This document shows positions 1-64,000 of a stretch of DNA of 64,000 nucleotides, piece by piece. The stretch is taken from NCBI RefSeq assembly GCF_025999835.1, contig NZ_AP025628.1:372001-436000 (forward strand), in the 5' to 3' direction. Source of the stretch: Caldinitratiruptor microaerophilus. Its GTDB lineage: Bacteria > Bacillota > Sulfobacillia > Symbiobacteriales > ZC4RG38. Made by a program: the position numbers and the translations under genes. A model generated the notes under the pieces. It did no database searches. It saw only the letters and a list, made by a program, of their open reading frames with translations, and was not told where the DNA came from. Every line of letters starts with the position of its first letter. Positions within the stretch are counted from its first letter, which is position 1.

Positions 1-549
1 CGCGGCCACTTCGGACTCGCCCGGAAGGACGGGTTCCAGGTCGAGGAGGATGCGGGGGTGGGTGCCGACGGTAGAGGCGACGACGACGCGGTGGTAGTAC
101 TCGACCTGGCCGTCGGCTCGGGTGCGGGTGGCACAGTGGGTACAGTGGCGGTGGTCCGAGCGGATGGGTTCGGTGCCGTCGATGGCGACCATGACGAAGG
201 GGCCGATGGAGCCGGGGGACCAGAGTTTGTTGCGGCGCATGCGGCGAATGAGCGGGACGAGAAGTTGGGCGCGAAGGCAGTCGCGGTCGAGCTGAGCGGC
301 GATCCGGGCGAGGGAGTCGGCGCTGATGTGGCGGCGGGTGAGGCGGTGGAGGGAACGACGGTCGAGGAGGCGGCCGAGTTCCTCGCGGCTGTGAACGCGG
401 GCGGCGAAACCGAGGATCCAGGCCAAAAGGGCGGAGTCGGTGGGGATCTGAACCCGGGTGGGATGGCGGCGGGCGTGAACGCGGCGGAGGTGCTGGGGGA
501 GCAGGAACGTGTTGGAGACGTAGCGAAGGAACTGCTTGAGCAGTTTCAT
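1..549 (-). CDS. Transposase, N-terminal part (runs off the window)
   Basis: The minus strand is open from an ATG at 549 down to base 1, giving 183 codons with no stop, so only the N-terminal part is present. A ribosome binding site, GGGGAGG, lies just upstream. The protein starts MKLLKQFLRYVSNTFLLPQ and contains VAIDGTE, a Cys/His-rich stretch with HCTHCATRT, and EYYHRVVVASTVGTHP. The acidic residue in VAIDGTE followed by a CxxC element resembles a family of DDE transposases common in Firmicutes, where the first catalytic Asp sits in such a motif; this is family resemblance, and the rest of the DDE triad is outside the window. No terminal inverted repeat could be identified between 550 and 730. 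It would insert an IS next to the secDF promoter. Confidence 0.7.
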   Translation of the reverse strand, partial: MKLLKQFLRYVSNTFLLPQHLRRVHARRHPTRVQIPTDSALLAWILGFAARVHSREELGRLLDRRSLHRLTRRHISADSLARIAAQLDRDCLRAQLLVPLIRRMRRNKLWSPGSIGPFVMVAIDGTEPIRSDHRHCTHCATRTRADGQVEYYHRVVVASTVGTHPRILLDLEPVLPGESEVAA

Positions 550-730
550 TCTCGACCTCCCCGGCCACCCGTTTGGGAGAGGATGGGTGGGCCGGGATTC
601 TTCTTCGCGCCTTACCAACAAATTCCTTCCGGACCGCGAATTTTGCCGCTCAAGGGAAAGGCCGCGAATTGTCACTGCGGTGCGGCACAGCAGGAGGAGT
701 TGCGTAGCTCCTGGCCGGGTGCGGCCTTCG

Positions 731-759
731 TTGACACCGCCAGGGGCGAACACTATAAT
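731..759 (+). promoter_or_regulatory. Consensus housekeeping promoter of secDF
   Basis: TTGACA at 731-736 and TATAAT at 754-759 are separated by exactly 17 bases, a perfect vegetative sigma-factor promoter. Transcription would start near 766, leaving a leader of about 57 bases before the secD ATG at 823. The stretch 550-730 holds no gene that I can see. Confidence 0.88.
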
Positions 760-822
760 GGACCCCGGACTTCACGTCGTGTGTCTTTCGTTATAAGAAG
801 CGGCGCAGAAGGGGGCCTACCC

Positions 823-2073
823 ATGCGCGTGCGCTCGGCGGCGGCGCTGTTGGCTCTGCTGCTCCTCATCGGCGGAGCCGGCTATTATTTTCTGCGGGTT
901 AAACCACTGTATAACCTCATGAAGCAAGGGCTGGATATCAAGGGCGGCGTGCGCCTGGTGCTGGAAGGGGTGGACACCCCCGAGGCCAAGGTGACCCGGG
1001 ACGCCATGCAGCGTGCGATGGACGTCATCGAGTACCGGGTCAACAAGCTGGGGGTCAGCGAGCCGAACATCCAGCTCGAGGGCGACCGCCGCATCATCGT
1101 CGAGCTCGCCGACGTGCCCAACGTGGAGCAGGCCCGCCAGGTGATCGGCAAGACGGCGCTCCTCAAGTTCGTCGACCCCGACGGCAACACCGTCCTGACC
1201 GGCAAGGACCTGGTCAAGGCCCAGGTCATCCAGACCGGCCAGGGCCGCACGGAGTTCGGCGTGTCCCTGGAGCTGTCGCCCGAGGGCACCAAGAAGTTCG
1301 CCGACGCCACCACGAAGTTCGTGGGCCGGCAGATCGCCATCTACCTCGACGAGGACGTGATCTCCGCCCCCGTTGTCAACGAGCCGATCCCCAGCGGCCG
1401 GGCGCAGATCACCGGCAACTTCACGGCCGAGAGCGCCAAGCAGCTGGCCGACCTCCTCAACGGCGGCGCGCTGCCGGTGAAGCTCAACATCATCGAGAAC
1501 CGGACGGTCAGCGCCACGCTCGGGCGGACGGCCCTGGCGCTCAGCCTGCGGGCCGGGCTCATCGGGCTCGGGCTGGTGGCGGCCTACATGGTGCTCTTCT
1601 ACCGGGTGCCCGGCCTCCTCGCCGACTTCGCCCTCGTCCTGTATCTCCTCCTGACCCTCGGCGTCCTGTACGGCATCGGCGCCGTGCTGACCCTGCCCGG
1701 CATCGCCGGCATCGTGCTCTCCCTGGGCATGGCCGTCGACGCCAACGTGCTCATCTTCGAGCGGGTGAAGGACGAGCTGCGCCGGGGGACGGGGCTCCGG
1801 AGCGCGATCGACGCCGGCTTCAAGCGGGCGTTCTCCGCGATCCTGGACTCCAACGTGACGACGGTCGTGGCGGCGGCGGTGCTGTACTGGCTCGGCACCG
1901 GGCCCATCCGGGGCTTCGGGCTGACCCTGGGCCTGGGCGTCCTGATCTCGATGTTCACGGCCATCACGTTCAGCCGCTGGCTCCTGAAGCTGGCGGTGGG
2001 GACCGGCTGGTTCGGGCCCAAGACCCTCTTCGGCGCCCACGGCATGACCATCCAGAGGGAGGTGACGGCCTGA
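823..2073 (+). CDS. secD: Protein translocase subunit SecD
   Basis: SecD works with SecF in the membrane to use the proton motive force for late steps of Sec-dependent export. The 416-residue protein has an N-terminal membrane segment (about residues 5-25), an LKQGLDIKGGVRLVLEG-type motif typical of SecD, a periplasmic region with the conserved FxAxSAKQLADLLNGGALPVKL segment, and a C-terminal block of membrane helices with GMAVDANVLIFERVKDE, the RND/SecD signature carrying the functional Asp. The reading frame is open far upstream, but the region before 823 includes a promoter and has no SecD-like sequence, so the ATG at 823 is chosen. It is short compared with proteobacterial SecD but normal for Gram-positives. 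secF follows after one base. Confidence 0.96.
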   Translation: MRVRSAAALLALLLLIGGAGYYFLRVKPLYNLMKQGLDIKGGVRLVLEGVDTPEAKVTRDAMQRAMDVIEYRVNKLGVSEPNIQLEGDRRIIVELADVPNVEQARQVIGKTALLKFVDPDGNTVLTGKDLVKAQVIQTGQGRTEFGVSLELSPEGTKKFADATTKFVGRQIAIYLDEDVISAPVVNEPIPSGRAQITGNFTAESAKQLADLLNGGALPVKLNIIENRTVSATLGRTALALSLRAGLIGLGLVAAYMVLFYRVPGLLADFALVLYLLLTLGVLYGIGAVLTLPGIAGIVLSLGMAVDANVLIFERVKDELRRGTGLRSAIDAGFKRAFSAILDSNVTTVVAAAVLYWLGTGPIRGFGLTLGLGVLISMFTAITFSRWLLKLAVGTGWFGPKTLFGAHGMTIQREVTA

Positions 2074-2074
2074 G

Positions 2075-2986
2075 ATGCGTCGTTACCTTCCCTTCATGCG
2101 GCTTGCCCGGATCTGGGTGGGCATCTCCGTCCTCACCCTGGTCGTGGCAGTGGTGAGCCTCGCCACGCGTGGGGTGAACCTCGGCATCGATTACCGGGGC
2201 GGTACCCAGCTGGAGCTCCGCTTCGACCAGCCCCGCACCGTCCCGGAGGTGCGCGAGGCGGTGGCTCGGAGCGTGGGCAGCGTCCCCACCGTCCGGCAGG
2301 CGGAACTCAAGGGGCAGGCGACGGGCGCGGAGTTCCTGGTCACGACCGTCTCGCTCACCCCGGAGCAGCGGACCCAGCTGCGGGCCGACCTCGAGAAGGC
2401 GCTGGGCAAGTTCGAGGTCGTGTCCGAGTCCGAGGTGAGCCCCACCATCCGCAGGGAACTGATCGAGAAGGCGCTGCTGGCGGTGGCGATCGCCTCCGTG
2501 CTGCAGCTCATCTACATCGCGATCCGCTTCGAGTTCAAGTTCGGCGTCGCGGCCGTCGTGGCGCTGCTGCACGACGCCATCGTCCTGCTCGGGTTCTTCT
2601 CTCTCCTCGGCATGGAGGTGGGGCCGGCGTTCCTCGCCGCCGTGCTCACGGTCATCGGTTACTCCATCAACGACACGATCGTGGTGTTCGACCGCATCCG
2701 GGAGAACCTGCACCGGCCGCACAAGGGCGAGCCCCTCGAGGCCCTCGTCGACCGCAGCATCAACGAGACGCTGGTGCGCTCCCTCAACACCGCCGGGACG
2801 ACGCTCGCGGCGATCGCCGCCATCCTCTTCTTCGGCGGCGAGACCACGCGGGACTTCGCCCTGGCGCTGTTCGTGGGGATCCTCAGCGGCACGTACTCGT
2901 CGATCTTCGTCGCCAGTCCCCTCTGGTTCTGGTGGAAGCGGGCGGAGAAGCGGCAACCCGGCACCCGTGCCGTCCTGGCACGCTGA
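2075..2986 (+). CDS. secF: Protein translocase subunit SecF
   Basis: Partner of SecD in the accessory translocase complex. The 303 residues match the usual family length. An N-terminal membrane helix (about 14-33) is followed by GVNLGIDYRGGTQLEL, the SecF signature, a periplasmic domain, and five C-terminal helices including TVIGYSINDTIVVFDRIRENL, the second conserved SecF motif. The ATG at 2075 lies one base after the secD stop, with GAGGGAGGTGA in the end of secD acting as ribosome binding site, so the two genes are translated from one message. A strong inverted repeat at 3017-3052 closes the unit. Confidence 0.96.
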   Translation: MRRYLPFMRLARIWVGISVLTLVVAVVSLATRGVNLGIDYRGGTQLELRFDQPRTVPEVREAVARSVGSVPTVRQAELKGQATGAEFLVTTVSLTPEQRTQLRADLEKALGKFEVVSESEVSPTIRRELIEKALLAVAIASVLQLIYIAIRFEFKFGVAAVVALLHDAIVLLGFFSLLGMEVGPAFLAAVLTVIGYSINDTIVVFDRIRENLHRPHKGEPLEALVDRSINETLVRSLNTAGTTLAAIAAILFFGGETTRDFALALFVGILSGTYSSIFVASPLWFWWKRAEKRQPGTRAVLAR

Positions 2987-3016
2987 ACGGGAAGGGCATC
3001 CGGGCACGGACAGAAA

Positions 3017-3052
3017 CCGGCCCCGGCTCCCTTCGAGGGCGGCCGGGGCCGG
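3017..3052. terminator. Inverted repeat between convergent secF and RND genes
   Basis: CCGGCCCCGG at 3017-3026 and CCGGGGCCGG at 3043-3052 form a perfect 10-bp stem with a 16-base loop. It sits between the converging secF and efflux genes and probably terminates both. There is no T-run, so termination strength is inferred. Confidence 0.6.
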
Positions 3053-3078
3053 TGCCATTCACACCGCCAGCTGTGGGA

Positions 3079-6000
3079 TCAGTCCCCCGTGTGGGCTGCC
3101 GGCCGGGGCCGGACCGGGAGCAGGCGGCGGACCCAGCGGGCCTGGAGGGCGTCCTCGAGGATCGTGTACACCGTGGGCACGAAGACCAGGGTGAGGAGGG
3201 TGGAGAAGATGAGCCCGCCCATGACCACCGTGGCCATCGGCGCCTGCTGGTCCGTTCCCTCGCCCAGGCCGAGGGCCAGCGGCAGCAGGCCCAGCACGGT
3301 GGTGAGGGTGGTCATGAGGACGGGCCGCAGGCGGGTCGGGCCGGCCCGGAGGATGGCCTCCTCCCGGGTGAGCCCCCGGCGCCGGAGCTGGTTCACGTAG
3401 TCGATGAGCACGATCGCGTTGTTCACGACGATGCCGACCAGCATGATGACGCCCAGCATGCCGGCGATGTCGAGGGAGCGCCCGGTCACCGCCAGCGCGT
3501 ACACCGCGCCGGCGAAGGCGAACGGCACGGAGAACATGATCACGAGCGGGTGCAGGAACGACTCGAACTGGGCAGCCATGACGAGGTACACCAGCACCGT
3601 GGCGAGCGCCAGCGCCTGGCTGAGGCCGGAGAAGGCGTCCGCCATCTCCCGGCTCTGCCCGCCGTAGTCGATGCTGTACCCCGGCGGCAGCGGCAGGGCG
3701 GCGAGGCGCTGCCGGATCTCGGCCATCGCGCTCCCCAGGTCGCGGCCGAAGAGCTGCGCCGTGACCGAGACGACCCGGGCCTGGTCCTCCCGGTTCACGC
3801 TGGTCGGGCCGGTGGCCCGGACGAGCTGGGCGACCTCGCGGAGCGGCACCTGCTCGCCCCGCGGGGTCGGGACGTAGAGGTTGCCCAGGGCCTCCAGGTC
3901 CTCCCGGGCCGGCTCGGCCGCGCGCACCCGGATGTCGTACTCGTTGCCGCCCACGCGGTATCGGGTGGCGACCGTGCCCCGGACCGCCGTCTGCACCACC
4001 TGGGCGATCTGCGCGGCGCTCAGGCCGAGGTCGGCGGCGCGGCGGCGGTCCACGACGACCTGCACCTCCGGCAGGCCCCGGGTGACGGAGGACTTGACCT
4101 CCCGGGTGCCCGGCACGCGGGCGACCTCGGCCTCGACCCGGGCGGCCAGGCTCTTGAGCACGTCCAGGTCCTCGCCCTTGATCTGGACCTCGACCGGCGA
4201 GCCGCCCGGCCCCAGGGCGCCGGAGAGCTGGACGCGGATGGTCGCCCCGGCGATCGACCGCGTCCGGGTCCGGACCTCGTCCATGATCTCGTCGAGGGAG
4301 CGGTCCCGTTCGTGGGGCCGCACGAGCAGGGCGTAGATGCCGGCCACGTTCGAGGCCGTGCTCCTGTCGAAGGCGCTGCCGGAGCTGCCGACGCTCGTGT
4401 AGATCGTCCGCACCTCGGGGATCGTCCGGACGATGGCCTCGACCTGGTGGGCGACGCGCTCGGTCTCCTCGAGCCGGGTGCCGTTCGGCAGCTCGATGCT
4501 CACCTGGAACTCGCTGGTGTCCATCTTGGGGATGAACTCGACGCCGACCAGCGGCACCAGCGCGCCGGCGAGGACGAAGGCTCCCACGGCGATCGCGACC
4601 ACGCTCTTGCGGTGCTGCAGGGCCCAGGCCAGGAGCCGGGCATAGGCCGCGTCGAGCCGGTCCCACACCCGGCCGATCCAGCGGGAGAGCCGCGGCGGCT
4701 CGCCGGGCGTGCGCCCGGGGCGGTCGGCGAGGAGGCGGGAGGCCATGAGGGGCACGAGCGTCAGGGAGACGGCCAGCGAGGCCATGAGCGAGAAGGTCAC
4801 GGCCAGGGCGAGCTCCTGGAAGTACTGCTTGGCCAGGCCCTGGATGAACACGATCGGGAGGAACACGCAGACCGTGGTGAGGGTGGACGCGACGACGGCG
4901 AGCGTGACCTCGCCCGCCCCCTCCTCGGCGGCGCGATGGGGATCCTTCCCTTCCTTCTGCTTGTGCCGGAAGATGTTCTCCAGCACCACGATGGCATTGT
5001 CCACCAGCATGCCCACGCCCATCGACAGTCCGCCGAGGGACATCATGTTCAGCGTCACGCCGCCCAGGTAGAGCGCGCCGAAGGTCACGACGATGGAGAT
5101 GGGGATGGCGAGCCCCACGGCGAGGGTGGCGCGGAAGTGGCGCAGGAACAGGTACAGGATGACGATGGCCAGGAGGCCGCCCTGGACGGCGCTGTCGCGC
5201 ACGCCGTTCAGCGAGTCGAGGATGTAGCGGGACTGGTCCAGGAGCACGTGCGCCTGGATGCCGCCCGGTAGGGTGCGGCTGAGCTCCTCCAGCGTCTCTT
5301 TGACCCGGCGGGCCACCTGCACCGAGTTGGCCCCGCTCTGCTTCAGCACGCTCAGGCTCACGGACGGGCTGCCGTTCACCCACGTCTTGCTCCGGGCCTC
5401 GGCGAAGGTGTCCTTCACCTCCGCGATGTCGCCGAGGCGCACCACCTGGCCGCGCGGGGTGAGGAGGCGCAGGTCCCGGATGTCGTCGACCGAGCGGAAC
5501 TGCCCGATCGACCGCACGAGGAGCCGCAGCTGGCCCTCCCGGACGTCGCCGCCGGGCAGGTTCAGGTTGTCCGTGGCCAGGGCCTGTGCCACCTGGGGGA
5601 TCGACACCCCGGCCGCGTGGAGCCGGGCCGGGTCGACCAGGACCTGGATCTCCCGGTCCACGCCGCCCGTGACGTTCACGGATGCCACGCCGTCCTGGCG
5701 CTCCAGGATGGGCTTGATGTCGTCCTCTGCGATCCGCTTCAGCTCGGCGAGGTCCTGGCTCCCGGTGAGGCCGATCACCAGCACCGGGATCGACTGCGGG
5801 TCCATTTTGAAGACGAGCGGGCTCTTGACCTCATCGGGGAGGAAGCCCCTGACGCGGTCGATCCGCTCCCGCATCTGCAGCGTGGCGAAGTCCATGTCCG
5901 TGCCCCAGTTGAACTCGGCCAGGACGAAGGACGTGCCCTCGCTGCTCCAAGAGCGGATCTTCTTGAGGCCGGGGGTCGTCCCCAGGGCCTCCTCCAGGGG

Positions 6001-6195
6001 GCGGGTGACCAGGGATTCGACCTCCTGCGGCCCCGCACCCTCGTACTCCGCGACCACGACGGCCATGGGGAACTCCATGGCGGGGTAGAGGTCGACGGCC
6101 AGCCGGGTGTACGAGACGAACCCCACCACCAGCGCGACCAGGAAGAAGACGATCGCCGGGACCGGGTGGCGGAGGGAGAACCGGGCCCAGCTCAC
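3079..6195 (-). CDS. RND (AcrB/HAE1-type) multidrug efflux transporter
   Basis: Inner-membrane proton-driven efflux pump of 1038 residues, the normal length for AcrB-like proteins. It starts with SWARFSLRHPVPAIVFFLVALVVG (first membrane helix), followed by the porter-domain motif DLYPAMEFPMAVVVAEYEGA and pseudo-repeats. Helix 4 carries GMLVDNAIVVLENI, with the Asp of the proton relay, and the second half carries GIVVNNAIVLIDYVNQLR. The GTG start at 6195 overlaps the stop of the adaptor gene by four bases (GTGA), so the two are translationally coupled. No outer-membrane TolC-like gene is nearby, as expected for a Gram-positive-type envelope. Substrate cannot be told from sequence. Confidence 0.95.
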   Translation of the reverse strand: MSWARFSLRHPVPAIVFFLVALVVGFVSYTRLAVDLYPAMEFPMAVVVAEYEGAGPQEVESLVTRPLEEALGTTPGLKKIRSWSSEGTSFVLAEFNWGTDMDFATLQMRERIDRVRGFLPDEVKSPLVFKMDPQSIPVLVIGLTGSQDLAELKRIAEDDIKPILERQDGVASVNVTGGVDREIQVLVDPARLHAAGVSIPQVAQALATDNLNLPGGDVREGQLRLLVRSIGQFRSVDDIRDLRLLTPRGQVVRLGDIAEVKDTFAEARSKTWVNGSPSVSLSVLKQSGANSVQVARRVKETLEELSRTLPGGIQAHVLLDQSRYILDSLNGVRDSAVQGGLLAIVILYLFLRHFRATLAVGLAIPISIVVTFGALYLGGVTLNMMSLGGLSMGVGMLVDNAIVVLENIFRHKQKEGKDPHRAAEEGAGEVTLAVVASTLTTVCVFLPIVFIQGLAKQYFQELALAVTFSLMASLAVSLTLVPLMASRLLADRPGRTPGEPPRLSRWIGRVWDRLDAAYARLLAWALQHRKSVVAIAVGAFVLAGALVPLVGVEFIPKMDTSEFQVSIELPNGTRLEETERVAHQVEAIVRTIPEVRTIYTSVGSSGSAFDRSTASNVAGIYALLVRPHERDRSLDEIMDEVRTRTRSIAGATIRVQLSGALGPGGSPVEVQIKGEDLDVLKSLAARVEAEVARVPGTREVKSSVTRGLPEVQVVVDRRRAADLGLSAAQIAQVVQTAVRGTVATRYRVGGNEYDIRVRAAEPAREDLEALGNLYVPTPRGEQVPLREVAQLVRATGPTSVNREDQARVVSVTAQLFGRDLGSAMAEIRQRLAALPLPPGYSIDYGGQSREMADAFSGLSQALALATVLVYLVMAAQFESFLHPLVIMFSVPFAFAGAVYALAVTGRSLDIAGMLGVIMLVGIVVNNAIVLIDYVNQLRRRGLTREEAILRAGPTRLRPVLMTTLTTVLGLLPLALGLGEGTDQQAPMATVVMGGLIFSTLLTLVFVPTVYTILEDALQARWVRRLLPVRPRPAAHTGD

Positions 6196-7310
6196 GGGGA
6201 TCCACCCCCCGAACCTCCGGCCTCCTCGCTCACGGTGACGGGGGTGCCGTCGGTGAGGAGGTCCTGGCCGGCGACCACCACCCGGGCGCCCTCGGCGACG
6301 CCCTCAACCAGCACCCGGTCGGCGTCGGCCAGGCCTGTCCGGACCCGCCGCTCACGCGCCTTGCCGTTCTCGACGACGAAGACGACCTTCTCCCCGCCGC
6401 GCTCGATCACCGCCCCCGTGGGGACGGCGATGCCGGTCTCCCGGCGCGTCGCGACCTGCACCTCGACGTACATCCCGCCGCGCAGGCGCCCCTCGGGGTT
6501 CTCCAGGGTCACCCGGGCGGCGTAGGTCTTCTGACCCGGTGTGGTGGTCGGGCTGAGCGCCTGCAGGGTTCCCCTCAGCGTGGCGCCCAGCGAGGGAACC
6601 CGCACCGTGACCTCCTGGCCGGGCTCTAGCCGGACGGCGTCCTGCTCGGACACCTGCACGTCGACGTGGACCCGGGACACGTCGACGAGGGTGAGCAGCG
6701 GCACGCCCGGCGCCACCCAGGCGCCCGGCTCGACCCGCCGCTCGGCGACCACCCCGGCGGCGGGCGCACGGATCACCGTGTGCTCAACCGCCAGCCGGGC
6801 CTGCTCGGCCGCGGCAGCGGCCTGCTGCAGGGCGGCCTGCGCCTGGACGGCGCCGGCCCGGGCCTGGTCGATCTGCTGCTGGCTCACCGCCCCGGCCAGA
6901 AACAGCGCCTCGAGCCGGTCGCGGCTCTTGGCGGCCTCCTCGGCGGCGGACCGGGCCTGGGCCAGGGCGGCCTCGGCCCGCTGGAGCTGGGCCCGGGCCT
7001 CACGGTCGTCGAGCTGCACCAACGGCTGGCCGGCCTGCACGCGGTCGCCGAGTTCGACGTGCACGGCGGCGACCTGTCCCGGGATGGCGCTGGAGAGCTG
7101 CACCTGCAGGCCCGGGGTCACGGTGCCGGTGACGACGGAGGTCTGAACGATCTCCTGCCGGCTGGCCGGAACGGCCCGGACCGGGACGGCCGGCGGGACG
7201 GCCGCCGCCTGGGCGCCCCGGGCCCGGGAAGAACACCCGGCCAGGGCCGGGAGAACCCCGAGTAGCGCCAGGACGGCCGCCTGGCGCACGTGGCGTTGGC
7301 GCTGTGGCAT
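6192..7310 (-). CDS. Efflux RND transporter periplasmic adaptor (MFP), lipoprotein
   Basis: Membrane fusion protein that would couple to the RND pump encoded downstream. The chosen ATG at 7310 gives 372 residues, begins with a lipoprotein signal (MPQRQRHVRQAAVLALLGVL then PALAGC, Cys for acylation) and is preceded by AGGAGGGC; a longer frame begins 30 bases upstream but lacks a better site. The order is beta-barrel/lipoyl half (VVTGTVTPGLQVQLSSAIPG, then VELGDRVQAGQPLVQLD), a coiled-coil hairpin rich in Ala and Gln (roughly residues 95-150), the second lipoyl half (IRAPAAGVVAERRVEPGAWV), a beta-barrel and a C-terminal membrane-proximal domain. It overlaps the pump gene by four bases. Confidence 0.94.
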   Translation of the reverse strand: MPQRQRHVRQAAVLALLGVLPALAGCSSRARGAQAAAVPPAVPVRAVPASRQEIVQTSVVTGTVTPGLQVQLSSAIPGQVAAVHVELGDRVQAGQPLVQLDDREARAQLQRAEAALAQARSAAEEAAKSRDRLEALFLAGAVSQQQIDQARAGAVQAQAALQQAAAAAEQARLAVEHTVIRAPAAGVVAERRVEPGAWVAPGVPLLTLVDVSRVHVDVQVSEQDAVRLEPGQEVTVRVPSLGATLRGTLQALSPTTTPGQKTYAARVTLENPEGRLRGGMYVEVQVATRRETGIAVPTGAVIERGGEKVVFVVENGKARERRVRTGLADADRVLVEGVAEGARVVVAGQDLLTDGTPVTVSEEAGGSGGGSP

Positions 7311-7346
7311 TCCGATTGCCCTCCTACCTCTACACCACACCCGACC

Positions 7347-7395
7347 ATTCTACCATGTTTCAGCCAGGGCTCCTATTCACAGACCTGTGCACAGG
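7347..7395 (-). promoter_or_regulatory. Extended -10 promoter and upstream 12-bp palindrome of the efflux operon
   Basis: On the minus strand TGGTAGAAT (hexamer TAGAAT at 7347-7352 with an upstream TG) resembles an extended -10 element, giving a leader of about 30 bases before the adaptor ATG. No good -35 is visible. A perfect palindrome, CCTGTGCACAGG, lies at 7384-7395, at about -45 to -55, and is a plausible operator for a dimeric regulator. No regulator gene is adjacent. Confidence 0.45.
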
Positions 7396-7497
7396 CAGAG
7401 CGGGTTCACGGGCGCCGCCGGCCCCGGGCTCTGCCGTGCACGGCCGGCAGCGGTCCGGTGCGCGCGGGCTTCTCCTTCTCGCTGGGCAGACTAGGGA

Positions 7498-9063
7498 ATG
7501 GCCGGTCCCGGAGGGGCCGGACCCCGATCGCCCGCTGGGGGGACCGGATTGGACTCGGTTCTGGGCCTTGTCCGGCACAAGGGGAACGCCGCCCTCTTCT
7601 CCGCCGTCGAGATGTCGATCGTGTCCACGCTGGCTGGCACGCCCCTGCACCTTCACGCCGAGGGGCTACGGGGCACCGGCAAGACCACGATCCTGCGGGC
7701 GGCCCGCCGCGTGCTGCCCCGCATCCGGCGTGTCAAGGGGTGCCTGTACAACTGCGACCCGGACGCGCCCCACTGCCCGCAACACCGCGGGCTCGACCCG
7801 GAGGCACTGGCGCGGATCGGGTCGGAGTGGGTGACCATACCCTTCCTGGAGATCTCCCACTCGGCGAAGGTGGGCACGGTGGTCGGGTCGATCGACCTGG
7901 GGCGCCTGGTGAGCCCCACCGACCCGGCCGCGGCGCTCCTGCCGGGCACCCTGCCGCAGGCGCACCGGGGCATCGTCCTGGTCGACGAGGTCAACCGCCT
8001 GGCGGAGACCTCCCCGGAGCTGGCCGACATCCTCCTCGACGCCATGGGCACCCGGCCCGGGCGGGTGCAGATCGAGGAGACGGGGCTCCCGGCGGTCGAG
8101 ATTCCCCTCGTGGTCTCCGTCTGGGCGGCCTCCAACCCCGACGAGGACCCGGGACCCCTGGAGGAGATCCGGAGGCAGCTGTCGGACCGCTTCGACTTCG
8201 TGATCCCGACCGGCCGCCCGGACGACGCGGCCGTGGTCGACACGATCCTGGCCCGGCTGGAGGGCCTCACCGCGGCGCCGCCGGACGAGGAGGCGCTCGA
8301 GGCCTGCCGGGCCCGGTTGGCCGAACGGGCCGGCGCCCTCCGGGACGTGTCGGTGCCGGCCTGGCTGCGGTCAGAGGTGGCCGGGCTCTACACCCGCTTC
8401 GGGCTCGAGAGCCTGCGCAGCGTCCAAGCGATGCTCCGGGGGGCCCGCCTCAGCGCCTGCCTGGCCGGCCGGAGCGAGGCCACCTGGGAAGACCTGGCGG
8501 CCGTCGCCCCCCTGGCCCTCCACCATCGCGTCGACGGCGACACCCTGGCCCGGGCACTCCAGCACCTGCGCGGGGTGCCGGGCGCCCGGGCGCACGGGGA
8601 GGGCGGCTTTGCGGGCCGCGGCCCGGGATCGGTGGCGGTGGCCGCGCCGGCGACGCCGGCGGGCGCGCTGGCGCGCCCCGGGGCCCCGCCGGTGGGGGCG
8701 GCAGCCCCGCCCGGCCTGGCCACCCCCGGACCGGGCGCAGGCGACGCGCCCCCGGCCGCACCGCTGGCAGATCGCACCCCCGCCGCGGCCGGGGAGGGCC
8801 GCGGGGGACAGGCGGCGGCCGCCCCGGGGACGGCTCCGGGGCGAGGGGCCGGCCGGCCGGACGTTCCCCCGCTCTGGCAGCGCCTGTGGTCGTACCTGCG
8901 GAGGCGGGGCTCGCAGGCGGGCGACGGGAGCAGCGCCGCTGCCGTCAGCGTGGACCCCGCCCGCCACCCGCCGGCGGCGCCGCCGCACCGGGCCCGGCCA
9001 CTGTGGAAGCTGCCGGACAGGCTCCTGGTCTCCACCGAGGACGACCTTCGCCGCCGGCGCTGA
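7498..9063 (+). CDS. MoxR/ChlI-type AAA+ ATPase with a Cys/His motif
   Basis: AAA+ ATPase of 521 residues, resembling magnesium-chelatase subunit I and MoxR proteins. Walker A is GLRGTGKTT (about residues 57-65) and Walker B is IVLVDEVN (about 159-166); a sensor-like SVWAASNPDEDPGPL and an arginine-containing RRQLSDRFDF follow. Between Walker A and B is CLYNCDPDAPHCPQH (residues 82-96), a C-x3-C-x6-C-x2-H arrangement that could bind zinc. The C-terminal 180 residues are Pro/Ala/Gly-rich and look disordered. The ATG at 7498 has a weak ribosome site; TTG at 7549, after GGGGGGA, is an alternative that starts nearer the conserved core. It is followed after 11 bases by a VWA protein, its likely partner. 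Such pairs act as chaperone or metal-insertion machines; the client is unknown. Confidence 0.85.
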   Translation: MAGPGGAGPRSPAGGTGLDSVLGLVRHKGNAALFSAVEMSIVSTLAGTPLHLHAEGLRGTGKTTILRAARRVLPRIRRVKGCLYNCDPDAPHCPQHRGLDPEALARIGSEWVTIPFLEISHSAKVGTVVGSIDLGRLVSPTDPAAALLPGTLPQAHRGIVLVDEVNRLAETSPELADILLDAMGTRPGRVQIEETGLPAVEIPLVVSVWAASNPDEDPGPLEEIRRQLSDRFDFVIPTGRPDDAAVVDTILARLEGLTAAPPDEEALEACRARLAERAGALRDVSVPAWLRSEVAGLYTRFGLESLRSVQAMLRGARLSACLAGRSEATWEDLAAVAPLALHHRVDGDTLARALQHLRGVPGARAHGEGGFAGRGPGSVAVAAPATPAGALARPGAPPVGAAAPPGLATPGPGAGDAPPAAPLADRTPAAAGEGRGGQAAAAPGTAPGRGAGRPDVPPLWQRLWSYLRRRGSQAGDGSSAAAVSVDPARHPPAAPPHRARPLWKLPDRLLVSTEDDLRRRR

Positions 9064-9074
9064 CGGGGTAGGCC

Positions 9075-11027
9075 ATGGACTGGGAGGAGCGGCTGCGGGC
9101 CGCGCTGCGGCGGGGCGAGGGGGTCCGCTTCGGCGAGACCGCGGTGGTGAGCCGGCGGGTACACACGGTCGAGCTGAGGGAACCCGGCGTGGTGTCCGTC
9201 CTGCGCCACCTCGACGCCGGGCAGGTCTTCTACGGCCGGCGGCGCCCGGACGAGATCCTCCACGTGGACCTGTTCCACGCGGTCGCCCGGGTCGACCCCC
9301 GCGGGGTCGCCGCGGCGATCTGCCGCGCCCTGCAGGCCTGCGGCGCGCCCGACCGCGCCCACGACATCGACATCCAGACCGGCGCCGGCGGCGGGCGCCT
9401 CACCGGCAGCCTCACGTGGGGCCAGCGCCCGACGCTCCTGGCCTCCCACCGCAACCACGTGCACCTGGCGGCCCTCTTGCCGGACGAGGCGCTGGGCCTC
9501 GTCCTGCCGATCCTGCGCGCCGTGGAGGCGGAGATCCTGGCGCAGGGCGTGGAGCTGCGGCGGGTCGAGGGCCTGCGCCACCCGCCGCCCACGGGCGGCG
9601 GTCCGGCGCTCGACCTCTCCCACTACGCGGACTTCACGGACTCCCGCCTGCGTGAGCCGCCGGAGCCCCGCACGGCCACTGCCGGGGTGACCGCCTCGCC
9701 GGCTGCAGCGGGATCCGGGGCGGCGGTCCCCGCCCAGGCGAGCACGGGCACGGCGGGGACCGGAGCGGCCGTCTCAGGAACTCCTGCCCCCGCCGGAGCC
9801 ACCCAGGGTACGCCCACGGCCGTCTCCCCCGGACTCGCCTCCGATGCGGCCGCGGGCGGACCCATCCCCGCCCCGGACGGGGCAGAGGCACCACCCGGGC
9901 CCGCAGCGGGCGCGGGGTCCTGGGCGCCGTGGGAGGCGCTCGCGCACGAGACCCGACTGCAGGAGGTGCTCCGCCTCGCCTCCCGCCTCGGCAGCCCCGC
10001 CGAGATCCACCGCGCCCTCGACGCCGTGCGGTCGGGACAGGCGGCCGCCGGCAGCGTGTCCCCCCTGGGGTCGCAGCAGGCCAACCCCCTGCTGCGCGAC
10101 CTGGAGGAAGAGGGACTCGTCCGGCGCGACGGCCGCGCCCTGCGCCTCACCGAGGCCGGCAAGGCCCTGGCCGCCTTCCTGGACGGACACCTGCGGGAGG
10201 TGACGATGCGCTTCCGCCGGCGCATCCGGCGCGTGCCGCGGGAGGCGTTGCCGGTCCGGCCACGGCCGGGGGAGCGTCCTTCGCTGCGGGCCCGGTACGG
10301 GCCCACCCGGCCTCCCGTCCCTGCTCCGCCGGGCTCCTGGCTCGGCGACCTGGCCGTCCCCGAGACGGTGATCGCCGGGGTCCGGCGCGCCCACCTGGTG
10401 CGGGTCGGGGCAGGAGGCGGACCGGCGCCGGCCCTGTGTCTCGAGCGCGGGGACCTGCACGTGTACCGGCGACCGGCGGAGGAGCCGCTCTACATCTGCC
10501 TTCTCATCGACGCCAGCGCCTCCATGGCCGGCCGGCGAATCCGGGCCGCCAAGCACCTCGTGCGGCACCTGCTGGCGATTACCCGGGACCGCATCGCCGT
10601 GGTGGCGTTCCAGGAACGGGAGGTGCGCGTCCAGGTGCCGTTCACCCGGGACTGGGCCCGGGTCGAGGCGGCCCTGGCCCGGCTGCAGCCGATGGGACTC
10701 ACCCCGCTCGCCCACGGCCTGGTGGCGAGCCTCGAGCTGATCCAGCGCTCCCGGGTGCGCCGTCCGCTGCTCCTGCTCGTCACGGACGGCATCCCCACGG
10801 TGCCGCGCTGGAGCATCGACCCGCTGGCCGACGGCCTGGAGGCGGCCCGGCAGGTGGCCCGCAGCCGGGTGCCCTTCGGCTGCGTGGGCCTCATGCCCTC
10901 CCGGCGCTACCTGGAGGAACTCGCCCGAACGGCGGGCGGCACACTTCACGTGGTGGAGGAGCTCGAGGAAGGGGCGCTCCTACGCATCGCTCACCACGAA
11001 CGCCGGCGCCTCATGCGGACGTCGTGA
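9075..11027 (+). CDS. VWA-domain protein with winged-helix segment, partner of the AAA+ ATPase
   Basis: A 650-residue protein in three parts. The N-terminal 190 residues contain an uncharacterised domain (LRHLDAGQVFYGRRRPDEILHVD and following). Residues of about 200-290 form an Ala/Pro/Gly/Thr linker. A helix-turn-helix-like segment follows (NPLLRDLEEEGLVRRDGRALRLTEAGKALA). The C-terminal third is a von Willebrand A domain with the MIDAS motif DASAS (Asp near residue 479), a Thr in GLTPLAHGL and Asp in LLVTDGIPT, so metal-dependent binding should be intact. The architecture with an upstream MoxR-like ATPase recalls BchI/BchD, CoxD/CoxE and RavA/ViaA pairs. No gene nearby names the client; the pair is alone between the efflux operon and rel. 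Confidence 0.85.
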   Translation: MDWEERLRAALRRGEGVRFGETAVVSRRVHTVELREPGVVSVLRHLDAGQVFYGRRRPDEILHVDLFHAVARVDPRGVAAAICRALQACGAPDRAHDIDIQTGAGGGRLTGSLTWGQRPTLLASHRNHVHLAALLPDEALGLVLPILRAVEAEILAQGVELRRVEGLRHPPPTGGGPALDLSHYADFTDSRLREPPEPRTATAGVTASPAAAGSGAAVPAQASTGTAGTGAAVSGTPAPAGATQGTPTAVSPGLASDAAAGGPIPAPDGAEAPPGPAAGAGSWAPWEALAHETRLQEVLRLASRLGSPAEIHRALDAVRSGQAAAGSVSPLGSQQANPLLRDLEEEGLVRRDGRALRLTEAGKALAAFLDGHLREVTMRFRRRIRRVPREALPVRPRPGERPSLRARYGPTRPPVPAPPGSWLGDLAVPETVIAGVRRAHLVRVGAGGGPAPALCLERGDLHVYRRPAEEPLYICLLIDASASMAGRRIRAAKHLVRHLLAITRDRIAVVAFQEREVRVQVPFTRDWARVEAALARLQPMGLTPLAHGLVASLELIQRSRVRRPLLLLVTDGIPTVPRWSIDPLADGLEAARQVARSRVPFGCVGLMPSRRYLEELARTAGGTLHVVEELEEGALLRIAHHERRRLMRTS

Positions 11028-11569
11028 GGTCGGGCGGACGCAGTGCAGCTTGTCGTCCCGGCCGCGGCGCAGTGCGGCCACCGGCGGACGGGCCGGAGTC
11101 ACCTATAGTGACTGACGAGATACCACATTTCCCGGACGGTAGTGCAGAACAGGGACCGCGAGCAGGACCTTAGCGGTTCCTGAAGTGCACAGCGAACGCT
11201 CAACCCCCGAACTCAGATTTACAGAACACCGACTTCCGGTAAACTTGCGGCTCGATTTCGACCGCAACCCCCCGTGTTCTTGACCTGGCGCGGCCGACCC
11301 GGGGGGCTGCTGTGCAGTTGAGGCACCACAACGCAAACGCTAGCGGACCCGATCGTGCACCGCTTCCCGACCGACGGCACGGCGTCCCGCCGTGCGGTAC
11401 CGCACCGTGTCAGGCCGCGTCGCGAAACTTGCCACGGCGGTGGTGGCGCGCCGGGGAAGCTTGGGGTAGAATGAACGTGAAACCGCGGACGTGCGGCCCC
11501 GGGACTCCGGCTGGCCGCCGCTTCGCATACGGCGGCCCGAGCACACCGGCGGGAAGGGAGGTGCGGCGT
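11028..11569. other. Intergenic stretch upstream of rel
   Basis: About 540 bases with no convincing gene. The frame of rel stays open to 11312, but that segment has no Rel similarity. A perfect 8-bp hairpin, GCACGGCG and CGCCGTGC around TCC, lies at 11377-11395. TAGAAT at 11467-11472 could be a -10 element for rel, but no -35 stands at the right distance. The region is less GC-rich than its surroundings. Confidence 0.4.
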
Positions 11570-13771
11570 GTGGACCTGGAGACCCTGAAGCAGAAGATCC
11601 TCAAGACCTACCCGGGGGCCGACCTGTCCCTGGTGGAGTCGGCGTACGAGTTCGCCAGCCAGGCCCACGCCGGCCAGTTCCGCCGCTCGGGCGAGGCGTA
11701 CATCCAGCATCCCCTCGAGGTCGCTGCCATCCTCGCCGACCTCCAGATGGACGCGACCACCGTGGCGGCGGCGCTCTTGCACGACGTCGTCGAGGACTGC
11801 AGCGTCTGCATCCCGGACCTGGAGACCCGGTTCGGCAAGGAGGTCGCTTCCCTCGTCGACGGCGTGACCAAGCTGTCGCGGCTGGACTTCACTTCCCGGG
11901 AAGAGGCGCAGCTCGAGAACCTGCGCAAGATGTTCCTGGCAATGGCCCGCGACCTCCGGGTCATCCTGATCAAGCTGGCAGACCGCCTGCACAACATGCG
12001 GACGCTGGGGTACCTGCGGGAGGACAAGCAGCGGAGCATCGCCCAGGAGACGCTGGAGATCTACGCGCCGCTCGCCCACCGCCTCGGCATGGCGGACATC
12101 AAGTGGGAGCTGGAGGACCTCGCCTTCCGGTACATGGAGCCGGAGAAGTACCGGGAGATCGCCCGGCTGGTTGCCCAGAAGCGCGAGGAGCGGGAGTCGC
12201 TCACCCAGGAGCTCATGGCCCAGCTCCGGCAGAAGCTCGACGAGGTGGGCATCAAGGCGGACATCTCCGGCCGCCCGAAGCACCTCTACAGCATCTACAA
12301 GAAGATGTACCGCCAGGGCAAGGACATTACCGAGCTTTACGACCTCATCGCCATCCGCGTGATCGTGGACGAGGTGAAGGACTGCTACGGCGCCCTCGGA
12401 GTCATCCACTCGTTCTGGCGCCCGCTGCCGGGCCGGTTCAAGGACTACATCGCCACCCCGAAGCCGAACCTGTACCAGTCCCTGCACACCACGGTGGTCG
12501 GGCCGCACGGGCAGCCCTTCGAGATCCAGATCCGCACGTGGGACATGCACCGGACGGCGGAGTACGGCGTGGCCGCCCACTGGCGGTACAAGGAGGGGCG
12601 GACCGACCCGGACTTCGACCGCAAGCTCTCGTGGCTCCGGAGCCTCCTGGAGTGGCACACGGAGATGCGGGAGGCCCGGGACTTCGTGGAGGCCGTGAAG
12701 GTCGACATCTTCGCCGACCAGGTCTTCGTGTTCACCCCGAAGGGCCACGTGGTCGACCTTCCTGCCGGGGCGACGCCGATCGACTTCGCGTACGCCATCC
12801 ACACCGACATCGGCCACCGCTGCGTCGGCGCCCGGGTGAACGGGAAGCTGACGCCGCTGGACACCCCGCTCAAGTCCGGCGACATCGTCGAGATCCTGAC
12901 GTCGAAGTCGAGCCCGGGCCCGAGCATCGACTGGCTCAAGATCGTCAAGACCTCGACGGCCAAGAACAAGATCCGCCAGTTCTTCAAGCGGGAGCGGCGG
13001 GAGGAGGACCTGCAGCGGGGCCGGGAAGCGCTCGACCGGGAGATCCGCCGCCTGGGCTACGAGCCGCACGAACTGCTGAAGGACGAGTGGCTGGCCGAGG
13101 TCCGCAAGAAGCACAACCTGGCCTCCGACGACGAGCTGCTGGTGGCGATCGGCATCGGCACCTTGACCGCTTCCACGGTGGCGGGGCGGCTGCGCGACCT
13201 CTTCGAACGGGAGCGCCAGAGGGCCGAGGGCGTGGCTGCGGTCACCCCGCCGCCGGCGACGGAGCGCAAGGAGTGGGAGGGCTACCGCAAACCGTCATCC
13301 GGTATCCACGTCAAGGGCGTGGACGGCGTGCTGGTGCGGTTCAGCCGGTGCTGCAGCCCGGTGCCCGGGGACCCGATCATCGGCTACGTGACCCGGGGGC
13401 GCGGGGTGGCGGTGCACCGGCTCGACTGTCCCAACCTGCCGGCGATGGCCCGCGACCCCGACCGGCTCATCGAGGTCGGCTGGGAGGAAGGGTACAGCGC
13501 CAGCCACCCGGTGGAGATCCAGATCGTCGCGATCGACCGGGCGGGGCTCCTGGCCGAGGTCGCGGGGATCGTCGCCGACAGCCGCATCAACGTGCTCTCG
13601 TCGATGTCCCGGGGCCACCGCAACAAGCTCGCCACCATCGACATGGTGCTCGAAGTCCGGGACCTGACCCAGCTCCAGTACGTGCTGCAGAAGATCCGCA
13701 AGGTGCGGGACGTGCTCAGTGCCGACCGGGTGGTGCACGAGAACCGCGCCCGGGGCAGCGTGGGGTCCTGA
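11570..13771 (+). CDS. rel: Bifunctional (p)ppGpp synthetase/hydrolase Rel
   Basis: Stringent-response enzyme making and degrading (p)ppGpp. The GTG at 11570, eight to nine bases after AAGGGAGG, gives 733 residues, the usual length. The order is: HD hydrolase domain ([26 protein letters not shown]); synthetase domain ([46 protein letters not shown]); TGS domain ([27 protein letters not shown]); the ZFD/CC segment with [29 protein letters not shown]; and a C-terminal ACT domain ([20 protein letters not shown]). Both catalytic halves look complete. dtd begins in the stop codon, so the two are coupled. The rel-dtd order is typical of Firmicutes. Confidence 0.97.
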
Positions 13772-14238
13772 TGCGCGCGGTCGTGCAGCGGGTGAGCCGC
13801 GCCCGGGTGACGGTCGTGGAGGGGCAGACCGGGAGCGAGGTCCCCGTCGGGGAGATCGGTCCCGGGCTCGTCGTGCTGCTCGGCGTCCGCACGGGGGACG
13901 AGCCCGCCGCTGCCCGCTACCTGGCAGAGAAGGTCGCCCACCTGCGGATCTTCGAGGACGACGCCGGCAAGATGAACCGCTCCCTCCTCGACGTGGGGGG
14001 ATCGGCCCTGGTCGTCAGCCAGTTCACCCTGTACGGCGACGTCCGCCGCGGCCGCCGGCCCGGCTTCGACTGGGCGGCCCGGCCCGAGGTCGCCGAGCCC
14101 CTGTACGAGGCGTTCTGCGCGGAGTTGCGGGCCCTCGGGGTCCCGGTGGCCACCGGCCGGTTCCAGGCGCACATGCGCGTGGAGCTCGTGAACGATGGGC
14201 CCGTGACCATCTTGCTGGACAGCGACAGGGAGTTCTGA
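13771..14238 (+). CDS. dtd: D-aminoacyl-tRNA deacylase
   Basis: Hydrolyses D-amino acids wrongly attached to tRNA, acting in the cytoplasm as a homodimer. The 155-residue product starts [15 protein letters not shown] and carries both signature motifs: SQFTLYGD (about residue 89) and NDGPVT near the C-terminus, the cross-subunit Gly-Pro motif that excludes L-amino acids. The ATG at 13771 shares one base with the rel stop (TGATG), indicating translational coupling. Length and motifs are those of a normal active enzyme. Confidence 0.96.
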
Positions 14239-14304
14239 GGCGCAGGGGGTGGCGCCCGGGCGGCCGCCGGGGGCCGGGCGCGCGGAAGAGAGGAGACCAA
14301 CGCT

Positions 14305-14943
14305 TTGGACGATGTGTTATTATTATGGAGAAAAGCCGTCGGTCCTCTGGCAGCGAACTGCTACATCGTCGCCTGCCCGAGGACCCGTGTTGCTGCCGTC
14401 GTCGACCCCGGGGCGCCGGACCCGTGGATCGAGGAGACCGTCCGGTCCGAAGGCCTGAGGGTGGAACGGATCCTGCTCACCCACGGGCACGGCGACCACA
14501 TCGGGGGTGTGGAGTGGGTGAGGGGCTGGTCGGGGGCCCCGGTCGCCTGCCATCCGGGCGACGTGCCACTCCTGCGGGAACCCCAGCTCAACGGCTCGGC
14601 CTGGTTCGGCAGTCCCGTGTCCCTGCCCGATCCGGAGCACCTCCTGGAAGAGGGGGGCCGGGTGGTGCTCGGTGAGGTGCACCTCGAAGTTCTTCACACA
14701 CCTGGACACACCCCCGGCGGGGTCTGTTTCCGCGGGCCGGGCCTCGTCCTGGCCGGCGACACGCTCTTTGCCGGCTCGATCGGCCGGACGGACCTGCCGG
14801 GAGGGGACCACGCGACGCTTGTCCGTTCGATCCGGGAGAAGCTCTTCATCCTGCCCCCGGACACTGTGGTTTACCCCGGCCACGGGCCTGAGACAACGAT
14901 CGAAGACGAGAAGAAGTACAATCCGTTCGTCGGTGTGGATTAG
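14305..14943 (+). CDS. MBL-fold metallo-hydrolase (glyoxalase II-like)
   Basis: A 212-residue zinc hydrolase of the metallo-beta-lactamase fold. The metal motif THGHGDHIGG (about residues 56-65) is followed by HTPGHTPGG, AGDTLFAGSIGRTD and a final PGHGPET, the pattern of the glyoxalase II/YcbL-like group. Such proteins stand beside rel and dtd in many Firmicutes. The start is a TTG at 14305, which follows AGAGGAGA at a good distance; no ATG or GTG serves better. The physiological thioester or other substrate is not known. Confidence 0.9.
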   Translation: MDDVLLLWRKAVGPLAANCYIVACPRTRVAAVVDPGAPDPWIEETVRSEGLRVERILLTHGHGDHIGGVEWVRGWSGAPVACHPGDVPLLREPQLNGSAWFGSPVSLPDPEHLLEEGGRVVLGEVHLEVLHTPGHTPGGVCFRGPGLVLAGDTLFAGSIGRTDLPGGDHATLVRSIREKLFILPPDTVVYPGHGPETTIEDEKKYNPFVGVD

Positions 14944-14982
14944 GCGTCCGGGGGCTCACGGCTCCGCCAGAGGAGGGCGCCG

Positions 14983-15408
14983 ATGAGCACCAGCACCACG
15001 GATTCGGCTATCCTTGACCGCCTTGAGGACCTGATCAGCCGTGTCTTCCGGCACCTTGCCGCCCGAACGGGCGGGGAGACGGGCCTTTCCCTCAGCCAGC
15101 GGTTGGTCCTCCGCGCGCTCAGCCAGAGCCGCATGCAGGTTTCGGACGTCGCCGCCACCCTGGGGGTAACCCTGAGCGCCGCCACGGGGCTCATCGACCG
15201 CATGGCCCGGGCGGGGCTCGTCACCCGGGAGCGGGACCGGGGCGACCGGCGGGTCGTGTGGGTGCGGCTCACCCAGGAAGGCCGGCAGGCCCTCGCCGCG
15301 GTCGACGAGGCCCGGCGCCAGGCCGTGGCCCAGGCCGTCTCCCGCCTGTCCTCGGGGGAGGTCGAGCAGCTCCTGACGCTCCTCGAGCGCGTGGAGACCG
15401 GAACCTGA
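14983..15408 (+). CDS. MarR-family transcriptional regulator
   Basis: A 141-residue winged-helix regulator. The recognition region MQVSDVAATLGVTLSAATGLIDRMARAGLVTRERDRGDRRVVWVRLT matches the MarR helix-turn-helix and wing, with the conserved DRGDRR wing. N- and C-terminal helices would form the dimer interface. The ATG at 14983 is 40 bases after the hydrolase gene and follows AGAGGAGGGCGCC. It may belong to the end of the rel operon. Target genes are not evident; the RND efflux operon at 3079-7310, with its palindromic upstream site, is one speculative possibility. A GC-rich hairpin follows. Confidence 0.92.
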   Translation: MSTSTTDSAILDRLEDLISRVFRHLAARTGGETGLSLSQRLVLRALSQSRMQVSDVAATLGVTLSAATGLIDRMARAGLVTRERDRGDRRVVWVRLTQEGRQALAAVDEARRQAVAQAVSRLSSGEVEQLLTLLERVETGT

Positions 15409-15452
15409 GGGACACCGGACGTGAAGACCGGTGCCGGCCCCAGCAAGCGTGA

Positions 15453-15480
15453 GCCCCCGGCGGCGCTGCCGCACGGGGGC
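15453..15480. terminator. GC-rich hairpin between convergent marR and nuclease genes
   Basis: GCCCCCG at 15453-15459 pairs with CGGGGGC at 15474-15480, with additional GGC/GCC pairs inside. It lies between two converging genes and lacks a T-run, so it is only a candidate terminator. Confidence 0.4.
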
Positions 15481-15509
15481 GACGTCCGTCTGGCTGCCTG
15501 GCGTGCGGG

Positions 15510-16364
15510 TCACGGCAGGCTCTCGCACGCGATCCCGTCGTGGTCGCCGTCCAGCCGGTGCGGGTCCCGGGCCGGGCCGCCGTTCGCCTCGAAGAAGGCC
15601 TGCGCCTCGGCCTGGGTGCGGAAGTCGGAGCAGTCGCGGTCGGCGAAGGCCCCGCCCGGGGCAGCAGGGGCGGCCGGCCCGGCGCCGCTCAGTGTGCGCG
15701 AGTCCGGCTCGAGCCCCCACAGGCCCCGGTTCCCCTCCCGGGCCTCCCGCTGGAGCTGGACGAAGAGCTCCGCGTACCTCACGTTGGGCGGCACGGTCAT
15801 GACCTGGGCGTAGCCCCCGGCCAGGAGGATGGCGTTGAACATCTTCTCCCGGACCTCCCGGGCGTCGCCATTCTGCGGGGGCGAGAGCCAGACGTAGGCG
15901 AGCAGGCGGCCGTACCGGTCACGGCGCTCGACGTCGAACTCGAGGTGCACGGTCTTCCCCTGCAGCCGGGACCGGGTGAAGGCCGACGCTTCCTTTCCAT
16001 ATGGCTCCACCGGCCGGTTCGGCGCCACCGTCTCGGGCGTGTTCACGCCGATGAAGCGGACGGTCTCCGCCCGGCCGCCCTCGAGCCGCATCTCGGCCGT
16101 ATCCCCGTCGACGACCCGGATCACCGTGGCCGGGACGGTTTCCGGGGCGGCTGGCGTGTCCTCTTCGGGCGCAGCTGGGGCCGGCGTCGGAGGCGCTGCG
16201 GGCGGCGCGGCCGCCCCGGCCTCCGCCGGCGCCCGCGCCGCGGGCCGGGGCGCGTCGGGTTCGCCGTCCAGCGCCTGGGCGACGACGACGGCGACGGCCA
16301 GCAGGACGCCGGCGAGGATCCCCTTGCCTGCAGGGGGACGGACGGTGCGGGATGACGGCGACAC
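15510..16364 (-). CDS. Exported thermonuclease (SNase) with C-terminal Excalibur domain
   Basis: Secreted or surface-anchored nuclease. From the GTG at 16364, after GAGGTGG, it has 284 residues; a longer frame reaches 16481 but lacks such a site. Residues of about 10-30 form a hydrophobic signal or anchor, followed by a Pro/Ala-rich linker. The staphylococcal-nuclease domain begins at [20 protein letters not shown] and has the catalytic-type residues in [12 protein letters not shown] and [15 protein letters not shown] (Asp, Arg, Glu, Arg pattern). The C-terminal 50 residues, with [38 protein letters not shown], are a calcium-binding Excalibur domain. It probably degrades extracellular nucleic acid. 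Confidence 0.93.
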
Positions 16365-16701
16365 GTGAGGCCACCTCGGGACTCCGTCCTCCTCCGGGCT
16401 CGCCCGCCCGGCTGCCGGCCGGGCACCGCGCGGCCCGGAGGGCGCCGGCGCCGGCACGTCAGGGTGGGCCGTGCGCCGCACGATCGGCGCCGGGTCACCG
16501 ATCCGAGTGTACCACGAACGTGCCGGTTGGAGCCCTGGGGGACCGGCGCGGATCTCGTACGGGACAGGAGGCGCACGCGGCCCGGACGGGCGGCGATCGC
16601 TCCTGGGGCCTCACAGAATCTCCACAACCCCTCCAAGGCCCGACCACAGGCGGCTGCTATCCTGGGGCCAGAAACGAACGAACCGGACGGAGGGACCGCA
16701 G

Positions 16702-17244
16702 ATGACGCGTACTCGGAGAGTCATTCTGGGGATCGTTGGTGCAGCCACGCTGGGCGCAGGAGTCTTCTTCCTCACCCCGTACGGCCGCGCCGTGGCGGCT
16801 TCCACGAACAGCTGGACGGCGGTCCACAACCGGCACATGGCCCAGGCCGGCGCAGACATGACCGCCATGCACGCCGCCATGACCTCCCTGGCGGGCGAGA
16901 TGCCGGCGATCCACGAGCGGATGACGGCGGCGCTGGCGGAGAAGCTCGGGATCACGCCGGCCGAGCTCCGGCAGGCCCTCGGCGCCGGCCAGACGCTGGC
17001 GCAGCTCGCGCAGGAGAAGGGTGTCGAGCCCCAGGCCCTGCGGGCGGCGATGATCGGGGAGATGCAGCGGATCCTCACCGACCTGGTCCAGGCGGGCAAG
17101 CTGGACGCTCAGACCGCGGCCCGGATGCGGGGGCTGATCGAAGCGCACTCGGCCGACTGCCTGACCACCGACATGAGCGGGATGCACGGCTCCGGCGGGA
17201 CCGCCGGGATGGCCGGCATGGCCGGCATGATGGGTCCGTTCTGA
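16702..17244 (+). CDS. Exported Met/His-rich hypothetical protein
   Basis: I do not recognise a named family. The 180-residue product begins MTRTRRVILGIVGAATLGAG and FFLTPYGRAVA, a typical Sec signal peptide with an AVA-type cleavage site near residue 33. The next part is rich in Met and His (HNRHMAQAGADMTAMHAAM). The middle (LAEKLGITPAELRQALGAGQTLAQLAQEKGVEPQALRAAM) resembles small repeats found in secreted proteins that start with a DUF2680-like fold. The C-terminus is almost wholly Gly/Met/Ala (MSGMHGSGGTAGMAGMAGMMG). The ATG at 16702 follows CGGAGGGA. Methionine-rich exported proteins often bind Cu(I) or similar metals, so metal handling is an inference. Confidence 0.75.
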   Translation: MTRTRRVILGIVGAATLGAGVFFLTPYGRAVAASTNSWTAVHNRHMAQAGADMTAMHAAMTSLAGEMPAIHERMTAALAEKLGITPAELRQALGAGQTLAQLAQEKGVEPQALRAAMIGEMQRILTDLVQAGKLDAQTAARMRGLIEAHSADCLTTDMSGMHGSGGTAGMAGMAGMMGPF

Positions 17245-17273
17245 TCCTGCCGGTCACCCACCTGGCCTTCCGC

Positions 17274-17316
17274 GACGCCAGCGGCCGGGCACTCACGTGA
17301 CCCGGCCGCTGGCGTC
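17274..17316. terminator. 16-bp perfect hairpin between convergent genes
   Basis: GACGCCAGCGGCCGGG at 17274-17289 pairs perfectly with CCCGGCCGCTGGCGTC at 17301-17316 around an 11-base loop. It overlaps the last codons of the M20 peptidase gene and probably terminates both convergent transcripts. Confidence 0.65.
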
Positions 17317-18591
17317 CTTGCGCTGGCTACCCCTTGGCGTCTGGGTGCTGCCGGAACCCGCCAGCATCCGCACCGCTGCCAGGGCATAGATGCGGGCGGC
17401 CTCGACGAGGCGGTCGACCTCCACGGACTCGTCCGGCTGGTGCGCCAGGCGGGGGTCGCCGGGGCCGCAGATGATCATCGGCGCGCCCAGCACGGGCACC
17501 AGTTCGGTGGCGTCGGTGTAGTAGCGCACCCCGGTCGGCTCCGGCCGGCGACCCCGCACGGCGCCGGCGGCGTCCAGGAACGCCTGCACGGCGGGGTGGG
17601 CCGGGTCGGTGACGACCGGCCGGCGGTCGTTCACCACCCGCACCTCGGCCCGGAAGCCCGGGTGGCGCCGGGCGAGGTCGGCGATGAGCCCCTCCACCGC
17701 CCGGACGATCGCCCCGTGGTCCTGGCCGGGTACGGTCCGCATGTCGACGGTGGCCACGCACCGGTCCGGCACCACGTTCGTCTTCACTCCGCCGGCCACG
17801 GTGCCCACGCTGCGGGAGAGCGTGCCGAGGAGGGGGTGGGGGGTGTGGGGGATCTCGAGGCGATCGAGTTCTGCCAGGAGCGTGACCATCATCATGACGG
17901 CGTTCCGGCCCAGCTCCGGCGACGACCCGTGCGCCGTCCGTCCGTGCGTCACCAGTTCGAGCCACAGCGCGCCCTTCTCTGCGATGTACACGTCGTTGCC
18001 GCTGGGTTCCCCGATCACGATCGCCTGCACGGGCGTCCCGGCCAGCCGGCGGGCAGCCGCGGCGGCGCCGAGGGAGTCGACCTCTTCCCCGGCCGTCGCC
18101 GCAAAGAGGAGGTCGCCCTGCAGGCGCAGGCCCCCCGGACCCCCGCCGGGGTCCTCCGACCGGCAGGCCGCCGCCACCGCCTCGACCGCCGCCAGCATGG
18201 CGGCCACGCCGCCCTTCATGTCCGCCGCGCCCCGGCCCCAGATGCGGCCATCCGCCACCTCGCCCGCGAAGGGGTCCCGGCTCCAGGGCTGGTCCCCGAC
18301 CGGCACCGTGTCCAGGTGGCCGCTCAGGAGGAGCGCCGGCGCCCCGCCCGATCCCCGCAGCCGGCCGATCACGCTCGCCCGCCCGGGGCCGTGCCCGAGC
18401 ACCTCGACCTCCAGGCCCGCCTCCCGCAGCCGGCGGGCGACGTACTCGGCCGCCGGCCCCTCGTCCCCCGGCGGGTTCACCGTCCGGATGCGGATGAGGT
18501 CCTGGCACAGGGCGACGACGTCGACCGCCGCCAGGCTGCCGAGCACCTGCGCCGCCACGCCCGAACCCCCGTCTGGTCCCCGCGCGTTCAC
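17293..18591 (-). CDS. M20 family metallopeptidase (ArgE/DapE-like)
   Basis: Co-catalytic zinc or cobalt amidohydrolase of 432 residues. Conserved elements are SGHLDTVPVGD (metal His and catalytic Asp), WGRGAADMKGG (bridging Asp), TAGEEVDSLGA (catalytic Glu followed by metal Glu), IGEPSGNDV and the late His region RLAHQPDESVEVDRL. The dimerisation domain begins near GALWLELVTHGRTAHGSSPELGRNAV. Family members hydrolyse N-acyl amino acids or dipeptides; the precise substrate is not determined. The GTG at 18591 overlaps the cbiO stop by four bases (GTGA), so the gene is the last member of the riboswitch-controlled cobalt-transport operon, an unusual position that may reflect a cobalt-dependent enzyme. 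Confidence 0.92.
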   Translation of the reverse strand: MNARGPDGGSGVAAQVLGSLAAVDVVALCQDLIRIRTVNPPGDEGPAAEYVARRLREAGLEVEVLGHGPGRASVIGRLRGSGGAPALLLSGHLDTVPVGDQPWSRDPFAGEVADGRIWGRGAADMKGGVAAMLAAVEAVAAACRSEDPGGGPGGLRLQGDLLFAATAGEEVDSLGAAAAARRLAGTPVQAIVIGEPSGNDVYIAEKGALWLELVTHGRTAHGSSPELGRNAVMMMVTLLAELDRLEIPHTPHPLLGTLSRSVGTVAGGVKTNVVPDRCVATVDMRTVPGQDHGAIVRAVEGLIADLARRHPGFRAEVRVVNDRRPVVTDPAHPAVQAFLDAAGAVRGRRPEPTGVRYYTDATELVPVLGAPMIICGPGDPRLAHQPDESVEVDRLVEAARIYALAAVRMLAGSGSTQTPRGSQRKDASGRVT

Positions 18592-19511
18592 CGCTGTCTC
18601 GCCCCTTCATGGTTTCCCGGATGAGGTACCGTCCAGGCCGCCGGATCGCGGGGCCGAGTCGAACCGTCCCGGTCTGGCAACCCGGCGAGCAGCTCCTCCC
18701 GTGTCCGCGGGAGCCCGGCCGCCGGGGGAATCCAGCCCGTCGCGGCGAGCCGCCGGCCCACCTCCAGCACCCACGGCGTGCGCAGGCCGGCGGAGGCCAG
18801 GAGAGCCGCGTCCTGGAGCACGACCTCCGGCGGCCCCTGCCGCAGGACGGCGCCCCGGTGGAGCACCGCCACCTCGTCTGCCCAGCCGTAGGCCAGGTCC
18901 ATGTCGTGGGTGGCCAGGATCAGGGTGGTCCCGGCCCGGTGGAGCCGGTCGAGCGTGGCCAGGAGCCGCTGCACGCCGGCGGGATCCAGCCCTGCCGTCG
19001 GCTCGTCCAGGACCAGCACCCGGGGCCGCATGGCGACCACACCGGCGATCGCCACCCGCTTCTTCTGCCCGAAGCTGAGGAGGTGCGTGGGGCGGTCCCG
19101 AAGGTGCTCGATCTCCAGCGCCGCCAGCGCCTCCTCCACGCGCTGCCGGGCGGCAGCCTCGGACAGGCCGAGGTTGAGGGGGCCGAAGGAGACGTCCTGG
19201 TACACGCTGGCGGCAAAGAGCTGGTCGTCGGGATCCTGGAGGACCAGGCCCACCTGCTGGCGCCAGCGGATCAGGCCCCGGCGGGAGTAGTCGGCGGGAT
19301 GCCCGTCCAGGTAGACGGTACCCCGGTCCGGGCGGAGCGTGCCGTTGAGGTGCAGGAGGAGGGTCGACTTTCCGGCCCCGTTGGCACCGAGGATGGCCAG
19401 CCTGCGGCCGGGGGCCACGGTGAGGTCCAGCCCGCTCAGGGCCTGCGTGCCGCCTTCGTAGCTGTACTCCAGGCCCCGCGCCTCCAGGATCACCTGCGAC
19501 ACGTGCATCAC
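18588..19511 (-). CDS. cbiO: Cobalt ECF transporter ATPase CbiO
   Basis: ATP-binding subunit of the CbiMNQO cobalt importer, 307 residues. Walker A is ILGANGAGKST, the Q-loop lies in QVGLVLQDPDDQLFAASVYQDVSFGP (the DDQLF signature of ECF-type ATPases), the ABC signature is LSFGQKKRVAIAGV, Walker B is VLVLDEPTAGLD, and the switch His is in LATHDMDLA. The GTG at 19511 overlaps the cbiQ stop (GTGATG); ATG at 19508 is an equal alternative. The last 40 residues are an extension beyond the usual ATPase core. It is followed by a coupled M20 peptidase. Confidence 0.94.
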   Translation of the reverse strand: MMHVSQVILEARGLEYSYEGGTQALSGLDLTVAPGRRLAILGANGAGKSTLLLHLNGTLRPDRGTVYLDGHPADYSRRGLIRWRQQVGLVLQDPDDQLFAASVYQDVSFGPLNLGLSEAAARQRVEEALAALEIEHLRDRPTHLLSFGQKKRVAIAGVVAMRPRVLVLDEPTAGLDPAGVQRLLATLDRLHRAGTTLILATHDMDLAYGWADEVAVLHRGAVLRQGPPEVVLQDAALLASAGLRTPWVLEVGRRLAATGWIPPAAGLPRTREELLAGLPDRDGSTRPRDPAAWTVPHPGNHEGARQR

Positions 19512-20278
19512 CCGCGCAGAGCCGCACTCAGGAGTCCCAGGGCGATTTCCAGAAGGAGGATGCCCGCCAGCGCGGCGATGGAGATTTCACGCTGCGGCAG
19601 CAGGACGTGCAGGTCCCCCTGAAATCCCCTCGCCGCCAGGCCGTGTTCGAGCCGGCGTGCGCGCTCCAGGGCCCGGGGGAAGAGTGACGCGGCCAGAAGA
19701 CCAAGCGAGCGATAGGCGTGGCGGATGCCGGCGTGGCCCAGGCGGGAGGCCTGAGCGGTGCGGGCGGCCCTCGCGCGGTCCGTCAGGACGTGCAGGAACC
19801 GGTAGACCAGCAGTACGAGGTCCAGGACGGCCGGGGGCAGGCGCCAGCGCCGGAAGAGGGGCACGAACTCGACCACGGGCGTGGTGAGGGCCAGGAAGCT
19901 GAGGCAGGCGAGGGCCGCCAGGGAGCGGAGGAGGACGGCCGCGGCGGCCGCCGTCCCCCCGGGCGCGAGAGCCAGGCGCCAGCCACCCTCCGGCTTCGCG
20001 GCGATGCGGAAGAGCATGGCTGCCGCGCCGGTCAGGGCAAAGCCGGCAGGCACCCGCAGAACCCGCAGGTGCACCCGGAGAGGAATGCCCGCCAGGCCCA
20101 CCGTCGTCACCGCCATCACCGCGAGGATCAACATTCCCCCGGGCCACGGAGGCACCGTGAGACTCAGGAGAAGCATCCCGGCGGCCAGCGTCAGCTTCTC
20201 GACGGGGTGACGGCAGCGCCAGCGGTTGGCGTAAGCCCAGCGGTCAATCGTGTACACGCTCGCGTGTTCCCCCGGCAC
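19508..20278 (-). CDS. cbiQ: Cobalt ECF transporter transmembrane subunit CbiQ
   Basis: Coupling membrane protein of the cobalt ECF transporter, 256 residues with about five hydrophobic segments. It starts with VYTIDRWAYANRWRCRHPVEKL, the CbiQ N-terminal motif. The two Ala-Arg-Gly type coupling regions appear as AQASRLGHAG and EHGLAARGF near the C-terminus, which contact CbiO. The GTG at 20278 overlaps the end of cbiN by 35 bases; GTG at 20257 is an alternative nearer the conserved start. The overlap suggests coupled translation across the operon. Confidence 0.93.
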   Translation of the reverse strand: MPGEHASVYTIDRWAYANRWRCRHPVEKLTLAAGMLLLSLTVPPWPGGMLILAVMAVTTVGLAGIPLRVHLRVLRVPAGFALTGAAAMLFRIAAKPEGGWRLALAPGGTAAAAAVLLRSLAALACLSFLALTTPVVEFVPLFRRWRLPPAVLDLVLLVYRFLHVLTDRARAARTAQASRLGHAGIRHAYRSLGLLAASLFPRALERARRLEHGLAARGFQGDLHVLLPQREISIAALAGILLLEIALGLLSAALRG

Positions 20279-20558
20279 TCAGGTTCCTGCCGCGGGCGAA
20301 ACCCAGGTAGTACCCGATCAGCCCCGCGCCCAGGCTGGCCTGCAGCGCGAACAGCAGGCTCTCGATCTCGCCGCTGGGGGGTTCCCACAGGGGACGGAAC
20401 CAGGGGGTATAGTCGGGCCGGAGCCGGGTGATCAGGGCCTCTGCCCGGGCGTCCGCTCCGCTGAACGGTTCTTCCTGCCCGGCGGGAGACGGCAGCGCCA
20501 GCGGGAGAACCGTCAGGAGGAGCACCAGGAGCAGGATGGTGCCGCTCCGGAGCCGCAC
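20244..20558 (-). CDS. cbiN: Cobalt transport protein CbiN
   Basis: Small auxiliary subunit (104 residues) that helps load cobalt into CbiM. It has an N-terminal membrane helix (LRSGTILLLVLLLTVLPLAL), an extracytoplasmic segment with FSGADARAEALITRLRPDYTPWFRPLWEPPSGEIESLLFALQ, matching the CbiN signature, and a second helix (ASLGAGLIGYYLGF). The GTG at 20558 begins three bases after the cbiM stop with AAGGAGG inside the end of cbiM as ribosome binding site. Confidence 0.92.
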   Translation of the reverse strand: MRLRSGTILLLVLLLTVLPLALPSPAGQEEPFSGADARAEALITRLRPDYTPWFRPLWEPPSGEIESLLFALQASLGAGLIGYYLGFARGRNLSAGGTRERVHD

Positions 20559-20561
20559 CGC

Positions 20562-21230
20562 CTATACCTCCTTCGAGAGCACGCGGAGCTGCTGGAGCTC
20601 CGGCCGGCTGTACTGGGCGAGCCAGTTCATGACCAGCACCGTCAGGAGCCCTTCGCTGATGGCGAGGGGAACCTGGGTGAGCGCGAAGACCCCCATGAAC
20701 TTCGCCGCCGCGCCGGCAAAGCCGCCGGCAGGGTCCGGGAAGGCCAGGGCGAGCTGGATCGAGGTCGTCACGTAGGTGGCCAGGTCGCCCAGGGCCGCCG
20801 CCAGGAAGGTCGACACGGCCAGCGAGGCGCCGGACCGGCGGGCCAGCCGGTAGGCGGCGTAGGCCACCCAGGGGCCCACCACCGCCATCGAGAAGATGTT
20901 GGCGCCCAGCGTGGTCAGCCCGCCGTGGGCGAGGAGGAGGGCCTGGAAGAGCAGGACGACCCCACCCAGGACGGTCATGGTGGGCGGGCCGAAGAGCACC
21001 GTCCCCAGGCCGGTGCCCGTGGGGTGAGAGCTGCTCCCCGTCACGGACGGCAGCTTCAGCGCGGAGAGGACGAACGCGAAGCCTCCCGAAGCGCCCAGCA
21101 GCAACTTCGTCTCGGGGTTTTCCTTCATCTGCCTCGCGAGCTTTCGGACGCCATGGACCACGAACGGGGCCGCGGCCAGGTTCCACCCGACGGCGTGGGC
21201 CAGCGGCAGGAAACCCTCCATGATGTGCAT
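20562..21230 (-). CDS. cbiM: Cobalt ECF transporter substrate-binding protein CbiM
   Basis: Cobalt-binding membrane component, 222 residues. The mature start [17 protein letters not shown] carries the metal-binding N-terminus (Met1, His2 and downstream His, as in CbiM/NikM). Motifs such as [17 protein letters not shown] and [16 protein letters not shown] are diagnostic. The frame is open for another 370 bases upstream but that part contains the riboswitch; the ATG at 21230 follows GAAAGGAGC. First gene of the operon cbiM-cbiN-cbiQ-cbiO-M20, controlled by the upstream cobalamin riboswitch, so import would fall when B12 is plentiful. Confidence 0.95.
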
Positions 21231-21298
21231 CACCGACCGCTCCTTTCGGGCAGTGGATTCCGCACCCGGGGCTCCCTGCGCTGACCCTTGCCGGCCGG

Positions 21299-21334
21299 CC
21301 GGTGCCACGGCCGGTGCCACGGCCGGCGCCACGG
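21299..21334. repeat. Three tandem 12-bp repeats between riboswitch and cbiM
   Basis: CCGGTGCCACGG, CCGGTGCCACGG and CCGGCGCCACGG follow each other at 21299-21334, then CCGGTCCGG. Each contains short inverted pieces (CCGG, GGTGCC) able to form alternative hairpins in the leader RNA. Confidence 0.75.
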
Positions 21335-21461
21335 CCGGTCCGGCAAAACAGCTGCGCCTTCCCGCCCGGATACGGGACGAGAAGGCGCGCACCGCCGCAC
21401 TGGGCGTGCAGTCCGAGTCGCCACACCTTCCCCTGTCCGCGCAGGGAGCCGGGGTCCTTCG

Positions 21462-21640
21462 GGCCCGGGCAGGTCTCCTGGCTCTCGGGTCCTCGCCTGC
21501 CGGCGCCTTCCCAGGACGTGGCGTCCCAGTGGCATTCTGCCGGCAGCGCTCGCCGATCACAGTTGCGGGACAGCGGCAGATTCGCACTGCGCTTCCCTGC
21601 ACCCGGCTACGAAGCGGTGGCCGGGCTCACCGGGCCCTTC
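21462..21640 (-). ncRNA. Cobalamin (AdoCbl) riboswitch controlling cbiMNQO
   Basis: Read on the minus strand, the sequence contains the core elements of the cobalamin aptamer in order: GTGCGAATCTGCCGCTGTCCC, then GCAACTGTGA (B12 box region), GCCACTGGGA, CTGGGAAGGC, and GAGCCAGGAGACCTGCC at the 3' side. It lies about 230 bases upstream of cbiM. The first motif is quoted in parts; boundaries are approximate. The intervening leader (21231-21461) would hold the expression platform; I cannot decide between transcriptional and translational control. Confidence 0.92.
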
Positions 21641-21797
21641 ACGTTGTCAGAAGCGTTGTCACAAGCTACGCAAAGACGCATTCGACGGGCATCCGCAGTT
21701 TCCTGCCAACCGCCCTGGCCCCCGCTCGCGACCCTGGCAGCAGCCGTCCCCGCGCTCCGGCCCGTGCTCACGCGGTCAGACCTGACCGAGTCAGCCC

Positions 21798-23987
21798 TCA
21801 GTCTCTCCCATCCAGCGGGAAGTGACAGGCGACCTGGTGGCCCGTGCCCACGAATGCCAGGGCGGGCGGAACCTCCCCGCACGAGGGGCCGCGGTACGGG
21901 CAGCAGGGGTGAAACCGGCAGCCCGGGGGTGGCGTGCTGCCGCCCGGGATGCCGTCCACGGAGAAGAAGGAACCGTCCCCACCACCCGCGCCGGTGGTCA
22001 GGATGCCCCGGTCGGCGGCCAGAAGCGTCCGCGTGTACGGGTGGGCTGGGCGGGTGAACACGGTCTCCGCCGGCCCCAGCTCCACGAGCTGACCCCGGTA
22101 CATGACCGCCACCCGGTCGGCCAGGTACCGCGAGAGGGCGAGGTCGTGCGTGATGGTCAGGAGCGTCAGCCCCCTCTCCTCGCGCAGCTCCTGGAGCAGG
22201 ACGGCGATGGAGGCCTGGACGGAGGCGTCCAGGGACGAGAAGGGCTCGTCGGCCACCACGAGCCGGGGCGCCAGCGCCAGGGCGCGGGCGATCCCGACCC
22301 GCTGCCGCTGGCCGCCGCTGAGCTCGTGTGGAAGGCGATCGGCCAGGGTGCCGCCGAGGCCGACCCGGGCGAGGAGTTCCCGCGCCCTGGCAGTCGCCTC
22401 GCGCCGGGGGACTCCGTGGGCCAGGAGCGGCTCGGCTACCGCCAGGGCGGCCGGCAGCCGCGGGTTCAGCGAGCCGCGAGGATCCTGGAACACGGCGGAT
22501 ACCTCACGCCGGAAGCGCCGGCGCAAGACCCGCTCCGGCAGCGTGGAGACGTCCTCACTTCCGTAGCGCACCCGCCCGGAGTCCGGCACGTAGAGGCGCA
22601 GTATCAGCCGGCCGAGTGTCGTCTTCCCGCATCCGCTTTCCCCGACGAGGACCAGACTCTCGCCGGGGGCGATCGCCAGGCTGACCCCGTCCACTGCCCG
22701 CACGACCTGGCGGCCCAGGAAGTCGCCCACGCGGAAGACCTTGACCACGGCATCCAGTTCGACCAGCGGCTCGGGCTGCCCCCCGCCTCGGGGTGCGCCG
22801 GGTGGCTCCAGAGCCTCCGGCTGCACCGCGCGGCCGCACCCCGAGCCCGCGGTGACCCGGGACACTTGTACCGGTGACACGGCGGCCGGTCCGCCGTCCT
22901 GCGGCCGGACCTGCCAGCAGGCAGCCTCCCGGCCCGGTTGCAGCCGCGTGAGAGGAGGGCGGTTCACCCGGCAGACCGGCAGCACGACCGGGCAGCGCGG
23001 CGCATACGGGCAGCCTTCCGGGACTTCCCCCGGTGCCGGGGGCAGACCGGGAATGGCGGCGGCCCCCGACCCCGCCCGGTGTCCAGGCTCCGGGAGCGCT
23101 GCGAGGAGCTCGGCCGTGTACGGGTGCGCGGGGTGGCGGAGGACGTCGGCGGCCGGCCCCGCCTCCACCACCCGGCCCGCGTACATCACCACCAACTGAC
23201 GGGCGAGGGCGGCGGCGGTCCGGAGGTCGTGGGTGATCAGCAGCACGGCCAGGTTCAGGTCCCGCTGCAGGCGCCGGATGAGGTCCAGGATCTGCACACG
23301 CAGCGTGGCATCCAGGGCCGTGGTGGGCTCGTCGGCGATCAGGAGCCGGGGCGAGCGGGCGAGCGCCATGGCGATCAGCACCCGCTGCCGGAGACCGCCG
23401 CTGAGCTGGTGCGGGTACTGGCGGAGCCGGGCGGAGGGATCGGGCACTCCAGCCAGTGCGAGCAGCTCGGCGGCCCGCCGCCGGACCCACGCCCGGGGCT
23501 GCTCGCGCCGGGGGTCGATGGCCTCCGCGATCTGGCTTCCCACCGTGAGGAACGGGTTCAGAGAGGACAGGGCGTCTTGCGGCACCAGGGCCAGGGTGGA
23601 ACCGCGCAACCCGTCCAGGTCGGGTTCCGGCAGTGCGAGGAGGTCCTGGCCGTCCAGGTGCACCGAGCCCCGCACGATCCGGCCGCCCGGCGGCAGCAGC
23701 CGCAGGAGCGACAGGGCGAGGGTGCTCTTCCCGCACCCCGATTCCCCCACCAGCGCCACCGTCTCGCCGGATGCCACGTCGAGCGAGACGCCGTCGAGCG
23801 CGAGCACCTCGCCAGGCCCCGGCGACGCGACTTGGGGCCCGGCGCCGGCACGCGTTGACGCGGCAGCGCCCGACCCCCCGTAGGCCACGGTCAGGTTGCG
23901 CACGCGGAGGAGTGGCTGGTCCGAGTCCCCACCCGGGCCGGGGGCAGCGGCGCCCGCCCGGAGGCCCGTTGCGGTCCCCGCCATCAT
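21798..23987 (-). CDS. Fused dipeptide/nickel-type ABC transporter ATPase (DppD-DppF fusion)
   Basis: Two ABC ATPases of the Dpp/Opp/Nik family in one 729-residue chain. First half: Walker A LVGESGCGKSTLAL, signature LSGGLRQRVLIAMA, Walker B LLIADEPTTALD, followed by the oligopeptide-transporter tail CPYAPRCPVVLPVC. Second half: Walker A LVGESGCGKTTLGR, signature LSGGQRQRVGIARA, Walker B LVVADEPFSSLD, tail CRFHPCCPYRGPSC. The two Cys-rich tails can bind an iron-sulfur cluster in relatives. A Pro/Gly-rich linker joins the halves. The ATG at 23987 overlaps the permease stop by four bases, after GGGGAGTGAGG. It is the last gene of the nitrogenase-like operon. Confidence 0.93.
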   Translation of the reverse strand: MMAGTATGLRAGAAAPGPGGDSDQPLLRVRNLTVAYGGSGAAASTRAGAGPQVASPGPGEVLALDGVSLDVASGETVALVGESGCGKSTLALSLLRLLPPGGRIVRGSVHLDGQDLLALPEPDLDGLRGSTLALVPQDALSSLNPFLTVGSQIAEAIDPRREQPRAWVRRRAAELLALAGVPDPSARLRQYPHQLSGGLRQRVLIAMALARSPRLLIADEPTTALDATLRVQILDLIRRLQRDLNLAVLLITHDLRTAAALARQLVVMYAGRVVEAGPAADVLRHPAHPYTAELLAALPEPGHRAGSGAAAIPGLPPAPGEVPEGCPYAPRCPVVLPVCRVNRPPLTRLQPGREAACWQVRPQDGGPAAVSPVQVSRVTAGSGCGRAVQPEALEPPGAPRGGGQPEPLVELDAVVKVFRVGDFLGRQVVRAVDGVSLAIAPGESLVLVGESGCGKTTLGRLILRLYVPDSGRVRYGSEDVSTLPERVLRRRFRREVSAVFQDPRGSLNPRLPAALAVAEPLLAHGVPRREATARARELLARVGLGGTLADRLPHELSGGQRQRVGIARALALAPRLVVADEPFSSLDASVQASIAVLLQELREERGLTLLTITHDLALSRYLADRVAVMYRGQLVELGPAETVFTRPAHPYTRTLLAADRGILTTGAGGGDGSFFSVDGIPGGSTPPPGCRFHPCCPYRGPSCGEVPPALAFVGTGHQVACHFPLDGRD

Positions 23988-24931
23988 GGCCTCACTCCCC
24001 GGCGGTGCGGGTCCCAGGCGTCCCGCAGGCCCTCGCCCAGGAGCGTGAACCCCAGCACGGCCAGCATGATCGCGACGCCGGGCCACAGGAGCAGGTGGGG
24101 GTGGGTGCGGAAATAAGGGCGGGCCTCGCTGACCATCATCCCCCATTCGGGCGCCGGCGGCTGCACGCCGAGTCCCAGGAGCGAGAAGGCCGAGAGGGAC
24201 ATGAGAAACCAGCTCATATCCAGGGCCATCACCACGGCCACCTGCGGCAGCACGGCCGGAAGAATGTGCCGGAGCACGATCGCCACGGGCCGGAGGCCGC
24301 AGACCCGGGCGGCCAGAACGTACTCCTGCTCCCGTGCAGCCAGGGTGAGGCCCCGCACGAGCCGGGCCTGGGAGACCCAGGATACGGCGACCATGGCGAG
24401 CATCAGACTCTTGAGGCCCGGGCCCAGGGCCCCTACCAGGACCAGCGCCAGGATGCGTCCCGGGAAGGCCCGCACCAGGTCCGCCAGGCGCATGAGGACC
24501 GCGTCCACCCAGCCTTTGAAGTAGCCCGCCACGATTCCCACCGTGAGCCCGAGGAGCAGGGTCGCGGTAGCCACCACTCCGGCGGCCCCCAGGGAGTAAC
24601 GACCGCCGTACAGGAGGCGGGCCAGGAGATCCCGTCCCAGCGGATCCGTGCCCAGGGGGTGGCCCGGCCCCGGAGGCAGCAGGCGGGCGTGAACGTCACC
24701 GTTCAGGGGATCGGCGGGCGTCAGCCACGGCGCGAGGAGGGCGAGCAGGGCCAGCCCCAGGACGAGCAGCCCCCCTGCCGCGGCGGAGCCGGAGCGCAGA
24801 CCGGTCCGCAACCTGGACCGGTGCGCGCCGGATGTTCTCCAGGGACGGCCACCGGCCGGCAGGGCCGGCGCCGCCGCCATGGCGGCGTGTGCCGCGGCCC
24901 GCCGGCTATCCTGGCTAGCGGCTGGTGGCAT
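23984..24931 (-). CDS. ABC transporter permease, DppC/NikC-like
   Basis: Inner-membrane permease of 315 residues. After a basic N-terminus, a first helix (AAAGGLLVLGLALLALLAPWL) is followed by GPGHPLGTDPLGRDLLARLLYGGRYSL, the characteristic DppC/OppC motif, then five helices and the EAA-like coupling loop REQEYVLAARVCGLRPVAIVLRHILP. It overlaps dppB by 17 bases and the ATPase gene by four. The ATG at 24931 follows GGAGGGAGGGG. Part of the same importer as the lipoprotein, DppB-like and ATPase proteins here. Confidence 0.93.
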   Translation of the reverse strand: MPPAASQDSRRAAAHAAMAAAPALPAGGRPWRTSGAHRSRLRTGLRSGSAAAGGLLVLGLALLALLAPWLTPADPLNGDVHARLLPPGPGHPLGTDPLGRDLLARLLYGGRYSLGAAGVVATATLLLGLTVGIVAGYFKGWVDAVLMRLADLVRAFPGRILALVLVGALGPGLKSLMLAMVAVSWVSQARLVRGLTLAAREQEYVLAARVCGLRPVAIVLRHILPAVLPQVAVVMALDMSWFLMSLSAFSLLGLGVQPPAPEWGMMVSEARPYFRTHPHLLLWPGVAIMLAVLGFTLLGEGLRDAWDPHRRGVRP

Positions 24932-25880
24932 CGCGTTCCCCTCCCTCCACGGCGATGCGGGGATCCAGGAGGGGGTAGGACAGGTCCACAGCCAAGTTCA
25001 CCACCACCACCAGGGTGGCCATGGCCAGGGCGTACCCCTGGAGCACCGGGAGGTCGCGCGTACCGACGGCCCGCACGGCCAGCTGTCCCACCCCGGGCCA
25101 GCCGAAGATCGCCTCCACGACGACCGAGCCGCCCAGGAGGAAGCCCGTGGCGTTCCCGAGGGAGGTCACCACCGGCACCAGAGCGGCCCGCAGGGCGTGG
25201 CGCAGCAAGACCGTCCGCCGCCCCAGGCCCCGGGCCCGGGCGGCGGCGATGAAGGGCTCACGCAGGACCTCCAGGAGGCTTGCCCGCAGGAGCCGGGCCT
25301 GGGTGGCGCCCAGGCCCAGCCCCAGCACGAGGGCGGGCAACACCAGGTGTCGCCACGTGCCGGCACCGGTGAGCGGGAGCACGGGCCAGCGCACGGCCAG
25401 GAAGTACAGCAGCACGAAACCCAGCACGAAGTCCGGCGTGCACCTGAGGAGGAGGGTGGTTCCCAGGGCGAGGCGGTCCGCCAGGCCGCCCGGGCGCGCT
25501 GCGGCCCATGTCCCGAGCCCCAGGGCCACCCCCACACCGACGGTGAGGGCAGTGCCCGTCAGGACCAGCGTGGCCTGGAGGCGCTCCAGGAGGAGGGGGC
25601 CCACCGGCTCCCCGGTCTGCCACGACTGCCCCAGGTCCAGGCGCGCCACCCGCGCCAGCCAGCGCAGGTACCGCACGGGGCCGGGGTCGTCCAGTCCCAG
25701 CTGGGCCCGTAGCGCCGCCACGGCCTCCGGGGTAGGCTGCCCTCCGCTGCGGAGGATGAGCTCTTCGGCCACATCGCCCGGGATCAGCCCCGTGAGGAGG
25801 AACGTGAGGAGGGTGACGCCCACCAGCACGGCCGGCAGCGCCAGCAGGCGCCGGAAGGCGTGGCCCAGGGCGGCGGGCAC
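24915..25880 (-). CDS. ABC transporter permease, DppB/NikB-like
   Basis: Inner-membrane permease of 321 residues from the GTG at 25880, which is preceded by GGGAGGTGA and lies seven bases after the binding-protein stop; a longer frame to 25967 would run into the binding-protein gene. Features are the N-terminal helix (FRRLLALPAVLVGVTLLTFLL), IPGDVAEELI, QLGLDDPGPVRYLRWL, the coupling loop REPFIAAARARGLGRRTVLLRHALRAALVPVVT, and the family motif GGSVVVEAIFGWPGVGQL. It pairs with the DppC-like permease encoded next. Confidence 0.93.
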   Translation of the reverse strand: MPAALGHAFRRLLALPAVLVGVTLLTFLLTGLIPGDVAEELILRSGGQPTPEAVAALRAQLGLDDPGPVRYLRWLARVARLDLGQSWQTGEPVGPLLLERLQATLVLTGTALTVGVGVALGLGTWAAARPGGLADRLALGTTLLLRCTPDFVLGFVLLYFLAVRWPVLPLTGAGTWRHLVLPALVLGLGLGATQARLLRASLLEVLREPFIAAARARGLGRRTVLLRHALRAALVPVVTSLGNATGFLLGGSVVVEAIFGWPGVGQLAVRAVGTRDLPVLQGYALAMATLVVVVNLAVDLSYPLLDPRIAVEGGERDATSR

Positions 25881-25887
25881 CGCTCGT

Positions 25888-27552
25888 TCACCTCCCGCCC
25901 CGCCGGGAGACCTTCCAGAGGAACCGAAGGGGATCCATGGTCCCGGCGGACTCCCAGCCTTCGACATCGGCGCGGACGACCGTCACCCTGGCCGGGTGGT
26001 AGAGGTAGGCGCCGGGCAGGATCTCCATGATCCGGGCCTGGATCTCGTGGTAAAGCCGTTCCCGCTCGCCGGGGTCCAGGGTCGACAGGGAGCGGGCGAT
26101 GAGGCCGTCCAGCCCGGGATCGTGGAGGAGCGAGCCCCGGCCCCGGGAGCTGTAATACCAGACCAGGTAATAGTAGGGATCCACCAGGCTCTTGCCGATG
26201 CTCCCCTGAGCCGCCGCCTCGAAATCGCCCTTCTTCTGTAGGTCCCGGATGAGGGCTCCGTCGCGCATCTCCAGCCTCAGGTCCATGCCGACCTGCCGGA
26301 GCTGGGTGCGAAGGGCCTCGGCCACCAGTTTCCAGTCCCGGGTGGGTTCGAAGAGAAGGGTGGCGCGGAGAGGACGACCGTCCCGTTCCCGGATACCGTC
26401 GCCGTCCGTGTCTTTCCAGCCCGCCTCCTCCAGGAGCGCCCGGGCCCGCTCGGGGTGGTGGCGGTACCCCTCGATGGCGGTGTTGGTCCAGGGGATGCTT
26501 GCGTCGTAGCCGATCGGCCCCCGGGCCGGAACGGCGTAGCCCTCCAGGACCTGCCGGGTGATGGCCTCCCGGTCGACAGCATAGTTGAAGGCCTGACGCA
26601 CCCGCAGGTCGTCGAAGGGCGGCCGGTGCAGGTTGAAGCCGATCCACTCGAGCGCGGCGTCCTTCGTGTTGACCAGCACGCGGAAGCGCGGGTCCGCTTC
26701 CAGGCGGCGGATCTCGTTCCGGGGAACGCCGTACCCGTCGGCCCCGATGACATCGACCTCCCCGGCTTCCAGCGCCAGGATCATCGTGGCGGGGTCGGGG
26801 ATGTACTTCACCTCGACCTCTTCGAGCGCCGGCACCTGCCTCCAGTGCTTCTCATAGCGGGCCAGCAGCACGTGCTCCCGGGTGAAACGCGTCACCTGGA
26901 ACGGACCGGTACCGACCGGCTTCACGAGGTTGCCGTCACTGCCGTACGCGTTCGGGCCCGGAATCACCGTGGAAAAGCTGCCCACGACGCTGAGGAAGGG
27001 GGCGTGGGGCCGGTTCAGGTGGAAGCTCACGGTGTAGTCGTCCACGATCTCGACGCGGGGTTCGCCCAGCCGGCGGGCTTTCTCGGGGTCCCGGAGGTGC
27101 CGCTCGTAGGCCCGGACAACGGCACGGGCGTCGAAAGGGGTGCCGTCGTGGAAGGTCACCCCGCGGCGGAGGTGGAAGGTCCAGTGCGTGCCGGTCGGGT
27201 CGGACTCCCACCGCTCGGCCAGGGCGGGCTCCAGCTTCCCGTCCGCGGTCTCGAGGAGGAGCGGCTCGTAGATGATGGTCGCCAGCAAGGTGTTCTCGCG
27301 CCCGGGGCCCAACGGGTCCACCCCGACGTAGTCGAGGCCGTGGCCGATGGCGATCCGCAGACGCTGGCCACCGGCCGCACCGGCGGGCGCACCGGCAGCC
27401 GAGCCCGCGGCGGCCTGACCGTGGGCCTCGTGGCCGCCGTGCGCACCTTCGCCCGTGCCGCCACCGACCGCCGGGGGCCGGCCACAGGCGGCCATGGTCA
27501 AGAGGCCGAGCGTGAGGAGTGTGGATACGAGTCCCTTCCTGTAACCCTTCAT
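25888..27552 (-). CDS. ABC transporter substrate-binding lipoprotein (SBP_bac_5), His-rich N-terminus
   Basis: Extracytoplasmic receptor of 554 residues. The signal peptide MKGYRKGLVSTLLTLGLLTM ends in the lipobox MAAC. The tether just after the Cys is rich in Gly and His (EGAHGGHEAHGQ), unusual for peptide receptors. Core motifs of family 5 are present: YEPLLLETADGKLEPALAERWE, WTFHLRRGVTFHDGTPFDARAVV, VGTGPFQVTRF, DLRVRQAFNYAVDREAI. The family covers dipeptides, oligopeptides, nickel chelates and others; the ligand cannot be assigned. The ATG at 27552 overlaps the stop of the nitrogenase-like reductase gene (ATGA), tying transport directly to that enzyme. A much longer frame upstream is antisense-like read-through of the reductase gene and is not used. 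Confidence 0.93.
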   Translation of the reverse strand: MKGYRKGLVSTLLTLGLLTMAACGRPPAVGGGTGEGAHGGHEAHGQAAAGSAAGAPAGAAGGQRLRIAIGHGLDYVGVDPLGPGRENTLLATIIYEPLLLETADGKLEPALAERWESDPTGTHWTFHLRRGVTFHDGTPFDARAVVRAYERHLRDPEKARRLGEPRVEIVDDYTVSFHLNRPHAPFLSVVGSFSTVIPGPNAYGSDGNLVKPVGTGPFQVTRFTREHVLLARYEKHWRQVPALEEVEVKYIPDPATMILALEAGEVDVIGADGYGVPRNEIRRLEADPRFRVLVNTKDAALEWIGFNLHRPPFDDLRVRQAFNYAVDREAITRQVLEGYAVPARGPIGYDASIPWTNTAIEGYRHHPERARALLEEAGWKDTDGDGIRERDGRPLRATLLFEPTRDWKLVAEALRTQLRQVGMDLRLEMRDGALIRDLQKKGDFEAAAQGSIGKSLVDPYYYLVWYYSSRGRGSLLHDPGLDGLIARSLSTLDPGERERLYHEIQARIMEILPGAYLYHPARVTVVRADVEGWESAGTMDPLRFLWKVSRRGGR

Positions 27553-28442
27553 GTTCCGCGTCCCTCTTCCGTTTGACCGTGATCCGTCAGGTGAAGTGCA
27601 ATCCCCTTCCCGTCCGCAGCGCCTGTCCCGGCGAAGGCGAACGGCGCCGGGCGCCGGACCGCGCCGCCAGGGCCTGGCGGGTCCGCCGGCACGTCTTCCG
27701 AGGCGGCAAGGACTGCCTGCGCCAGGTTGCGGTAGATCCCGGCCAGGGCAGAGTCCGGCGCCCCCTCGATCACCGTCACCCCCCTTTCCTCGCACGCCTG
27801 CACCACCGGGTCGCGGGGGATGGTGGCGAGGACCTCTGTGCCCAGGTCGTCCCGGGCTACCTCCGCGACGATCCGTTCTTCGTCGGGGATCCCCCGGCGG
27901 TTCAGGATCACGCCCGCAAGCCGTGCGTAGCCCCGCCCCCGGAATTGCTGCACCGCCTGGGCGATGTTGTACGCCGCATAGAGGGCCATCCGCTCGCCCG
28001 AGGTGACAATGAAGACCTCCCGGGCGTAACCGGCCCGGATCGGCATGGCGAAGCCGCCGCACACCACGTCCCCCAGAACGTCGTACAGGACGACGTCCGG
28101 GCGGTACACGGCAAAGGCCTGCAGGGCGTCCAGTTGCTCGAAGGCGGTGATGATCCCCCGGCCGGCGCAACCAAGGCCGGGCGTGGGGCCGCCGGCCTCG
28201 ACGCACAGGACCCCCCGGAACCCCTCGTGGACGATGTCCGGCAGGGTCAGCGCGCGCTTCTCCTTCAGGAGGTCGAGGACGGTCCGCAACCGGCGTCCGG
28301 TCAGGTACAGAGTCGAGTCCGCCTTGGGGTCGCACCCGACCTGCATCACGCGCAGGCCTTGCTCCGCCAGTGCGGCCGCCAGGTTGGCCGCCGTGGTCGA
28401 CTTGCCGATGCCGCCCTTGCCGTAGATGGCGATCTTCCGCAT
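27549..28442 (-). CDS. NifH-like (BchL/CfbC-type) iron protein
   Basis: ATP-dependent [4Fe-4S] reductase of the NifH superfamily, 297 residues. It starts MRKIAIYGKGGIGKSTTAAN (P-loop), then VGCDPKADSTLYLTG (switch I), and has the two cluster cysteines, one in GLGCAGRGI and one in DVLGDVVCGGFAMPIR. The C-terminal 40 residues are a Pro/Gly-rich extension. The ATG at 28442 follows GGGGGAGGG, 13 bases after the K-like gene. It should deliver electrons to the D/K-like complex encoded just upstream. Gene order and partners argue against a true nitrogenase Fe protein; chlorophyll and F430 homologues are ruled out only by context. Confidence 0.93.
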   Translation of the reverse strand: MRKIAIYGKGGIGKSTTAANLAAALAEQGLRVMQVGCDPKADSTLYLTGRRLRTVLDLLKEKRALTLPDIVHEGFRGVLCVEAGGPTPGLGCAGRGIITAFEQLDALQAFAVYRPDVVLYDVLGDVVCGGFAMPIRAGYAREVFIVTSGERMALYAAYNIAQAVQQFRGRGYARLAGVILNRRGIPDEERIVAEVARDDLGTEVLATIPRDPVVQACEERGVTVIEGAPDSALAGIYRNLAQAVLAASEDVPADPPGPGGAVRRPAPFAFAGTGAADGKGIALHLTDHGQTEEGRGT

Positions 28443-28455
28443 GCGCCCTCCCCCG

Positions 28456-29763
28456 TCAGTCCGGCCACCGACCCGTTGCCCGGGCGGTGAGCATACCGCC
28501 TGCGAGTACCTGTGCCACGTAGCGTGCGCCGCGTGGGCCCACGAACGGTGTGCCGTCGTGGAAGTGCAGTTGGTCCCACGACGGCAGCGCCGCGCGCACC
28601 CGCACCGGGACGTGCGGAGCCAGCCGCTCGTCGTCGCTGCTGCCCAGGAGGACGTGCGGCTCCAGACGGGTCAGGGCTGTCGCCAGCTCCTGCTCGTCGG
28701 GGGCCACCAGCACCCGGGCGGCGCCTGCCTCCTGAAGCCTTCGCACGGCCTCACCCGCAGGGTCCGGTCCCGGCCCCAGGGGCGGTACGGGCAGGACGAC
28801 GAGCGCCACGGGTAGGCCCCATTCGCCCGACAGGAGCCGGGTGAGACCCAGAGCGTAGTCGTACGGCGTGCAGATGGCCACCCGCAGGTCGTGATGGACG
28901 TCTCGCCACGGAGAGAGCGTGCGGAAGTCGACCCGGTAACGGCGCAGATCCCTTTCCACCGCGTCCCGGGCTCGCCCGCCGATCCCCAGCGCGCCCGCGA
29001 CCTCTTCCAGCCAGCGGCGCGTGTCCGACGCACCGAAGGGCAGGCCGTACAGGTACGGGGTGCCAAACCGCTGCCTGAGGATCTCCGCGGCTTCCAGGCC
29101 CACGTCCCGCACGACCAGGTTGAGGTGCGCGCCACCGGCGCGGCGCAGCGCCGCGACCGAGGTGCCGGCAGCCAGGACGGTCCCCACCCGCACCCCCAGG
29201 AGACCAAGCAGCCGCTCCAGCTCGGCGCGATCGGACGCCCAGTTGAACATCTCCCACGTTGCTCCGATGAGATTCACCAGGGGCCCCTGCTCCTCACCGC
29301 CGAGAGGCGCGCGCTGGACCACCTCTGCCGCCAGCGCCGCCAGTGCCTCGGACTCGCCGAGGGTGTAGGGCCCGCGGTACCCGCCGCCGCCGAAGCCCAG
29401 GAGCTTCGCCCCCACGTGAGGTTGCAGCTCCCGGGCAACCGCCTCCGGATCGGCCCCGATGAGGCCCCCGACAGTGACGTTCACCAGGGCGATGACCTCC
29501 GGGCGGTCAAGCCGGTCGACCTGCCGCACGGCCTCGGCCAGGCGCTCCTCGCCGCCGAGGACGACGCCGGCCTCCTCGAGCCCGGTCGAGAAGAGGGGCG
29601 GCGGCCAACCCGCCGGCTGCAGGTCCCGGAGGCCGATGAAGTCGTAGAACGTGCACCCCGACGCCCCGTGACCGATGACGCGGAGGCCTTCCACGCCTGC
29701 AAGCGCCCAGACGGTGCCCAGGTAATCCGTGGGCTGGGGCATCGTGATCCGGAGGCCCGTCAC
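28456..29763 (-). CDS. Nitrogenase-like component, K/B-type subunit
   Basis: Protein of 435 residues with the nitrogenase component 1 fold. The N-terminal motif VIGHGASGCTFYDFIG has one conserved Cys (about residue 37) at the position of a cluster ligand. FSTGLEEAGVVLGGEERLAEAV corresponds to the STD...VVFGGE segment of NifD/E/K, BchN/B and CfbD proteins. Only one other Cys (in VAICTPYDYA) is found further on, so the full set of P-cluster ligands of NifK is absent. The GTG at 29763 overlaps the stop of the D-like gene by four bases (GTGA). It should form a heterodimer or heterotetramer with the D-like subunit. Confidence 0.88.
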   Translation of the reverse strand: MTGLRITMPQPTDYLGTVWALAGVEGLRVIGHGASGCTFYDFIGLRDLQPAGWPPPLFSTGLEEAGVVLGGEERLAEAVRQVDRLDRPEVIALVNVTVGGLIGADPEAVARELQPHVGAKLLGFGGGGYRGPYTLGESEALAALAAEVVQRAPLGGEEQGPLVNLIGATWEMFNWASDRAELERLLGLLGVRVGTVLAAGTSVAALRRAGGAHLNLVVRDVGLEAAEILRQRFGTPYLYGLPFGASDTRRWLEEVAGALGIGGRARDAVERDLRRYRVDFRTLSPWRDVHHDLRVAICTPYDYALGLTRLLSGEWGLPVALVVLPVPPLGPGPDPAGEAVRRLQEAGAARVLVAPDEQELATALTRLEPHVLLGSSDDERLAPHVPVRVRAALPSWDQLHFHDGTPFVGPRGARYVAQVLAGGMLTARATGRWPD

Positions 29764-31133
29764 CGGGGTTTCCCCCCCATGGCCGCCCCCACCATCTCCG
29801 CAGCCCACCGGGTGGCCTCGTAGCCCCAGCGGGCCCGGGGCGGGTCGGGATGGACCTGGCCGATGCCCAGGCGGGCCAGGGCGTACCGGTCGCCGTGGCC
29901 GGCGTAGAGGTCGACGCCCAGTGATCGCAGGAGCGGCACCATCTGGCCCGTGCCCTGGGTCCGTCCTACCAGGGGATCGTGGCCAGAAGCCAGCAGGACC
30001 ACACGCTCCCGGGCATCCTGCCGGGAGAACCGGCTTGCCAGGACCACGGCGGGCTCAGCCCCAAGCTCGGCGAGAAAGCGGGCCGCACCGAGGGGGCCGC
30101 CGGCGAAGGCCGCCACCGCAGCACGCCGGCCCTGCGCGGCCGCCCGGGAGCGGGCCATCGCCTGCCCGGCCGCCTCCCGCGCTACCGCCACGAGGGGCCT
30201 CAGGGCCACACCCAGGGCATCCTCCAGCTGTGCATACGCCTCGTCGACCCGATCCGGGGCGAGCGGGAACCCCACCTCGACGTACGGCACGCCGAACCGG
30301 GCCTCCATCTCCCGGGCGAGGTCCAGGGCGTAATCCTCCACGACGACGTTCAGGGCGGCCGAGGGGCACCGCGCGAGTGCCTCGACCGTGGTGGCGGCGG
30401 GCACGGTGCTCAGCACCCGGACTCCGGCGTCCTCGAGGGCTCTCACGAGTTCGGTGTGCCTTGCGCCCTCCGCCCGCAGGCCGAGGACGTTCACGCTCCG
30501 CGGCTCCGGGGGCACCGGCCCCATGAGCCCGACCAGCGAGGCCAGCACCCGGCGCAGGCCCTGCTGCTGGTGGCGCGCACTGAAGCCGTCCGTGCGGACG
30601 ACGAGCAGCCGGGCCCGGACCCGGGGCGCCAGTTCGGCGGCGAGGGCATCCAGGTCCGTCCCGGCCATCTCCGGCACGCAGGTGCTGACGAGGAACAGGG
30701 CGTCGGGCTGGAAGCGGCGGTCGGCCTCCAGGACCGCTTCGACGATCTTGCTGTCGATCCCGAAGACCGCATCGTCCGGCTCCATGCACAGGAAGAGCAG
30801 GCCGGAAGGAGCGGCGGCCAACCCCCGGCTGCCGGACTGGTGCAGGCTGCCGGCGTGGTGGAGGCAGGCGGCTGGCCCGATGAGGAGGGTCCGGCTCCCG
30901 CGGATGAGCGGCGCCGTCAGGGCTGCCTCGAACAGGCCACAGTGGGCCCCGGGGGATTCGGCCCCCTCCGGGACGGGAAGGTCTTCGATGGTCTCGATCG
31001 CACGGAGGCGTCGAAAATACCGGAGGACATCCGCCTCTGGAACTGCCTCTTCCGGTACCCCGTGCGCTCCTTTCGGACCGGCCTGAACGGGCCATGAGCC
31101 AGCGCGGCCGAACTCCCCTGTCCGGTCGTGCAC
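29760..31133 (-). CDS. Nitrogenase-like component, D/N-type subunit
   Basis: Protein of 457 residues, taking the GTG at 31133, which follows GGAGGGAA; the open frame extends to 31367 but that part has no family similarity. Three cysteines, in AHCGLFEA (65), IGPAACLHH (90) and VSTCVPEMAGTD (152), match the spacing of the three cluster-binding cysteines of NifD, NifE and BchN. FLCMEPDDAVFGIDSKI is the ExDxVFG segment. I see no counterpart of the NifD cofactor ligands (Cys in a CYRS-like motif, late His). First gene of the operon D-K-H-binding protein-permease-permease-ATPase, all overlapping or within 13 bases. The enzyme probably reduces something the importer brings in; the substrate is unknown. 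Confidence 0.88.
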   Translation of the reverse strand: MHDRTGEFGRAGSWPVQAGPKGAHGVPEEAVPEADVLRYFRRLRAIETIEDLPVPEGAESPGAHCGLFEAALTAPLIRGSRTLLIGPAACLHHAGSLHQSGSRGLAAAPSGLLFLCMEPDDAVFGIDSKIVEAVLEADRRFQPDALFLVSTCVPEMAGTDLDALAAELAPRVRARLLVVRTDGFSARHQQQGLRRVLASLVGLMGPVPPEPRSVNVLGLRAEGARHTELVRALEDAGVRVLSTVPAATTVEALARCPSAALNVVVEDYALDLAREMEARFGVPYVEVGFPLAPDRVDEAYAQLEDALGVALRPLVAVAREAAGQAMARSRAAAQGRRAAVAAFAGGPLGAARFLAELGAEPAVVLASRFSRQDARERVVLLASGHDPLVGRTQGTGQMVPLLRSLGVDLYAGHGDRYALARLGIGQVHPDPPRARWGYEATRWAAEMVGAAMGGKPR

Positions 31134-31490
31134 CCCGTTCCCTCCGCCTCCCGGCCCCACTGCCCAGGGCCCGGAGAATTTCGGACATTTTGTGGTTGGC
31201 CTGATTTTAGATGGCGAAACGGGTCCGGGTCCATGCCGCGACCGGACGATTTCCTTGTCAGATTTCCGCTCCCATCGGACGATAGCGTAGCACTTCCGGG
31301 GGGGCCGGGTCGGCCTGAAACCCTTACCCGGTATCCCCCCATGTCCCCCCGCCTCCACGCCAGCCACTCGGTGACCGCGATCAAGACGGACCCGCCGACT
31401 GCTCCCCCGTGGGATACCAGAACAACGGTGGAAAGTTCAAGCGTTGCACCTGCGTTTCCCCGAGGATCGGGCGTTACAGTGATAAAGTAA
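31134..31490 (-). promoter_or_regulatory. Upstream region of the nitrogenase-like operon
   Basis: No gene is seen in these 357 bases. On the minus strand TAAAAT (plus-strand positions about 31204-31209) preceded at about 18 bases by TGGACC is a weak promoter candidate about 70 bases before the first GTG. A GGAAATC direct repeat lies further upstream (near 31248-31270), and 8-bp inverted segments GGTATCCC/GGGATACC stand roughly 80 bases apart (near 31330 and 31415). No known riboswitch was recognised. Confidence 0.35.
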
Positions 31491-31493
31491 AAA

Positions 31494-31514
31494 GGCCACC
31501 CACCTCCGGTGGCC
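31494..31514 (-). terminator. Rho-independent terminator of the cytochrome c gene
   Basis: On the minus strand GGCCACC, a 7-base loop and GGTGGCC form a perfect stem, followed directly by TTTTTACTTT. It lies 38 bases downstream of the cytochrome stop codon. Confidence 0.85.
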
Positions 31515-31552
31515 CATGGTTGCGCCTTTCTTTACCTGTTCACCTTCGTCTT

Positions 31553-32008
31553 TTACTTGTTCACCTTATTGACGGTCCGCATGAAGGCAATCACGTTGAT
31601 GAGATCCTCGTCGGTCAGAGCCGGGTTGCCTCCCTTCGGGGGCATGTCGACCTTGGTGGTGTTGGCGGGGTCGGTCGCCGGGCGGCCCTTCTTGATGAAC
31701 TCCAGCAGTTGCTGGTCGGTCTGGCTGGCGATGAACTCGCTGGTCACCCAGCTCTTGCCCAGCCCGGGCATGCCCTCGGCGTTGGGCCCGTGGCACGAGG
31801 CGCACGTGTTCATGTAGACCTGCTTGCCCCTGGCCGCGTCGCCGCCCAGCGAGGTGGCGTGCGCGCCGTGGTCGCCGCCCGCCTTGGCGCCACCGCCGCC
31901 TCCACAGCCGGCTGCCGGCAGGACGAGCCCGAGGAGCAAGGCGGCTGCGAGCCCCCGGGTCGGTCCGGCGGGAAAGAGGGCGCCAAGCTTTGTCTTCGTT
32001 TTCTCCAT
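31553..32008 (-). CDS. Lipoprotein c-type cytochrome
   Basis: Mono-haem cytochrome c of 151 residues, exported and lipid-anchored. The signal peptide ends in LPAAGC (Cys35), followed by a Gly-rich tether with HGAHA. The haem motif is CASCH (Cys69, Cys72, His73) and the sixth-ligand Met is likely in VDMPPKGG. The C-terminal helix LTDEDLINVIAFMRTV is typical of class I cytochromes. It would carry electrons at the outer face of the membrane. The ATG at 32008 follows GGGAGG at a somewhat long distance of about 13 bases. It is monocistronic, with a clear terminator. Confidence 0.93.
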   Translation of the reverse strand: MEKTKTKLGALFPAGPTRGLAAALLLGLVLPAAGCGGGGGAKAGGDHGAHATSLGGDAARGKQVYMNTCASCHGPNAEGMPGLGKSWVTSEFIASQTDQQLLEFIKKGRPATDPANTTKVDMPPKGGNPALTDEDLINVIAFMRTVNKVNK

Positions 32009-32338
32009 GTACTCGGGAAACCTCCCTGCATGTTCCCCCGCCCCGCGCAGCGCGCGGGATACCCATGCCGGGCGCCGCGTGCCACGCCGTTCCCGTTTCG
32101 TGGCCCCGTGCGCCGGGTCAACGGGCGGGAGAGGACTATGATGTCTACTTTCTTACGTAGCAGGTCGAGCACAGGTTTGGGTATGGTCCAAACGAACTAA
32201 CTTGCGAACTTGCTTGCGAACTTGAGCGACCGTGTGTCGGACTTTCCGGCACCGCCGCCGGCCGCGGGGACGGAAGCCGGCCCCGCGCAACCGAACCGGG
32301 CGGACCGGCGTTACACCCTGGGTGTGGGGGTGACGTGC

Positions 32339-35095
32339 ATGGACGCGGGCAGGAGTGAGATCGTCCGGCCGGCCGGTCCAGAGGTCGCGCCCGGGCAGGC
32401 GGCGCCCGGGCCGGCCGGGAGCCGGGTCCGCCGGGCCGTCCGGGGCCTCCTGCGGTCCCTGAAGTGGACCGCCGCCCTGGCGGCGCTGCTGGTCACGGCC
32501 AACGTGGCCTACGCCCTCCTGACCCTTCCCTCGTTTCCGCCGGGCGGGTTCGCCCCCGGCAGGGCGTCGATGGTCTACGACCGGGACGCCAACCCCGTCG
32601 GGCCGCTGAGCGGCCACGTCTTCCGCATCCCCGTGCGGTTCGGCGAGATCCCCCGGCACCTGCGGGAGGCGTTCGTCGCCTCCGAGGACGTCCGCTTCTA
32701 CCAGCACCCGGGGGTCGACCTCCGTGGCATCGCCCGTGCCCTCTGGGCCGACCTGCGCGCCGGCGGGATCCGGGAGGGAGGCAGCACCATCACCCAGCAG
32801 GTCGTCAAGAACGCCCTGCTCTCTCCCCGGCAGACCCTGCGGCGCAAGATCCAGGAGGCCGTGCTGGCCATCGCCCTGGAGCGGCGCTACTCCAAGGACG
32901 AGATCCTCACCCTGTACCTCAACCAGATCTACCTGGGCGGCGGGGCGTACGGGGTGGGCGCGGCAGCGCAGCTGTACTTCCGCAAGCCGGTCTCCGACCT
33001 CACCCTGGGCGAGGCCGCCACCCTCGCCGGCCTGGCGCCCGCCCCGGAGCGGTACAACCCCTTCCGCCGGCCGGACCTCGCCCGGGAGCGGCGCAACGCC
33101 GTCCTCGACCGCATGGTGGCTGCCGGCTTCCTCGACCCGCAGCAGGCGGAGCGGGAGAAGGCCCGCCCCCTCCGGCTGCGGCCGGGCGATCCGCCGGAGC
33201 GCCAGGATCCCCACCCGTGGTTCACCGACGTGGTCCGGCAGGAGCTGGAGGCGCGCTACGGGCTGGACGAGCGCGTCGTCGGCCTCATGGGCCTCAAGGT
33301 CTACACGACCCTCGACCGCCGCACCCAGCAGGCCGCCGAGCGCGCCCTGGCCCGCCCCGCGAACTTCCCGCGCGGGGCGCCGGAGGGCCTCGAGGCGGCG
33401 GTGGCCGCCATCGACCCCCGGACCGGCGAAGTGCGCGCCCTCGCCGGCGGCCGGCGCTACGCCGTGCGCGAGGGCCTGAACCGGGCCACCGACGCCCGCC
33501 GCCAGCCCGGGTCGGCCATCAAGCCGGTGCTCGTCTACGCCCCGGCCTTCGAGCTGGCGGGCCTCACGCCGGACAGCGAGGTCGACGACAGCCCCCTCGA
33601 CATCGGCGGCTACCGGCCCCAGAACCCGGACGGCAAGTTCCGCGGCCGGGTCACCGTCCGGGAGGCGGCCCGGCTCTCGCTGAACGTCCCCGCCGTCCGG
33701 ATCCTGCAGCAGGTGGGGGTGGACCGGGCCCGCCGCTTCGCCGAGGGCCTCGGGATCCCGTTCGACCCGTCCGACCGCACCCTCGCCCTCGCCCTGGGCG
33801 GGATGGCGCGAGGGGTGACCCCCCTCGAGCTCGCCGCCGCCTACCAGGCGTTCGCCAACGGGGGCACATACATCGGGCCCCACGTCATCGTCCGCGTCGA
33901 GGCGGCCGACGGCGTGCTCCCCGCCCGGGAGCCCGTCCGCCGCCGGGCGATGAGCCCCCGCACGGCCTACTGGGTCACCGACGTCCTCCGCACCGCCGTC
34001 CGATCCGGCACCGGCCGCGCCGCCCTCCTCGACCGGCCCATGGCCGGCAAGACCGGCACCGTGGAACTCCCGGCCACGCCCGAGTTCGAGGGCGTAGAGG
34101 GCAACAGCGACGCCTGGTTCGCCGGCTACACCCCCGACCTCGTCATGGCCGTCTGGATGGGCTACGACCGCACCGACCGCCAGCACTACCTGCCGCCGTC
34201 CGTCAGCGGCTCGACCTACCCCGCGCGCATCTGGCGCCAGATCGCCGCCAACGCCCTCGCCGGCCGTCCACCGCTGGAGTTCCCCGGCCCCGACGGCCGC
34301 ATCCCGCCGCCGCCGAAGCCCGCGCCCGCCCCGACGCCCGCGCCGGCGCCGCCCGAGCCCGCCCCGGTCGGGCCCGAACCGGCCCCCGTCCCCACGCCGC
34401 CGCTTCCGGCCGTGGTCGACCTCGCCGCCGCGCCCGGGCCGCGGCCGGGCACCGTGGCGCTCACGTGGCGGGTCGAGGCCGCCGCGCCCGCCCCCGCGCC
34501 CGGCGCCCCGGCCGCGCCCGACGGGCCCGGCGCCCCCGGCACCGGCGCGCCCCCGCCGACCCCGCCGGACTTCGCCCCGGCGCCCGCCGCCGTCCAGTAC
34601 TTCGTGTTCCGGGGCGACACCCCGGACGTGCCGGCTGATCCGGACCACCTCCTCCAGATCGTCGCCGCGCCCCCGGCCGTCGATGCCCCACCCGGGCCGG
34701 GCACGTACTACTATCGCGTTGCCGCGGTCGACCCCCGCACGGGGCAGATCGGGCCCCCGTCGGCGGCGGTGCGGGTGGACGTGGTGGCGGCGCCGTCCGA
34801 CTCCGGCAGTGCGCCTGCCACCGGGCCGGCCCAGCCCCCGGCGGAGGAGGCGGCGCCAGCGCCTCCCGAAGCCGGGTCCGGGCCCGGCTCCCCGTCCGGC
34901 CCCACGCCCGGCTCTCCGTCCGGCCCCACGCCCGGCTCTCCGTCCGGCCCTACGCCGGGTTCTCCGCCCGGCTCGGGGTCCGGCACTTCCGGCACCGGCG
35001 CCGGCCCGGCTCCCGAAGCGGGTGGCCCGGGTCCCGGCGGCGAGTCGCCGCCGCAGGTGACGCCCCAGGGTTCCGCCCAGGCCCCACCAGGGTGA
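32339..35095 (+). CDS. Class A penicillin-binding protein (PBP1A family)
   Basis: Bifunctional peptidoglycan synthase, 918 residues from the ATG at 32339 (after GGGGGTGA; a frame to 32210 lacks such a site). After a basic cytoplasmic tail, a membrane helix (SLKWTAALAALLVTANVAYALL) leads to the glycosyltransferase domain with ASEDVRFYQHPGVD (catalytic Glu) and GGSTITQQVVKN. The transpeptidase domain has SAIK (active-site Ser, near residue 392), SLN (near 444) and KTGT (near 570). The last 270 residues are Pro/Ala/Gly-rich with a fibronectin-III-like piece (AVQYFVFRGDTPD ... YYYRVAAVDPRTGQ) and a repetitive Gly-Ser-Pro tail, probably a wall-spanning extension. Confidence 0.95.
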   Translation: MDAGRSEIVRPAGPEVAPGQAAPGPAGSRVRRAVRGLLRSLKWTAALAALLVTANVAYALLTLPSFPPGGFAPGRASMVYDRDANPVGPLSGHVFRIPVRFGEIPRHLREAFVASEDVRFYQHPGVDLRGIARALWADLRAGGIREGGSTITQQVVKNALLSPRQTLRRKIQEAVLAIALERRYSKDEILTLYLNQIYLGGGAYGVGAAAQLYFRKPVSDLTLGEAATLAGLAPAPERYNPFRRPDLARERRNAVLDRMVAAGFLDPQQAEREKARPLRLRPGDPPERQDPHPWFTDVVRQELEARYGLDERVVGLMGLKVYTTLDRRTQQAAERALARPANFPRGAPEGLEAAVAAIDPRTGEVRALAGGRRYAVREGLNRATDARRQPGSAIKPVLVYAPAFELAGLTPDSEVDDSPLDIGGYRPQNPDGKFRGRVTVREAARLSLNVPAVRILQQVGVDRARRFAEGLGIPFDPSDRTLALALGGMARGVTPLELAAAYQAFANGGTYIGPHVIVRVEAADGVLPAREPVRRRAMSPRTAYWVTDVLRTAVRSGTGRAALLDRPMAGKTGTVELPATPEFEGVEGNSDAWFAGYTPDLVMAVWMGYDRTDRQHYLPPSVSGSTYPARIWRQIAANALAGRPPLEFPGPDGRIPPPPKPAPAPTPAPAPPEPAPVGPEPAPVPTPPLPAVVDLAAAPGPRPGTVALTWRVEAAAPAPAPGAPAAPDGPGAPGTGAPPPTPPDFAPAPAAVQYFVFRGDTPDVPADPDHLLQIVAAPPAVDAPPGPGTYYYRVAAVDPRTGQIGPPSAAVRVDVVAAPSDSGSAPATGPAQPPAEEAAPAPPEAGSGPGSPSGPTPGSPSGPTPGSPSGPTPGSPPGSGSGTSGTGAGPAPEAGGPGPGGESPPQVTPQGSAQAPPG
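34886..34957 (+). repeat. Three 24-bp coding tandem repeats in the PBP tail
   Basis: Three near-identical 24-base units, each encoding GSPSGPTP, run in frame through the C-terminal tail of the penicillin-binding protein; a fourth partial unit (GSPPGSG) follows. Single-base differences show these are slightly diverged. Confidence 0.8.
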
Positions 35096-35110
35096 CCGAA
35101 CACGGTCCTC

Positions 35111-35142
35111 GCGCCCCGCCCCGGCACCGGCGGCCGGGGCGC
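35111..35142 (+). terminator. GC-rich hairpin after the PBP gene
   Basis: GCGCCCCG at 35111-35118 pairs with CGGGGCGC at 35135-35142, with a GC-rich loop. It lies 16 bases after the stop codon; no T-run is present. Confidence 0.45.
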
Positions 35143-35356
35143 CTCCGCGCCATGCCAGCCCCTGCCGGGCGGGGCGGAAGGAGTTTCCTCACATAGGCAG
35201 AAATATTCGTATATCTAGCATCTACCGCCGGGTGAGAGTACGGCGCGGCCTGCCGGCCTCCGGGCCTGGGTGCCGGGGCCGGGCCGGTGACGCCGTGCGA
35301 GCTTTATGGCCCACCCGGGAGAGGCGCGGACGGTCTGACGGGGGAGGGGGAACCGC

Positions 35357-36409
35357 ATGAACCGGTCCGCGATGGCCCGCCTGCAGTTCATCCACGACCG
35401 GATCCGCGGCGGCCACTATCCGAACGCCACGAACCTGGCGCGGGAACTGGAGGTCAGCCGCCGCACCGTCCAGCGCGACATCGAGTTCATGAAGGACCAG
35501 TTGCGAGCCCCGATCGAGTACGACTCCCGCCGGCGGGGCTTTTACTACACCCGCCCGGACTTCGTGTTGCCGTCCCTGCCGCTCACTCCTCGGGAGATCG
35601 CCGCCCTCCACACCGCGGCCCACCTGCTCGGCCTGGTGGCCGGTTCCGTGCTGGAGGCGCCGGTCCGGAGCCTGATCGACAAGCTCGTGGCCGCGCTGCC
35701 GGCCACCGTGTCGCTGGGATGCGACACACCCGACGAGCTGAGCTTCGGCCTGCCCGCCATCCGGGGCGACGAAGCCCAGGTCGTCGAAACGCTGGGGCTC
35801 CTGCAGGAAGCCATCGTGACGCATCGCACCGTCGACGTGCTCTACTACACCGCGTACCGCAACGACTGGCGCCGCCGCCGGCTCGACCCGTACCACCTCC
35901 ACTACCGTGACGGGGCCTGGTACGCGATCGCCTGGTGCCACTGGCGCCAGCGCGTCCTCACCTTCGCGGTCGACCGGATGCACGACGTGCGGCTCACGTC
36001 GAAGGCATTCCAGGTCCGTGCCGGTTTCGACGCGCGGGAGTACCTCCGAACCGCCTGGCGGATCGAAGCCGGCGACCCGGTACCCGTCGCCGTCCGGTTC
36101 GCCCCGTCCGTGGCCCGGTACGTGCGCGAGCGACGCTGGCACCCGACGCAGGAGATGCAGGAAGAACCCGACGGCAGCCTCATCCTGCGTGTCCGGGTCG
36201 CCGGCCTGGGGGAAGTCGCCCGGTGGGTGCTGCAGTTCGGTGGTGGGGCGGAGGTACTTGAACCCGCAACTCTGCGAACACTGGTGGCCCGGGAGGCTGC
36301 AGCGTTGGCGGCAAAGTATGGCGGCAGGGGGACGATTCCTGGCCCTGATGCTCAGTCAGGCCGGATCGTATCTGCCTCACCGAACATGCGATCTCGTCAG
36401 CTGTTGTAG
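35357..36409 (+). CDS. WYL-domain transcriptional regulator (CRISPR-associated)
   Basis: DNA-binding regulator of 350 residues placed just upstream of cas3. The N-terminal HTH_11-type winged helix reads ATNLARELEVSRRTVQRDIEFMKD. The WYL domain follows, with LYYTAYRNDWRRRRLDPYHLHYRDGAWYAIAWCHWRQRVLTFAVDRM; here the WYL triad appears as W-Y-A. A C-terminal WCX-like region ends the protein. WYL proteins bind nucleic-acid ligands or act as transcription factors and are frequent near type I CRISPR-Cas loci. The ATG at 35357 follows GGGGAGGGGG. The 65-base gap to cas3 suggests co-transcription. Upstream, 35170-35220 is unusually AT-rich (AATATTCGTATATC) and may contain its promoter. Confidence 0.92.
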   Translation: MNRSAMARLQFIHDRIRGGHYPNATNLARELEVSRRTVQRDIEFMKDQLRAPIEYDSRRRGFYYTRPDFVLPSLPLTPREIAALHTAAHLLGLVAGSVLEAPVRSLIDKLVAALPATVSLGCDTPDELSFGLPAIRGDEAQVVETLGLLQEAIVTHRTVDVLYYTAYRNDWRRRRLDPYHLHYRDGAWYAIAWCHWRQRVLTFAVDRMHDVRLTSKAFQVRAGFDAREYLRTAWRIEAGDPVPVAVRFAPSVARYVRERRWHPTQEMQEEPDGSLILRVRVAGLGEVARWVLQFGGGAEVLEPATLRTLVAREAAALAAKYGGRGTIPGPDAQSGRIVSASPNMRSRQLL

Positions 36410-36474
36410 GCGACAGGTCTGTATTGTGGACTTGCGACTCCCAGCACCGGCCTTTCCGGCAGGGGGAACACAGT

Positions 36475-38631
36475 GTGACCTGGTTGGCCCACTCTGCCTT
36501 CGAGGGAAATGAAGGTCACGACCTCAAGGAGCACCTCTATTCGGTGGCAGCCCTCACGAGGCAGTTCGCGACAGCTCTGGGCGCACCGGAGTGGGGATGG
36601 TGGGCTGGGCTCTGGCATGACATCGGGAAGATCCATCCGTTGTTCCAAGCGTACTTGAAGGACAGCAAGGTAGCCCGCGGTCCCGATCATAAGGGAGCGG
36701 GCACAGTCATGGCCTTTCGTCATGCGCAGCCTCTGGCTTTTGTGATCGCCGGCCACCACGGTGGGTTGCACAGCTTGGGAGATCTCAAGAGCCATATCCA
36801 CGAGTGGATGCGCTCATCCCATGTGCAGGAAGCCCTTGCACAAGCTAAGTCCCATTTCTCCGATCTGGAACCACATGCGCCCTTGCCTACGCCGCAGCAT
36901 CTTAGAGGGCCACTTGAGCAGGAGTTCTTCATTCGATTGCTCTTCTCTTCCCTGGTTGACGCGGACCGGCTTGATACTGAAGCGTATTTCCATCCTGACT
37001 TGGCAAACCTGCGCGTTGCGCCCGTCCGCATGGACGAGTTGTGGCGATTGTTCGAGGCTAACCAACGGAACATCACGGGTAAGCCAGGTGTGGTTGGGCA
37101 GGTTCGGCACGAAGCGTATCTCGCGTGTTTGCGAGCCGCGCTGGAGTCGCCTGGCTGGTTCCGCCTTACGGTTCCCACGGGTGGAGGTAAGACCCGTTCG
37201 ACCCTTGCGTTCGGCCTTCGTCATGCGTTGCTACACGGTCTCGATCGGGTCATCGTTGCCATCCCCTACACGAGCATCGTCGAGCAGACTGTCGACGTGT
37301 ACCGCGACATCCTCGGCGTGGGAGCCGTATTGGAGCACCACAGTAGCATGGAAGGTCCTGCAGATCCCCTGAACCCCACGCCCGCTGAGCGGTGGGCGGA
37401 ACTCGCAGCAGAGAACTGGGATGCTCCTGTGATTGTAACCACCACGGTCCAGCTTTTCGAAAGTCTTTTCACGAACCACCCGTCAAAGGCCAGGAAGCTC
37501 CACAACCTTGTGCGTAGCGTCATTATCCTCGACGAGGCCCAGTCGCTCCCACCTGGCCTTCTGGAACCGATTCTCGACGGTTTACGGCAGTTAACTGTCC
37601 ATTACGGTGCAACGGTTGTTCTCGCTACGGCCACTCAACCTGCTCTGGACGACAGCCCCGTCTTGCATGGGCTGCCGGGCATTCGCGAGATCGCTCCTGA
37701 GCACCCCCGCTGGTATCAGGAGTTACGTCGAGTTGACTTCTCAGTGGTACCACCTGATGAGTCGTGGCCGTGGGAGCGGGTAGCGGAGGAGATGCGCTCC
37801 CGCCCCCAGGTTTTAACAATAGTGAACACGAGAGCAGACGCCGCTCGCTTGTTGGAGGCCTTGGGAGATCCTGAGGTCCTGCATCTATCGTCTATGCTCT
37901 GTGGCGCGCACCGGCGGGCGGTCCTTGCCGAGGTGAAGCGTCGGCTTACGAAGGGGCTTCCGTGTCGGCTTGTCACGACTCAAGTGGTCGAGGCGGGCGT
38001 GGACCTGGATTTCCCAGTCGTGTTCCGTGCCGTTGGCCCCCTGGATCGGATCGTTCAAGCTGCAGGTAGGTGCAACCGTGAAGGCCGTCTCACGCGAGGC
38101 CTGATGACAGTTTTCACGCCGGCAGAGGGCGGTCTCCCAAGAGGTGCATACTCTACAGCCACTCATATTGCCCAGAAGTTCATGGCATTCCCGGACTTCG
38201 ACTTCTATGACCCTGGGCTTTTCCTTGACTACTTCCGGGAGGTTTACCGTCACACAGATACTGACGCTAATCGCGTACAGAAGCTGCGCGCAAGCTTCGA
38301 TTTCCCAGCAGTAGCTAGGGAATTCCGCATGATTCCGTCGGACACACTGCCGCTCGTCGTGCCGTACTGGGAGGTCGCCCCCGGTGACGTGCAAGCGCGA
38401 CAGGCCGCTTCTCGAATTTCAGAACTACGGAGGGGTGAACGTATGCCCCCACGGTCCGTTTGGCGGCAGTTGCAGCCCTACATCGTCCAAGTGGACCGGA
38501 GACAACTGGGTGCCTATCCTAGGGGCCTGGCAATAGAGATCGTCCCTGGACTGTGGGAGTGGCGCGGTCGGTACGACCGCGTCCGCGGGCTTGTTAACGA
38601 ACCCCTGGCACCTGAGGACGTCGTAGTCTGA
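36475..38631 (+). CDS. cas3: CRISPR-associated helicase-nuclease Cas3 (type I-C)
   Basis: Effector that unwinds and degrades DNA bound by Cascade, 718 residues. The N-terminal HD nuclease has His20, LWHDIGK (His48-Asp49) and GHHGGL near residue 100. The SF2 helicase has Walker A VPTGGGKTRS (about 230-239), DEAQ in IILDEAQSLP (about 350), the TATQP motif, and QVVEAGVDLDF plus QAAGRCNREG (motifs V and VI). The GTG at 36475 is chosen because GGGGGAA lies seven bases upstream; the open frame starts 51 bases earlier. No obvious promoter separates it from the WYL gene. It is separated from the other cas genes by a 467-base region holding the guide RNA and the operon promoter. Confidence 0.96.
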   Translation: MTWLAHSAFEGNEGHDLKEHLYSVAALTRQFATALGAPEWGWWAGLWHDIGKIHPLFQAYLKDSKVARGPDHKGAGTVMAFRHAQPLAFVIAGHHGGLHSLGDLKSHIHEWMRSSHVQEALAQAKSHFSDLEPHAPLPTPQHLRGPLEQEFFIRLLFSSLVDADRLDTEAYFHPDLANLRVAPVRMDELWRLFEANQRNITGKPGVVGQVRHEAYLACLRAALESPGWFRLTVPTGGGKTRSTLAFGLRHALLHGLDRVIVAIPYTSIVEQTVDVYRDILGVGAVLEHHSSMEGPADPLNPTPAERWAELAAENWDAPVIVTTTVQLFESLFTNHPSKARKLHNLVRSVIILDEAQSLPPGLLEPILDGLRQLTVHYGATVVLATATQPALDDSPVLHGLPGIREIAPEHPRWYQELRRVDFSVVPPDESWPWERVAEEMRSRPQVLTIVNTRADAARLLEALGDPEVLHLSSMLCGAHRRAVLAEVKRRLTKGLPCRLVTTQVVEAGVDLDFPVVFRAVGPLDRIVQAAGRCNREGRLTRGLMTVFTPAEGGLPRGAYSTATHIAQKFMAFPDFDFYDPGLFLDYFREVYRHTDTDANRVQKLRASFDFPAVAREFRMIPSDTLPLVVPYWEVAPGDVQARQAASRISELRRGERMPPRSVWRQLQPYIVQVDRRQLGAYPRGLAIEIVPGLWEWRGRYDRVRGLVNEPLAPEDVVV

Positions 38632-38656
38632 CAGAAGGGACACGAGGATTAAGGAA

Positions 38657-38774
38657 GCACGGGGCTTCCCAGTTTTGCTGGCGCCCCGTGCGCATTCCGG
38701 ATAAATCCTGCACAGACCAGACCAACGTTTCAATCCCCACCACCGGGGAGGCGAACTCCCGGGGTGCTTGTCAC
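38657..38774 (-). ncRNA. CRISPR-like guide RNA (single degenerate repeat plus spacer), candidate cas autorepressor
   Basis: Minus-strand mini-gene between cas3 and the cas operon promoter. An extended -10, TGATATAAT (hexamer at 38781-38786), predicts a start near 38774. The transcript then holds a degenerate CRISPR repeat (about 38770-38727): it shares GCACCC at the 5' side, a CCGGGAG/CTCCCCGG stem with a TTCGC loop in place of the array's TCGC-loop stem, and the exact 3' end GGATTGAAAC. A spacer-like segment of about 35 bases follows (38726-38692), beginning GTTGGTCTGGTCTGTGCA. A 9-bp hairpin, GCACGGGGC/GCCCCGTGC (38691-38657), then TTCCTTAAT, would terminate transcription and could stand in for the missing 3' repeat. 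That it loads into Cascade is inferred. Confidence 0.8.
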
Positions 38775-38902
38775 CTCGCCATTATATCAGAAGCGCCTCA
38801 GTCCACCGGATGTGCAAGAAGCAGGAAGCAAAGCGAAAGGTGGGAGACGGGTGCATGAACGTGGGCGGTGTAGCACGAGGAGCCATTGCGCACCGGAAGG
38901 GA

Positions 38903-38931
38903 TTGACAGCCGAAGCTAAGGTGTGCATAAT
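38903..38931 (+). promoter_or_regulatory. Promoter of the cas5c-cas8c-cas7c-cas4-cas1-cas2 operon
   Basis: TTGACA at 38903-38908 and CATAAT at 38926-38931 are 17 bases apart. The start site would be near 38938, giving a leader of about 160 bases before cas5c. It points away from the guide-RNA promoter. Confidence 0.85.
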
Positions 38932-38943
38932 GGAACCTGATCC

Positions 38944-38966
38944 TTCGTTGGGCTGGTGTGTGCAAG
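38944..38966 (+). promoter_or_regulatory. Predicted Cascade target site with TTC PAM in the cas operon leader
   Basis: TTC at 38944-38946, the canonical type I-C PAM, is followed at 38947 by GTTGGGCTGGTGTGTGCA. This matches 16 of the first 18 bases of the spacer-like segment of the minus-strand guide RNA; the mismatches are at positions 6 and 12 only. Position 19 also mismatches and pairing then fades. The site begins about ten bases after the predicted transcription start, where bound Cascade would block RNA polymerase. Partial pairing would favour binding without cleavage. Confidence 0.8.
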
Positions 38967-39098
38967 GGCGCATCCAAACCTGCCGGTACACACAGGATCG
39001 ACCCGTGTGGCTCCTCTGACCTGTCCCGGATCATGACCACACCACAACTGTCAGGAGCGAACGCCGGCTCAGCCCTTTGACCGAAGGAGGTGAGACAC

Positions 39099-39746
39099 TT
39101 GAGCACGTGGCCTCCGCTGGAGGTGAAGGTGTGGGGCGACTACGCCTGTTTCACTCGACCCGAGACGAAAGTCGAGCGGGTTTCCTACCCCGTCGTGACG
39201 CCCTCTGCTGCCCGCGGCATCCTTGAGGCTATTTTCTGGAAGCCCGAATTCGCGTGGCGCATTCGAGAGATTTGGGTACTCCGCCCCATCCGGTACGTAT
39301 CGATGGTGCGGAACGAGGTGAACTCGAAAATTTCCTTTGCCGCCGCGCAGCGTTGGATGGCAAATGGCGGTGGTTTCTTCGCAGACGAGGATCGGGCTCA
39401 ACGACACACCCTAGCACTCTACAACGTGGCCTACGTCATTCGAGCCGATGTCGAGCCGCGTTCCGGTACTGCTGCCGATATCGCCAAGTACAGGGATCAG
39501 TTCCGGCGTAGGGTCCGACGCGGGGAGTGTTTCCACCGGCCGTATCTAGGCACGCGGGAATTTGCTGCTTTCTTCGGACCGCTGGATGGTACCGAAACAC
39601 CCATCGACTACAGTGCTCCGTTGGGCAGGATGCTGTTTGACCTCGAGTACGAAAAGGACGGGTCTGGGCGCGGGACTCCTCGCTTCTTCGAGGCAAGCCT
39701 CGACCGTGGTGTCTTGCGCGTGCCCCCGGACCTGTATGGGGGGTGA
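39099..39746 (+). CDS. cas5c: Cas5c (Cas5d), pre-crRNA endoribonuclease of type I-C
   Basis: In type I-C, which lacks Cas6, Cas5c cuts the repeat and stays on the 5' handle. The 215-residue product begins LSTWPPLEVKVWGDYACFTRPETKVERVSYPVVTPSAARGILEAIFW, a clear Cas5c start with the RAMP fold, and contains RPIRYVSMVRNEVN. The TTG at 39099 lies nine bases after AAGGAGG; GTG at 39090 in the same frame would overlap the ribosome site and is less likely. The C-terminus overlaps cas8c by four bases. It would also have to process the degenerate-repeat guide RNA encoded upstream. Confidence 0.94.
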   Translation: MSTWPPLEVKVWGDYACFTRPETKVERVSYPVVTPSAARGILEAIFWKPEFAWRIREIWVLRPIRYVSMVRNEVNSKISFAAAQRWMANGGGFFADEDRAQRHTLALYNVAYVIRADVEPRSGTAADIAKYRDQFRRRVRRGECFHRPYLGTREFAAFFGPLDGTETPIDYSAPLGRMLFDLEYEKDGSGRGTPRFFEASLDRGVLRVPPDLYGG

Positions 39747-41470
39747 AATACGCCATGCTCTTACAGCGGCTGAACGAGTATGCGGATCGGTTGCGGCTGC
39801 CGCCACCGATGTACGGCCCCACCGCGGTTCGCTGGGTGATCCACCTTGATACCGACGGGCGAATGTTGCAGATGGTCGAGACAACCGGCGGGACCACGAA
39901 AAGTACACAGCGGGGCAAAGTAATGTTGACGCCGCAGATCGGGCGAACAGTAGCGATTCGAGCCAAGTTACTTGCTGACAACGGTGAGTACGTTCTAGGC
40001 ATTCCCCGCAAGCCTGAGGACGCAGACAAGGTGGTGTTGCGTCACCGAGCTTTTATAGACCTAGTTCGTGAATGCGCCCTCGCCACGGGAGAGCTCACGG
40101 TGAAGGCCGTTCTACAGTTCCTCGAGGGATTGCCGCATGGTCTTCGCTTGCCCAGCGGCTTCGATCCGGCGGATAACATCACCTTCGAGGTCGCTGGGAT
40201 CCGTCCCATTGACTTGCCGGTTATCCAACGCTTTTGGGCCAAGCGCGCGGGCGCGGAGAAGGAGAATGCGGACGACGATACTGGCCGGGTCGCCACGTGC
40301 TTGGTTTGCGGCGAATTAAAGCAAGTTGTCGCGCGGCTACCCTTCAAGCTAAAGAGCATTCCGGGAGGACAAACCTCTGGAATTGCCCTCGTCTCCGCCA
40401 ATGCACCAGCGTTCGAGTCCTATGGCCTCGAAGCCTCGCATGTCGCACCGATTTGCCACCAGTGTGCTGAGCGGACCCACAAGTCGATAAATGCGCTCCT
40501 GGCCGACCCTAACACGCATCTGGTCGTCGGTCCGATCGTGTACGTGGCGTGGACACGGGAGCCTGTGGAGCAGAATTTCTTGAATCTTCTCTCGCGTCCG
40601 GATCCTGCCGAAGTTCGTGCCTTGATTGCTTCCGTATACACGGGCCGAGCGGGTTCCCTAGAACTGGATGACACGCAGTACTACGCGGTGGCCTTCTCTG
40701 CCAGCGGTGGACGAGCGGTCGTACGCGATTGGCTTGATACAACGGTGGGGGAAGTGAGACGCAATCTTGCCCGCTTCTTCATGCTACAACGTATCATCGG
40801 TCCAGATGGCAACGAGCCCGCGCCCCTCGGGATCTTCGCCTTGTCCGCAGCAGCTGTTCGGGATGCCTCGCGGGACCTACCTCCAGAGCTTCCCAAGGCG
40901 TTGATTCGATGCGCGTTGGCCGGGACGTGGATTCCCAGCTGGATCCTTGCCCAGGCAATCAGGCGAGCCCGCGTGGAACAGCGGGTGACCCGTCAGCGTG
41001 CGGCTCTAATCCGTTTGTCCTATCTCTCCTACATGCGGATCGAAAAGGAGGATGAGTTGATGCAGTTGGATCGTACGCAGAGAGATCCGGCTTACCACTG
41101 CGGCCGCCTTCTCGCTGTTCTTGAGGAAATCCAGCACGCGGCCGTACCGGGTGCAAAGGCCACGCTATTGGACCGATTCTACGGTGCTGCTTCCGCAAGC
41201 CCAGCCACCGTTTTCGGAACTCTCTTCCGTACCGCCCAGTCGCACCTGGGTAAGCTGCGTAAGGACCGTCCGCGCCTTTACAACGTGTTCCAGCAACGAC
41301 TCATGGAAGTACAGGAATCGATCACGTACTTCCCGGCAACGTTGAACCTCGGGGAACAGGCACTTTTCACTCTTGGCTACTACCACCAGCGGGCGGCCGA
41401 TCTGGCCGCCGCCAGGGCTCGCTCTCAGAAAGCGGAAGATACGGAAACCGACGAGTCTGATGACGAGTGA
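39743..41470 (+). CDS. cas8c: Cas8c (Csd1), large subunit of type I-C Cascade
   Basis: PAM-recognising large subunit, 575 residues. It starts MKYAMLLQRLNEYADRLRLPPPMYGPTAVRWVIHLD, as in Csd1. A zinc-binding element with CLVCGE (Cys186/189) and CHQCAER (about 237/240) stands in the middle and LVVGPIVYVAWTREP follows. The C-terminal helical part is also made separately as Cas11c from an internal start. The GTG at 39743 overlaps the cas5c stop (GTGA). The acidic tail EDTETDESDDE is noteworthy but probably harmless. Confidence 0.95.
   Translation: MKYAMLLQRLNEYADRLRLPPPMYGPTAVRWVIHLDTDGRMLQMVETTGGTTKSTQRGKVMLTPQIGRTVAIRAKLLADNGEYVLGIPRKPEDADKVVLRHRAFIDLVRECALATGELTVKAVLQFLEGLPHGLRLPSGFDPADNITFEVAGIRPIDLPVIQRFWAKRAGAEKENADDDTGRVATCLVCGELKQVVARLPFKLKSIPGGQTSGIALVSANAPAFESYGLEASHVAPICHQCAERTHKSINALLADPNTHLVVGPIVYVAWTREPVEQNFLNLLSRPDPAEVRALIASVYTGRAGSLELDDTQYYAVAFSASGGRAVVRDWLDTTVGEVRRNLARFFMLQRIIGPDGNEPAPLGIFALSAAAVRDASRDLPPELPKALIRCALAGTWIPSWILAQAIRRARVEQRVTRQRAALIRLSYLSYMRIEKEDELMQLDRTQRDPAYHCGRLLAVLEEIQHAAVPGAKATLLDRFYGAASASPATVFGTLFRTAQSHLGKLRKDRPRLYNVFQQRLMEVQESITYFPATLNLGEQALFTLGYYHQRAADLAAARARSQKAEDTETDESDDE
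41060..41470 (+). CDS. cas11c: Cas11c small subunit from an internal start in cas8c
   Basis: Inside cas8c and in the same frame, AAAAGGAGG (41043-41051) stands eight bases before an ATG at 41060. Translation from it gives 136 residues, MQLDRTQRDPAYHCGRLLAV and following, covering the helical C-terminus of Cas8c. Type I-C Cascades are known to contain Cas11c made this way from within cas8c, and the position and length agree. Two copies would line the non-target-strand side of the complex. The ribosome binding site is as strong as those of the separate genes. Confidence 0.8.
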   Translation: MQLDRTQRDPAYHCGRLLAVLEEIQHAAVPGAKATLLDRFYGAASASPATVFGTLFRTAQSHLGKLRKDRPRLYNVFQQRLMEVQESITYFPATLNLGEQALFTLGYYHQRAADLAAARARSQKAEDTETDESDDE

Positions 41471-41496
41471 ATTCGTCAAGAGAGGGAGGAGACCAA

Positions 41497-42408
41497 ATGT
41501 CCGTGCACCTGGACCCCGAAAGGCGCCACGATTTCGTAATACTGTTTGATGTCACCGACGGTAACCCGAATGGAGATCCCGATGCCGGGAACCTGCCGCG
41601 CGTCGACCCGGAGACCATGCAGGGCCTGGTGACTGACGTATCCATCAAGCGGCGGATACGCAACTGGGTCGATGCCACGCGGGGCACAGAGGAACGCATG
41701 AAGATCTACGTTCAGACTCGAGGCGAAGCCCTCAACGACTTGCACCAGCGGGCGTATGACGCGTTGGGCCTCCGGTCCACGGGGGCTCGGCAGGACCGCG
41801 AAACCGTCGAACAAGCCCGTGCGTGGATGTGCTGGAACTTTTGGGACATCCGTACGTTCGGTGCGGTGATGACCACAGGGGTCAATTGCGGTCAGGTGCG
41901 CGGTCCAGTGCAGCTAACGTTTGCCCGCTCCATCGACCCAATCGTACCTCTCGACCTCGCGATCACTCGGGTAGCGGTCACGCGCGCCGAGGACGCCAAG
42001 GTTGTGGTCGGTGACGAAGGTGTGGGCGAGTCCGGCGGTAAGACGACGGAGATGGGACGCAAGGCGATCGTGCCCTACGGGCTGTACAAGGGCTACGGCT
42101 TCGTAAACCCGATCTTTGCCCGCCAGACTGGGTTCAGTAAAGAAGACCTCGACCTCTTCTGGACTGCGCTCATCATGTGCTGGGACCTTGATCGATCGTC
42201 CAGTCGGGGAAGGATGGCCTGCCGCGGACTATACGTGTTCACGCATGATTCGCCCTTGGGAAAGGCCCCCGCCCACACTTTACTGGACCGGGTCCGGGTC
42301 CAACGTCGGGACGGTGTGGTATCCCCGAGAAGCTTTGGTGACTACACGGTTGTCGTCGATGACAAGGACCTGCCTGACGGAGTCACCCTTACTCGGCTGG
42401 TGGGGTGA
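41497..42408 (+). CDS. cas7c: Cas7c (Csd2), Cascade backbone
   Basis: RAMP protein that polymerises along the crRNA spacer, 303 residues. DFVILFDVTDGNPNGDPDAGNLPRVDPET at the N-terminus is the Csd2 signature, followed by GLVTDVSIKRRIRNWVD and FWDIRTFGAVMTTGVNCGQVRGPVQLTFARSIDPI, all well conserved in the family. The ATG at 41497 follows AGGGAGGAG; an open frame from 41467 overlaps cas8c and is not preferred. Its thumb insertion flips every sixth base of the crRNA, the property that makes the mismatch pattern of the candidate autoregulatory site meaningful. Confidence 0.96.
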   Translation: MSVHLDPERRHDFVILFDVTDGNPNGDPDAGNLPRVDPETMQGLVTDVSIKRRIRNWVDATRGTEERMKIYVQTRGEALNDLHQRAYDALGLRSTGARQDRETVEQARAWMCWNFWDIRTFGAVMTTGVNCGQVRGPVQLTFARSIDPIVPLDLAITRVAVTRAEDAKVVVGDEGVGESGGKTTEMGRKAIVPYGLYKGYGFVNPIFARQTGFSKEDLDLFWTALIMCWDLDRSSSRGRMACRGLYVFTHDSPLGKAPAHTLLDRVRVQRRDGVVSPRSFGDYTVVVDDKDLPDGVTLTRLVG

Positions 42409-43067
42409 GGGCAGTGGTTACGGGCGCCGTCCCTGATGAGTACTGGGTCCCCATCTCGGCCCTGCAGCACTACTCATACTGCCCACGGCAGTGTGCGCTG
42501 ATCCACCTTGAGCAGACCTTCGATGAGAACCTGTACACGCTCCGAGGTCGCGCCGTCCACGAGCGTGTCGACGTTCCGGGGGTAGCCGTCGAAGCTGGCG
42601 TCCGAATTGAACGCGGGCTTGTACTCTGGTCGGACCGATTGGGCCTCGTTGGTAAGGCCGATGTGGTTGAGTTTCACGGCGAGGTCCCCTACCCTGTCGA
42701 GTACAAGCACGGTTCGCGCAGAGCTTCGGAACACGACGACCTTCAGCTATGTGCTCAGGCTCTCTGCCTCGAGGAGATGCTCGGGGTCCCTGTGCCCAGG
42801 GGAGCGATTTACCACCACAGTTCGAGACACAGGCGTGAGGTTGTGTTTACACCAGAGTTGCGAGAACGTGTGACGGTTGTCTTGCAAGAGGTGCGGGCGC
42901 TGTTGAGCGCCCGACTTTTGCCTCCTGCCGTTAACGATACCCGTTGTCCCCGGTGCTCCCTAATCGACTCATGTCTACCTCGACCGGTCCAGGACAGGCG
43001 GCGAATAGAAGACCTTTTGCAGGAGGTGTTCAACACCGGTTTAGAGGAGGGAGAAACCAGTGCTTGA
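42405..43067 (+). CDS. cas4: Cas4 exonuclease (adaptation)
   Basis: Fe-S cluster nuclease of 220 residues that selects and trims prespacers by PAM. One Cys is in HYSYCPRQCALIHLEQ at the N-terminus and three more in RCPRCSLIDSC near the C-terminus, together the four cluster ligands. The RecB-like nuclease core has GKADVVEFHG and PVEYKHGSRR (Asp, Glu, Lys), then QLCAQALCLEEM. The GTG at 42405 overlaps the cas7c stop by four bases (GTGA) and the end overlaps cas1 by eight. Everything needed for activity seems present. Confidence 0.95.
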   Translation: MRAVVTGAVPDEYWVPISALQHYSYCPRQCALIHLEQTFDENLYTLRGRAVHERVDVPGVAVEAGVRIERGLVLWSDRLGLVGKADVVEFHGEVPYPVEYKHGSRRASEHDDLQLCAQALCLEEMLGVPVPRGAIYHHSSRHRREVVFTPELRERVTVVLQEVRALLSARLLPPAVNDTRCPRCSLIDSCLPRPVQDRRRIEDLLQEVFNTGLEEGETSA

Positions 43068-44091
43068 ACTCCTCAATACGCTCTATGTTACAACCCCCGG
43101 CGCGTATGTAAGGCTCGATCATGAAACAGTTCGGGTGGAGGCCGATGGTGCCAAGCTGCTGCAGGTTCCTGTCTTGCACCTGCGCGGTATCGTCTGCTTC
43201 GGCAACGTGATGGTAAGCCCGGCCGTGATGCAGCGGTTTGCTCAGGATCGGCGGTCTGTTGTGTTCTTGGACGACCGCGGCAGGTTTGCGGCTCGGGTCC
43301 AAGGACCCACAGCCGGGAACGTGCTCCTGCGGTGGGAGCAATACGAAGCAGCACGCTCTCTAGCACGGAGCGCAGCGATCGCCAGGGCAATTGTCGGTGG
43401 CAAAATTCAGAACGCCAGGTTCCTGTTACAGAGAGCGGCTCGGGAGACGCCAGACTCAGCCGAGTCCAAGACGCTACGCGACTGCGTTGCCGATCTCGCC
43501 GGAATACTGGAGCGCCTGAAAGCAGCCTCCGAGATCAATGTGATCCGTGGCCTGGAGGGAGAGGCAGCGAGACGCTACTTTGGTTCCTGGGATTTGATGA
43601 TTAAACGAGATCGCCAGGCCTTCGCCCTCCAGGGCCGGCAGCGGCGTCCCCCTACGAATCCGATGAACGCACTCCTTTCTTTCCTGTACACGTTGTTAAC
43701 GGGCGAATGCATAGCCGCAGCCGAAGGAGTTGGGCTTGATCCACAGATTGGCTACCTGCACGAGCTTCGCCCCGGCCGGCCAGCTCTCGCCCTTGACCTC
43801 GTTGAGGAACTAAGACCCTCAGTGGCGGATCGCCTTGCGATTGCCCTGATCAACCTGCGCCAGGCAACGTCGGACGACTTCGTGACCCGCCCCGGAGGGG
43901 CCATCCACTTGAGCGACGCGGGCCGCAAGAAAGTGATAGTAGCTTATGAGAGGCGCAAGCAAGAGCAGGTATACCATCCGGTACTGGACCGCAAGGTTCC
44001 TATAGGTCTGATCCCCCATGTTCAAGCGCGTCTGCTTGCTCGCCATCTTCGTGGCGACTTGGACCATTACGTACCTTGGCTGTATCGGTAG
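43060..44091 (+). CDS. cas1: Cas1 integrase (type I-C)
   Basis: Spacer integrase of 343 residues. It begins LELLNTLYVTTPGAYVRLDHETVRVEADG, the N-terminal beta-domain of I-C Cas1, and the catalytic domain holds an acidic residue in AAAEGVGLDPQIGYLHELRPGRPALALDLVEELRP (Glu, His and Asp of the metal site). The GTG at 43060 lies inside the end of cas4 after TAGAGGAGGGAG. With Cas2 and Cas4 it would insert spacers at the leader end at 44587, next to cas2. Confidence 0.96.
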   Translation: MLELLNTLYVTTPGAYVRLDHETVRVEADGAKLLQVPVLHLRGIVCFGNVMVSPAVMQRFAQDRRSVVFLDDRGRFAARVQGPTAGNVLLRWEQYEAARSLARSAAIARAIVGGKIQNARFLLQRAARETPDSAESKTLRDCVADLAGILERLKAASEINVIRGLEGEAARRYFGSWDLMIKRDRQAFALQGRQRRPPTNPMNALLSFLYTLLTGECIAAAEGVGLDPQIGYLHELRPGRPALALDLVEELRPSVADRLAIALINLRQATSDDFVTRPGGAIHLSDAGRKKVIVAYERRKQEQVYHPVLDRKVPIGLIPHVQARLLARHLRGDLDHYVPWLYR

Positions 44092-44106
44092 GGTGGTGCC
44101 GACCTC

Positions 44107-44397
44107 GTGCAGATCGTTGTGGCCTACGACGTCAATACAGAGACAGCGGCAGGCCGTCGTCGGTTGCGTAAAGTGGCTCAGATCTGCCTTAACTTCGGCC
44201 AGCGCGTACAAAAGTCCGTCTTCGAATGTCAGGTCAATCAAGCACAGCTTGAGCAACTCATCCGCCAGCTACGGAACGAGATTGACGAAGGGGAAGATAG
44301 TCTTCGGCTGTACAGGATCATGGAGCCGAGGGACAGGCACACTTACGCCTACGGCATCCAACACGTTCTCGATTTCCAAGAGCCACTAATCTTGTGA
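44107..44397 (+). CDS. cas2: Cas2
   Basis: Structural partner of Cas1 in the integrase complex, 96 residues. QIVVAYDVNTETAAGRRRLRKVAQICLNFGQRVQKSVFEC is the ferredoxin-like N-terminus with the conserved Asp in AYDV, and LRLYRI follows. The start is a GTG at 44107. It is the last gene of the operon; the array leader begins immediately after. Confidence 0.96.
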   Translation: MQIVVAYDVNTETAAGRRRLRKVAQICLNFGQRVQKSVFECQVNQAQLEQLIRQLRNEIDEGEDSLRLYRIMEPRDRHTYAYGIQHVLDFQEPLIL

Positions 44398-44586
44398 CGG
44401 CAAGCGTTTGCGAACCAGTAGTACCTGTCAAGAAGTGGGGAGGTTCGCCGATGCGTAATCGCCTACTCTGTAACGCCCCGCGCGCCTTCCCTGCCTCGGG
44501 GTCAACCCACCCTCGCCACGTTACGCTGTTCGGTTCGCTCATTCCCCTCCCTCAAGCCGCTTGCGGCTTGGCTTTCGCGACCTAGC
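44398..44586 (+). promoter_or_regulatory. CRISPR leader
   Basis: The 189 bases between cas2 and the first repeat hold no gene. A perfect inverted repeat, CAAGCCGC TT GCGGCTTG, lies at 44553-44570, only 16 bases from the first repeat; it may be an anchoring site for integration or a hairpin in the precursor RNA. I see no confident promoter. Confidence 0.7.
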
Positions 44587-45202
44587 GTTGCACCCGGCCT
44601 CGCGGCCGGGTGAGGATTGAAACCAGCTTTACCTCGACAAGATCGGCGAGTTGCCCGAGTTGCACCCGGCCTCGCGGCCGGGTGAGGATTGAAACCAGGC
44701 CAGGAGCGCGATCAACCGCTACGTGGTTGCCGTTGCACCCGGCCTCGCGGCCGGGTGAGGATTGAAACGAGGCCGGCGACATCGACATCGACCCGGCCGA
44801 CGACGTTGCACCCGGCCTCGCGGCCGGGTGAGGATTGAAACCAGGGAAAGGACTGGAAGGTTACGGTATCTCTGCAGGTTGCACCCGGCCTCGCGGCCGG
44901 GTGAGGATTGAAACCGCGTGAAGTCGGCCTATCGCATGGGCGGCCTCGACGTTGCACCCGGCCTCGCGGCCGGGTGAGGATTGAAACGAGACCTGGCCGG
45001 ACGCTGCGCTGACCGCCGCCCTGGTTGCACCCGGCCTCGCGGCCGGGTGAGGATTGAAACCGGACCTGGCCACCCCGGTTCACCAGCCAGTTGTAACGTT
45101 GCACCCGGCCTCGCGGCCGGGTGAGGATTGAAACGGCGCCATCTTCTTGGGGTATACGGGGTCCATCGAGTTGCACCCGGCCTCGCGGCCGGGTGAGGAT
45201 TG
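44587..45202 (+). CRISPR. CRISPR array, leader-proximal block (9 repeats, last one cut by IS21)
   Basis: Nine copies of a 37-base repeat that begins GTTGCACCCGGCCTCGCGG and ends CCGGGTGAGGATTGAAAC, with spacers of about 35-37 bases. The inner part is a palindrome (CACCCGGCC TCGC GGCCGGGTG). Repeat starts are 44587, 44659, 44732, 44805, 44878, 44951, 45024, 45098 and 45170. The ninth is broken after GGATTG by the IS21 element at 45203 and resumes at 47414. Orientation is set by the degenerate far end and by cas2 at this side. Confidence 0.97.
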
Positions 45203-45267
45203 TGTCAACGCCGGCTTACTTTTGACCCACTGGGGCCGGTTGGGAAATGACCCACCCCCCAGGCGAA

Positions 45268-46068
45268 TCACTCCTTCGGTGGTTCGGTGGGGAGGCCTCC
45301 GGGGTGAGGCGGTACGGTGGTGAAGAGGCCGGCCCGCTTCTTGTCGCGGAGGCGGTAGGACTCCCCGCGGATGTTGAGTACGTGGCTGTGGTGCAGGAGG
45401 CGGTCCAGGATGGCGGTGGCGATCACCGCGTCCCCCAACACCTCCCCCCACTCGGCGAAGCCTTTGTTGGACGTCAGGATGACGCTCCCACGCTCGTACC
45501 GGGCGGAGATCAACGCGAACAGTGCCGTAGCGGCCGCCCGGTCGTAGGGCCAGACCCCGAACTCGTCGATGATCAGCACCTTCGGGGCCAGGTAGACCCG
45601 CATGCGGCGGTCGAGGCGGTGCTCGGCCTGCGCCCGGCGCAGGTCTTCGAGCAGGTCGTGGGCCCGGACGAAGTAGACGCCATAGCCCTGTTCGATGGCC
45701 CGGATCCCCAGGGCCACCGCCAGGTGAGTCTTCCCCACCCCGGGCGGACCGAGGAAGATCACGTTGGCGGCGTCGGCGACAAAGGCCAGGGTCGCCAGCT
45801 CACGGACCTGACGCTCGTCGATGGACGGCTGGAAGCGGAAGTCGAACTGTTCGAGGGTGCGGTAGTAGGGCAGGTGGGCAAGGCGTGTGCGGGTGCGCAG
45901 GTACCGCTCCCGCCGGGCGGCCGCTTCGACGCCCAGCAAGTCGGCCAGGAACTCGGCGTACGGGAGCTGCTTCTGAGCTGCCGCCTCCAGCCGGCTCTCC
46001 AGCACGGCGGCTGCCTGGACCAGGCCGAGTTGCTCCAGGTACTGCCGGGACTTCTCCAAGGCGATCAT
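45268..46068 (-). CDS. istB: IS21 helper ATPase IstB
   Basis: AAA+ helper of IS21 transposition, 266 residues. An N-terminal helical region (QYLEQLGLVQAAAVLESRLEAA) is followed by Walker A FLGPPGVGKTHLAVALG, KVLIIDEFGVWPYD (Walker B) and SVILTSNKGFAEWGEVLGD (sensor 1), then LDRLLHHSHVLNIRGESYRL, the C-terminal IstB motif. The ATG at 46068 overlaps the istA stop by four bases (ATGA), the standard arrangement. Complete. Confidence 0.96.
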   Translation of the reverse strand: MIALEKSRQYLEQLGLVQAAAVLESRLEAAAQKQLPYAEFLADLLGVEAAARRERYLRTRTRLAHLPYYRTLEQFDFRFQPSIDERQVRELATLAFVADAANVIFLGPPGVGKTHLAVALGIRAIEQGYGVYFVRAHDLLEDLRRAQAEHRLDRRMRVYLAPKVLIIDEFGVWPYDRAAATALFALISARYERGSVILTSNKGFAEWGEVLGDAVIATAILDRLLHHSHVLNIRGESYRLRDKKRAGLFTTVPPHPGGLPTEPPKE

Positions 46069-47288
46069 CCGGCGACCACCGCCCCCACGAGCGCCTCGTA
46101 GGCCGCCAGCGGCCGGCGCTCGACCTCAACGGTGGGCAGCTGGACCGCCAAGGCCTCCTTGGACGGCCGTCCGTCGCCAGCCTGAAGGCCCGCCCACTGA
46201 CGGGGGTGCGTGAGCCGCTGGCCCCTTTGAGTGGCCCGGGCATGCACGGCGAGGCGCTTGCCCCCGTCCCAGAGCTCAACGATCCCATCCCGGGGCTGGA
46301 CCTGCACCACCTGGCCGGGCTTCCATGGCCAGGGAAGGCCATACCAGGCGTTCTCCCACTGGACGTACCCGTCCCGGCCCACGTGCCGCTCTTCCCGCAG
46401 GAAGACCTCGAGCCGTTGGGGGCTCGGGAGGGGCTGCAGGTGCTCCCGTTCAATGCGCAGCCGGTCGACCGGCCGCTCGTGGGTCGTCCCATGCACCCGG
46501 ACGTCCGCCACGGTGTCGCACCACTGGGCCGCCTGCTGGTTCAGGTCCGCCAGGTCCACAAACCGCACGCCGGGCCAGAAGTTGCGCTTGACGTACTTGA
46601 TCCCGCTCTCCACGCGCCCCTTCGTTTGGGGCCGGTACGGGTGGCAGAGCCGGATGTCGAAACCCACCCGCAGGGCGAAGTCCAGGAAGCGAGGGTTCCA
46701 GACAGGTTGGTCGTGCTCATCCCGCTCCAGGACGACCACCTTGGTGTTGTCATACAGGCACCGGCGGGGTACGCCCCCGAACCGGGCGAACGCATTCAGG
46801 TGGCAGCGGATGAACGTGGCGACGTCCGCTCGCCGAACGAACTCGACGTAGATCGCCCGAGACCAACTCAGCACCATGACGAAGACCCAGACCCGCTGCG
46901 TCTTGCCGTCCGGGGTCTTGTACTTGAGAAGGCCGAAGTCCACCTGGGCCTGTTCCCCCGGCCGGGTCTCGAAGCGGACCGTCGCCTGGGGCTCTCGGCG
47001 CCGGCGCAGCGGCTGGACGAACTCACGAAGGATCGTATGGCCGCCGGTATAACCCTGTGCACGGATCTCCCGGAGCAATACGGTGCAATTGTCGACTCCC
47101 TCGCCCACTCGCTGGAGGATATACTCCTTGTAGGGGTCCAGCTTGGAGGCCCGCTGTGGCCGTGGCGCCGGCTTGGGCACCTCGGGAGAGCGCAAGTACT
47201 TTCGGATCGTGTTCCGGGAAACACCCAACATGCGGGCGATGGCCCGGATGGACTTGCCCTCCCCGTGCAACTCGTAAATGCGCTTCAC
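46065..47288 (-). CDS. istA: IS21 transposase IstA
   Basis: DDE transposase of 407 residues from the GTG at 47288, which follows GAGGGGTGG; an ATG at 47375 in the same frame would add 29 residues but lacks a ribosome site. The helix-turn-helix KSIRAIARMLGVSRNTIRKYL is followed by the rve integrase domain with QAQVDFGLLKYK (first Asp), PRRCLYDNTKVVV (second Asp) and KGRVESGIKYVKRNF (Glu). The C-terminal part has WYGLPWPWKPGQVVQVQ. It is intact and presumably active. Confidence 0.94.
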   Translation of the reverse strand: MKRIYELHGEGKSIRAIARMLGVSRNTIRKYLRSPEVPKPAPRPQRASKLDPYKEYILQRVGEGVDNCTVLLREIRAQGYTGGHTILREFVQPLRRRREPQATVRFETRPGEQAQVDFGLLKYKTPDGKTQRVWVFVMVLSWSRAIYVEFVRRADVATFIRCHLNAFARFGGVPRRCLYDNTKVVVLERDEHDQPVWNPRFLDFALRVGFDIRLCHPYRPQTKGRVESGIKYVKRNFWPGVRFVDLADLNQQAAQWCDTVADVRVHGTTHERPVDRLRIEREHLQPLPSPQRLEVFLREERHVGRDGYVQWENAWYGLPWPWKPGQVVQVQPRDGIVELWDGGKRLAVHARATQRGQRLTHPRQWAGLQAGDGRPSKEALAVQLPTVEVERRPLAAYEALVGAVVAG

Positions 47289-47413
47289 TTTCCCACCCCT
47301 CAGCACGTTCTCTGGACACCCCCGACTCTTGGCGGAATCGGAAGGTGTCTTCGCTGGGGGGTGGGTCAATTCCATTCCGGCGCTACTGGGTCAGTTTAGC
47401 ACCGGCGCTGACA

Positions 47414-50400
47414 ATTGAAACGAGCGACTGCAGGCCCAGCAGGAGGAGGCATACCGAGTTGCACCCGGCCTCGCGGCCGGGTGAGGATTGAAACGACCTT
47501 GGCGACGGTGAGCGGCTCGGACGGCACCTGGTTGCACCCGGCCTCGCGGCCGGGTGAGGATTGAAACCGGTTGCAGTAGGCGAGGCCGGCAAGCCACACG
47601 CGTTGCACCCGGCCTCGCGGCCGGGTGAGGATTGAAACCGTGCCAGCTCTGCCGCGACGAGAGACCCATCGCCCAGTTGCACCCGGCCTCGCGGCCGGGT
47701 GAGGATTGAAACCGCGATCACCCCCCCTTACCCATGGGGAGGGGGGCGCGTTGCACCCGGCCTCGCGGCCGGGTGAGGATTGAAACAAGCAGGGGGCTCG
47801 TAACACGTGGGAGGCCCTGCGGGTTGCACCCGGCCTCGCGGCCGGGTGAGGATTGAAACGTGCAAAAGGTATATTCGAGACAACATGGCGATGAAGGTTG
47901 CACCCGGCCTCGCGGCCGGGTGAGGATTGAAACCCGTTATCGACACGGCAACCAACGTGGCGGCCAGGGTTGCACCCGGCCTCGCGGCCGGGTGAGGATT
48001 GAAACCCTCCTTTCCTGCAAGGCCATCATCGCCCGCGGGCCGAGTTGCACCCGGCCTCGCGGCCGGGTGAGGATTGAAACCGGGCTATCAGGTGCGGGAC
48101 ACCTCGGTAGGCGCCACGTTGCACCCGGCCTCGCGGCCGGGTGAGGATTGAAACTCTCGTTCCGGTGCTTGAGTTGCAGCACCTCGACCACGTTGCACCC
48201 GGCCTCGCGGCCGGGTGAGGATTGAAACCTGCGCGGACCGACGCCCCCGGGGAGACCCTGAAATTGTTGCACCCGGCCTCGCGGCCGGGTGAGGATTGAA
48301 ACCATCTGCTCGTAGGTCTGCCGCAGCTCGTCGGCCTCGTTGCACCCGGCCTCGCGGCCGGGTGAGGATTGAAACTGCCATCTCCCATTCCACCGCCTTC
48401 CGCAGCATATCGTTGCACCCGGCCTCGCGGCCGGGTGAGGATTGAAACGTCACGGACTATGCCCGTGTGCTCCGGCTCCCCTACTATGTTGCACCCGGCC
48501 TCGCGGCCGGGTGAGGATTGAAACTTGCCGAGGCTGTCGAGTTGCGACAGGGACTGCAGGTTGCACCCGGCCTCGCGGCCGGGTGAGGATTGAAACTACC
48601 AGGGCGATCGAACCATGGTGTGCGGCACCTGCGTTGCACCCGGCCTCGCGGCCGGGTGAGGATTGAAACTACCAGGGCGATCGAACCATGGTGTGCGGCA
48701 CCTGCGTTGCACCCGGCCTCGCGGCCGGGTGAGGATTGAAACGCCAGTTGGAGTGGGTCGATCTCGTCGAAGTACTGCCAGGTTGCACCCGGCCTCGCGG
48801 CCGGGTGAGGATTGAAACCCGTAGGCGACAGCCATGCGGGTCTGGATGGCGGGGTTGCACCCGGCCTCGCGGCCGGGTGAGGATTGAAACCTGGATTGGC
48901 TCTGGTAGAGGGAGCGCCTCCGCGGAAGTTGCACCCGGCCTCGCGGCCGGGTGAGGATTGAAACCTGACGAAGCGCCTTAACGTCTGGCCCCAGCAGGCC
49001 AGTTGCACCCGGCCTCGCGGCCGGGTGAGCATTGAAACAAGATCAACCGGACGGACGTCGGGGCCACCCGGGGGTTGCACCCGGCCTCGCGGCCGGGTGA
49101 GGATTGAAACCCGTCGAGGTGGGCCGGTGTGCTCTCCATCGCCTGTTGCACCCGGCCTCGCGGCCGGGTGAGGATTGAAACCCGGAGCCTGCGGACCACC
49201 TCCCGGAGCACGGCCGGGAGAGGATTGAAACTGGCTCGTGGCCGCGAACCCGCGCTACGACCCGATCCCCGTTGCACCCGGCCTCGCGGCCGGGTGAGGA
49301 TTGAAACCGCTCTGCGCCCCACGTGGATAGCGGCGCTGCCGGAGTTGCACCCGGCCTCGCGGCCGGGTGAGGATTGAAACTCGTACAACCGGAAGAAGTG
49401 CGCCCGGTCTGCGGCGGTTGCACCCGGCCTCGCGGCCGGGTGAGGATTGAAACAGCCGCCGGCGGATCTTGAGCTTGGTCCGGCGCCGGTTGCACCCGGC
49501 CTCGCGGCCGGGTGAGGATTGAAACGTCCAGGCCATGGGAGCCAAGCAGCCCGAGGCGGGCAAGGTTGCACCCGGCCTCGCGGCCGGGTGAGGATTGAAA
49601 CGTGCGCGCTCCCTGCCGCACCTCGCCGGCCGCGGCGGCGTTGCACCCGGCCTCGCGGCCGGGTGGGGATTGAAACCAGCCAGGTGCGCTCCACCTCAGG
49701 ATGCTCGCGCGTTGCACCCGGCCTCGCGGCCGGGTGAGGATTGAAACAGGTTGCCGGCCGGGTCCTGCCGGACGGCCGCCGAGTGTTGCACCCGGCCTCG
49801 CGGCCGGGTGAGGATTGAAACGGGCCATCGAAAAGGGCTGGTCGCCGCAGGACCTGGGTTGCACCCGGCCTCGCGGCCGGGTGAGGATTGAAACAGCCCG
49901 GGGAGCAAGACCTACGTCCCTCAGGGTCCTGACGGGTTGCACCTGGCCTCGCGGCCGGGTGAGGATTGAAACGTGTCGAGGGCGAGGAAGTCGGCCTCCT
50001 CGTCGGTCGTTGCACCCGGCCTCGCGGCCGGGTGAGGATTGAAACCTGGTCCTCCGTGGGAAGCCCCGCCCGGCGCCGGTTGTTGCACCCGGCCCCGCGG
50101 CCGGGTGAGGATTGAAACTCCCACGGCGCCACGGCCCGGTTGCGCGGCGGCACGTTGCACCCGGCCTCGCGGCCGGGTGAGGATTGAAACTGGGCGATGC
50201 CGCCAGCGATAGTACAACGTCCGATGTTGCGCCCGGCCTCGCGGCCGGGTGAGGATTGAAACGTCGTACGGATGTGCGCATAGGGTGGAGAGGTCTCGTT
50301 GCAGCCGGCCTCGCGGCCGGGTGAGGATTGAAACGTTTCCGGGCCGGGCAGACCCCGGACGGTGAGCCCCGTTGCACCCGGCCTCGCGGCCGGGTGAGGA

Positions 50401-50844
50401 TTGAAACATCGGACCGACTTGGCAGCGGGCGCAGGAACTGCCGTTGCACCCGGCCTCGCGGCCGGGTGAGGATTGAAACCGGCCATGGTCCGCACGGCGG
50501 TGCAGGCCGGCATGGTTGCACCCGGCCTCGCGGCCGGGTGAGGATTGAAACTGGTTCGGGACGGAGTTCCGGCCGCGCCTGCTCGAGTTGCACCCGGCCT
50601 CGCGGTCGGGTGAGGATTGAAACTCAGCCGCGTTGCAGTGGATTGAGACGAACAGGTCGGGTTGCACCCGGCCTCGCGGCCGGGTGAGGATTGAAACTGG
50701 TCGCGCAACTACGGCGAGCGTGTGGCCATCCGCGGGTTGCACCCGGCCTCGCGGCCGGGTGAGGATTGAAACAAGGACGCCTGGGAAAACATCTGGCGCC
50801 GCTCGCTGTTGCACCCGGCCTCGCGGCCGGGTGAGGATTGAAAC
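47414..50844 (+). CRISPR. CRISPR array, middle block (about 47 repeats)
   Basis: After the end of the split repeat (ATTGAAAC, 47414-47421), repeats continue from 47458 to the one starting at 50808, at a spacing of about 73 bases. Nearly all are identical; single-base variants stand at 49002, 49640, 49936, 50082, 50226, 50298 and 50587. A truncated repeat (49211-49231) retains only the 3' 21 bases. Two neighbouring spacers, at 48597-48632 and 48670-48705, are identical. The long frames seen on either strand here are by-products of the repeats. Confidence 0.97.
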
Positions 50845-50925
50845 TTTGCTGCCTTCTTACGCCCCTCGCTGCAGGAGTTACGCAACTCCGGTTTCTGAGA
50901 GGCCGAAAAGGTGGGTTGGAGCAGG
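50845..50925. other. Non-array junction segment left of the second transposon
   Basis: The first 36 bases could be one more spacer, but the following 45 (CGCAACTCCGGTTTCTGAGA onward) do not resemble the repeat. The segment has a short inverted pair GGAGTT/AACTCC. The 5' half of the repeat that resumes at 54512 is missing, so sequence was lost or exchanged here. Confidence 0.6.
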
Positions 50926-51058
50926 TGTTTTCGCCCACGTTATTTGTCGCCGCGTTGACCGGAGTGGTTGGCGCTGGAAGGGGACCAGGAGATAGGTGTG
51001 GAAGAGCCTGGGGAGGTCGAGCCTCCCCGTTTTCGCGTGGGAGGTGGAAATAAAGACA

Positions 51059-51099
51059 CCTGCCCCGGGCCGAATTTCCCAGCCGAGCCCCGGGGCAGG
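51059..51099 (-). terminator. Hairpin at the transposon's left side
   Basis: CCTGCCCCGG (51059-51068) and CCGGGGCAGG (51090-51099) form a 10-bp stem. On the minus strand it is followed by TGTCTTTATTT, so it could end transcripts leaving the element to the left; it might also shield the first gene from outside transcripts. Confidence 0.5.
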
Positions 51100-51120
51100 C
51101 TTCAGAGGAGTTACCTCTGC

Positions 51121-51735
51121 GTGTCCATCATACTGCCCCTTGCGGTCTCAGTCAAAGCGTACTTACGCCGGTACGGCCGTGACGGGCCCGCACTGGCGCT
51201 TCGTTGTGCAGGCTGCGGCCGGCAGATGCGGAAACATGGCGCCCACCATCGGTCGGCGGTCACTCGCCGGCGCATCTACCGCATTCCCATCTACCGCTGG
51301 TTCTGTCCCCGGTGCAAGCACACGTGCTCGGTCTTGCCGGACTTTCTACGTCCGTACGCCCGCTTTGTCACGCTGCTGCGGGAAGTGGTCGTGCGCCGGC
51401 GCCTTCAGCGAGGAAGGTCGTGGAGGGATCTCACCTGGGAAATCAGTTCACCGGCGGTCAGTGTGGTGTCGGAGCGCACGCTGCGCCGGTGGGTGCGCAC
51501 GGTTCGCAGTATCGCGGGGAATTGGGGACAGTTCCTGACCGCCTGGCTGCTGGAACAGCGACCCGCCGTCGACGTTTTCACGCTGGTCCCCCGCCACGAG
51601 GGTCCCGACGCCACCTTTCATTTTTTGCTCGCGCTGGGTGACTGGCTCCGGCGGCAGATGTCCGTGGACCCTGCCCGCCACCGTGGGCTGTTTGCGTTCC
51701 TGAACGGCTTTTGCGAGGCCCCGGCGCCTCTGTGA
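51121..51735 (+). CDS. DUF6431-like zinc-binding protein of the transposon
   Basis: A 204-residue protein from the GTG at 51121 (after AGAGGAG); an open frame to 50968 crosses the hairpin and is less likely. CAGCGRQMRKHGAHHR and FCPRCKHTCSVLPDFL give two CxxC pairs, a probable zinc ribbon, followed by a helix-turn-helix-like helical part (WRDLTWEISSPAVSVVSERTLRRWVRTV). Proteins of this type accompany transposase/ATPase pairs in Firmicutes elements and probably bind the ends or the target. The function is inferred from context. Confidence 0.75.
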   Translation: MSIILPLAVSVKAYLRRYGRDGPALALRCAGCGRQMRKHGAHHRSAVTRRRIYRIPIYRWFCPRCKHTCSVLPDFLRPYARFVTLLREVVVRRRLQRGRSWRDLTWEISSPAVSVVSERTLRRWVRTVRSIAGNWGQFLTAWLLEQRPAVDVFTLVPRHEGPDATFHFLLALGDWLRRQMSVDPARHRGLFAFLNGFCEAPAPL

Positions 51736-51830
51736 GGTACGGCTCCCCCCCACCACAAACTTTGTCCCTCCCGGCTGGCTCGGCGTGCCGGCCATAATGG
51801 CGGCAACGACGCCAGCAGGGGAGGGATTCC

Positions 51831-53216
51831 ATGGACGAGCAGCAGCGGGAAGAGATCGCCACGTTCCGCTGGAGCCTCATCGCCCCCGTACTGACCCAGA
51901 ACCTGAGCCCGTCCGAGCGCCAGCGCCTGTTGCGGGAGATCGCCGGGCACCCGCACGAGATCCCTTCCAGTGACAAGACCCGAGTCGGGCTCAGGACGCT
52001 GCAGCGCTGGGTCCAGGCCTACCGGCAGCACGGGTTCGAGGGGCTCAAACCGCACACCCGGGCGGATGCGGACCAGGGCCGGGCCGTTCCCCCGGAGGTC
52101 CTGGAAGCGGCGATCGCCTTGCGGCGGGCGGTGCCCGACCGTAGTGTGCAACAGATCATCGCCTTGCTCGAGCTGGACGGAAAGGTCGCACCCGGGCGTC
52201 TCAAACGCACCACCCTGGGCCGCTACCTGGCCCGGGCAGGCTGCACCCGCCAGGAGTTGCGCAGCAAAGCCGCCCGGAGTTTGCTCCGCCGGTTTGAGGC
52301 CCAACACCGCAACGACCTGTGGCAAGGAGACGTCCTGCACGCCCTGTCGCTGCCGGTGCCGGGACAACCCGGGAAGCGGCGCCAAGTCTACCTCATGGCT
52401 TTCCTCGACGACCATAGCCGAGTCGTTTACGGCCAGATGTATTTCGAGGAGAAGCTCCCCCGCCTGGAGGACTGCCTCAAACGCACCATCCTCCGCTACG
52501 GCCTGCCCCGCCAGATCTACGTGGACAACGGGGCGATCTACTCCACCCGCCACCTGGCCCGGATCTGCGCCAAGCTCGGGATCCGCCTCAGCCACTCCCG
52601 CCCCTACCGACCCCAGGGGCGGGGAAAGGTTGAAAAGTTTTTCCAGTACGTCCGCCGCAGCTTTGTACCCGAAGCGCACGCGCTGGTCGAAGCCGGCCAG
52701 CTCCGCACCCTGGACGAACTCAACGAGTTCTTCTGGGCCTGGCTCGAGGTGGCCTACCTCAGTCGCCCCCACGGCAGCACCCACCAGACCCCCCGCCAGC
52801 GGTTCGAGGCGGACACCGAGCCCTTGCGCCGCATCGACCCTACGGCCCTGCGGGAGGTGTTCCTCTGGGAGGAGCAGCGGGTCGTCGACAAGACCGGATG
52901 CTTCTCCCTGCATGGGAACCGCTACGAGGTCGACGCCGCCCTCAGCGGCCACCGGGTGCTCCTGCGCTACGACCCCTACGACCTCAGCCAGATCCAGGTC
53001 TGGCACGAGGGAAAGCGTTTCCCGGACGCTGCCCCCCTCCAGCTCCGCCGCACTCACCACCACGCCGTCCCTGCCCCGGCCCAACCCCCGTCCAGCGACG
53101 GGATGAACTTCCTCACCCTGGCCCGCAAGCACCACGAGGCCGAGAAGCAGCGCCGCCTGGGTCAGACCTCTTACGCTCGCCTGGTCGGCCACAAGGACGG
53201 TGAGCCGTCACGCTGA
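51831..53216 (+). CDS. DDE (Mu/IS481-like, rve) transposase
   Basis: Transposase of 461 residues. The N-terminal part contains helix-turn-helix segments (TLQRWVQAYRQHGFEGLKPHTRAD; SVQQIIALLELDGKVAPGRLKRTTLGRYLARAG). The catalytic core has WQGDVLHALSLP (Asp), QIYVDNGAIYS (Asp) and GRGKVEKFFQYVRRSF (Glu), the D,D(35)E set. The C-terminal Mu-type beta-barrel holds KTGCFSLHGNRYEVDAALSGHRVLLRYDPYDL. The ATG at 51831 follows GCAGGGGAGGG. The stop overlaps the possible CTG start of the ATPase. Confidence 0.94.
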   Translation: MDEQQREEIATFRWSLIAPVLTQNLSPSERQRLLREIAGHPHEIPSSDKTRVGLRTLQRWVQAYRQHGFEGLKPHTRADADQGRAVPPEVLEAAIALRRAVPDRSVQQIIALLELDGKVAPGRLKRTTLGRYLARAGCTRQELRSKAARSLLRRFEAQHRNDLWQGDVLHALSLPVPGQPGKRRQVYLMAFLDDHSRVVYGQMYFEEKLPRLEDCLKRTILRYGLPRQIYVDNGAIYSTRHLARICAKLGIRLSHSRPYRPQGRGKVEKFFQYVRRSFVPEAHALVEAGQLRTLDELNEFFWAWLEVAYLSRPHGSTHQTPRQRFEADTEPLRRIDPTALREVFLWEEQRVVDKTGCFSLHGNRYEVDAALSGHRVLLRYDPYDLSQIQVWHEGKRFPDAAPLQLRRTHHHAVPAPAQPPSSDGMNFLTLARKHHEAEKQRRLGQTSYARLVGHKDGEPSR

Positions 53217-54046
53217 CCGAGTACTTCGGCCTCAAAGCGGTGCCCTTCGCCAGGGAGATTCCCACCGACCGGCTGTTCCCCGCTCCCCAGCACCAGGAAC
53301 TGCTTGCTCGCCTCCAGTACGCCATCCGCCACCGCGCGTTCGCGGTCGTCACGGGTGAGGTCGGCGCCGGGAAGTCCACCGCCATCCGGGCCCTGTACGA
53401 TCAGCTCGACCGGACCCGCCACCTGTTCGTGTACATCGCCGACTCCCGTCTCACCCCCAGCGCGTTCTACCGAGACGTGCTCACCCAGCTTGGGGTGGCC
53501 CCGCCTTCTCTGTTCCACGGGCGGGAGGTGAAACGGCTTTTCGAGCGCACCATCCTGGACGGTTACACCACCAACGGCCGTCAGCCAGTGATCGTCATCG
53601 ACGAGGCCCACCTCCTCAGCGGCGCCATGCTCCAGGAGGTCCGCTTCCTCCTGAACTTCCACATGGACTCCATCTCGCCGCTGACGTTCATCCTCGCCGG
53701 CCAGAGCGAACTCCGGGGGCTGCTCCGGCTTCGCACCTTCGAGGCCATCGCCCAGCGGGTTCAGGTGCGCTTCCACCTCACCGGCCTCGGGGAGGCCGAG
53801 ACTCTGGCCTACATCCAGCACCATCTCCACCTGGCCGGCGCCGACCGGCCCCTCTTCTCCGAGCAGGCCCTGCGCAAGATCGTCACGGAGTCCCGGGGCA
53901 TCCCGCGGGTCATCAACACGATCTGCACGAGCTGCCTCCTGGACGCTTGCGCCCATGACCAGCGCCTAGTGGAGGAGGCCCACGTCGAGCGGGTGCTGCT
54001 CGAGCTGCAGGATACCCAGGCCCCCAGAGGAGGTAGCCCGTGGTGA
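53213..54046 (+). CDS. ExeA/TniB-like AAA ATPase of the transposon
   Basis: Helper ATPase that would select the target, 277 residues. It starts (CTG)TEYFGLKAVPFAREIPTD, matching the usual TEYFGxxxxPF start of this family; no ATG, GTG or TTG exists in frame between the preceding stop at 53201 and 53240, so either this CTG, after AGGACGGTGAG, or the GTG at 53240 is used. The CTG overlaps the transposase stop (CTGA). Walker A is VTGEVGAGKSTAIRAL, Walker B VIVIDEAHLL, sensor 1 FILAGQSELRG; SRGIPRVINTICTSCLLDA is the C-terminal signature. Confidence 0.9.
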   Translation: MTEYFGLKAVPFAREIPTDRLFPAPQHQELLARLQYAIRHRAFAVVTGEVGAGKSTAIRALYDQLDRTRHLFVYIADSRLTPSAFYRDVLTQLGVAPPSLFHGREVKRLFERTILDGYTTNGRQPVIVIDEAHLLSGAMLQEVRFLLNFHMDSISPLTFILAGQSELRGLLRLRTFEAIAQRVQVRFHLTGLGEAETLAYIQHHLHLAGADRPLFSEQALRKIVTESRGIPRVINTICTSCLLDACAHDQRLVEEAHVERVLLELQDTQAPRGGSPW

Positions 54047-54366
54047 CAGATTCTGGCCTGCAACACGCCGGGGTTTCGCTGCGGCTTTACGGGTACGAGA
54101 TCACCGACCTGCTCGACCTGCTGGAGGCCGCCATCCGGCAGGCCACGACCGGAGATGGGGTCCGGCGCGGCCAGGCGGTCACGGCGTTCATCCTGAGTTA
54201 CCGTCTGCTCCACCGGTTACGGAACCTGAAGAGCCGGCCCACGTGCCGGCTCGACCTTCCCGTCTTCCGGTACATCGAGGACTACGAGGCTTGGTGGTGG
54301 CGCCTCTACCGGGAGTTCGTTCACAGCCCCGGGGTCAACCACCCGTACGGCCCCGGCGGATTCTAG
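54040..54366 (+). CDS. Small transposon-encoded protein, unknown
   Basis: A 108-residue protein whose GTG start at 54040 overlaps the end of the ATPase gene, after AGAGGAGG. It is mostly helical (ITDLLDLLEAAIRQATTGDGVRRGQAVTAFILSYRLLHRLRNLK) with an aromatic C-terminus (YIEDYEAWWWRLYREF). I do not recognise a family. Position as fourth gene of the element suggests an accessory role in transposition. Confidence 0.6.
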   Translation: MVTDSGLQHAGVSLRLYGYEITDLLDLLEAAIRQATTGDGVRRGQAVTAFILSYRLLHRLRNLKSRPTCRLDLPVFRYIEDYEAWWWRLYREFVHSPGVNHPYGPGGF

Positions 54367-54511
54367 TGGCTGCCGGCCCTGCATTTCGGACTCTGGGGCG
54401 CATCCTTACCACGGGCTGCGCCCCTTCAGCGCCAGTGGGCCGGTCACATCTCATGAACGGCCATGACATCGTCGCTGGTCACCGGAGCGACAAATAACGC
54501 GGTCAGCAACA

Positions 54512-55329
54512 CCGGGTGAGGATTGAAACAGCGCCCGATACATCACCATGAGCCCCGTCGGCGAGTTGCACCCGGCCTCGCGGCCGGGTGACGATTGAAA
54601 CTTCGGCTCGTACGCCTGGGCGACACGGGCCGTCGTGTTGCACCCGGCCTCGCGGCCGGGTGAGGATTGAAACCGTACGTGCCCGGATTGCGGCAGGATA
54701 CTTTGCCCGCAGTTGCACCCGGCCTCGCGGCCGGGTGAGGATTGAAACCTGCGCCAGATCGTGGCCAAGTACGAAGGGACCCGGTTGCACCCGGCCTCGC
54801 GGCCGGGTGAGGATTGAAACGGGTCATGAACCTCAGCTACTACGCGGACGTGCGCGCCAAGGGTTGCACCCGGCCTCGCGGCCGGGCGAGGATTGAAACG
54901 TTGCGTGTCAAGCTCACGATCTATGCGTTGTCGGCGTTGCACCCGGCCTCGCGGCCGGGTGAGGATTGAAACTCCAGGATCTCCTTCACGGAGTACGTGT
55001 GCCAGTACGAGTTGCACCCGGCCTCGGGGCCGGGTGAGGGATTGAAACTAGGGTACGGCAAAGTCTGGAGCTTGTCCAGGAGGGCCTGCACCCGACCTCG
55101 CGGCCGGCTGAGGATTGAAACCTGTCAGAAGCCGGTTACGAAGGCCACAACCTGCAAGTTGCACCCGGCCTCGCGGCCGGGTGAGGATTGAAACTCCCGC
55201 GCCTCCGTCGCCTATAAGTCGGACGGCACGTTGCACCCGGCCTCGCGGCCCGGTGAGGATTGAAACAATTGCGCCATCGATGTTGATCCGCGGATACGCT
55301 GTTCCACCCGGCCTCGCGGCGGGGTGAGG
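54512..55329 (+). CRISPR. CRISPR array, leader-distal block with decaying repeats
   Basis: Begins with the 3' 18 bases of a repeat (CCGGGTGAGGATTGAAAC) directly after the transposon, then about 11 repeats starting at 54565, 54637, 54712, 54784, 54863, 54936, 55011, 55084, 55158, 55230 and 55301. Variants accumulate: an extra base in the 55011 copy, several changes at 55084, and a last copy (55301-55329) that has lost GGATTGAAAC. Decay toward this end marks it as the old end of the array. The 245 bases after it, 55330-55574, hold nothing I can identify. Confidence 0.95.
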
Positions 55330-55574
55330 CGGCTGCCCCTCGAGCGTGAACCAGCGAGAGTGGCGGAGGACACGTGTCTTCGGGCTCGTGACTGTAGAGT
55401 TCCCGCACGGATCACCATACGCTGCGGGACGCACGAGCGAACGTGGATACGGCTGCGGCGGGGTCCTCGCGCCCGACGCCGCGGCAGAAGGCACCTGTGG
55501 CCGTTCACTGAGCCTCGCACCGCGGCCGGGCGGGGGGTCACCCGTTCAGGCCGCCTTCCGCGCGGTCACGGTCG

Positions 55575-56843
55575 TCACGTGTGAAGGCGCAGCGACCCGT
55601 GCGGGGGCAGGGTGTGCGTCGCGTACGTCTCCCTGCTGAGTAAGGCCCCGACGACGGCCACCGCTGCGATGGCCACGGACACCCACTGCGCGCCGAGGTA
55701 ATCGGCCGGCTCGTACACTCGCATCCCTGCACTGACCTGACCGGCCCAACTCCGGTCCAGCAGCCACCCGACGAAGGGCTGCGCCAGGGCGGCGCCGACG
55801 AAGCCGCCGGCGTTCACCACGCCGGTGGCGATCCCGGTCGACAGCGCAAGGTTCACCTCCTTGGCGACCGAGAACGCCGCGACGAACCCCGATACCGCCC
55901 AGCCGACGGCGGCGAAGAGGAAGTCCAGCAACCAGAGCGGGGGCGTGCCCAGTGCAGCCAGAGCGAGCCAGCCCGTCACGCCCACCGTCGCCGTGGCCAG
56001 GAGGAAGGGCTTGCGCCGCCGGAAGACGGCGGACGCATGGCCCGTGAGCACCGTGCCCAACACCAGCGGAATGGTCATGACAAGCAGGTGCGCCGACGCC
56101 TACTCCCGGGTCAAGTCGTAGACGTGCATGAGATACGCGATGCCCCAGGTGCCGGTGAACGCCAGGTAGGGGGCGTACAGACCGACGAAGACCAGCATGG
56201 GAGGCCATGTGTGGGGGTTCCGGACCACGCTCGCGATCGCCGGGGGCAGCTGGTGAAAGGTCAGCCGGGTGGCCTTCGCCCGGTCCCGAACACTCCACCA
56301 GGAGACGGCGGCCATTGCCAGCGACATGGCGCCGATGAAGCTCGCCGTGGGGCGCCAGGAGAATCGTTCGATGGCCCAGGCCAGGGGGATCGTGGCGACG
56401 ACCGCGCCGACGTGGCTGACGCCGGAGCTGAGGCCGGAAAGCGTGCTGAACTCCCCGGGTTCGAACCAGTCGGCGACCACCCGGGCCACGGCCACGAACA
56501 GGACGGAGAGGCCCAGCCCCGACAGCGCCCGCCCGGCGTACAGCAGCGGCGCGCTGGGCGCGGAGGCGATGGCCAGGGCCCCCACGCCGGCGAGGACCAT
56601 CCCCCACGTGGACACGCGTCAGGCCCCTAGCCAATCCACGATCGTGCCGGCCGGCACCTGTCCGGCCACGTAGAGGTAGAAGTAGATCGAGGACAGCGTA
56701 CCGAGGTCTTCGGCGCTCAGGCCGAAGCCGGCCATGAGCTGGTCGATTGCGACGCCCGGGATGGAACGGTGTATATGAATGAACATCATGTCCGTACACA
56801 GAGCCAGCCAGCTCAACCATCGCCAGCGGCCGGACACGATCAC
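55575..56843 (-). pseudogene. MFS transporter gene with two in-frame stop codons
   Basis: A single reading frame of 423 codons on the minus strand encodes a major facilitator: MIVSGRWRWLSWLALCTDMMFI, then IYFYLYVAGQVPAGTIVDWLGA, STWGMVLAGVGALAIASAP, GRALSGLGLSVLFVAVARVVADWF and so on through twelve helices. It is interrupted twice without frameshift: TGA at 56621-56619 after DWLGA, and TAG at 56102-56100 after YDLTRE. The sequence between the stops matches the family without gaps. It is therefore probably a young pseudogene; readthrough is less likely. The nearest upstream site, about 56880-57311, is intergenic. Confidence 0.85.
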
Positions 56844-56879
56844 AGCTCCTCTCGCCGGTAGTCCGCTGAGACGGAAGGC

Positions 56880-57311
56880 TCAGCCGCTGCGGATCGAGGC
56901 CCTCCAAGGGTGACCGATCAGCCTCATGGTAGCCCGTGGCATGCCCCCTTCACCATGTGGCCACAAGGTGAGGGCCACGGGAGGGCAGTGTCCGCTCCGC
57001 CGGGTTCGTCGTTCCCGTCGCATCCGTGGCCCGGGTGTAGCGTGACTGGCCGGCCGAGGCCGAACGTTTCGCGTACGGGTATCCACGGATCGACCGCCAT
57101 CCGCAACTCCGTGGAAGGGAAACCAGGCGATTCCGTCAGCACGGTGCACGACCTCGGTCCTCACGCGACCGCGGAGCCGTGGCGCTCCGGGGTCTTTTGT
57201 TACCGCTCTTTGGCTTATCAGGAACCGAAACGGACCTTCGGCTCCGCAGGAGGTGGGACTGCGACCGACAAAGTGATCGATGATTCGGCCAACGACCGGG
57301 GAGGTGGGACG
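56880..57311. other. Intergenic stretch between the MFS pseudogene and the XRE fragment
   Basis: About 430 bases without a convincing gene on either strand. It would contain the divergent promoters of the MFS pseudogene and the XRE fragment, but no clear -35/-10 pair was found. Confidence 0.4.
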
Positions 57312-57533
57312 ATGTTCGTCGGCTCTCGGATTCGCGACCTGCGAGCCGAGCGGAACCTGAGCCTGCGGGAGCTGGCGGAACGGGCGGCGGTGTCGTCCTC
57401 GTACCTGAGCGCCATCGAGCGGGGGCTCAAGAAACCGTCCCTACCGATGCTGCGGCAGAAGCCTGACGAAGCGCCTGAGCGTTTGGACCCAGCAGGCCAC
57501 GTATCCACCGATCAACGCCGGTGGGCCAATTGA
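57312..57533 (+). pseudogene. XRE-family regulator, truncated after the HTH
   Basis: The ATG at 57312, after GGGGAGGTGGG, starts a clear Cro/C1-type helix-turn-helix: FVGSRIRDLRAERNLSLRELAERAAVSSSYLSAIERGLKKPSLPML. After about 47 residues the sequence leaves the family (RQKPDEAPERLDPAGHVST) and stops at residue 73. The change point coincides with a segment (57463-57499) that is closely similar to a spacer of the CRISPR array, so the gene's 3' part was probably replaced by a mobile-element remnant. A functional short protein cannot be excluded. Confidence 0.7.
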
Positions 57534-57749
57534 AGCTCCCGGGTGCTCCGGGCGCCGGTCATGCGGGTATTGCAGGGATCAGGCGTCGTGCTCGCAAAGT
57601 AACTTTTCAAACATGCCTTTCGACGGGACCTTTCGATGGGGCCCCGGCGGCGCCGGTGAACCAGGCGGGGCGCCGCCGGCGGTTCGAGCACCTCGGCGAT
57701 GAGGGTGCCCTCACCGGCACAAGGCCACTGGGCTGGCAGGGGAGCGGGC

Positions 57750-60476
57750 ATGGACGAACTGGAGAAGCGCATCGTCGAGGGCCTTTCCGCCCGCCAGCGG
57801 GAGGCCGTGGTGGCGCCGGACCGGTACCTGCGGATCATGGCCGGGGCCGGCGCGGGGAAGACGGAGACCCTGACGCGGCGGATCGTCTGGCTCCTGGCCC
57901 GGGGCTGGGCACCTGGGGAGATCGTCGCCTTCACGTTCACGGAACGGGCCGCTGCGTCGATGAAGGACCGGATCCACAAGCGGGTGGCAGAGATCCTCGG
58001 CCCCGAGAGAACGAAGACCCTTGGGGAGATGTTCGTCGGCACGATCCACGCGTACGCCGCCCGGCTGCTGCAAGATCACTTCGGCTACGGCAACTGGGAC
58101 GTCGCCGATGACAACCAGGAGATGGCGTTCCTCCTCCAGCGGGGATGGGAACTGGGGCTGGGCGAGGACGTGCGGCGGCTGCCCGCCGGCGCACGGACGT
58201 CGTACAGTGAGTACGTGGTCCGGTTCAAGCGGGCCGAGGCCGTGGTCTGCCACGAGTTGCTGGAACTGGACACCCTGCGCGGCTCCCCGGAGGCCCCGGA
58301 GTTCCCTGAGCGGGTCCGGCGTTACTGGGATCTTCTGGACCAGCACCACATCCTCACCTTCGATCGCATGGTGCGGCTGGCAGCAGAGCGGCTGCGTGCG
58401 GACCCGGGCGTGGCGGGGTGCCGGCATCTCCTCGTCGACGAGTACCAGGACATCAACCATGCCCAGCAGGCCCTGATCTGGGCGCTGGCGAGGGCGCCGG
58501 ACCTGCGGTCCTGCACGGTGGTGGGGGACCCCCGCCAGTGCATCTACGAATGGCGCGGCTCCGACCCCGGCTGCTTCGACCGCTTCGCGGAGGAGTTCAG
58601 CGCCCGGACGGTGACCCTGCAGGAAAACCGGCGCAGCGCCAGGGCGATCATCGACGTCGCCAACGCGGTCGCACGGCACTTCCCCGAACCGGCGCTGAGG
58701 GTGCCCATGGAGCCGGCGCGGCGGTCTCCCGGAGTTGTGGTCTGTCAGGTGGCGGAGTCGGCGGTGGGTGAGGCACGCTCCATCGCTGGCCAGATCCGGG
58801 GTGAGGTCGAGGCGGGGAGGGCTCACTACGGGGATTTCGCCGTGCTGCTACGGAGCGTGTCGACGTCGGGTCCTGTCTTCATCGAGGCCTTCCGGGAGCT
58901 CGGGATTCCGTACATCGTCGGTGGCAAGGTGGGACTCTTCCAGCGGCCCGAGGCGCGGGCCATGGCGGCACTCTGGCTCTGGTTCGGCGGTCACGACTGG
59001 CGGCCCGAGCCGTATGGCCCCGCGTACAGCGGCGACGCGCTCCTCGGGCTGGCAGAGGCGGAGTGGCCCGGCGGGCTGAACCGGGCGGCGATGGAGGCTT
59101 TCGCCGGGCGCCTGCGCGACGGCGCGTTCCACGATCTGACGGAGGCCTACCAGACGCTCCTGGCCGAGCTCGGCTACCTGGCGTGGAACCCCGACGACCC
59201 GGAGGATGCCGTCCGAATGGCGAACCTGGGCCGCTTCAGCACGCTCCTGGTCGACTACCAGGCTGCGGCGTGGCGCGGCGGCCGCAGCCCGAAGTGGCCC
59301 ACGCTCCTGGGCGGCCTCGCCTGGTACATCAAGGCGTATGCCCAGGGAGCCTACGCGGACCAGCAGGCCGACGACCTGCCCCAGGTCGATGCCGTCCACA
59401 TCAGCACCGTCCACCAGGCGAAGGGCCTCGAGTGGCCGGTGGTGTTCGTCGCGGCGCTTGTCGACAGCCGGTTTCCCTCGAGCCAGATGGGACGGGAGCA
59501 GAAGTGGCTCCTGGCCCGGGATCTCTTCGACGCTGCCCGCTACGAGGGCGGCGAGAACGCCGAGCGCCGGCTCTTCTACGTGGCTGTGACCCGGGCGCGG
59601 GATACCCTGGTGCTGTCTCGCTTCGAGCGAGCTTCCCGGAACTCGGCGCGGCCGTCACGCTTCCTGCGGGAGGGTGGAGCCCTCCCGGAGCGCGGGCCGG
59701 CCGTGCTGCCGCGTGGGGCCGTGGAAGGGGCGCGCCGGTCGGAGGACGAGGTCCTCACCCTGAGCGTGGAAGAGATCCTCACCTACCTGCGCTGCCCCCA
59801 CCAGTACCGCATGCGCCACGTCTGGGGGTACGAGGCCGAGCTCGCTCGGGAGCTCGGCTATGGCCGGGCGGTCCACCACGTCCTGCGCCTCCTGGCCCGG
59901 TCTGCACGGGATGGTGCCGATCCCGAGGCGGTGCTGGTGCGGATCCTCGAGGACGAATTCTTCCTTCCTTATGCTCACCCCGCCGGACGCCAGCGGATGA
60001 TCGAGGCCGCACGCCGGGGGCTGACCTCCTTCGTCCGGCACCACGGGGACATCTTGTACCGAGCCGACGACGTCGAGGCCCGCCTCGAGTTCCTCCTTTC
60101 ACCGGCCGTGACGGTAGCCGGGCGGGCCGACGTCCTGGTCGCCGAGGGTGGCGGGCTGGAGGTGATCGACTACAAGACGGCGCCGCCGGGCGAGGACGGA
60201 GGCCTGGCGGATGCCGAGGCCGACCTGCAGGTGCAGCTCTACGCCGCCGCGCTGCGGGACATGGGACGGGACGTGCGGCGGGCGCGGGTGATTCACGTGC
60301 TCGGGGAGGGCCACCCGGCGCGGACCGTGCCCGTCGACTCACAAAGCCTGACCCGCGCCCGCCAACAGGCGGAGGAATCGGTGCGCGAGCTGGCGGCACG
60401 CCGGTTTCCGGCCCGTGCCGGCAAGGCGTGCCGGTCCTGCGACGTCCGGCGGATCTGCTCCCTGGCGGCCGGGTGA
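57750..60476 (+). CDS. UvrD-type helicase fused to a PD-(D/E)XK nuclease with Cys cluster
   Basis: A 908-residue helicase-nuclease. Superfamily 1 motifs: LSARQREAVVAPDR (Q), IMAGAGAGKTETL (I, residues 30-42), FTFTERAAASMKDRI (Ia), LLVDEYQDINHAQ (II, near 228), VVGDPRQCIYEWRGS (III), TLQENRRS (IV), ISTVHQAKGLEWPVVFVA (V) and RRLFYVAVTRARDTLVLS (VI). The C-terminal RecB-like nuclease has GRADVLVAEGGGLEVIDYKTAP. One Cys (CPHQYR, near 682) before and three after (CRSCDVRRIC) would bind an Fe-S staple as in AddB and Cas4. The ATG at 57750 follows GGGGAG. It resembles AddA/UvrD nucleases but has no AddB partner here; repair or defence are both possible. Confidence 0.92.
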   Translation: MDELEKRIVEGLSARQREAVVAPDRYLRIMAGAGAGKTETLTRRIVWLLARGWAPGEIVAFTFTERAAASMKDRIHKRVAEILGPERTKTLGEMFVGTIHAYAARLLQDHFGYGNWDVADDNQEMAFLLQRGWELGLGEDVRRLPAGARTSYSEYVVRFKRAEAVVCHELLELDTLRGSPEAPEFPERVRRYWDLLDQHHILTFDRMVRLAAERLRADPGVAGCRHLLVDEYQDINHAQQALIWALARAPDLRSCTVVGDPRQCIYEWRGSDPGCFDRFAEEFSARTVTLQENRRSARAIIDVANAVARHFPEPALRVPMEPARRSPGVVVCQVAESAVGEARSIAGQIRGEVEAGRAHYGDFAVLLRSVSTSGPVFIEAFRELGIPYIVGGKVGLFQRPEARAMAALWLWFGGHDWRPEPYGPAYSGDALLGLAEAEWPGGLNRAAMEAFAGRLRDGAFHDLTEAYQTLLAELGYLAWNPDDPEDAVRMANLGRFSTLLVDYQAAAWRGGRSPKWPTLLGGLAWYIKAYAQGAYADQQADDLPQVDAVHISTVHQAKGLEWPVVFVAALVDSRFPSSQMGREQKWLLARDLFDAARYEGGENAERRLFYVAVTRARDTLVLSRFERASRNSARPSRFLREGGALPERGPAVLPRGAVEGARRSEDEVLTLSVEEILTYLRCPHQYRMRHVWGYEAELARELGYGRAVHHVLRLLARSARDGADPEAVLVRILEDEFFLPYAHPAGRQRMIEAARRGLTSFVRHHGDILYRADDVEARLEFLLSPAVTVAGRADVLVAEGGGLEVIDYKTAPPGEDGGLADAEADLQVQLYAAALRDMGRDVRRARVIHVLGEGHPARTVPVDSQSLTRARQQAEESVRELAARRFPARAGKACRSCDVRRICSLAAG

Positions 60477-60584
60477 GGGCGGCGGCGCTGTGCCGGTCCC
60501 GGGGGCGGTTGCGCCGGGCCCTGGCGGAGGCGGCCCGCCGGAGCCGCTGGCGCCTCGGGACGGCGCGAGCAAGGACGAAAGCGA

Positions 60585-60620
60585 GTTGCACCCGGCCTCG
60601 CGGCTGGGCCCGGTTGAACC
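60585..60620 (+). repeat. Orphan degenerate CRISPR repeat
   Basis: GTTGCACCCGGCCTCGCGGC at 60585-60604 is identical to the first 20 bases of the array repeat; the rest (TGGGCCCGGTTGAACC) keeps only GGG and TTGAA. It lies about 5.2 kb beyond the end of the array, after the helicase gene, with no second repeat beside it. Confidence 0.85.
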
Positions 60621-60730
60621 CACACGGGCACGTCCTGGCCCCAACGCGCGCCGTCCGCCTGGTATCCCCGGAGGAAGGCCGTGGTGAGCGTCGGCGAATC
60701 CGACGCAGACCGGCGTCGACCTGGTCCGTC

Positions 60731-60958
60731 TCAGGTCCTCCAGAGCCGCTCTTCCGGTGTGCCCTGCACGTTCGTTTCCGCAACGTATGCCGCGAAGTCG
60801 TGGCCCACCAGCAGGTGCCGGTACGCGTCCAAGAGGGTGTCGCGCACCTCCTGCGCTGTACGTTCGTCGTCGAACGGGCCCACGGAGTCGATCTCGCGCC
60901 GTTGTGCGGTTCCCGCGGGATCGCCCCACGTGATGACAGCCCAGTACATGGTAGCCAT
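60731..60958 (-). CDS. Small hypothetical protein
   Basis: A 75-residue protein starting ATG at 60958 after GAAGGGAGCG. The sequence (MATMYWAVITWGDPAGTAQR, then EIDSVGPFDDERTAQEVRDTLLDAYRHLLVGHDFAAYVAETNV) looks like a compact alpha/beta fold and has plausible composition, unlike the longer frame of which it is the end. I do not recognise the family. Confidence 0.55.
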   Translation of the reverse strand: MATMYWAVITWGDPAGTAQRREIDSVGPFDDERTAQEVRDTLLDAYRHLLVGHDFAAYVAETNVQGTPEERLWRT

Positions 60959-61697
60959 TTCGCTCCCTTCCGGCTCGTCGCTCACAGGTCCGTTCCTATA
61001 TTCTGTCGGAATCGACGAGCCGGACACGCGATATGCGGTAGAGAGTCGCCCGGCAGCGCCAAAATGCCGGGTTGGCACCCCGAGCGCGGGAATTGGGTGC
61101 TGTCCGCGGCGCGGGCGACAAGCCGCGCCCCACCCGGTGCGGTTCACGGTCCGCTCCGGGCAACTCATCGCTGGAGAGGCACGGTCGCGCCGCGCCCGCG
61201 AACACGCCGGGTGTGCCGCGTGCTGCCGGGGGAGGAACACACACGACGGACGACGGCGCGTCGTCGGTGAGTGCGAGTGCGTTTCTGAGCGTTGCCTCCC
61301 GCCGCGGCCGCCAGCCGCGGGTACCGAACATATAGATAAATACAATAGATAGATGGAACAGCATTGGCTTCATCTATTGATTACGTCAATGGATTGACGC
61401 ACAAGGCATTGATGTTATCTATTCGTATAAGGGCTGCCGATCGAAACGGAACTCACCATCGAGTCGTCTGATCGCGCGCTTTGCAGGAACCCCGACGATT
61501 CTCGATTATCCCCGCCCCGTCGGATCCCGGACGGCGATCAGACGATCAAAAATTTCGACTTCTACCTGGGGGCTGGGGAGAGGCGGCGGCGGCCACGGCG
61601 GACGAGGCGGCGCCGGCGGTGGAGAGTCTGGCGAACATCGGACGGGACCATCGGGCGGCCCGACGCAGATCGGGAACGGAAACGGAGGCAGCGATCG
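60959..61697. other. Long intergenic region with an AT-rich island
   Basis: About 740 bases without a convincing gene. From about 61325 to 61445 the sequence is strikingly AT-rich for this genome (ATAGATAAATACAATAGATA, TTATCTATTCGTATAAG) and has repeated ATTGA units with an inverted pair ATTGA/TCAAT (61377-61391). TTGACG at 61394-61399 is a possible -35, but no -10 stands at a good distance. It may hold the control region of the response regulator at 61698. Confidence 0.4.
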
Positions 61698-62093
61698 GTG
61701 CCTGAGACGGGGAGCCATCCGATACGCGTCTTGATCGCAGACCGTTACGAGCTGATCCGGGCGGGGATCCGGGCGGTCATGGCGACGGATGCCCGCTTTC
61801 GGGTGGTGGGCGAGGCGGCTACCGCGCCGGAGGCGATGGAGCGAGCCCTCGCCCTCTCCCCGCAGGTGGTCCTCCTGGACGTCCGGTTGCCCGGACGGTC
61901 CGGGATCGACCTCTGCCGGGAGATCCGCACCCGCCTGCCGGGCACGCGGGTTGTCGCGCTGGCCACCCACAGGGATGAGGAACTCGCCGCCGCCTGCTTT
62001 CAGGCGGGGGCGTCGGCGTTCCTGTTGAAGGACATCGATCCGGTAGAACTGAAGCGTACGATCGAGGCTGTGGCCCAGGGCAATTCGCCGTGA
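61698..62093 (+). CDS. Receiver-only response regulator (NarL-like)
   Basis: A 131-residue CheY-like receiver. IRVLIADRYELIRAGIRAVM has the acidic pocket residue, VVLLDVRLPGRSGIDL the phosphorylated Asp (near residue 61), ATHRDEELAAACFQAGASAFLLKDIDPVEL the Thr and Lys switch residues. The closest kin are NarL/FixJ regulators, which continue into a LuxR-type HTH after VAQGN; here the protein stops after VAQGNSP and the HTH is missing in all frames. The GTG at 61698 is the start. Its stop (TGA) overlaps a GTG that opens the next frame, so it may signal to the PAS/HD-GYP protein. Confidence 0.85.
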   Translation: MPETGSHPIRVLIADRYELIRAGIRAVMATDARFRVVGEAATAPEAMERALALSPQVVLLDVRLPGRSGIDLCREIRTRLPGTRVVALATHRDEELAAACFQAGASAFLLKDIDPVELKRTIEAVAQGNSP

Positions 62094-62215
62094 CAGGGTC
62101 GGCGGACCCGTGCAAACGGGGAGCTGTCATTTGGCATGTGGGCCCTCTTACCCCAACACGACGGGTTCGTTGCAAGCCGGTTGACCCTTTTGGAGGAACT
62201 GGGGGGCCGACGGCG

Positions 62216-63283
62216 ATGGCCGGCCATGTTGCAGCCCTGCAGCAACTGTTCTGGAACGCGACCGACGGCATGATCATCACGGACGCGGATACGGTGGTAC
62301 TGGATGTCAATCCGGCGTACGAGGAGTTGACCGGCATCTCCCGCAAGGAGTGGATCGGCAGGAAGCCGAGCATCGTCAAGTCCGGGAAGACCCCGCCGGA
62401 GGTCTACCGGGACATGTGGGCCAGGTTGACCACCACCGGCAAGTGGCTGGGTGAGGTGACCAACCGCCGGCCCGGCGGGTCGGAATGGGTGTCGTTCCTG
62501 AGCATCACCCGCGTCCAGGACGAGGCCGGCCGCACGTGGGGCTACGTGGGCATCGCCCGGGACGTCACGGCCCAGAAGCAGCAGCAGGCCGAACTCGCCC
62601 GCCGCCTGGAGGAGATCGCCGGGCTCCAGGAGGCCCTTGTGTTCGCCCTCGCGGAGGAGGCGGAGTTCCGGGACCCCGATATCTCGGCCCACCTCAGCCG
62701 CGTCCGGCGGTACACGGAGCTTCTCGTCGACGTCCTTCGCGAGCGGGGCCACCCGGAACTGCAGGACGCGCGTGTTGGCGCTGCCATCGCTCGTACGAGC
62801 GTCCTGCACGACATCGGCAAGGTGGGCATCCCCGAGGGGATCCTGTTCAAGCCGGCGCGCCTGACCCCGGAGGAGATGCAGGTGATGCGGCTGCACCCGG
62901 TGATCGGCTGGCAGATCCTCTCGGCGACGTCGGAACGGGTCCGGGACCGGTTGGGCGAGGACGAGCCCTTCTTCCGGATCGCCCGCCAGGTGGTGCGCTA
63001 CCACCACGAGCGCTGGGACGGGACGGGCTATCCGGACGGCCTGGCGGGCGAGGCCATCCCGCTGGGCGCCCGGATCGTCGCCCTGGCCGACGTGTACGAC
63101 GCCCTCCTGTCACGCCGGGTGTACAAGGACGCCTGGTCCCCGGACGATGCCCAGCGGTACATTCTGAGTCAGGCCGGTGCCCAGTTCGACCCCATGGTCG
63201 TGGACGCTTTCCGCGCCGTGGAGGGGGAGTTCCGGCGCGTCGCGCTCAGCCCGGGTGCGGCGCGGCGGGTCATGACGGCCTGA
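62216..63283 (+). CDS. PAS-HD-GYP cyclic-di-GMP phosphodiesterase
   Basis: Sensor enzyme of 355 residues. PAS domain: LQQLFWNATDGMIITDADTVVLDVNPAYEELTGISRKEWIGRKPSIVKSG, with the PAC piece GYVGIARDVTAQKQ. A coiled segment leads to the HD-GYP domain with HDIGKVGIPEGIL (near 198) and YHHERWDGTGYPDGLAGEAIPLGARI (near 263), all metal ligands and the GYP motif present, so c-di-GMP hydrolysis is expected. The ATG at 62216 has GGGGGG nine bases upstream. The frame is open to a GTG at 62090 that overlaps the stop of the response regulator (GTGA), a possible coupled start adding 42 unconserved residues. Confidence 0.9.
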   Translation: MAGHVAALQQLFWNATDGMIITDADTVVLDVNPAYEELTGISRKEWIGRKPSIVKSGKTPPEVYRDMWARLTTTGKWLGEVTNRRPGGSEWVSFLSITRVQDEAGRTWGYVGIARDVTAQKQQQAELARRLEEIAGLQEALVFALAEEAEFRDPDISAHLSRVRRYTELLVDVLRERGHPELQDARVGAAIARTSVLHDIGKVGIPEGILFKPARLTPEEMQVMRLHPVIGWQILSATSERVRDRLGEDEPFFRIARQVVRYHHERWDGTGYPDGLAGEAIPLGARIVALADVYDALLSRRVYKDAWSPDDAQRYILSQAGAQFDPMVVDAFRAVEGEFRRVALSPGAARRVMTA

Positions 63284-63326
63284 CCGGCCAGGCCGTCCGG
63301 GCGAGCGGGTCGGCCAGCCGGCGTCC

Positions 63327-64000
63327 TCAGGCGACCGCCGGGTCGAGCAGGCGGAGCCCGTGCTCGTCCAGGGCTGCCCGCACCCCGATCGGCAGGGTGA
63401 CGTTGGCGATGTTGTGGCCCAGGCCGCGGATCTGGACGATCGGGATGTCGAGGCCCTCGCAGGCGTCCAGCACCACCCAGCGCAGTGCCTCCCGGGGGTC
63501 GGGGTCGTCCTCGAAGCAGCGCTCCCAGCTGCCCAGCACCAGGCCGGCGACCGAGCCCAGGTCACCGGTGAGCCGCAGCCGGTGCAGGCACCGGTACACC
63601 TCGGCGCCTCGCTGGCCGTAGCCCTCGAGGAACAGGATGCGGCCGCGCAGGGAGGGCCAGTAGGGCGTGCCGGCGAGGTGCACGAGCACCGCCAGGTTCC
63701 CGCCAACCAGCGGACCCTCGGCCCGGCCGGGGCGGAGGACCCGGTCGACCCCGGCCCAGGCGGGGAGCGGGCCGGCCGGCTCCGGGCGCGCGGCCACCGC
63801 GAGGAAGTGCGCCTCCAGGCCGGGGTCGGCGAGGGCGAAGCCGTAGGCCACGTCCGGACCGTGCAGCGTCACCAGGCCGGTCCGGGCGTGGACCGCGTTC
63901 AGGAGGACCGTGACGTCGCTGATGCCCAGGACGAGCTTGGGCCGGGCGGCCAGGGCGGCGTAGTCGAGCCGGTCCACGATTGGCAGGCAGCCGGCCCCGC
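63327..64000 (-). CDS. LD-carboxypeptidase (peptidase S66), C-terminal part
   Basis: Murein LD-carboxypeptidase-like serine peptidase; the N-terminus with the nucleophile Ser lies outside the window. The visible 224 codons read LPIVDRLDYAALAARPKLVLGISDVTVLLNAVHARTGLVTLHGPDV, then LVGGNLAVLVHLAGTPYWPSLRGRILFLEG, with the catalytic Glu in FLEG, and GLGHNIANVTLPIGVRAALD with the catalytic His. All agree with family S66, which trims L,D-linked tetrapeptides in muropeptide recycling. Frame is open to the window edge. Confidence 0.92.
   Translation of the reverse strand, partial: GAGCLPIVDRLDYAALAARPKLVLGISDVTVLLNAVHARTGLVTLHGPDVAYGFALADPGLEAHFLAVAARPEPAGPLPAWAGVDRVLRPGRAEGPLVGGNLAVLVHLAGTPYWPSLRGRILFLEGYGQRGAEVYRCLHRLRLTGDLGSVAGLVLGSWERCFEDDPDPREALRWVVLDACEGLDIPIVQIRGLGHNIANVTLPIGVRAALDEHGLRLLDPAVA

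Follow-up and report, generated by a model that had tools for sequence, protein, structure and literature searches.

Does the type I-C CRISPR locus of Caldinitratiruptor microaerophilus encode a guide RNA that represses its own cas genes? The question arises from the intergenic gap of 467 nt that separates cas3 from cas5c, in which a preliminary description had noticed a crRNA-like element on the minus strand and a matching site at the cas promoter on the plus strand. We followed this up in the window, that is, the whole 64-kb stretch of DNA analyzed, and in a survey of related loci. Our analyses suggest that the element is very probably a type I-C representative of CreR that would autorepress the cas genes via Cascade.

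The crRNA-like element between cas3 and cas5c

The assignment of the operon to type I-C proved correct, as the NCBIfam models TIGR01876, TIGR01863, TIGR02589, and TIGR03640 all score above their cut-offs, and the gene order cas3-cas5c-cas8c-cas7-cas4-cas1-cas2 as well as the repeat are those of a type I-C system. All genes are on the plus strand: cas3, with HD domain and helicase, at 36424–38631 (gene-model search), cas5c at 39099–39746 (TIGR01876), cas8c (csd1) at 39743–41470 (TIGR01863), cas7 (csd2) at 41467–42408 (TIGR02589), and cas4, cas1, and cas2 at 42405–44397 (gene-model search). Cas5c probably starts at the TTG at 39099 behind GGAGGTG and not at the GTG at 39090. Immediately upstream of cas3, a WYL/WCX-domain regulator with a helix-turn-helix motif is encoded (35357–36409), which may act on the cas3 promoter without involvement of the guide RNA. 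The type I-C array follows at 44587–50840 on the plus strand with at least 55 repeats (GTTGCACCCGGCCTCGCGGCCGGGTGAGGATTGAAAC). It is interrupted by an IS21-type element (istA/istB, 45203–47413; ends TGTCAACGCCGG...CCGGCGCTGACA) that lies inside an array repeat and is flanked by a 4-bp duplication, ATTG, and at 48560–48695 a repeat-spacer unit is duplicated, resulting in two identical consecutive spacers (TACCAGGGCGATCGAACCATGGTGTG...). A comparison of the spacers of the whole array with phage sequences, aimed at reading the PAM, gave no match, and no Cas5c relatives were found in viral contigs.

The extended -10, the degenerate repeat, and the spacer-like guide that had been described for the minus strand of the gap are all present. 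The extended -10 (TGATATAAT, 38781–38789) lacks a good -35 and is the predicted creR promoter, with a predicted transcription start near 38774. It is followed by a single degenerate CRISPR repeat (38727–38766, ending GGGGATTGAAAC), which thus lies outside the array and between two cas genes, as is typical of CreR. When folded, this repeat forms a stem with exactly 11 unpaired nucleotides at the 3' side, the same as the genuine array repeat, and these nucleotides constitute the putative 5' handle GGGATTGAAAC (38737–38727, minus strand) 3' of the stem-loop. Eleven nucleotides is the handle length expected for type I-C. The Rfam family CRISPR-DR10 matches at 38727–38777, a weak match under its gathering score. 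The handle is directly followed by the 18-nt guide segment GTTGGTCTGGTCTGTGCA, which starts at 38726 and extends to 38709. Downstream, at 38657–38691 on the minus strand, a hairpin, proposed in the preliminary description as a 9-bp terminator, probably ends the guide RNA by intrinsic termination. It has a folding z of -4.0 and is present at the same place in most relatives, but its U-tract UUCCUUAAU is weak, and a terminator scan did not flag the structure. The designation as a mini-CRISPR needs to be qualified, as there is a single repeat and not the two repeats of a mini-CRISPR.

RacrIC1, a phage-borne solitary type I-C repeat that inhibits by mimicry (PMC10651486), likewise has a promoter of its own, and one could therefore read the element as a repeat-mimic anti-CRISPR RNA that sequesters Cas5c or Cas7 while its guide remains unused. 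However, the element is part of the cas locus of the host itself, and at the cas promoter a PAM-flanked site matches its guide; a decoy would have no use for such a site, and RacrIC1 and other solitary-repeat anti-CRISPR RNAs lack one at a promoter. We consider such a decoy hardly credible here and regard the element as a very probable CreR.

The partner site at the cas5c promoter

The promoter ahead of cas5c on the plus strand consists of TTGACA (38903–38908), a 17-nt spacing, and CATAAT (38926–38931), as had been reported; 11 of its 12 positions agree with the consensus, and 0.1 such promoters are expected in shuffles of the region. Transcription is predicted to start near 38938. A TTC at 38944–38946 is the candidate PAM, in agreement with the strong enrichment of TTC at the co-varying targets described below, and it directly precedes the target site of the guide (GTTGGGCTGGTGTGTGCA, 38947–38964, plus strand), which corresponds to about +9 to +26 of the promoter. 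The reported agreement of guide and target at 16 of 18 positions was reproduced, with mismatches at positions 6 and 12 only. Such a partial complementarity to a PAM-flanked site in a cas promoter is a hallmark of CreR. The match is also unique: among the approximately 1,450 TTC sites of the window, the runner-up agrees with the guide at 11 of 18 positions, and a search of the 3.6-Mb genome that permitted up to two mismatches returned the guide itself and the target, and nothing else.

Which gene the promoter serves is relevant for the distinction from the CreTA/CrePA addiction modules, whose CreA likewise has a degenerate repeat and limited complementarity, and likewise uses Cascade as repressor. 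In such a module, the guide would repress a toxin gene transcribed from the promoter at 38903–38931, and not, or not only, the cas genes. The identical crRNA-like anatomy and the leader of approximately 150 nt between promoter and cas5c would agree with this, but in the interval from 38938 to 39099 we did not find a toxin-like gene with a ribosome site. This interval contains only open reading frames of 26 and 40 aa that lack clear ribosome sites, the promoter reads directly into cas5c, and the targets at other loci are also in cas3 or cas5c leaders. While a tiny RNA toxin is still conceivable, the lack of a toxin-like reading frame makes an addiction module very unlikely, and the element differs from CreA in that its target is the cas promoter.

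Co-variation of guides and targets among Cas5c-type loci

The preliminary description had suggested to search related type I-C loci for a PAM-adjacent target that co-varies with the guide, and we carried this out with approximately 185 non-redundant Cas5c-type loci from five phyla. The loci, which encode Cas5c relatives and were retrieved with their upstream DNA, came from relatives, a scan of genome contigs, and samples of phyla taken around five genomes; a second scan of Bacillota re-sampled the same genomes as the first. The set contains no type I-C locus of the same genus and no close relative with the same locus, and co-variation was compared across less closely related loci. We searched for handles close to GGATTGAAAC and compared the next 17 bases with nearby TTC-flanked sites, leaving positions 6 and 12 unscored; the strict threshold was at most one handle mismatch, a score of at least 13/15, and TTC as PAM.

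At least 14 co-varying TTC cases were found besides the window, which is the fifteenth, and they come from Bacillota, Armatimonadota, Cyanobacteria, Chloroflexota, and Actinomycetota. Each has a degenerate repeat and a guide unlike all the others, which pairs with its own TTC-flanked site in a cas3 or cas5c leader. The targets are located in the cas3 leader in L083/L268, L336, L347, and L350, between cas3 and cas5c in the window, L013/L102, L020, L032, L035, L093, L156, L158, L189, and L298, and upstream of cas5c in L031, where cas3 is more distant. All pass the strict threshold except L031, which has two handle mismatches, and L158 and L298, which score 12/15; in the case of L013/L102, the subtype is less certain, since the Cas5 is more distant (30% identity). 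A recognizable CreR is mostly absent from those type I-C loci that are nearest by Cas5c. As evidence against autorepression, the preliminary description had named relatives in which the repeat-like element persists but no PAM-adjacent site at the cas promoter matches it; we observed the opposite, about 15 TTC cases that have their own sites.

Chance does not produce such pairs at a comparable rate. Of 206 unique handle sites, 12 had a TTC match at the strict threshold, whereas about 0.05 are predicted from decoys; shuffled handles gave a single TTC match in 4,255 sites in the run that covered all PAMs, and none in 3,148 sites in an earlier run. When all 64 flanking triplets were permitted at a score of at least 13, 21 matches were seen, 12 of them with TTC and 3 with TTT, while decoys let us expect about 4. 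Counted by guide position, the mismatches in the 15 TTC cases number 1, 0, 1, 1, 0, 14, 1, 2, 0, 1, 0, 14, 1, 0, 3, 3, 7, and 9, and are near random thereafter. Positions 6 and 12 are thus each mismatched in 14 of 15 cases. As these two positions and those from 18 onward were not used in the selection, neither the lack of pairing at the two positions nor its stop near position 17 follows from the selection, and both are independent observations. At 6 and 12, the excess over the neutral expectation of 75% mismatches (28/30; binomial 0.011, shuffle 0.09) is only suggestive. In Cascade, every sixth base is flipped out, and the unpaired positions 6 and 12 fit this known base flipping. In the window as in the relatives, the pairing fades after position 16–17 and stops near 17–18 nt, a short complementarity as seen with CreR, and we infer that this shortness prevents cleavage.

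The guide and its target also form an imperfect inverted repeat of 18 bp with a distance of 220 bp, and a WYL regulator gene adjoins the locus. The pair could therefore be a dispersed operator for a protein such as this regulator, or the remnant of an old array, with a match that is due to descent or chance. This is strongly disfavoured, and we regard it as very unlikely: the start of the match, the handle, and the TTC are in exact register, the mismatches are at positions 6 and 12, about 14 further loci show the arrangement with sequences unrelated to these, and the decoy controls are near zero. The interpretation put forward in the preliminary description, namely that Cascade loaded with this RNA blocks cas transcription, is thus supported on the sequence level by the co-variation and by the mismatches at 6 and 12.

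Most of the elements consist of a single repeat and a hairpin that follows 20–60 nt into the guide, while two repeats are present in L274, and L336 has a repeat-like element in addition to its repeat. The target coincides in part with the promoter or 5' end of the element itself in L020, L083, L158, and L189, so that element and cas may be under common control, and the regulated promoter in these loci may be creR's own. Matches with TTT, CTC, or TTA flanks (L232, L274, L314, L325, L151) were kept separate from the TTC set. Non-TTC matches with scores of at least 14 are above chance as a group (7, two cyanobacterial ones included, versus about 0.9 expected), and strong pairs with such flanks are present at the cas leaders of L274 (position ~3268), L314 (2609), L325 (2973), and L232 (2929); perhaps these flanks are weaker PAMs that have been chosen to soften repression or to avoid cleavage. 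In two samples from the cyanobacterial phylum, L113 (~2588) and L115 (~804), a GGATTGAAAC handle with the 16-nt guide TCATTTTGTTATATGC lies antisense within the cas3 coding sequence, and the guide matches a GTT- or GTC-flanked site at the divergent cas3/cas5 start region. One may see in this either a CreR that lies within a coding sequence or a chance match kept by coding conservation, and both loci were excluded from the count. L237, L242, L114, and most 12/15 matches with two to three handle mismatches look like chance.

A possible autorepression circuit of type I-C systems

Autorepression by CreR has been established for types I-B, I-E, and V-A, as reviewed (PMC13131331, PMC12737573). CreR is likewise a crRNA-like RNA from within the cas locus, with a degenerate repeat and a partial 5' complementarity to a PAM-flanked site in a cas promoter. 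The differences are that here the effector is of type I-C, with Cas5c instead of Cas6 as processing nuclease, that the RNA is known from its sequence, and that the type I-C cases usually have one repeat and a hairpin in place of the two-repeat mini-CRISPR, a second repeat being present in L274 and possibly L336. In type II-A systems, the long form of the tracrRNA (tracr-L) autorepresses cas9; this is likewise a natural self-guide that gives CRISPR autorepression, but with another effector and another RNA. A description of a type I-C CreR was not found in the literature searched, a search to which the primary papers of 2023 in Cell Host Microbe (CreR) and NAR (crRNA-like regulatory elements) did not belong. 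The general mechanism of CreR has already been published, and the type I-C version with one repeat and a hairpin is, judged from its sequence, a further member.

We infer that the creR RNA is transcribed, processed, and loaded, and that it represses without cleavage, in the following way. A minus-strand transcript of about 115 nt would start near 38774 and stop at the hairpin near 38657, and Cas5c would process it at the base of the degenerate stem, so that the usual handle of 11 nt precedes the guide. Loaded into Cascade (Cas5c–Cas8c–Cas7), the RNA would direct the complex to the TTC, downstream of which it would pair with the template strand over about 17–18 nt (+9 to +26 of the cas5c promoter) except for bases 6 and 12, which are flipped out. 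Following the CreR precedent, Cascade would remain bound, and the R-loop needed for Cas3 attack would not be completed. In this position, the complex would occlude the region of the transcription start, and RNA polymerase could not escape from the promoter of cas5c-cas8c-cas7-cas4-cas1-cas2. Repression would increase with the level of Cascade, and the operon would be released when array crRNAs or an anti-CRISPR draw Cascade off.

It may even be, although we would bet slightly against it, that one-repeat, hairpin-terminated autorepressor RNAs constitute a common and so far undescribed control layer of type I-C systems, which at least five phyla have acquired repeatedly, each time with a new guide, and that some of these RNAs also repress their own promoter, so that one loop sets both Cascade and CreR. 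Type I-C is a common CRISPR subtype that is used in genome engineering. If our model is true, the self-throttling guide would explain low cas expression and predict induction by anti-CRISPRs and extra crRNAs, and deletion of the guide would be a simple way to raise type I-C activity. On the basis of genomes alone, the co-variation further suggests that nature pairs about 17 PAM-proximal bases, and leaves positions 6 and 12 free, where Cascade serves as a repressor rather than a killer.

Follow-up and report, generated by a model that had tools for sequence, protein, structure and literature searches.

A stretch of 64,000 nt of the Caldinitratiruptor microaerophilus genome (GCF_025999835.1, NZ_AP025628.1, positions 372,001-436,000 of the forward strand), here called the window, was analysed, and all positions below are numbered within it. 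The whole genome of the organism, which is a single contig of 3,599,694 bases, was searched as well. Pfam and PADLOC searches revealed a type I-C gene set in one locus (36424-44397) comprising cas3, cas5, cas8c, cas7, cas4, cas1 and cas2, and beyond it a CRISPR array, three repeats of which were searched against Rfam and matched family CRISPR-DR9 with 50 bits. The array is split by two insertions, an IS21-like element at about 45.2-47.4 kb and an element with a transposase and an AAA-ATPase at about 50.9-54.5 kb; the Pfam domains IstB_IS21, rve/Mu-transpos_C and AAA_22 were found in these insertions. The features discussed here are listed in Table 1.

Table 1. Features of the type I-C locus and of the region beyond the array, in window coordinates
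Feature	Position	Strand	Basis
cas3 (type I-C)	36424-38631	+	PADLOC Cas3c, E 1.4e-191; Pfam Cas3 domains
cas5 (I-C)	39090-39746	+	Pfam Cas_Cas5d, E 2.1e-29
cas8c/csd1	39743-41470	+	Pfam Cas_Csd1, E 9.9e-123; PADLOC Cas8c
cas7c/csd2	41467-42408	+	Pfam Cas_Cas7; PADLOC Cas7c
cas4, cas1, cas2	42405-44397	+	Pfam Cas_Cas4, Cas_Cas1, CRISPR_Cas2
I-C CRISPR array	44587-55337	+	37-nt repeat; array parse
Spacer S30, derived from phage terL (LTKRLNVWPQQA)	48965-49001	+	Array parse; viral motif scan
Spacer S41, fits terL on the other strand, DPAGN motif	49748-49784	+	26/37 in L101 and L103
Spacer S66 (oldest)	55267-55300	+	Resembles 57498-57531, minus strand, 25/34, site preceded by TTC
XRE/HTH_3 regulator gene, truncated within the HTH domain	57312-57461	+	Pfam HTH_3, positions 1-42 of 55
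GAAGC directly left of the twin, counterpart of the repeat end GAAAC	57458-57462	+	BLAST alignment; spacing scan
Chromosomal twin of S30 (psi-spacer), terL-like, LTKRLSVWTQQA in the +1 frame of XRE	57463-57499	+	33/37 to S30
Candidate degenerate repeat (psi-R2), 37 nt, ends ATTGAAGC	57500-57536	+	Stem columns 5-11/20-26

Parsing of the array gave 64 intervals, one of which is a 13-nt artefact beside a damaged repeat; the damage lies at 49182-49270, where this remnant is found together with a repeat intact in its 3' part alone. Two neighbouring spacers, 48597-48632 and 48670-48705, are identical. At the edge of the second insertion lies a 29-nt sequence (50872-50900) with exact copies at four other places in the genome, three of which are spaced 1611 bases and lie just before the window. 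About 5.2 kb past the array end there is a solitary degenerate CRISPR repeat (60585-60620), recognised by R1, the covariance model of the resident repeat, with 27.9 bits (E 1.5e-6 in 8.6 kb, 6.5e-4 in the genome).

A candidate for a CreR-like autorepressor was found between cas3 and cas5 (38640-38990), and it is a stronger finding than the spacer twin described below. On the minus strand, a degenerate repeat at 38756-38727 ending GGGGATTGAAAC (R1 E 0.015; Rfam CRISPR-DR10 E 0.034, below gathering) is followed by the guide GTTGGTCTGGTCTGTGCAGG, whose first 18 bases, positions 6 and 12 excepted, fit the plus strand from 38947/38948, just after TTC. This plus-strand target lies a short way downstream of a TTGACA-17-CATAAT promoter that precedes cas5. 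For the element itself, no minus-strand promoter was found by pattern scan; a TATAAT was seen by eye. CreR elements are known from type I and V-A systems, according to the part of the literature cited here (PMC12737573).

Ungapped comparison of spacer S30 with the chromosome confirmed the agreement in 33 of 37 positions with a locus beyond the array, hereafter the twin, to which a preliminary description of this DNA had drawn attention. The mismatches are at spacer positions 15, 17, 21 and 25. A BLAST search of the whole host genome with the central array (47400-50900) found the twin locus with E 4.9e-7 as the sole significant spacer match outside the arrays, the remaining small E-values belonging to repeats or a transposon end. 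When the spacers were scanned over the window outside the arrays, the next-best full-length match by fraction was 25/34. Therefore, the agreement between S30 and the twin is real and not due to chance. The 14-mer CTGACGAAGCGCCT at the start of both sequences has two copies in the 3.6-Mb genome, one at each of these sites. S30 and the twin share the reading frame LTKRLN/SVW P/T QQA, in which two of the four differences are silent and two change an amino acid. TTC is the PAM of type I-C systems and lies 5' of the protospacer. The three bases before the twin are AGC and not TTC, as first described, and on this flank the view that self-targeting is probably avoided was upheld.

To name the target of S30, viral contigs were scanned with its peptide in a degenerate coding scan, and four matches were obtained, all in TerL-like ORFs that read ...NNF-LTKRLNVWTQQA..., with the Phe codon directly preceding the site. 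Profile searches, run on two of the four, identified them as large terminase (L004 and L006; PHROG phrog_9, E 7.2e-180 and 1.2e-182, plus Pfam TerL domains); the other two are near-identical to L004. Among 31 related terL loci from a wider search, the codon before the site was TTT in 24, TTC in 6 and GTG in one, which is a poor alignment, and the best identity was 30/37 to S30 and 29/37 to the twin. S30 ranked first when the array spacers of at least 30 nt were compared with 69 viral loci. Spacer S41 also fits terL, and in its two best matches (Table 1) the site is preceded by TTC, as is the target of the CreR-like guide; shuffled spacers reached a maximum of 25/37 against the viral loci. It is thus well supported that S30 came from, and is aimed at, a conserved large-terminase motif of tailed phages, and the array very probably has two target sites in terL of this phage family, of which that of S41 is the weaker match. 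As judged from the anatomy of the locus, S30 would be an ordinary type I-C spacer that guides the I-C Cascade to phage terL, with its PAM supplied by the conserved Phe codon. With known type I-C spacers against phage terL it shares the I-C cas set, the 37-nt repeat and the TTT or TTC 5' of the site, and there is nothing unusual in S30 itself; its exact source phage was not found, 30/37 being the best viral match. The common protein-coding mobile element proposed in the preliminary description was therefore correct as to a coding origin in a mobile element, which is a phage large terminase and not the XRE regulator.

The twin lies at the end of an XRE regulator gene that is present in single copy in the genome. 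Likeness to XRE ends where the match to the HTH_3 profile stops, so that the broken 3' end reported earlier is a true truncation. The XRE N-terminus has relatives at 52 genome loci and 33 viral loci, which are similar mainly in the HTH part. The twin agrees with TerL in 12 of 13 residues; an origin of the motif as the 3' end of the XRE gene itself was ruled out, as the motif is read in another frame and the viral scan always gave terminase. The XRE frame at 57414-57515 weakly resembles the TerL C-terminal DPAG motif (E 0.005); the two terL motifs share DNA words, and this resemblance was treated as coincidence.

The terL likeness of the twin spans 13 codons. Its left edge is exactly at the PAM/protospacer edge, its right end is about where a spacer would end, and neither flank resembles terL. 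Extension of TerL into the flanks was at shuffle level, with 43 of 60 shuffles equalling or exceeding the real sequence downstream and 38 of 60 upstream, and gapped extensions in L102, L114 and L115 were unsupported by shuffles, so that no TerL homology was found beyond spacer length. The homology of the twin therefore has the length and the left edge of a protospacer. That it stops at both spacer-length edges points to a spacer or a spacer-sized fragment, and in this respect the earlier proposal did not hold: the twin is not an extended part of some shared element. When the organism's own genome was queried with TerL, the matches were the twin (E 0.19), S30 (E 0.86) and a third place that looks unrelated (E 0.30), thus no other terL was found there. 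Compared with the TerL consensus, S30 keeps N but has P, and the twin keeps T but has S. Since the two deviate at different residues, neither derives simply from the other, and on these sequences two captures from two phages would fit better than one copied from the other.

Homology of the twin region to a whole element was also considered and rejected, as database matches were short or none. A blastn search with 57250-57760 gave nothing beyond matches of about 30-45 bases, with E 0.04 or weaker for plasmids and a best E of 0.003 for phages, in a tape-measure gene and with query bases that lie outside the twin; tblastn of a 24-residue peptide gave none in phages and E 7 at best in plasmids. 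Of the phage and plasmid searches that the preliminary description had proposed, the coding scan thus found phage terL, and blastn and tblastn returned no whole-element relative. Further downstream, a UvrD helicase with a PD-(D/E)XK nuclease domain (57699-60476) was matched in 4 of 61 genomes, its own included (E 1e-40). It was probably acquired horizontally on that account, and as it is not conserved in the family, it provides no syntenic comparison.

Both flanks of the twin end in GAAGC, where the array repeat ends in GAAAC, and the BLAST alignment of S30 reaches five bases to the left of the spacer, pairing the two. Pairs of GAA[A/G]C at spacer plus repeat distance occur 12 times in the window, 11 times in the array and once at the twin. 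In the right flank the outer stem is in the same columns as in the array repeat and 7 of 8 handle bases are kept; the left flank keeps 4 of 8 and has no repeat stem, and it is readable as XRE coding sequence, the left repeat being missing. By criteria for stem and handle that were chosen after inspecting the sequence, the right flank is the sole one of 117,822 37-mers outside the arrays with 7/7 register stem pairs and at least 7/8 handle bases. Its identity to the array repeat is 17/37, its fold energy is ordinary against shuffles (z -1.36), R1 did not recognise it in cmsearch, and Rfam found no CRISPR family there. A well-kept psi-spacer beside so diverged a repeat is hard to reconcile with neutral decay. 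Off-target integration by Cas1-Cas2 with a duplicated target was considered and has no direct support, since by eye the left and right 37-mers differ too much for a recent duplication. In the literature on off-array and non-canonical integration we met no I-C case, and we do not claim that strays of this kind have gone unpublished.

The reading we prefer, to which we give a probability of about 0.55, is that the twin is a stray, decayed spacer-repeat unit outside the array, and inert. In this view the same terL protospacer would have been captured again, independently, from a related phage, and the resulting spacer would now sit outside the array, followed on its right by what is left of one repeat, and abut the truncated XRE gene. 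By the known rules for type I-C, it would escape S30 through the AGC at the PAM position and through flanking bases that are repeat-like, as in the array. The twin is probably inert today and harmless to the cell, as neither a good 5' handle nor a promoter was found for it, no sigma-70-like promoter being predicted.

XRE genes are common phage repressors. In the main rival explanation, which we regard as rather unlikely, the twin is the last terL scrap of a deleted prophage, joined to a truncated XRE gene that was possibly its repressor, and array and chromosome would recall the same phage family. The XRE gene does match PHROG phrog_3 and phrog_8, its truncation falls at the junction, and the motif of the twin is as close to TerL as stated above. 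However, terL similarity is absent past the 13 codons on both sides, the genome has no other terL, and both ends match protospacer edges, which is not required of deletion ends; the repeat-like features at the right would also be left unexplained. The twin may also be a terL scrap that came by chance to lie in a truncated XRE gene. The repeat-like features, stem register and handle, are in turn what would be expected of a functional ectopic crRNA-like gene, whether CreA-, mini-CRISPR- or Racr-like, with the twin and the right hairpin transcribed and loaded into the I-C Cascade. Ectopic repeats are described, in the part of the study cited, as having diverged strongly, the first repeat further than the second (PMC9458426), and the same genome holds the strong CreR-like element. 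Nevertheless we think such a gene improbable: in most two-repeat creA genes, as far as the cited account goes, the better-kept handle is formed by the final 8 nt of the first repeat (PMC8501985), and the twin shows the reverse. No promoter is predicted for it, and a scan of the window for TTC plus seed matches to its guide found nothing near the twin.

We give least credit to the explanation that S30 and S66 target one mobile element spanning 57463-57534, of which the chromosome holds a diverged copy. The best window site of S66, with TTC, directly adjoins the twin, and 0 of 237 other window regions reach its match of 25/34 plus TTC for any spacer; without S30, however, 25/34 is near the window yield of other spacers (26/36). 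The source of S66 was not found in peptide scans, which gave 0, 0, 0 and one match, the latter (L150; 20/34 DNA identity, 27-residue frame) taken as chance. The joined S30-S66 motif was present in no viral contig and, among 398 genomes searched, in its own one alone. The S66 reading also competes with the repeat reading for the same bases, because in the S66 version the stem would be lost.

Returning to a stray spacer-repeat unit, three known systems offer comparison, each to the extent that the cited sources describe it. Like creA of CreTA (PMC8501985, PMC9458426), the twin has one spacer-like piece and a diverged repeat-like flank outside an array; unlike creA, it has its handle on the wrong side, its spacer-like piece still reads as terL, and no toxin or promoter target was identified for it. 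With solitary repeat units, or Racr (PMC10651486), it shares a single repeat-like hairpin outside the array beside an HTH gene, whereas the twin locus has a spacer-sized terL piece before the hairpin and is not in a recognised prophage. In ectopic spacer acquisition of type II-A (PMC7999890), a spacer is likewise placed off the usual leader end, yet still within the array; the twin would be 2 kb past the end of the array. There is a small chance that the twin is an orphan spacer-repeat unit in which a captured phage spacer is turning into a crRNA-like RNA gene, with a guide still traceable to terL. Just as tentatively, such a mini-CRISPR with diverged repeats could be the intermediate that is predicted if creA genes degenerate from minimal CRISPRs.

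The result for S30 is ordinary but useful, in that the target is now named as terL. The conserved Phe codon of terL would be a recurrent PAM for this I-C system, and independent captures of the same terL spot are therefore to be expected. Should the twin truly be a stray spacer unit, it would exemplify in nature either the placement of a spacer outside the array or the earliest stage in the change of a mini-CRISPR into a crRNA-like gene.
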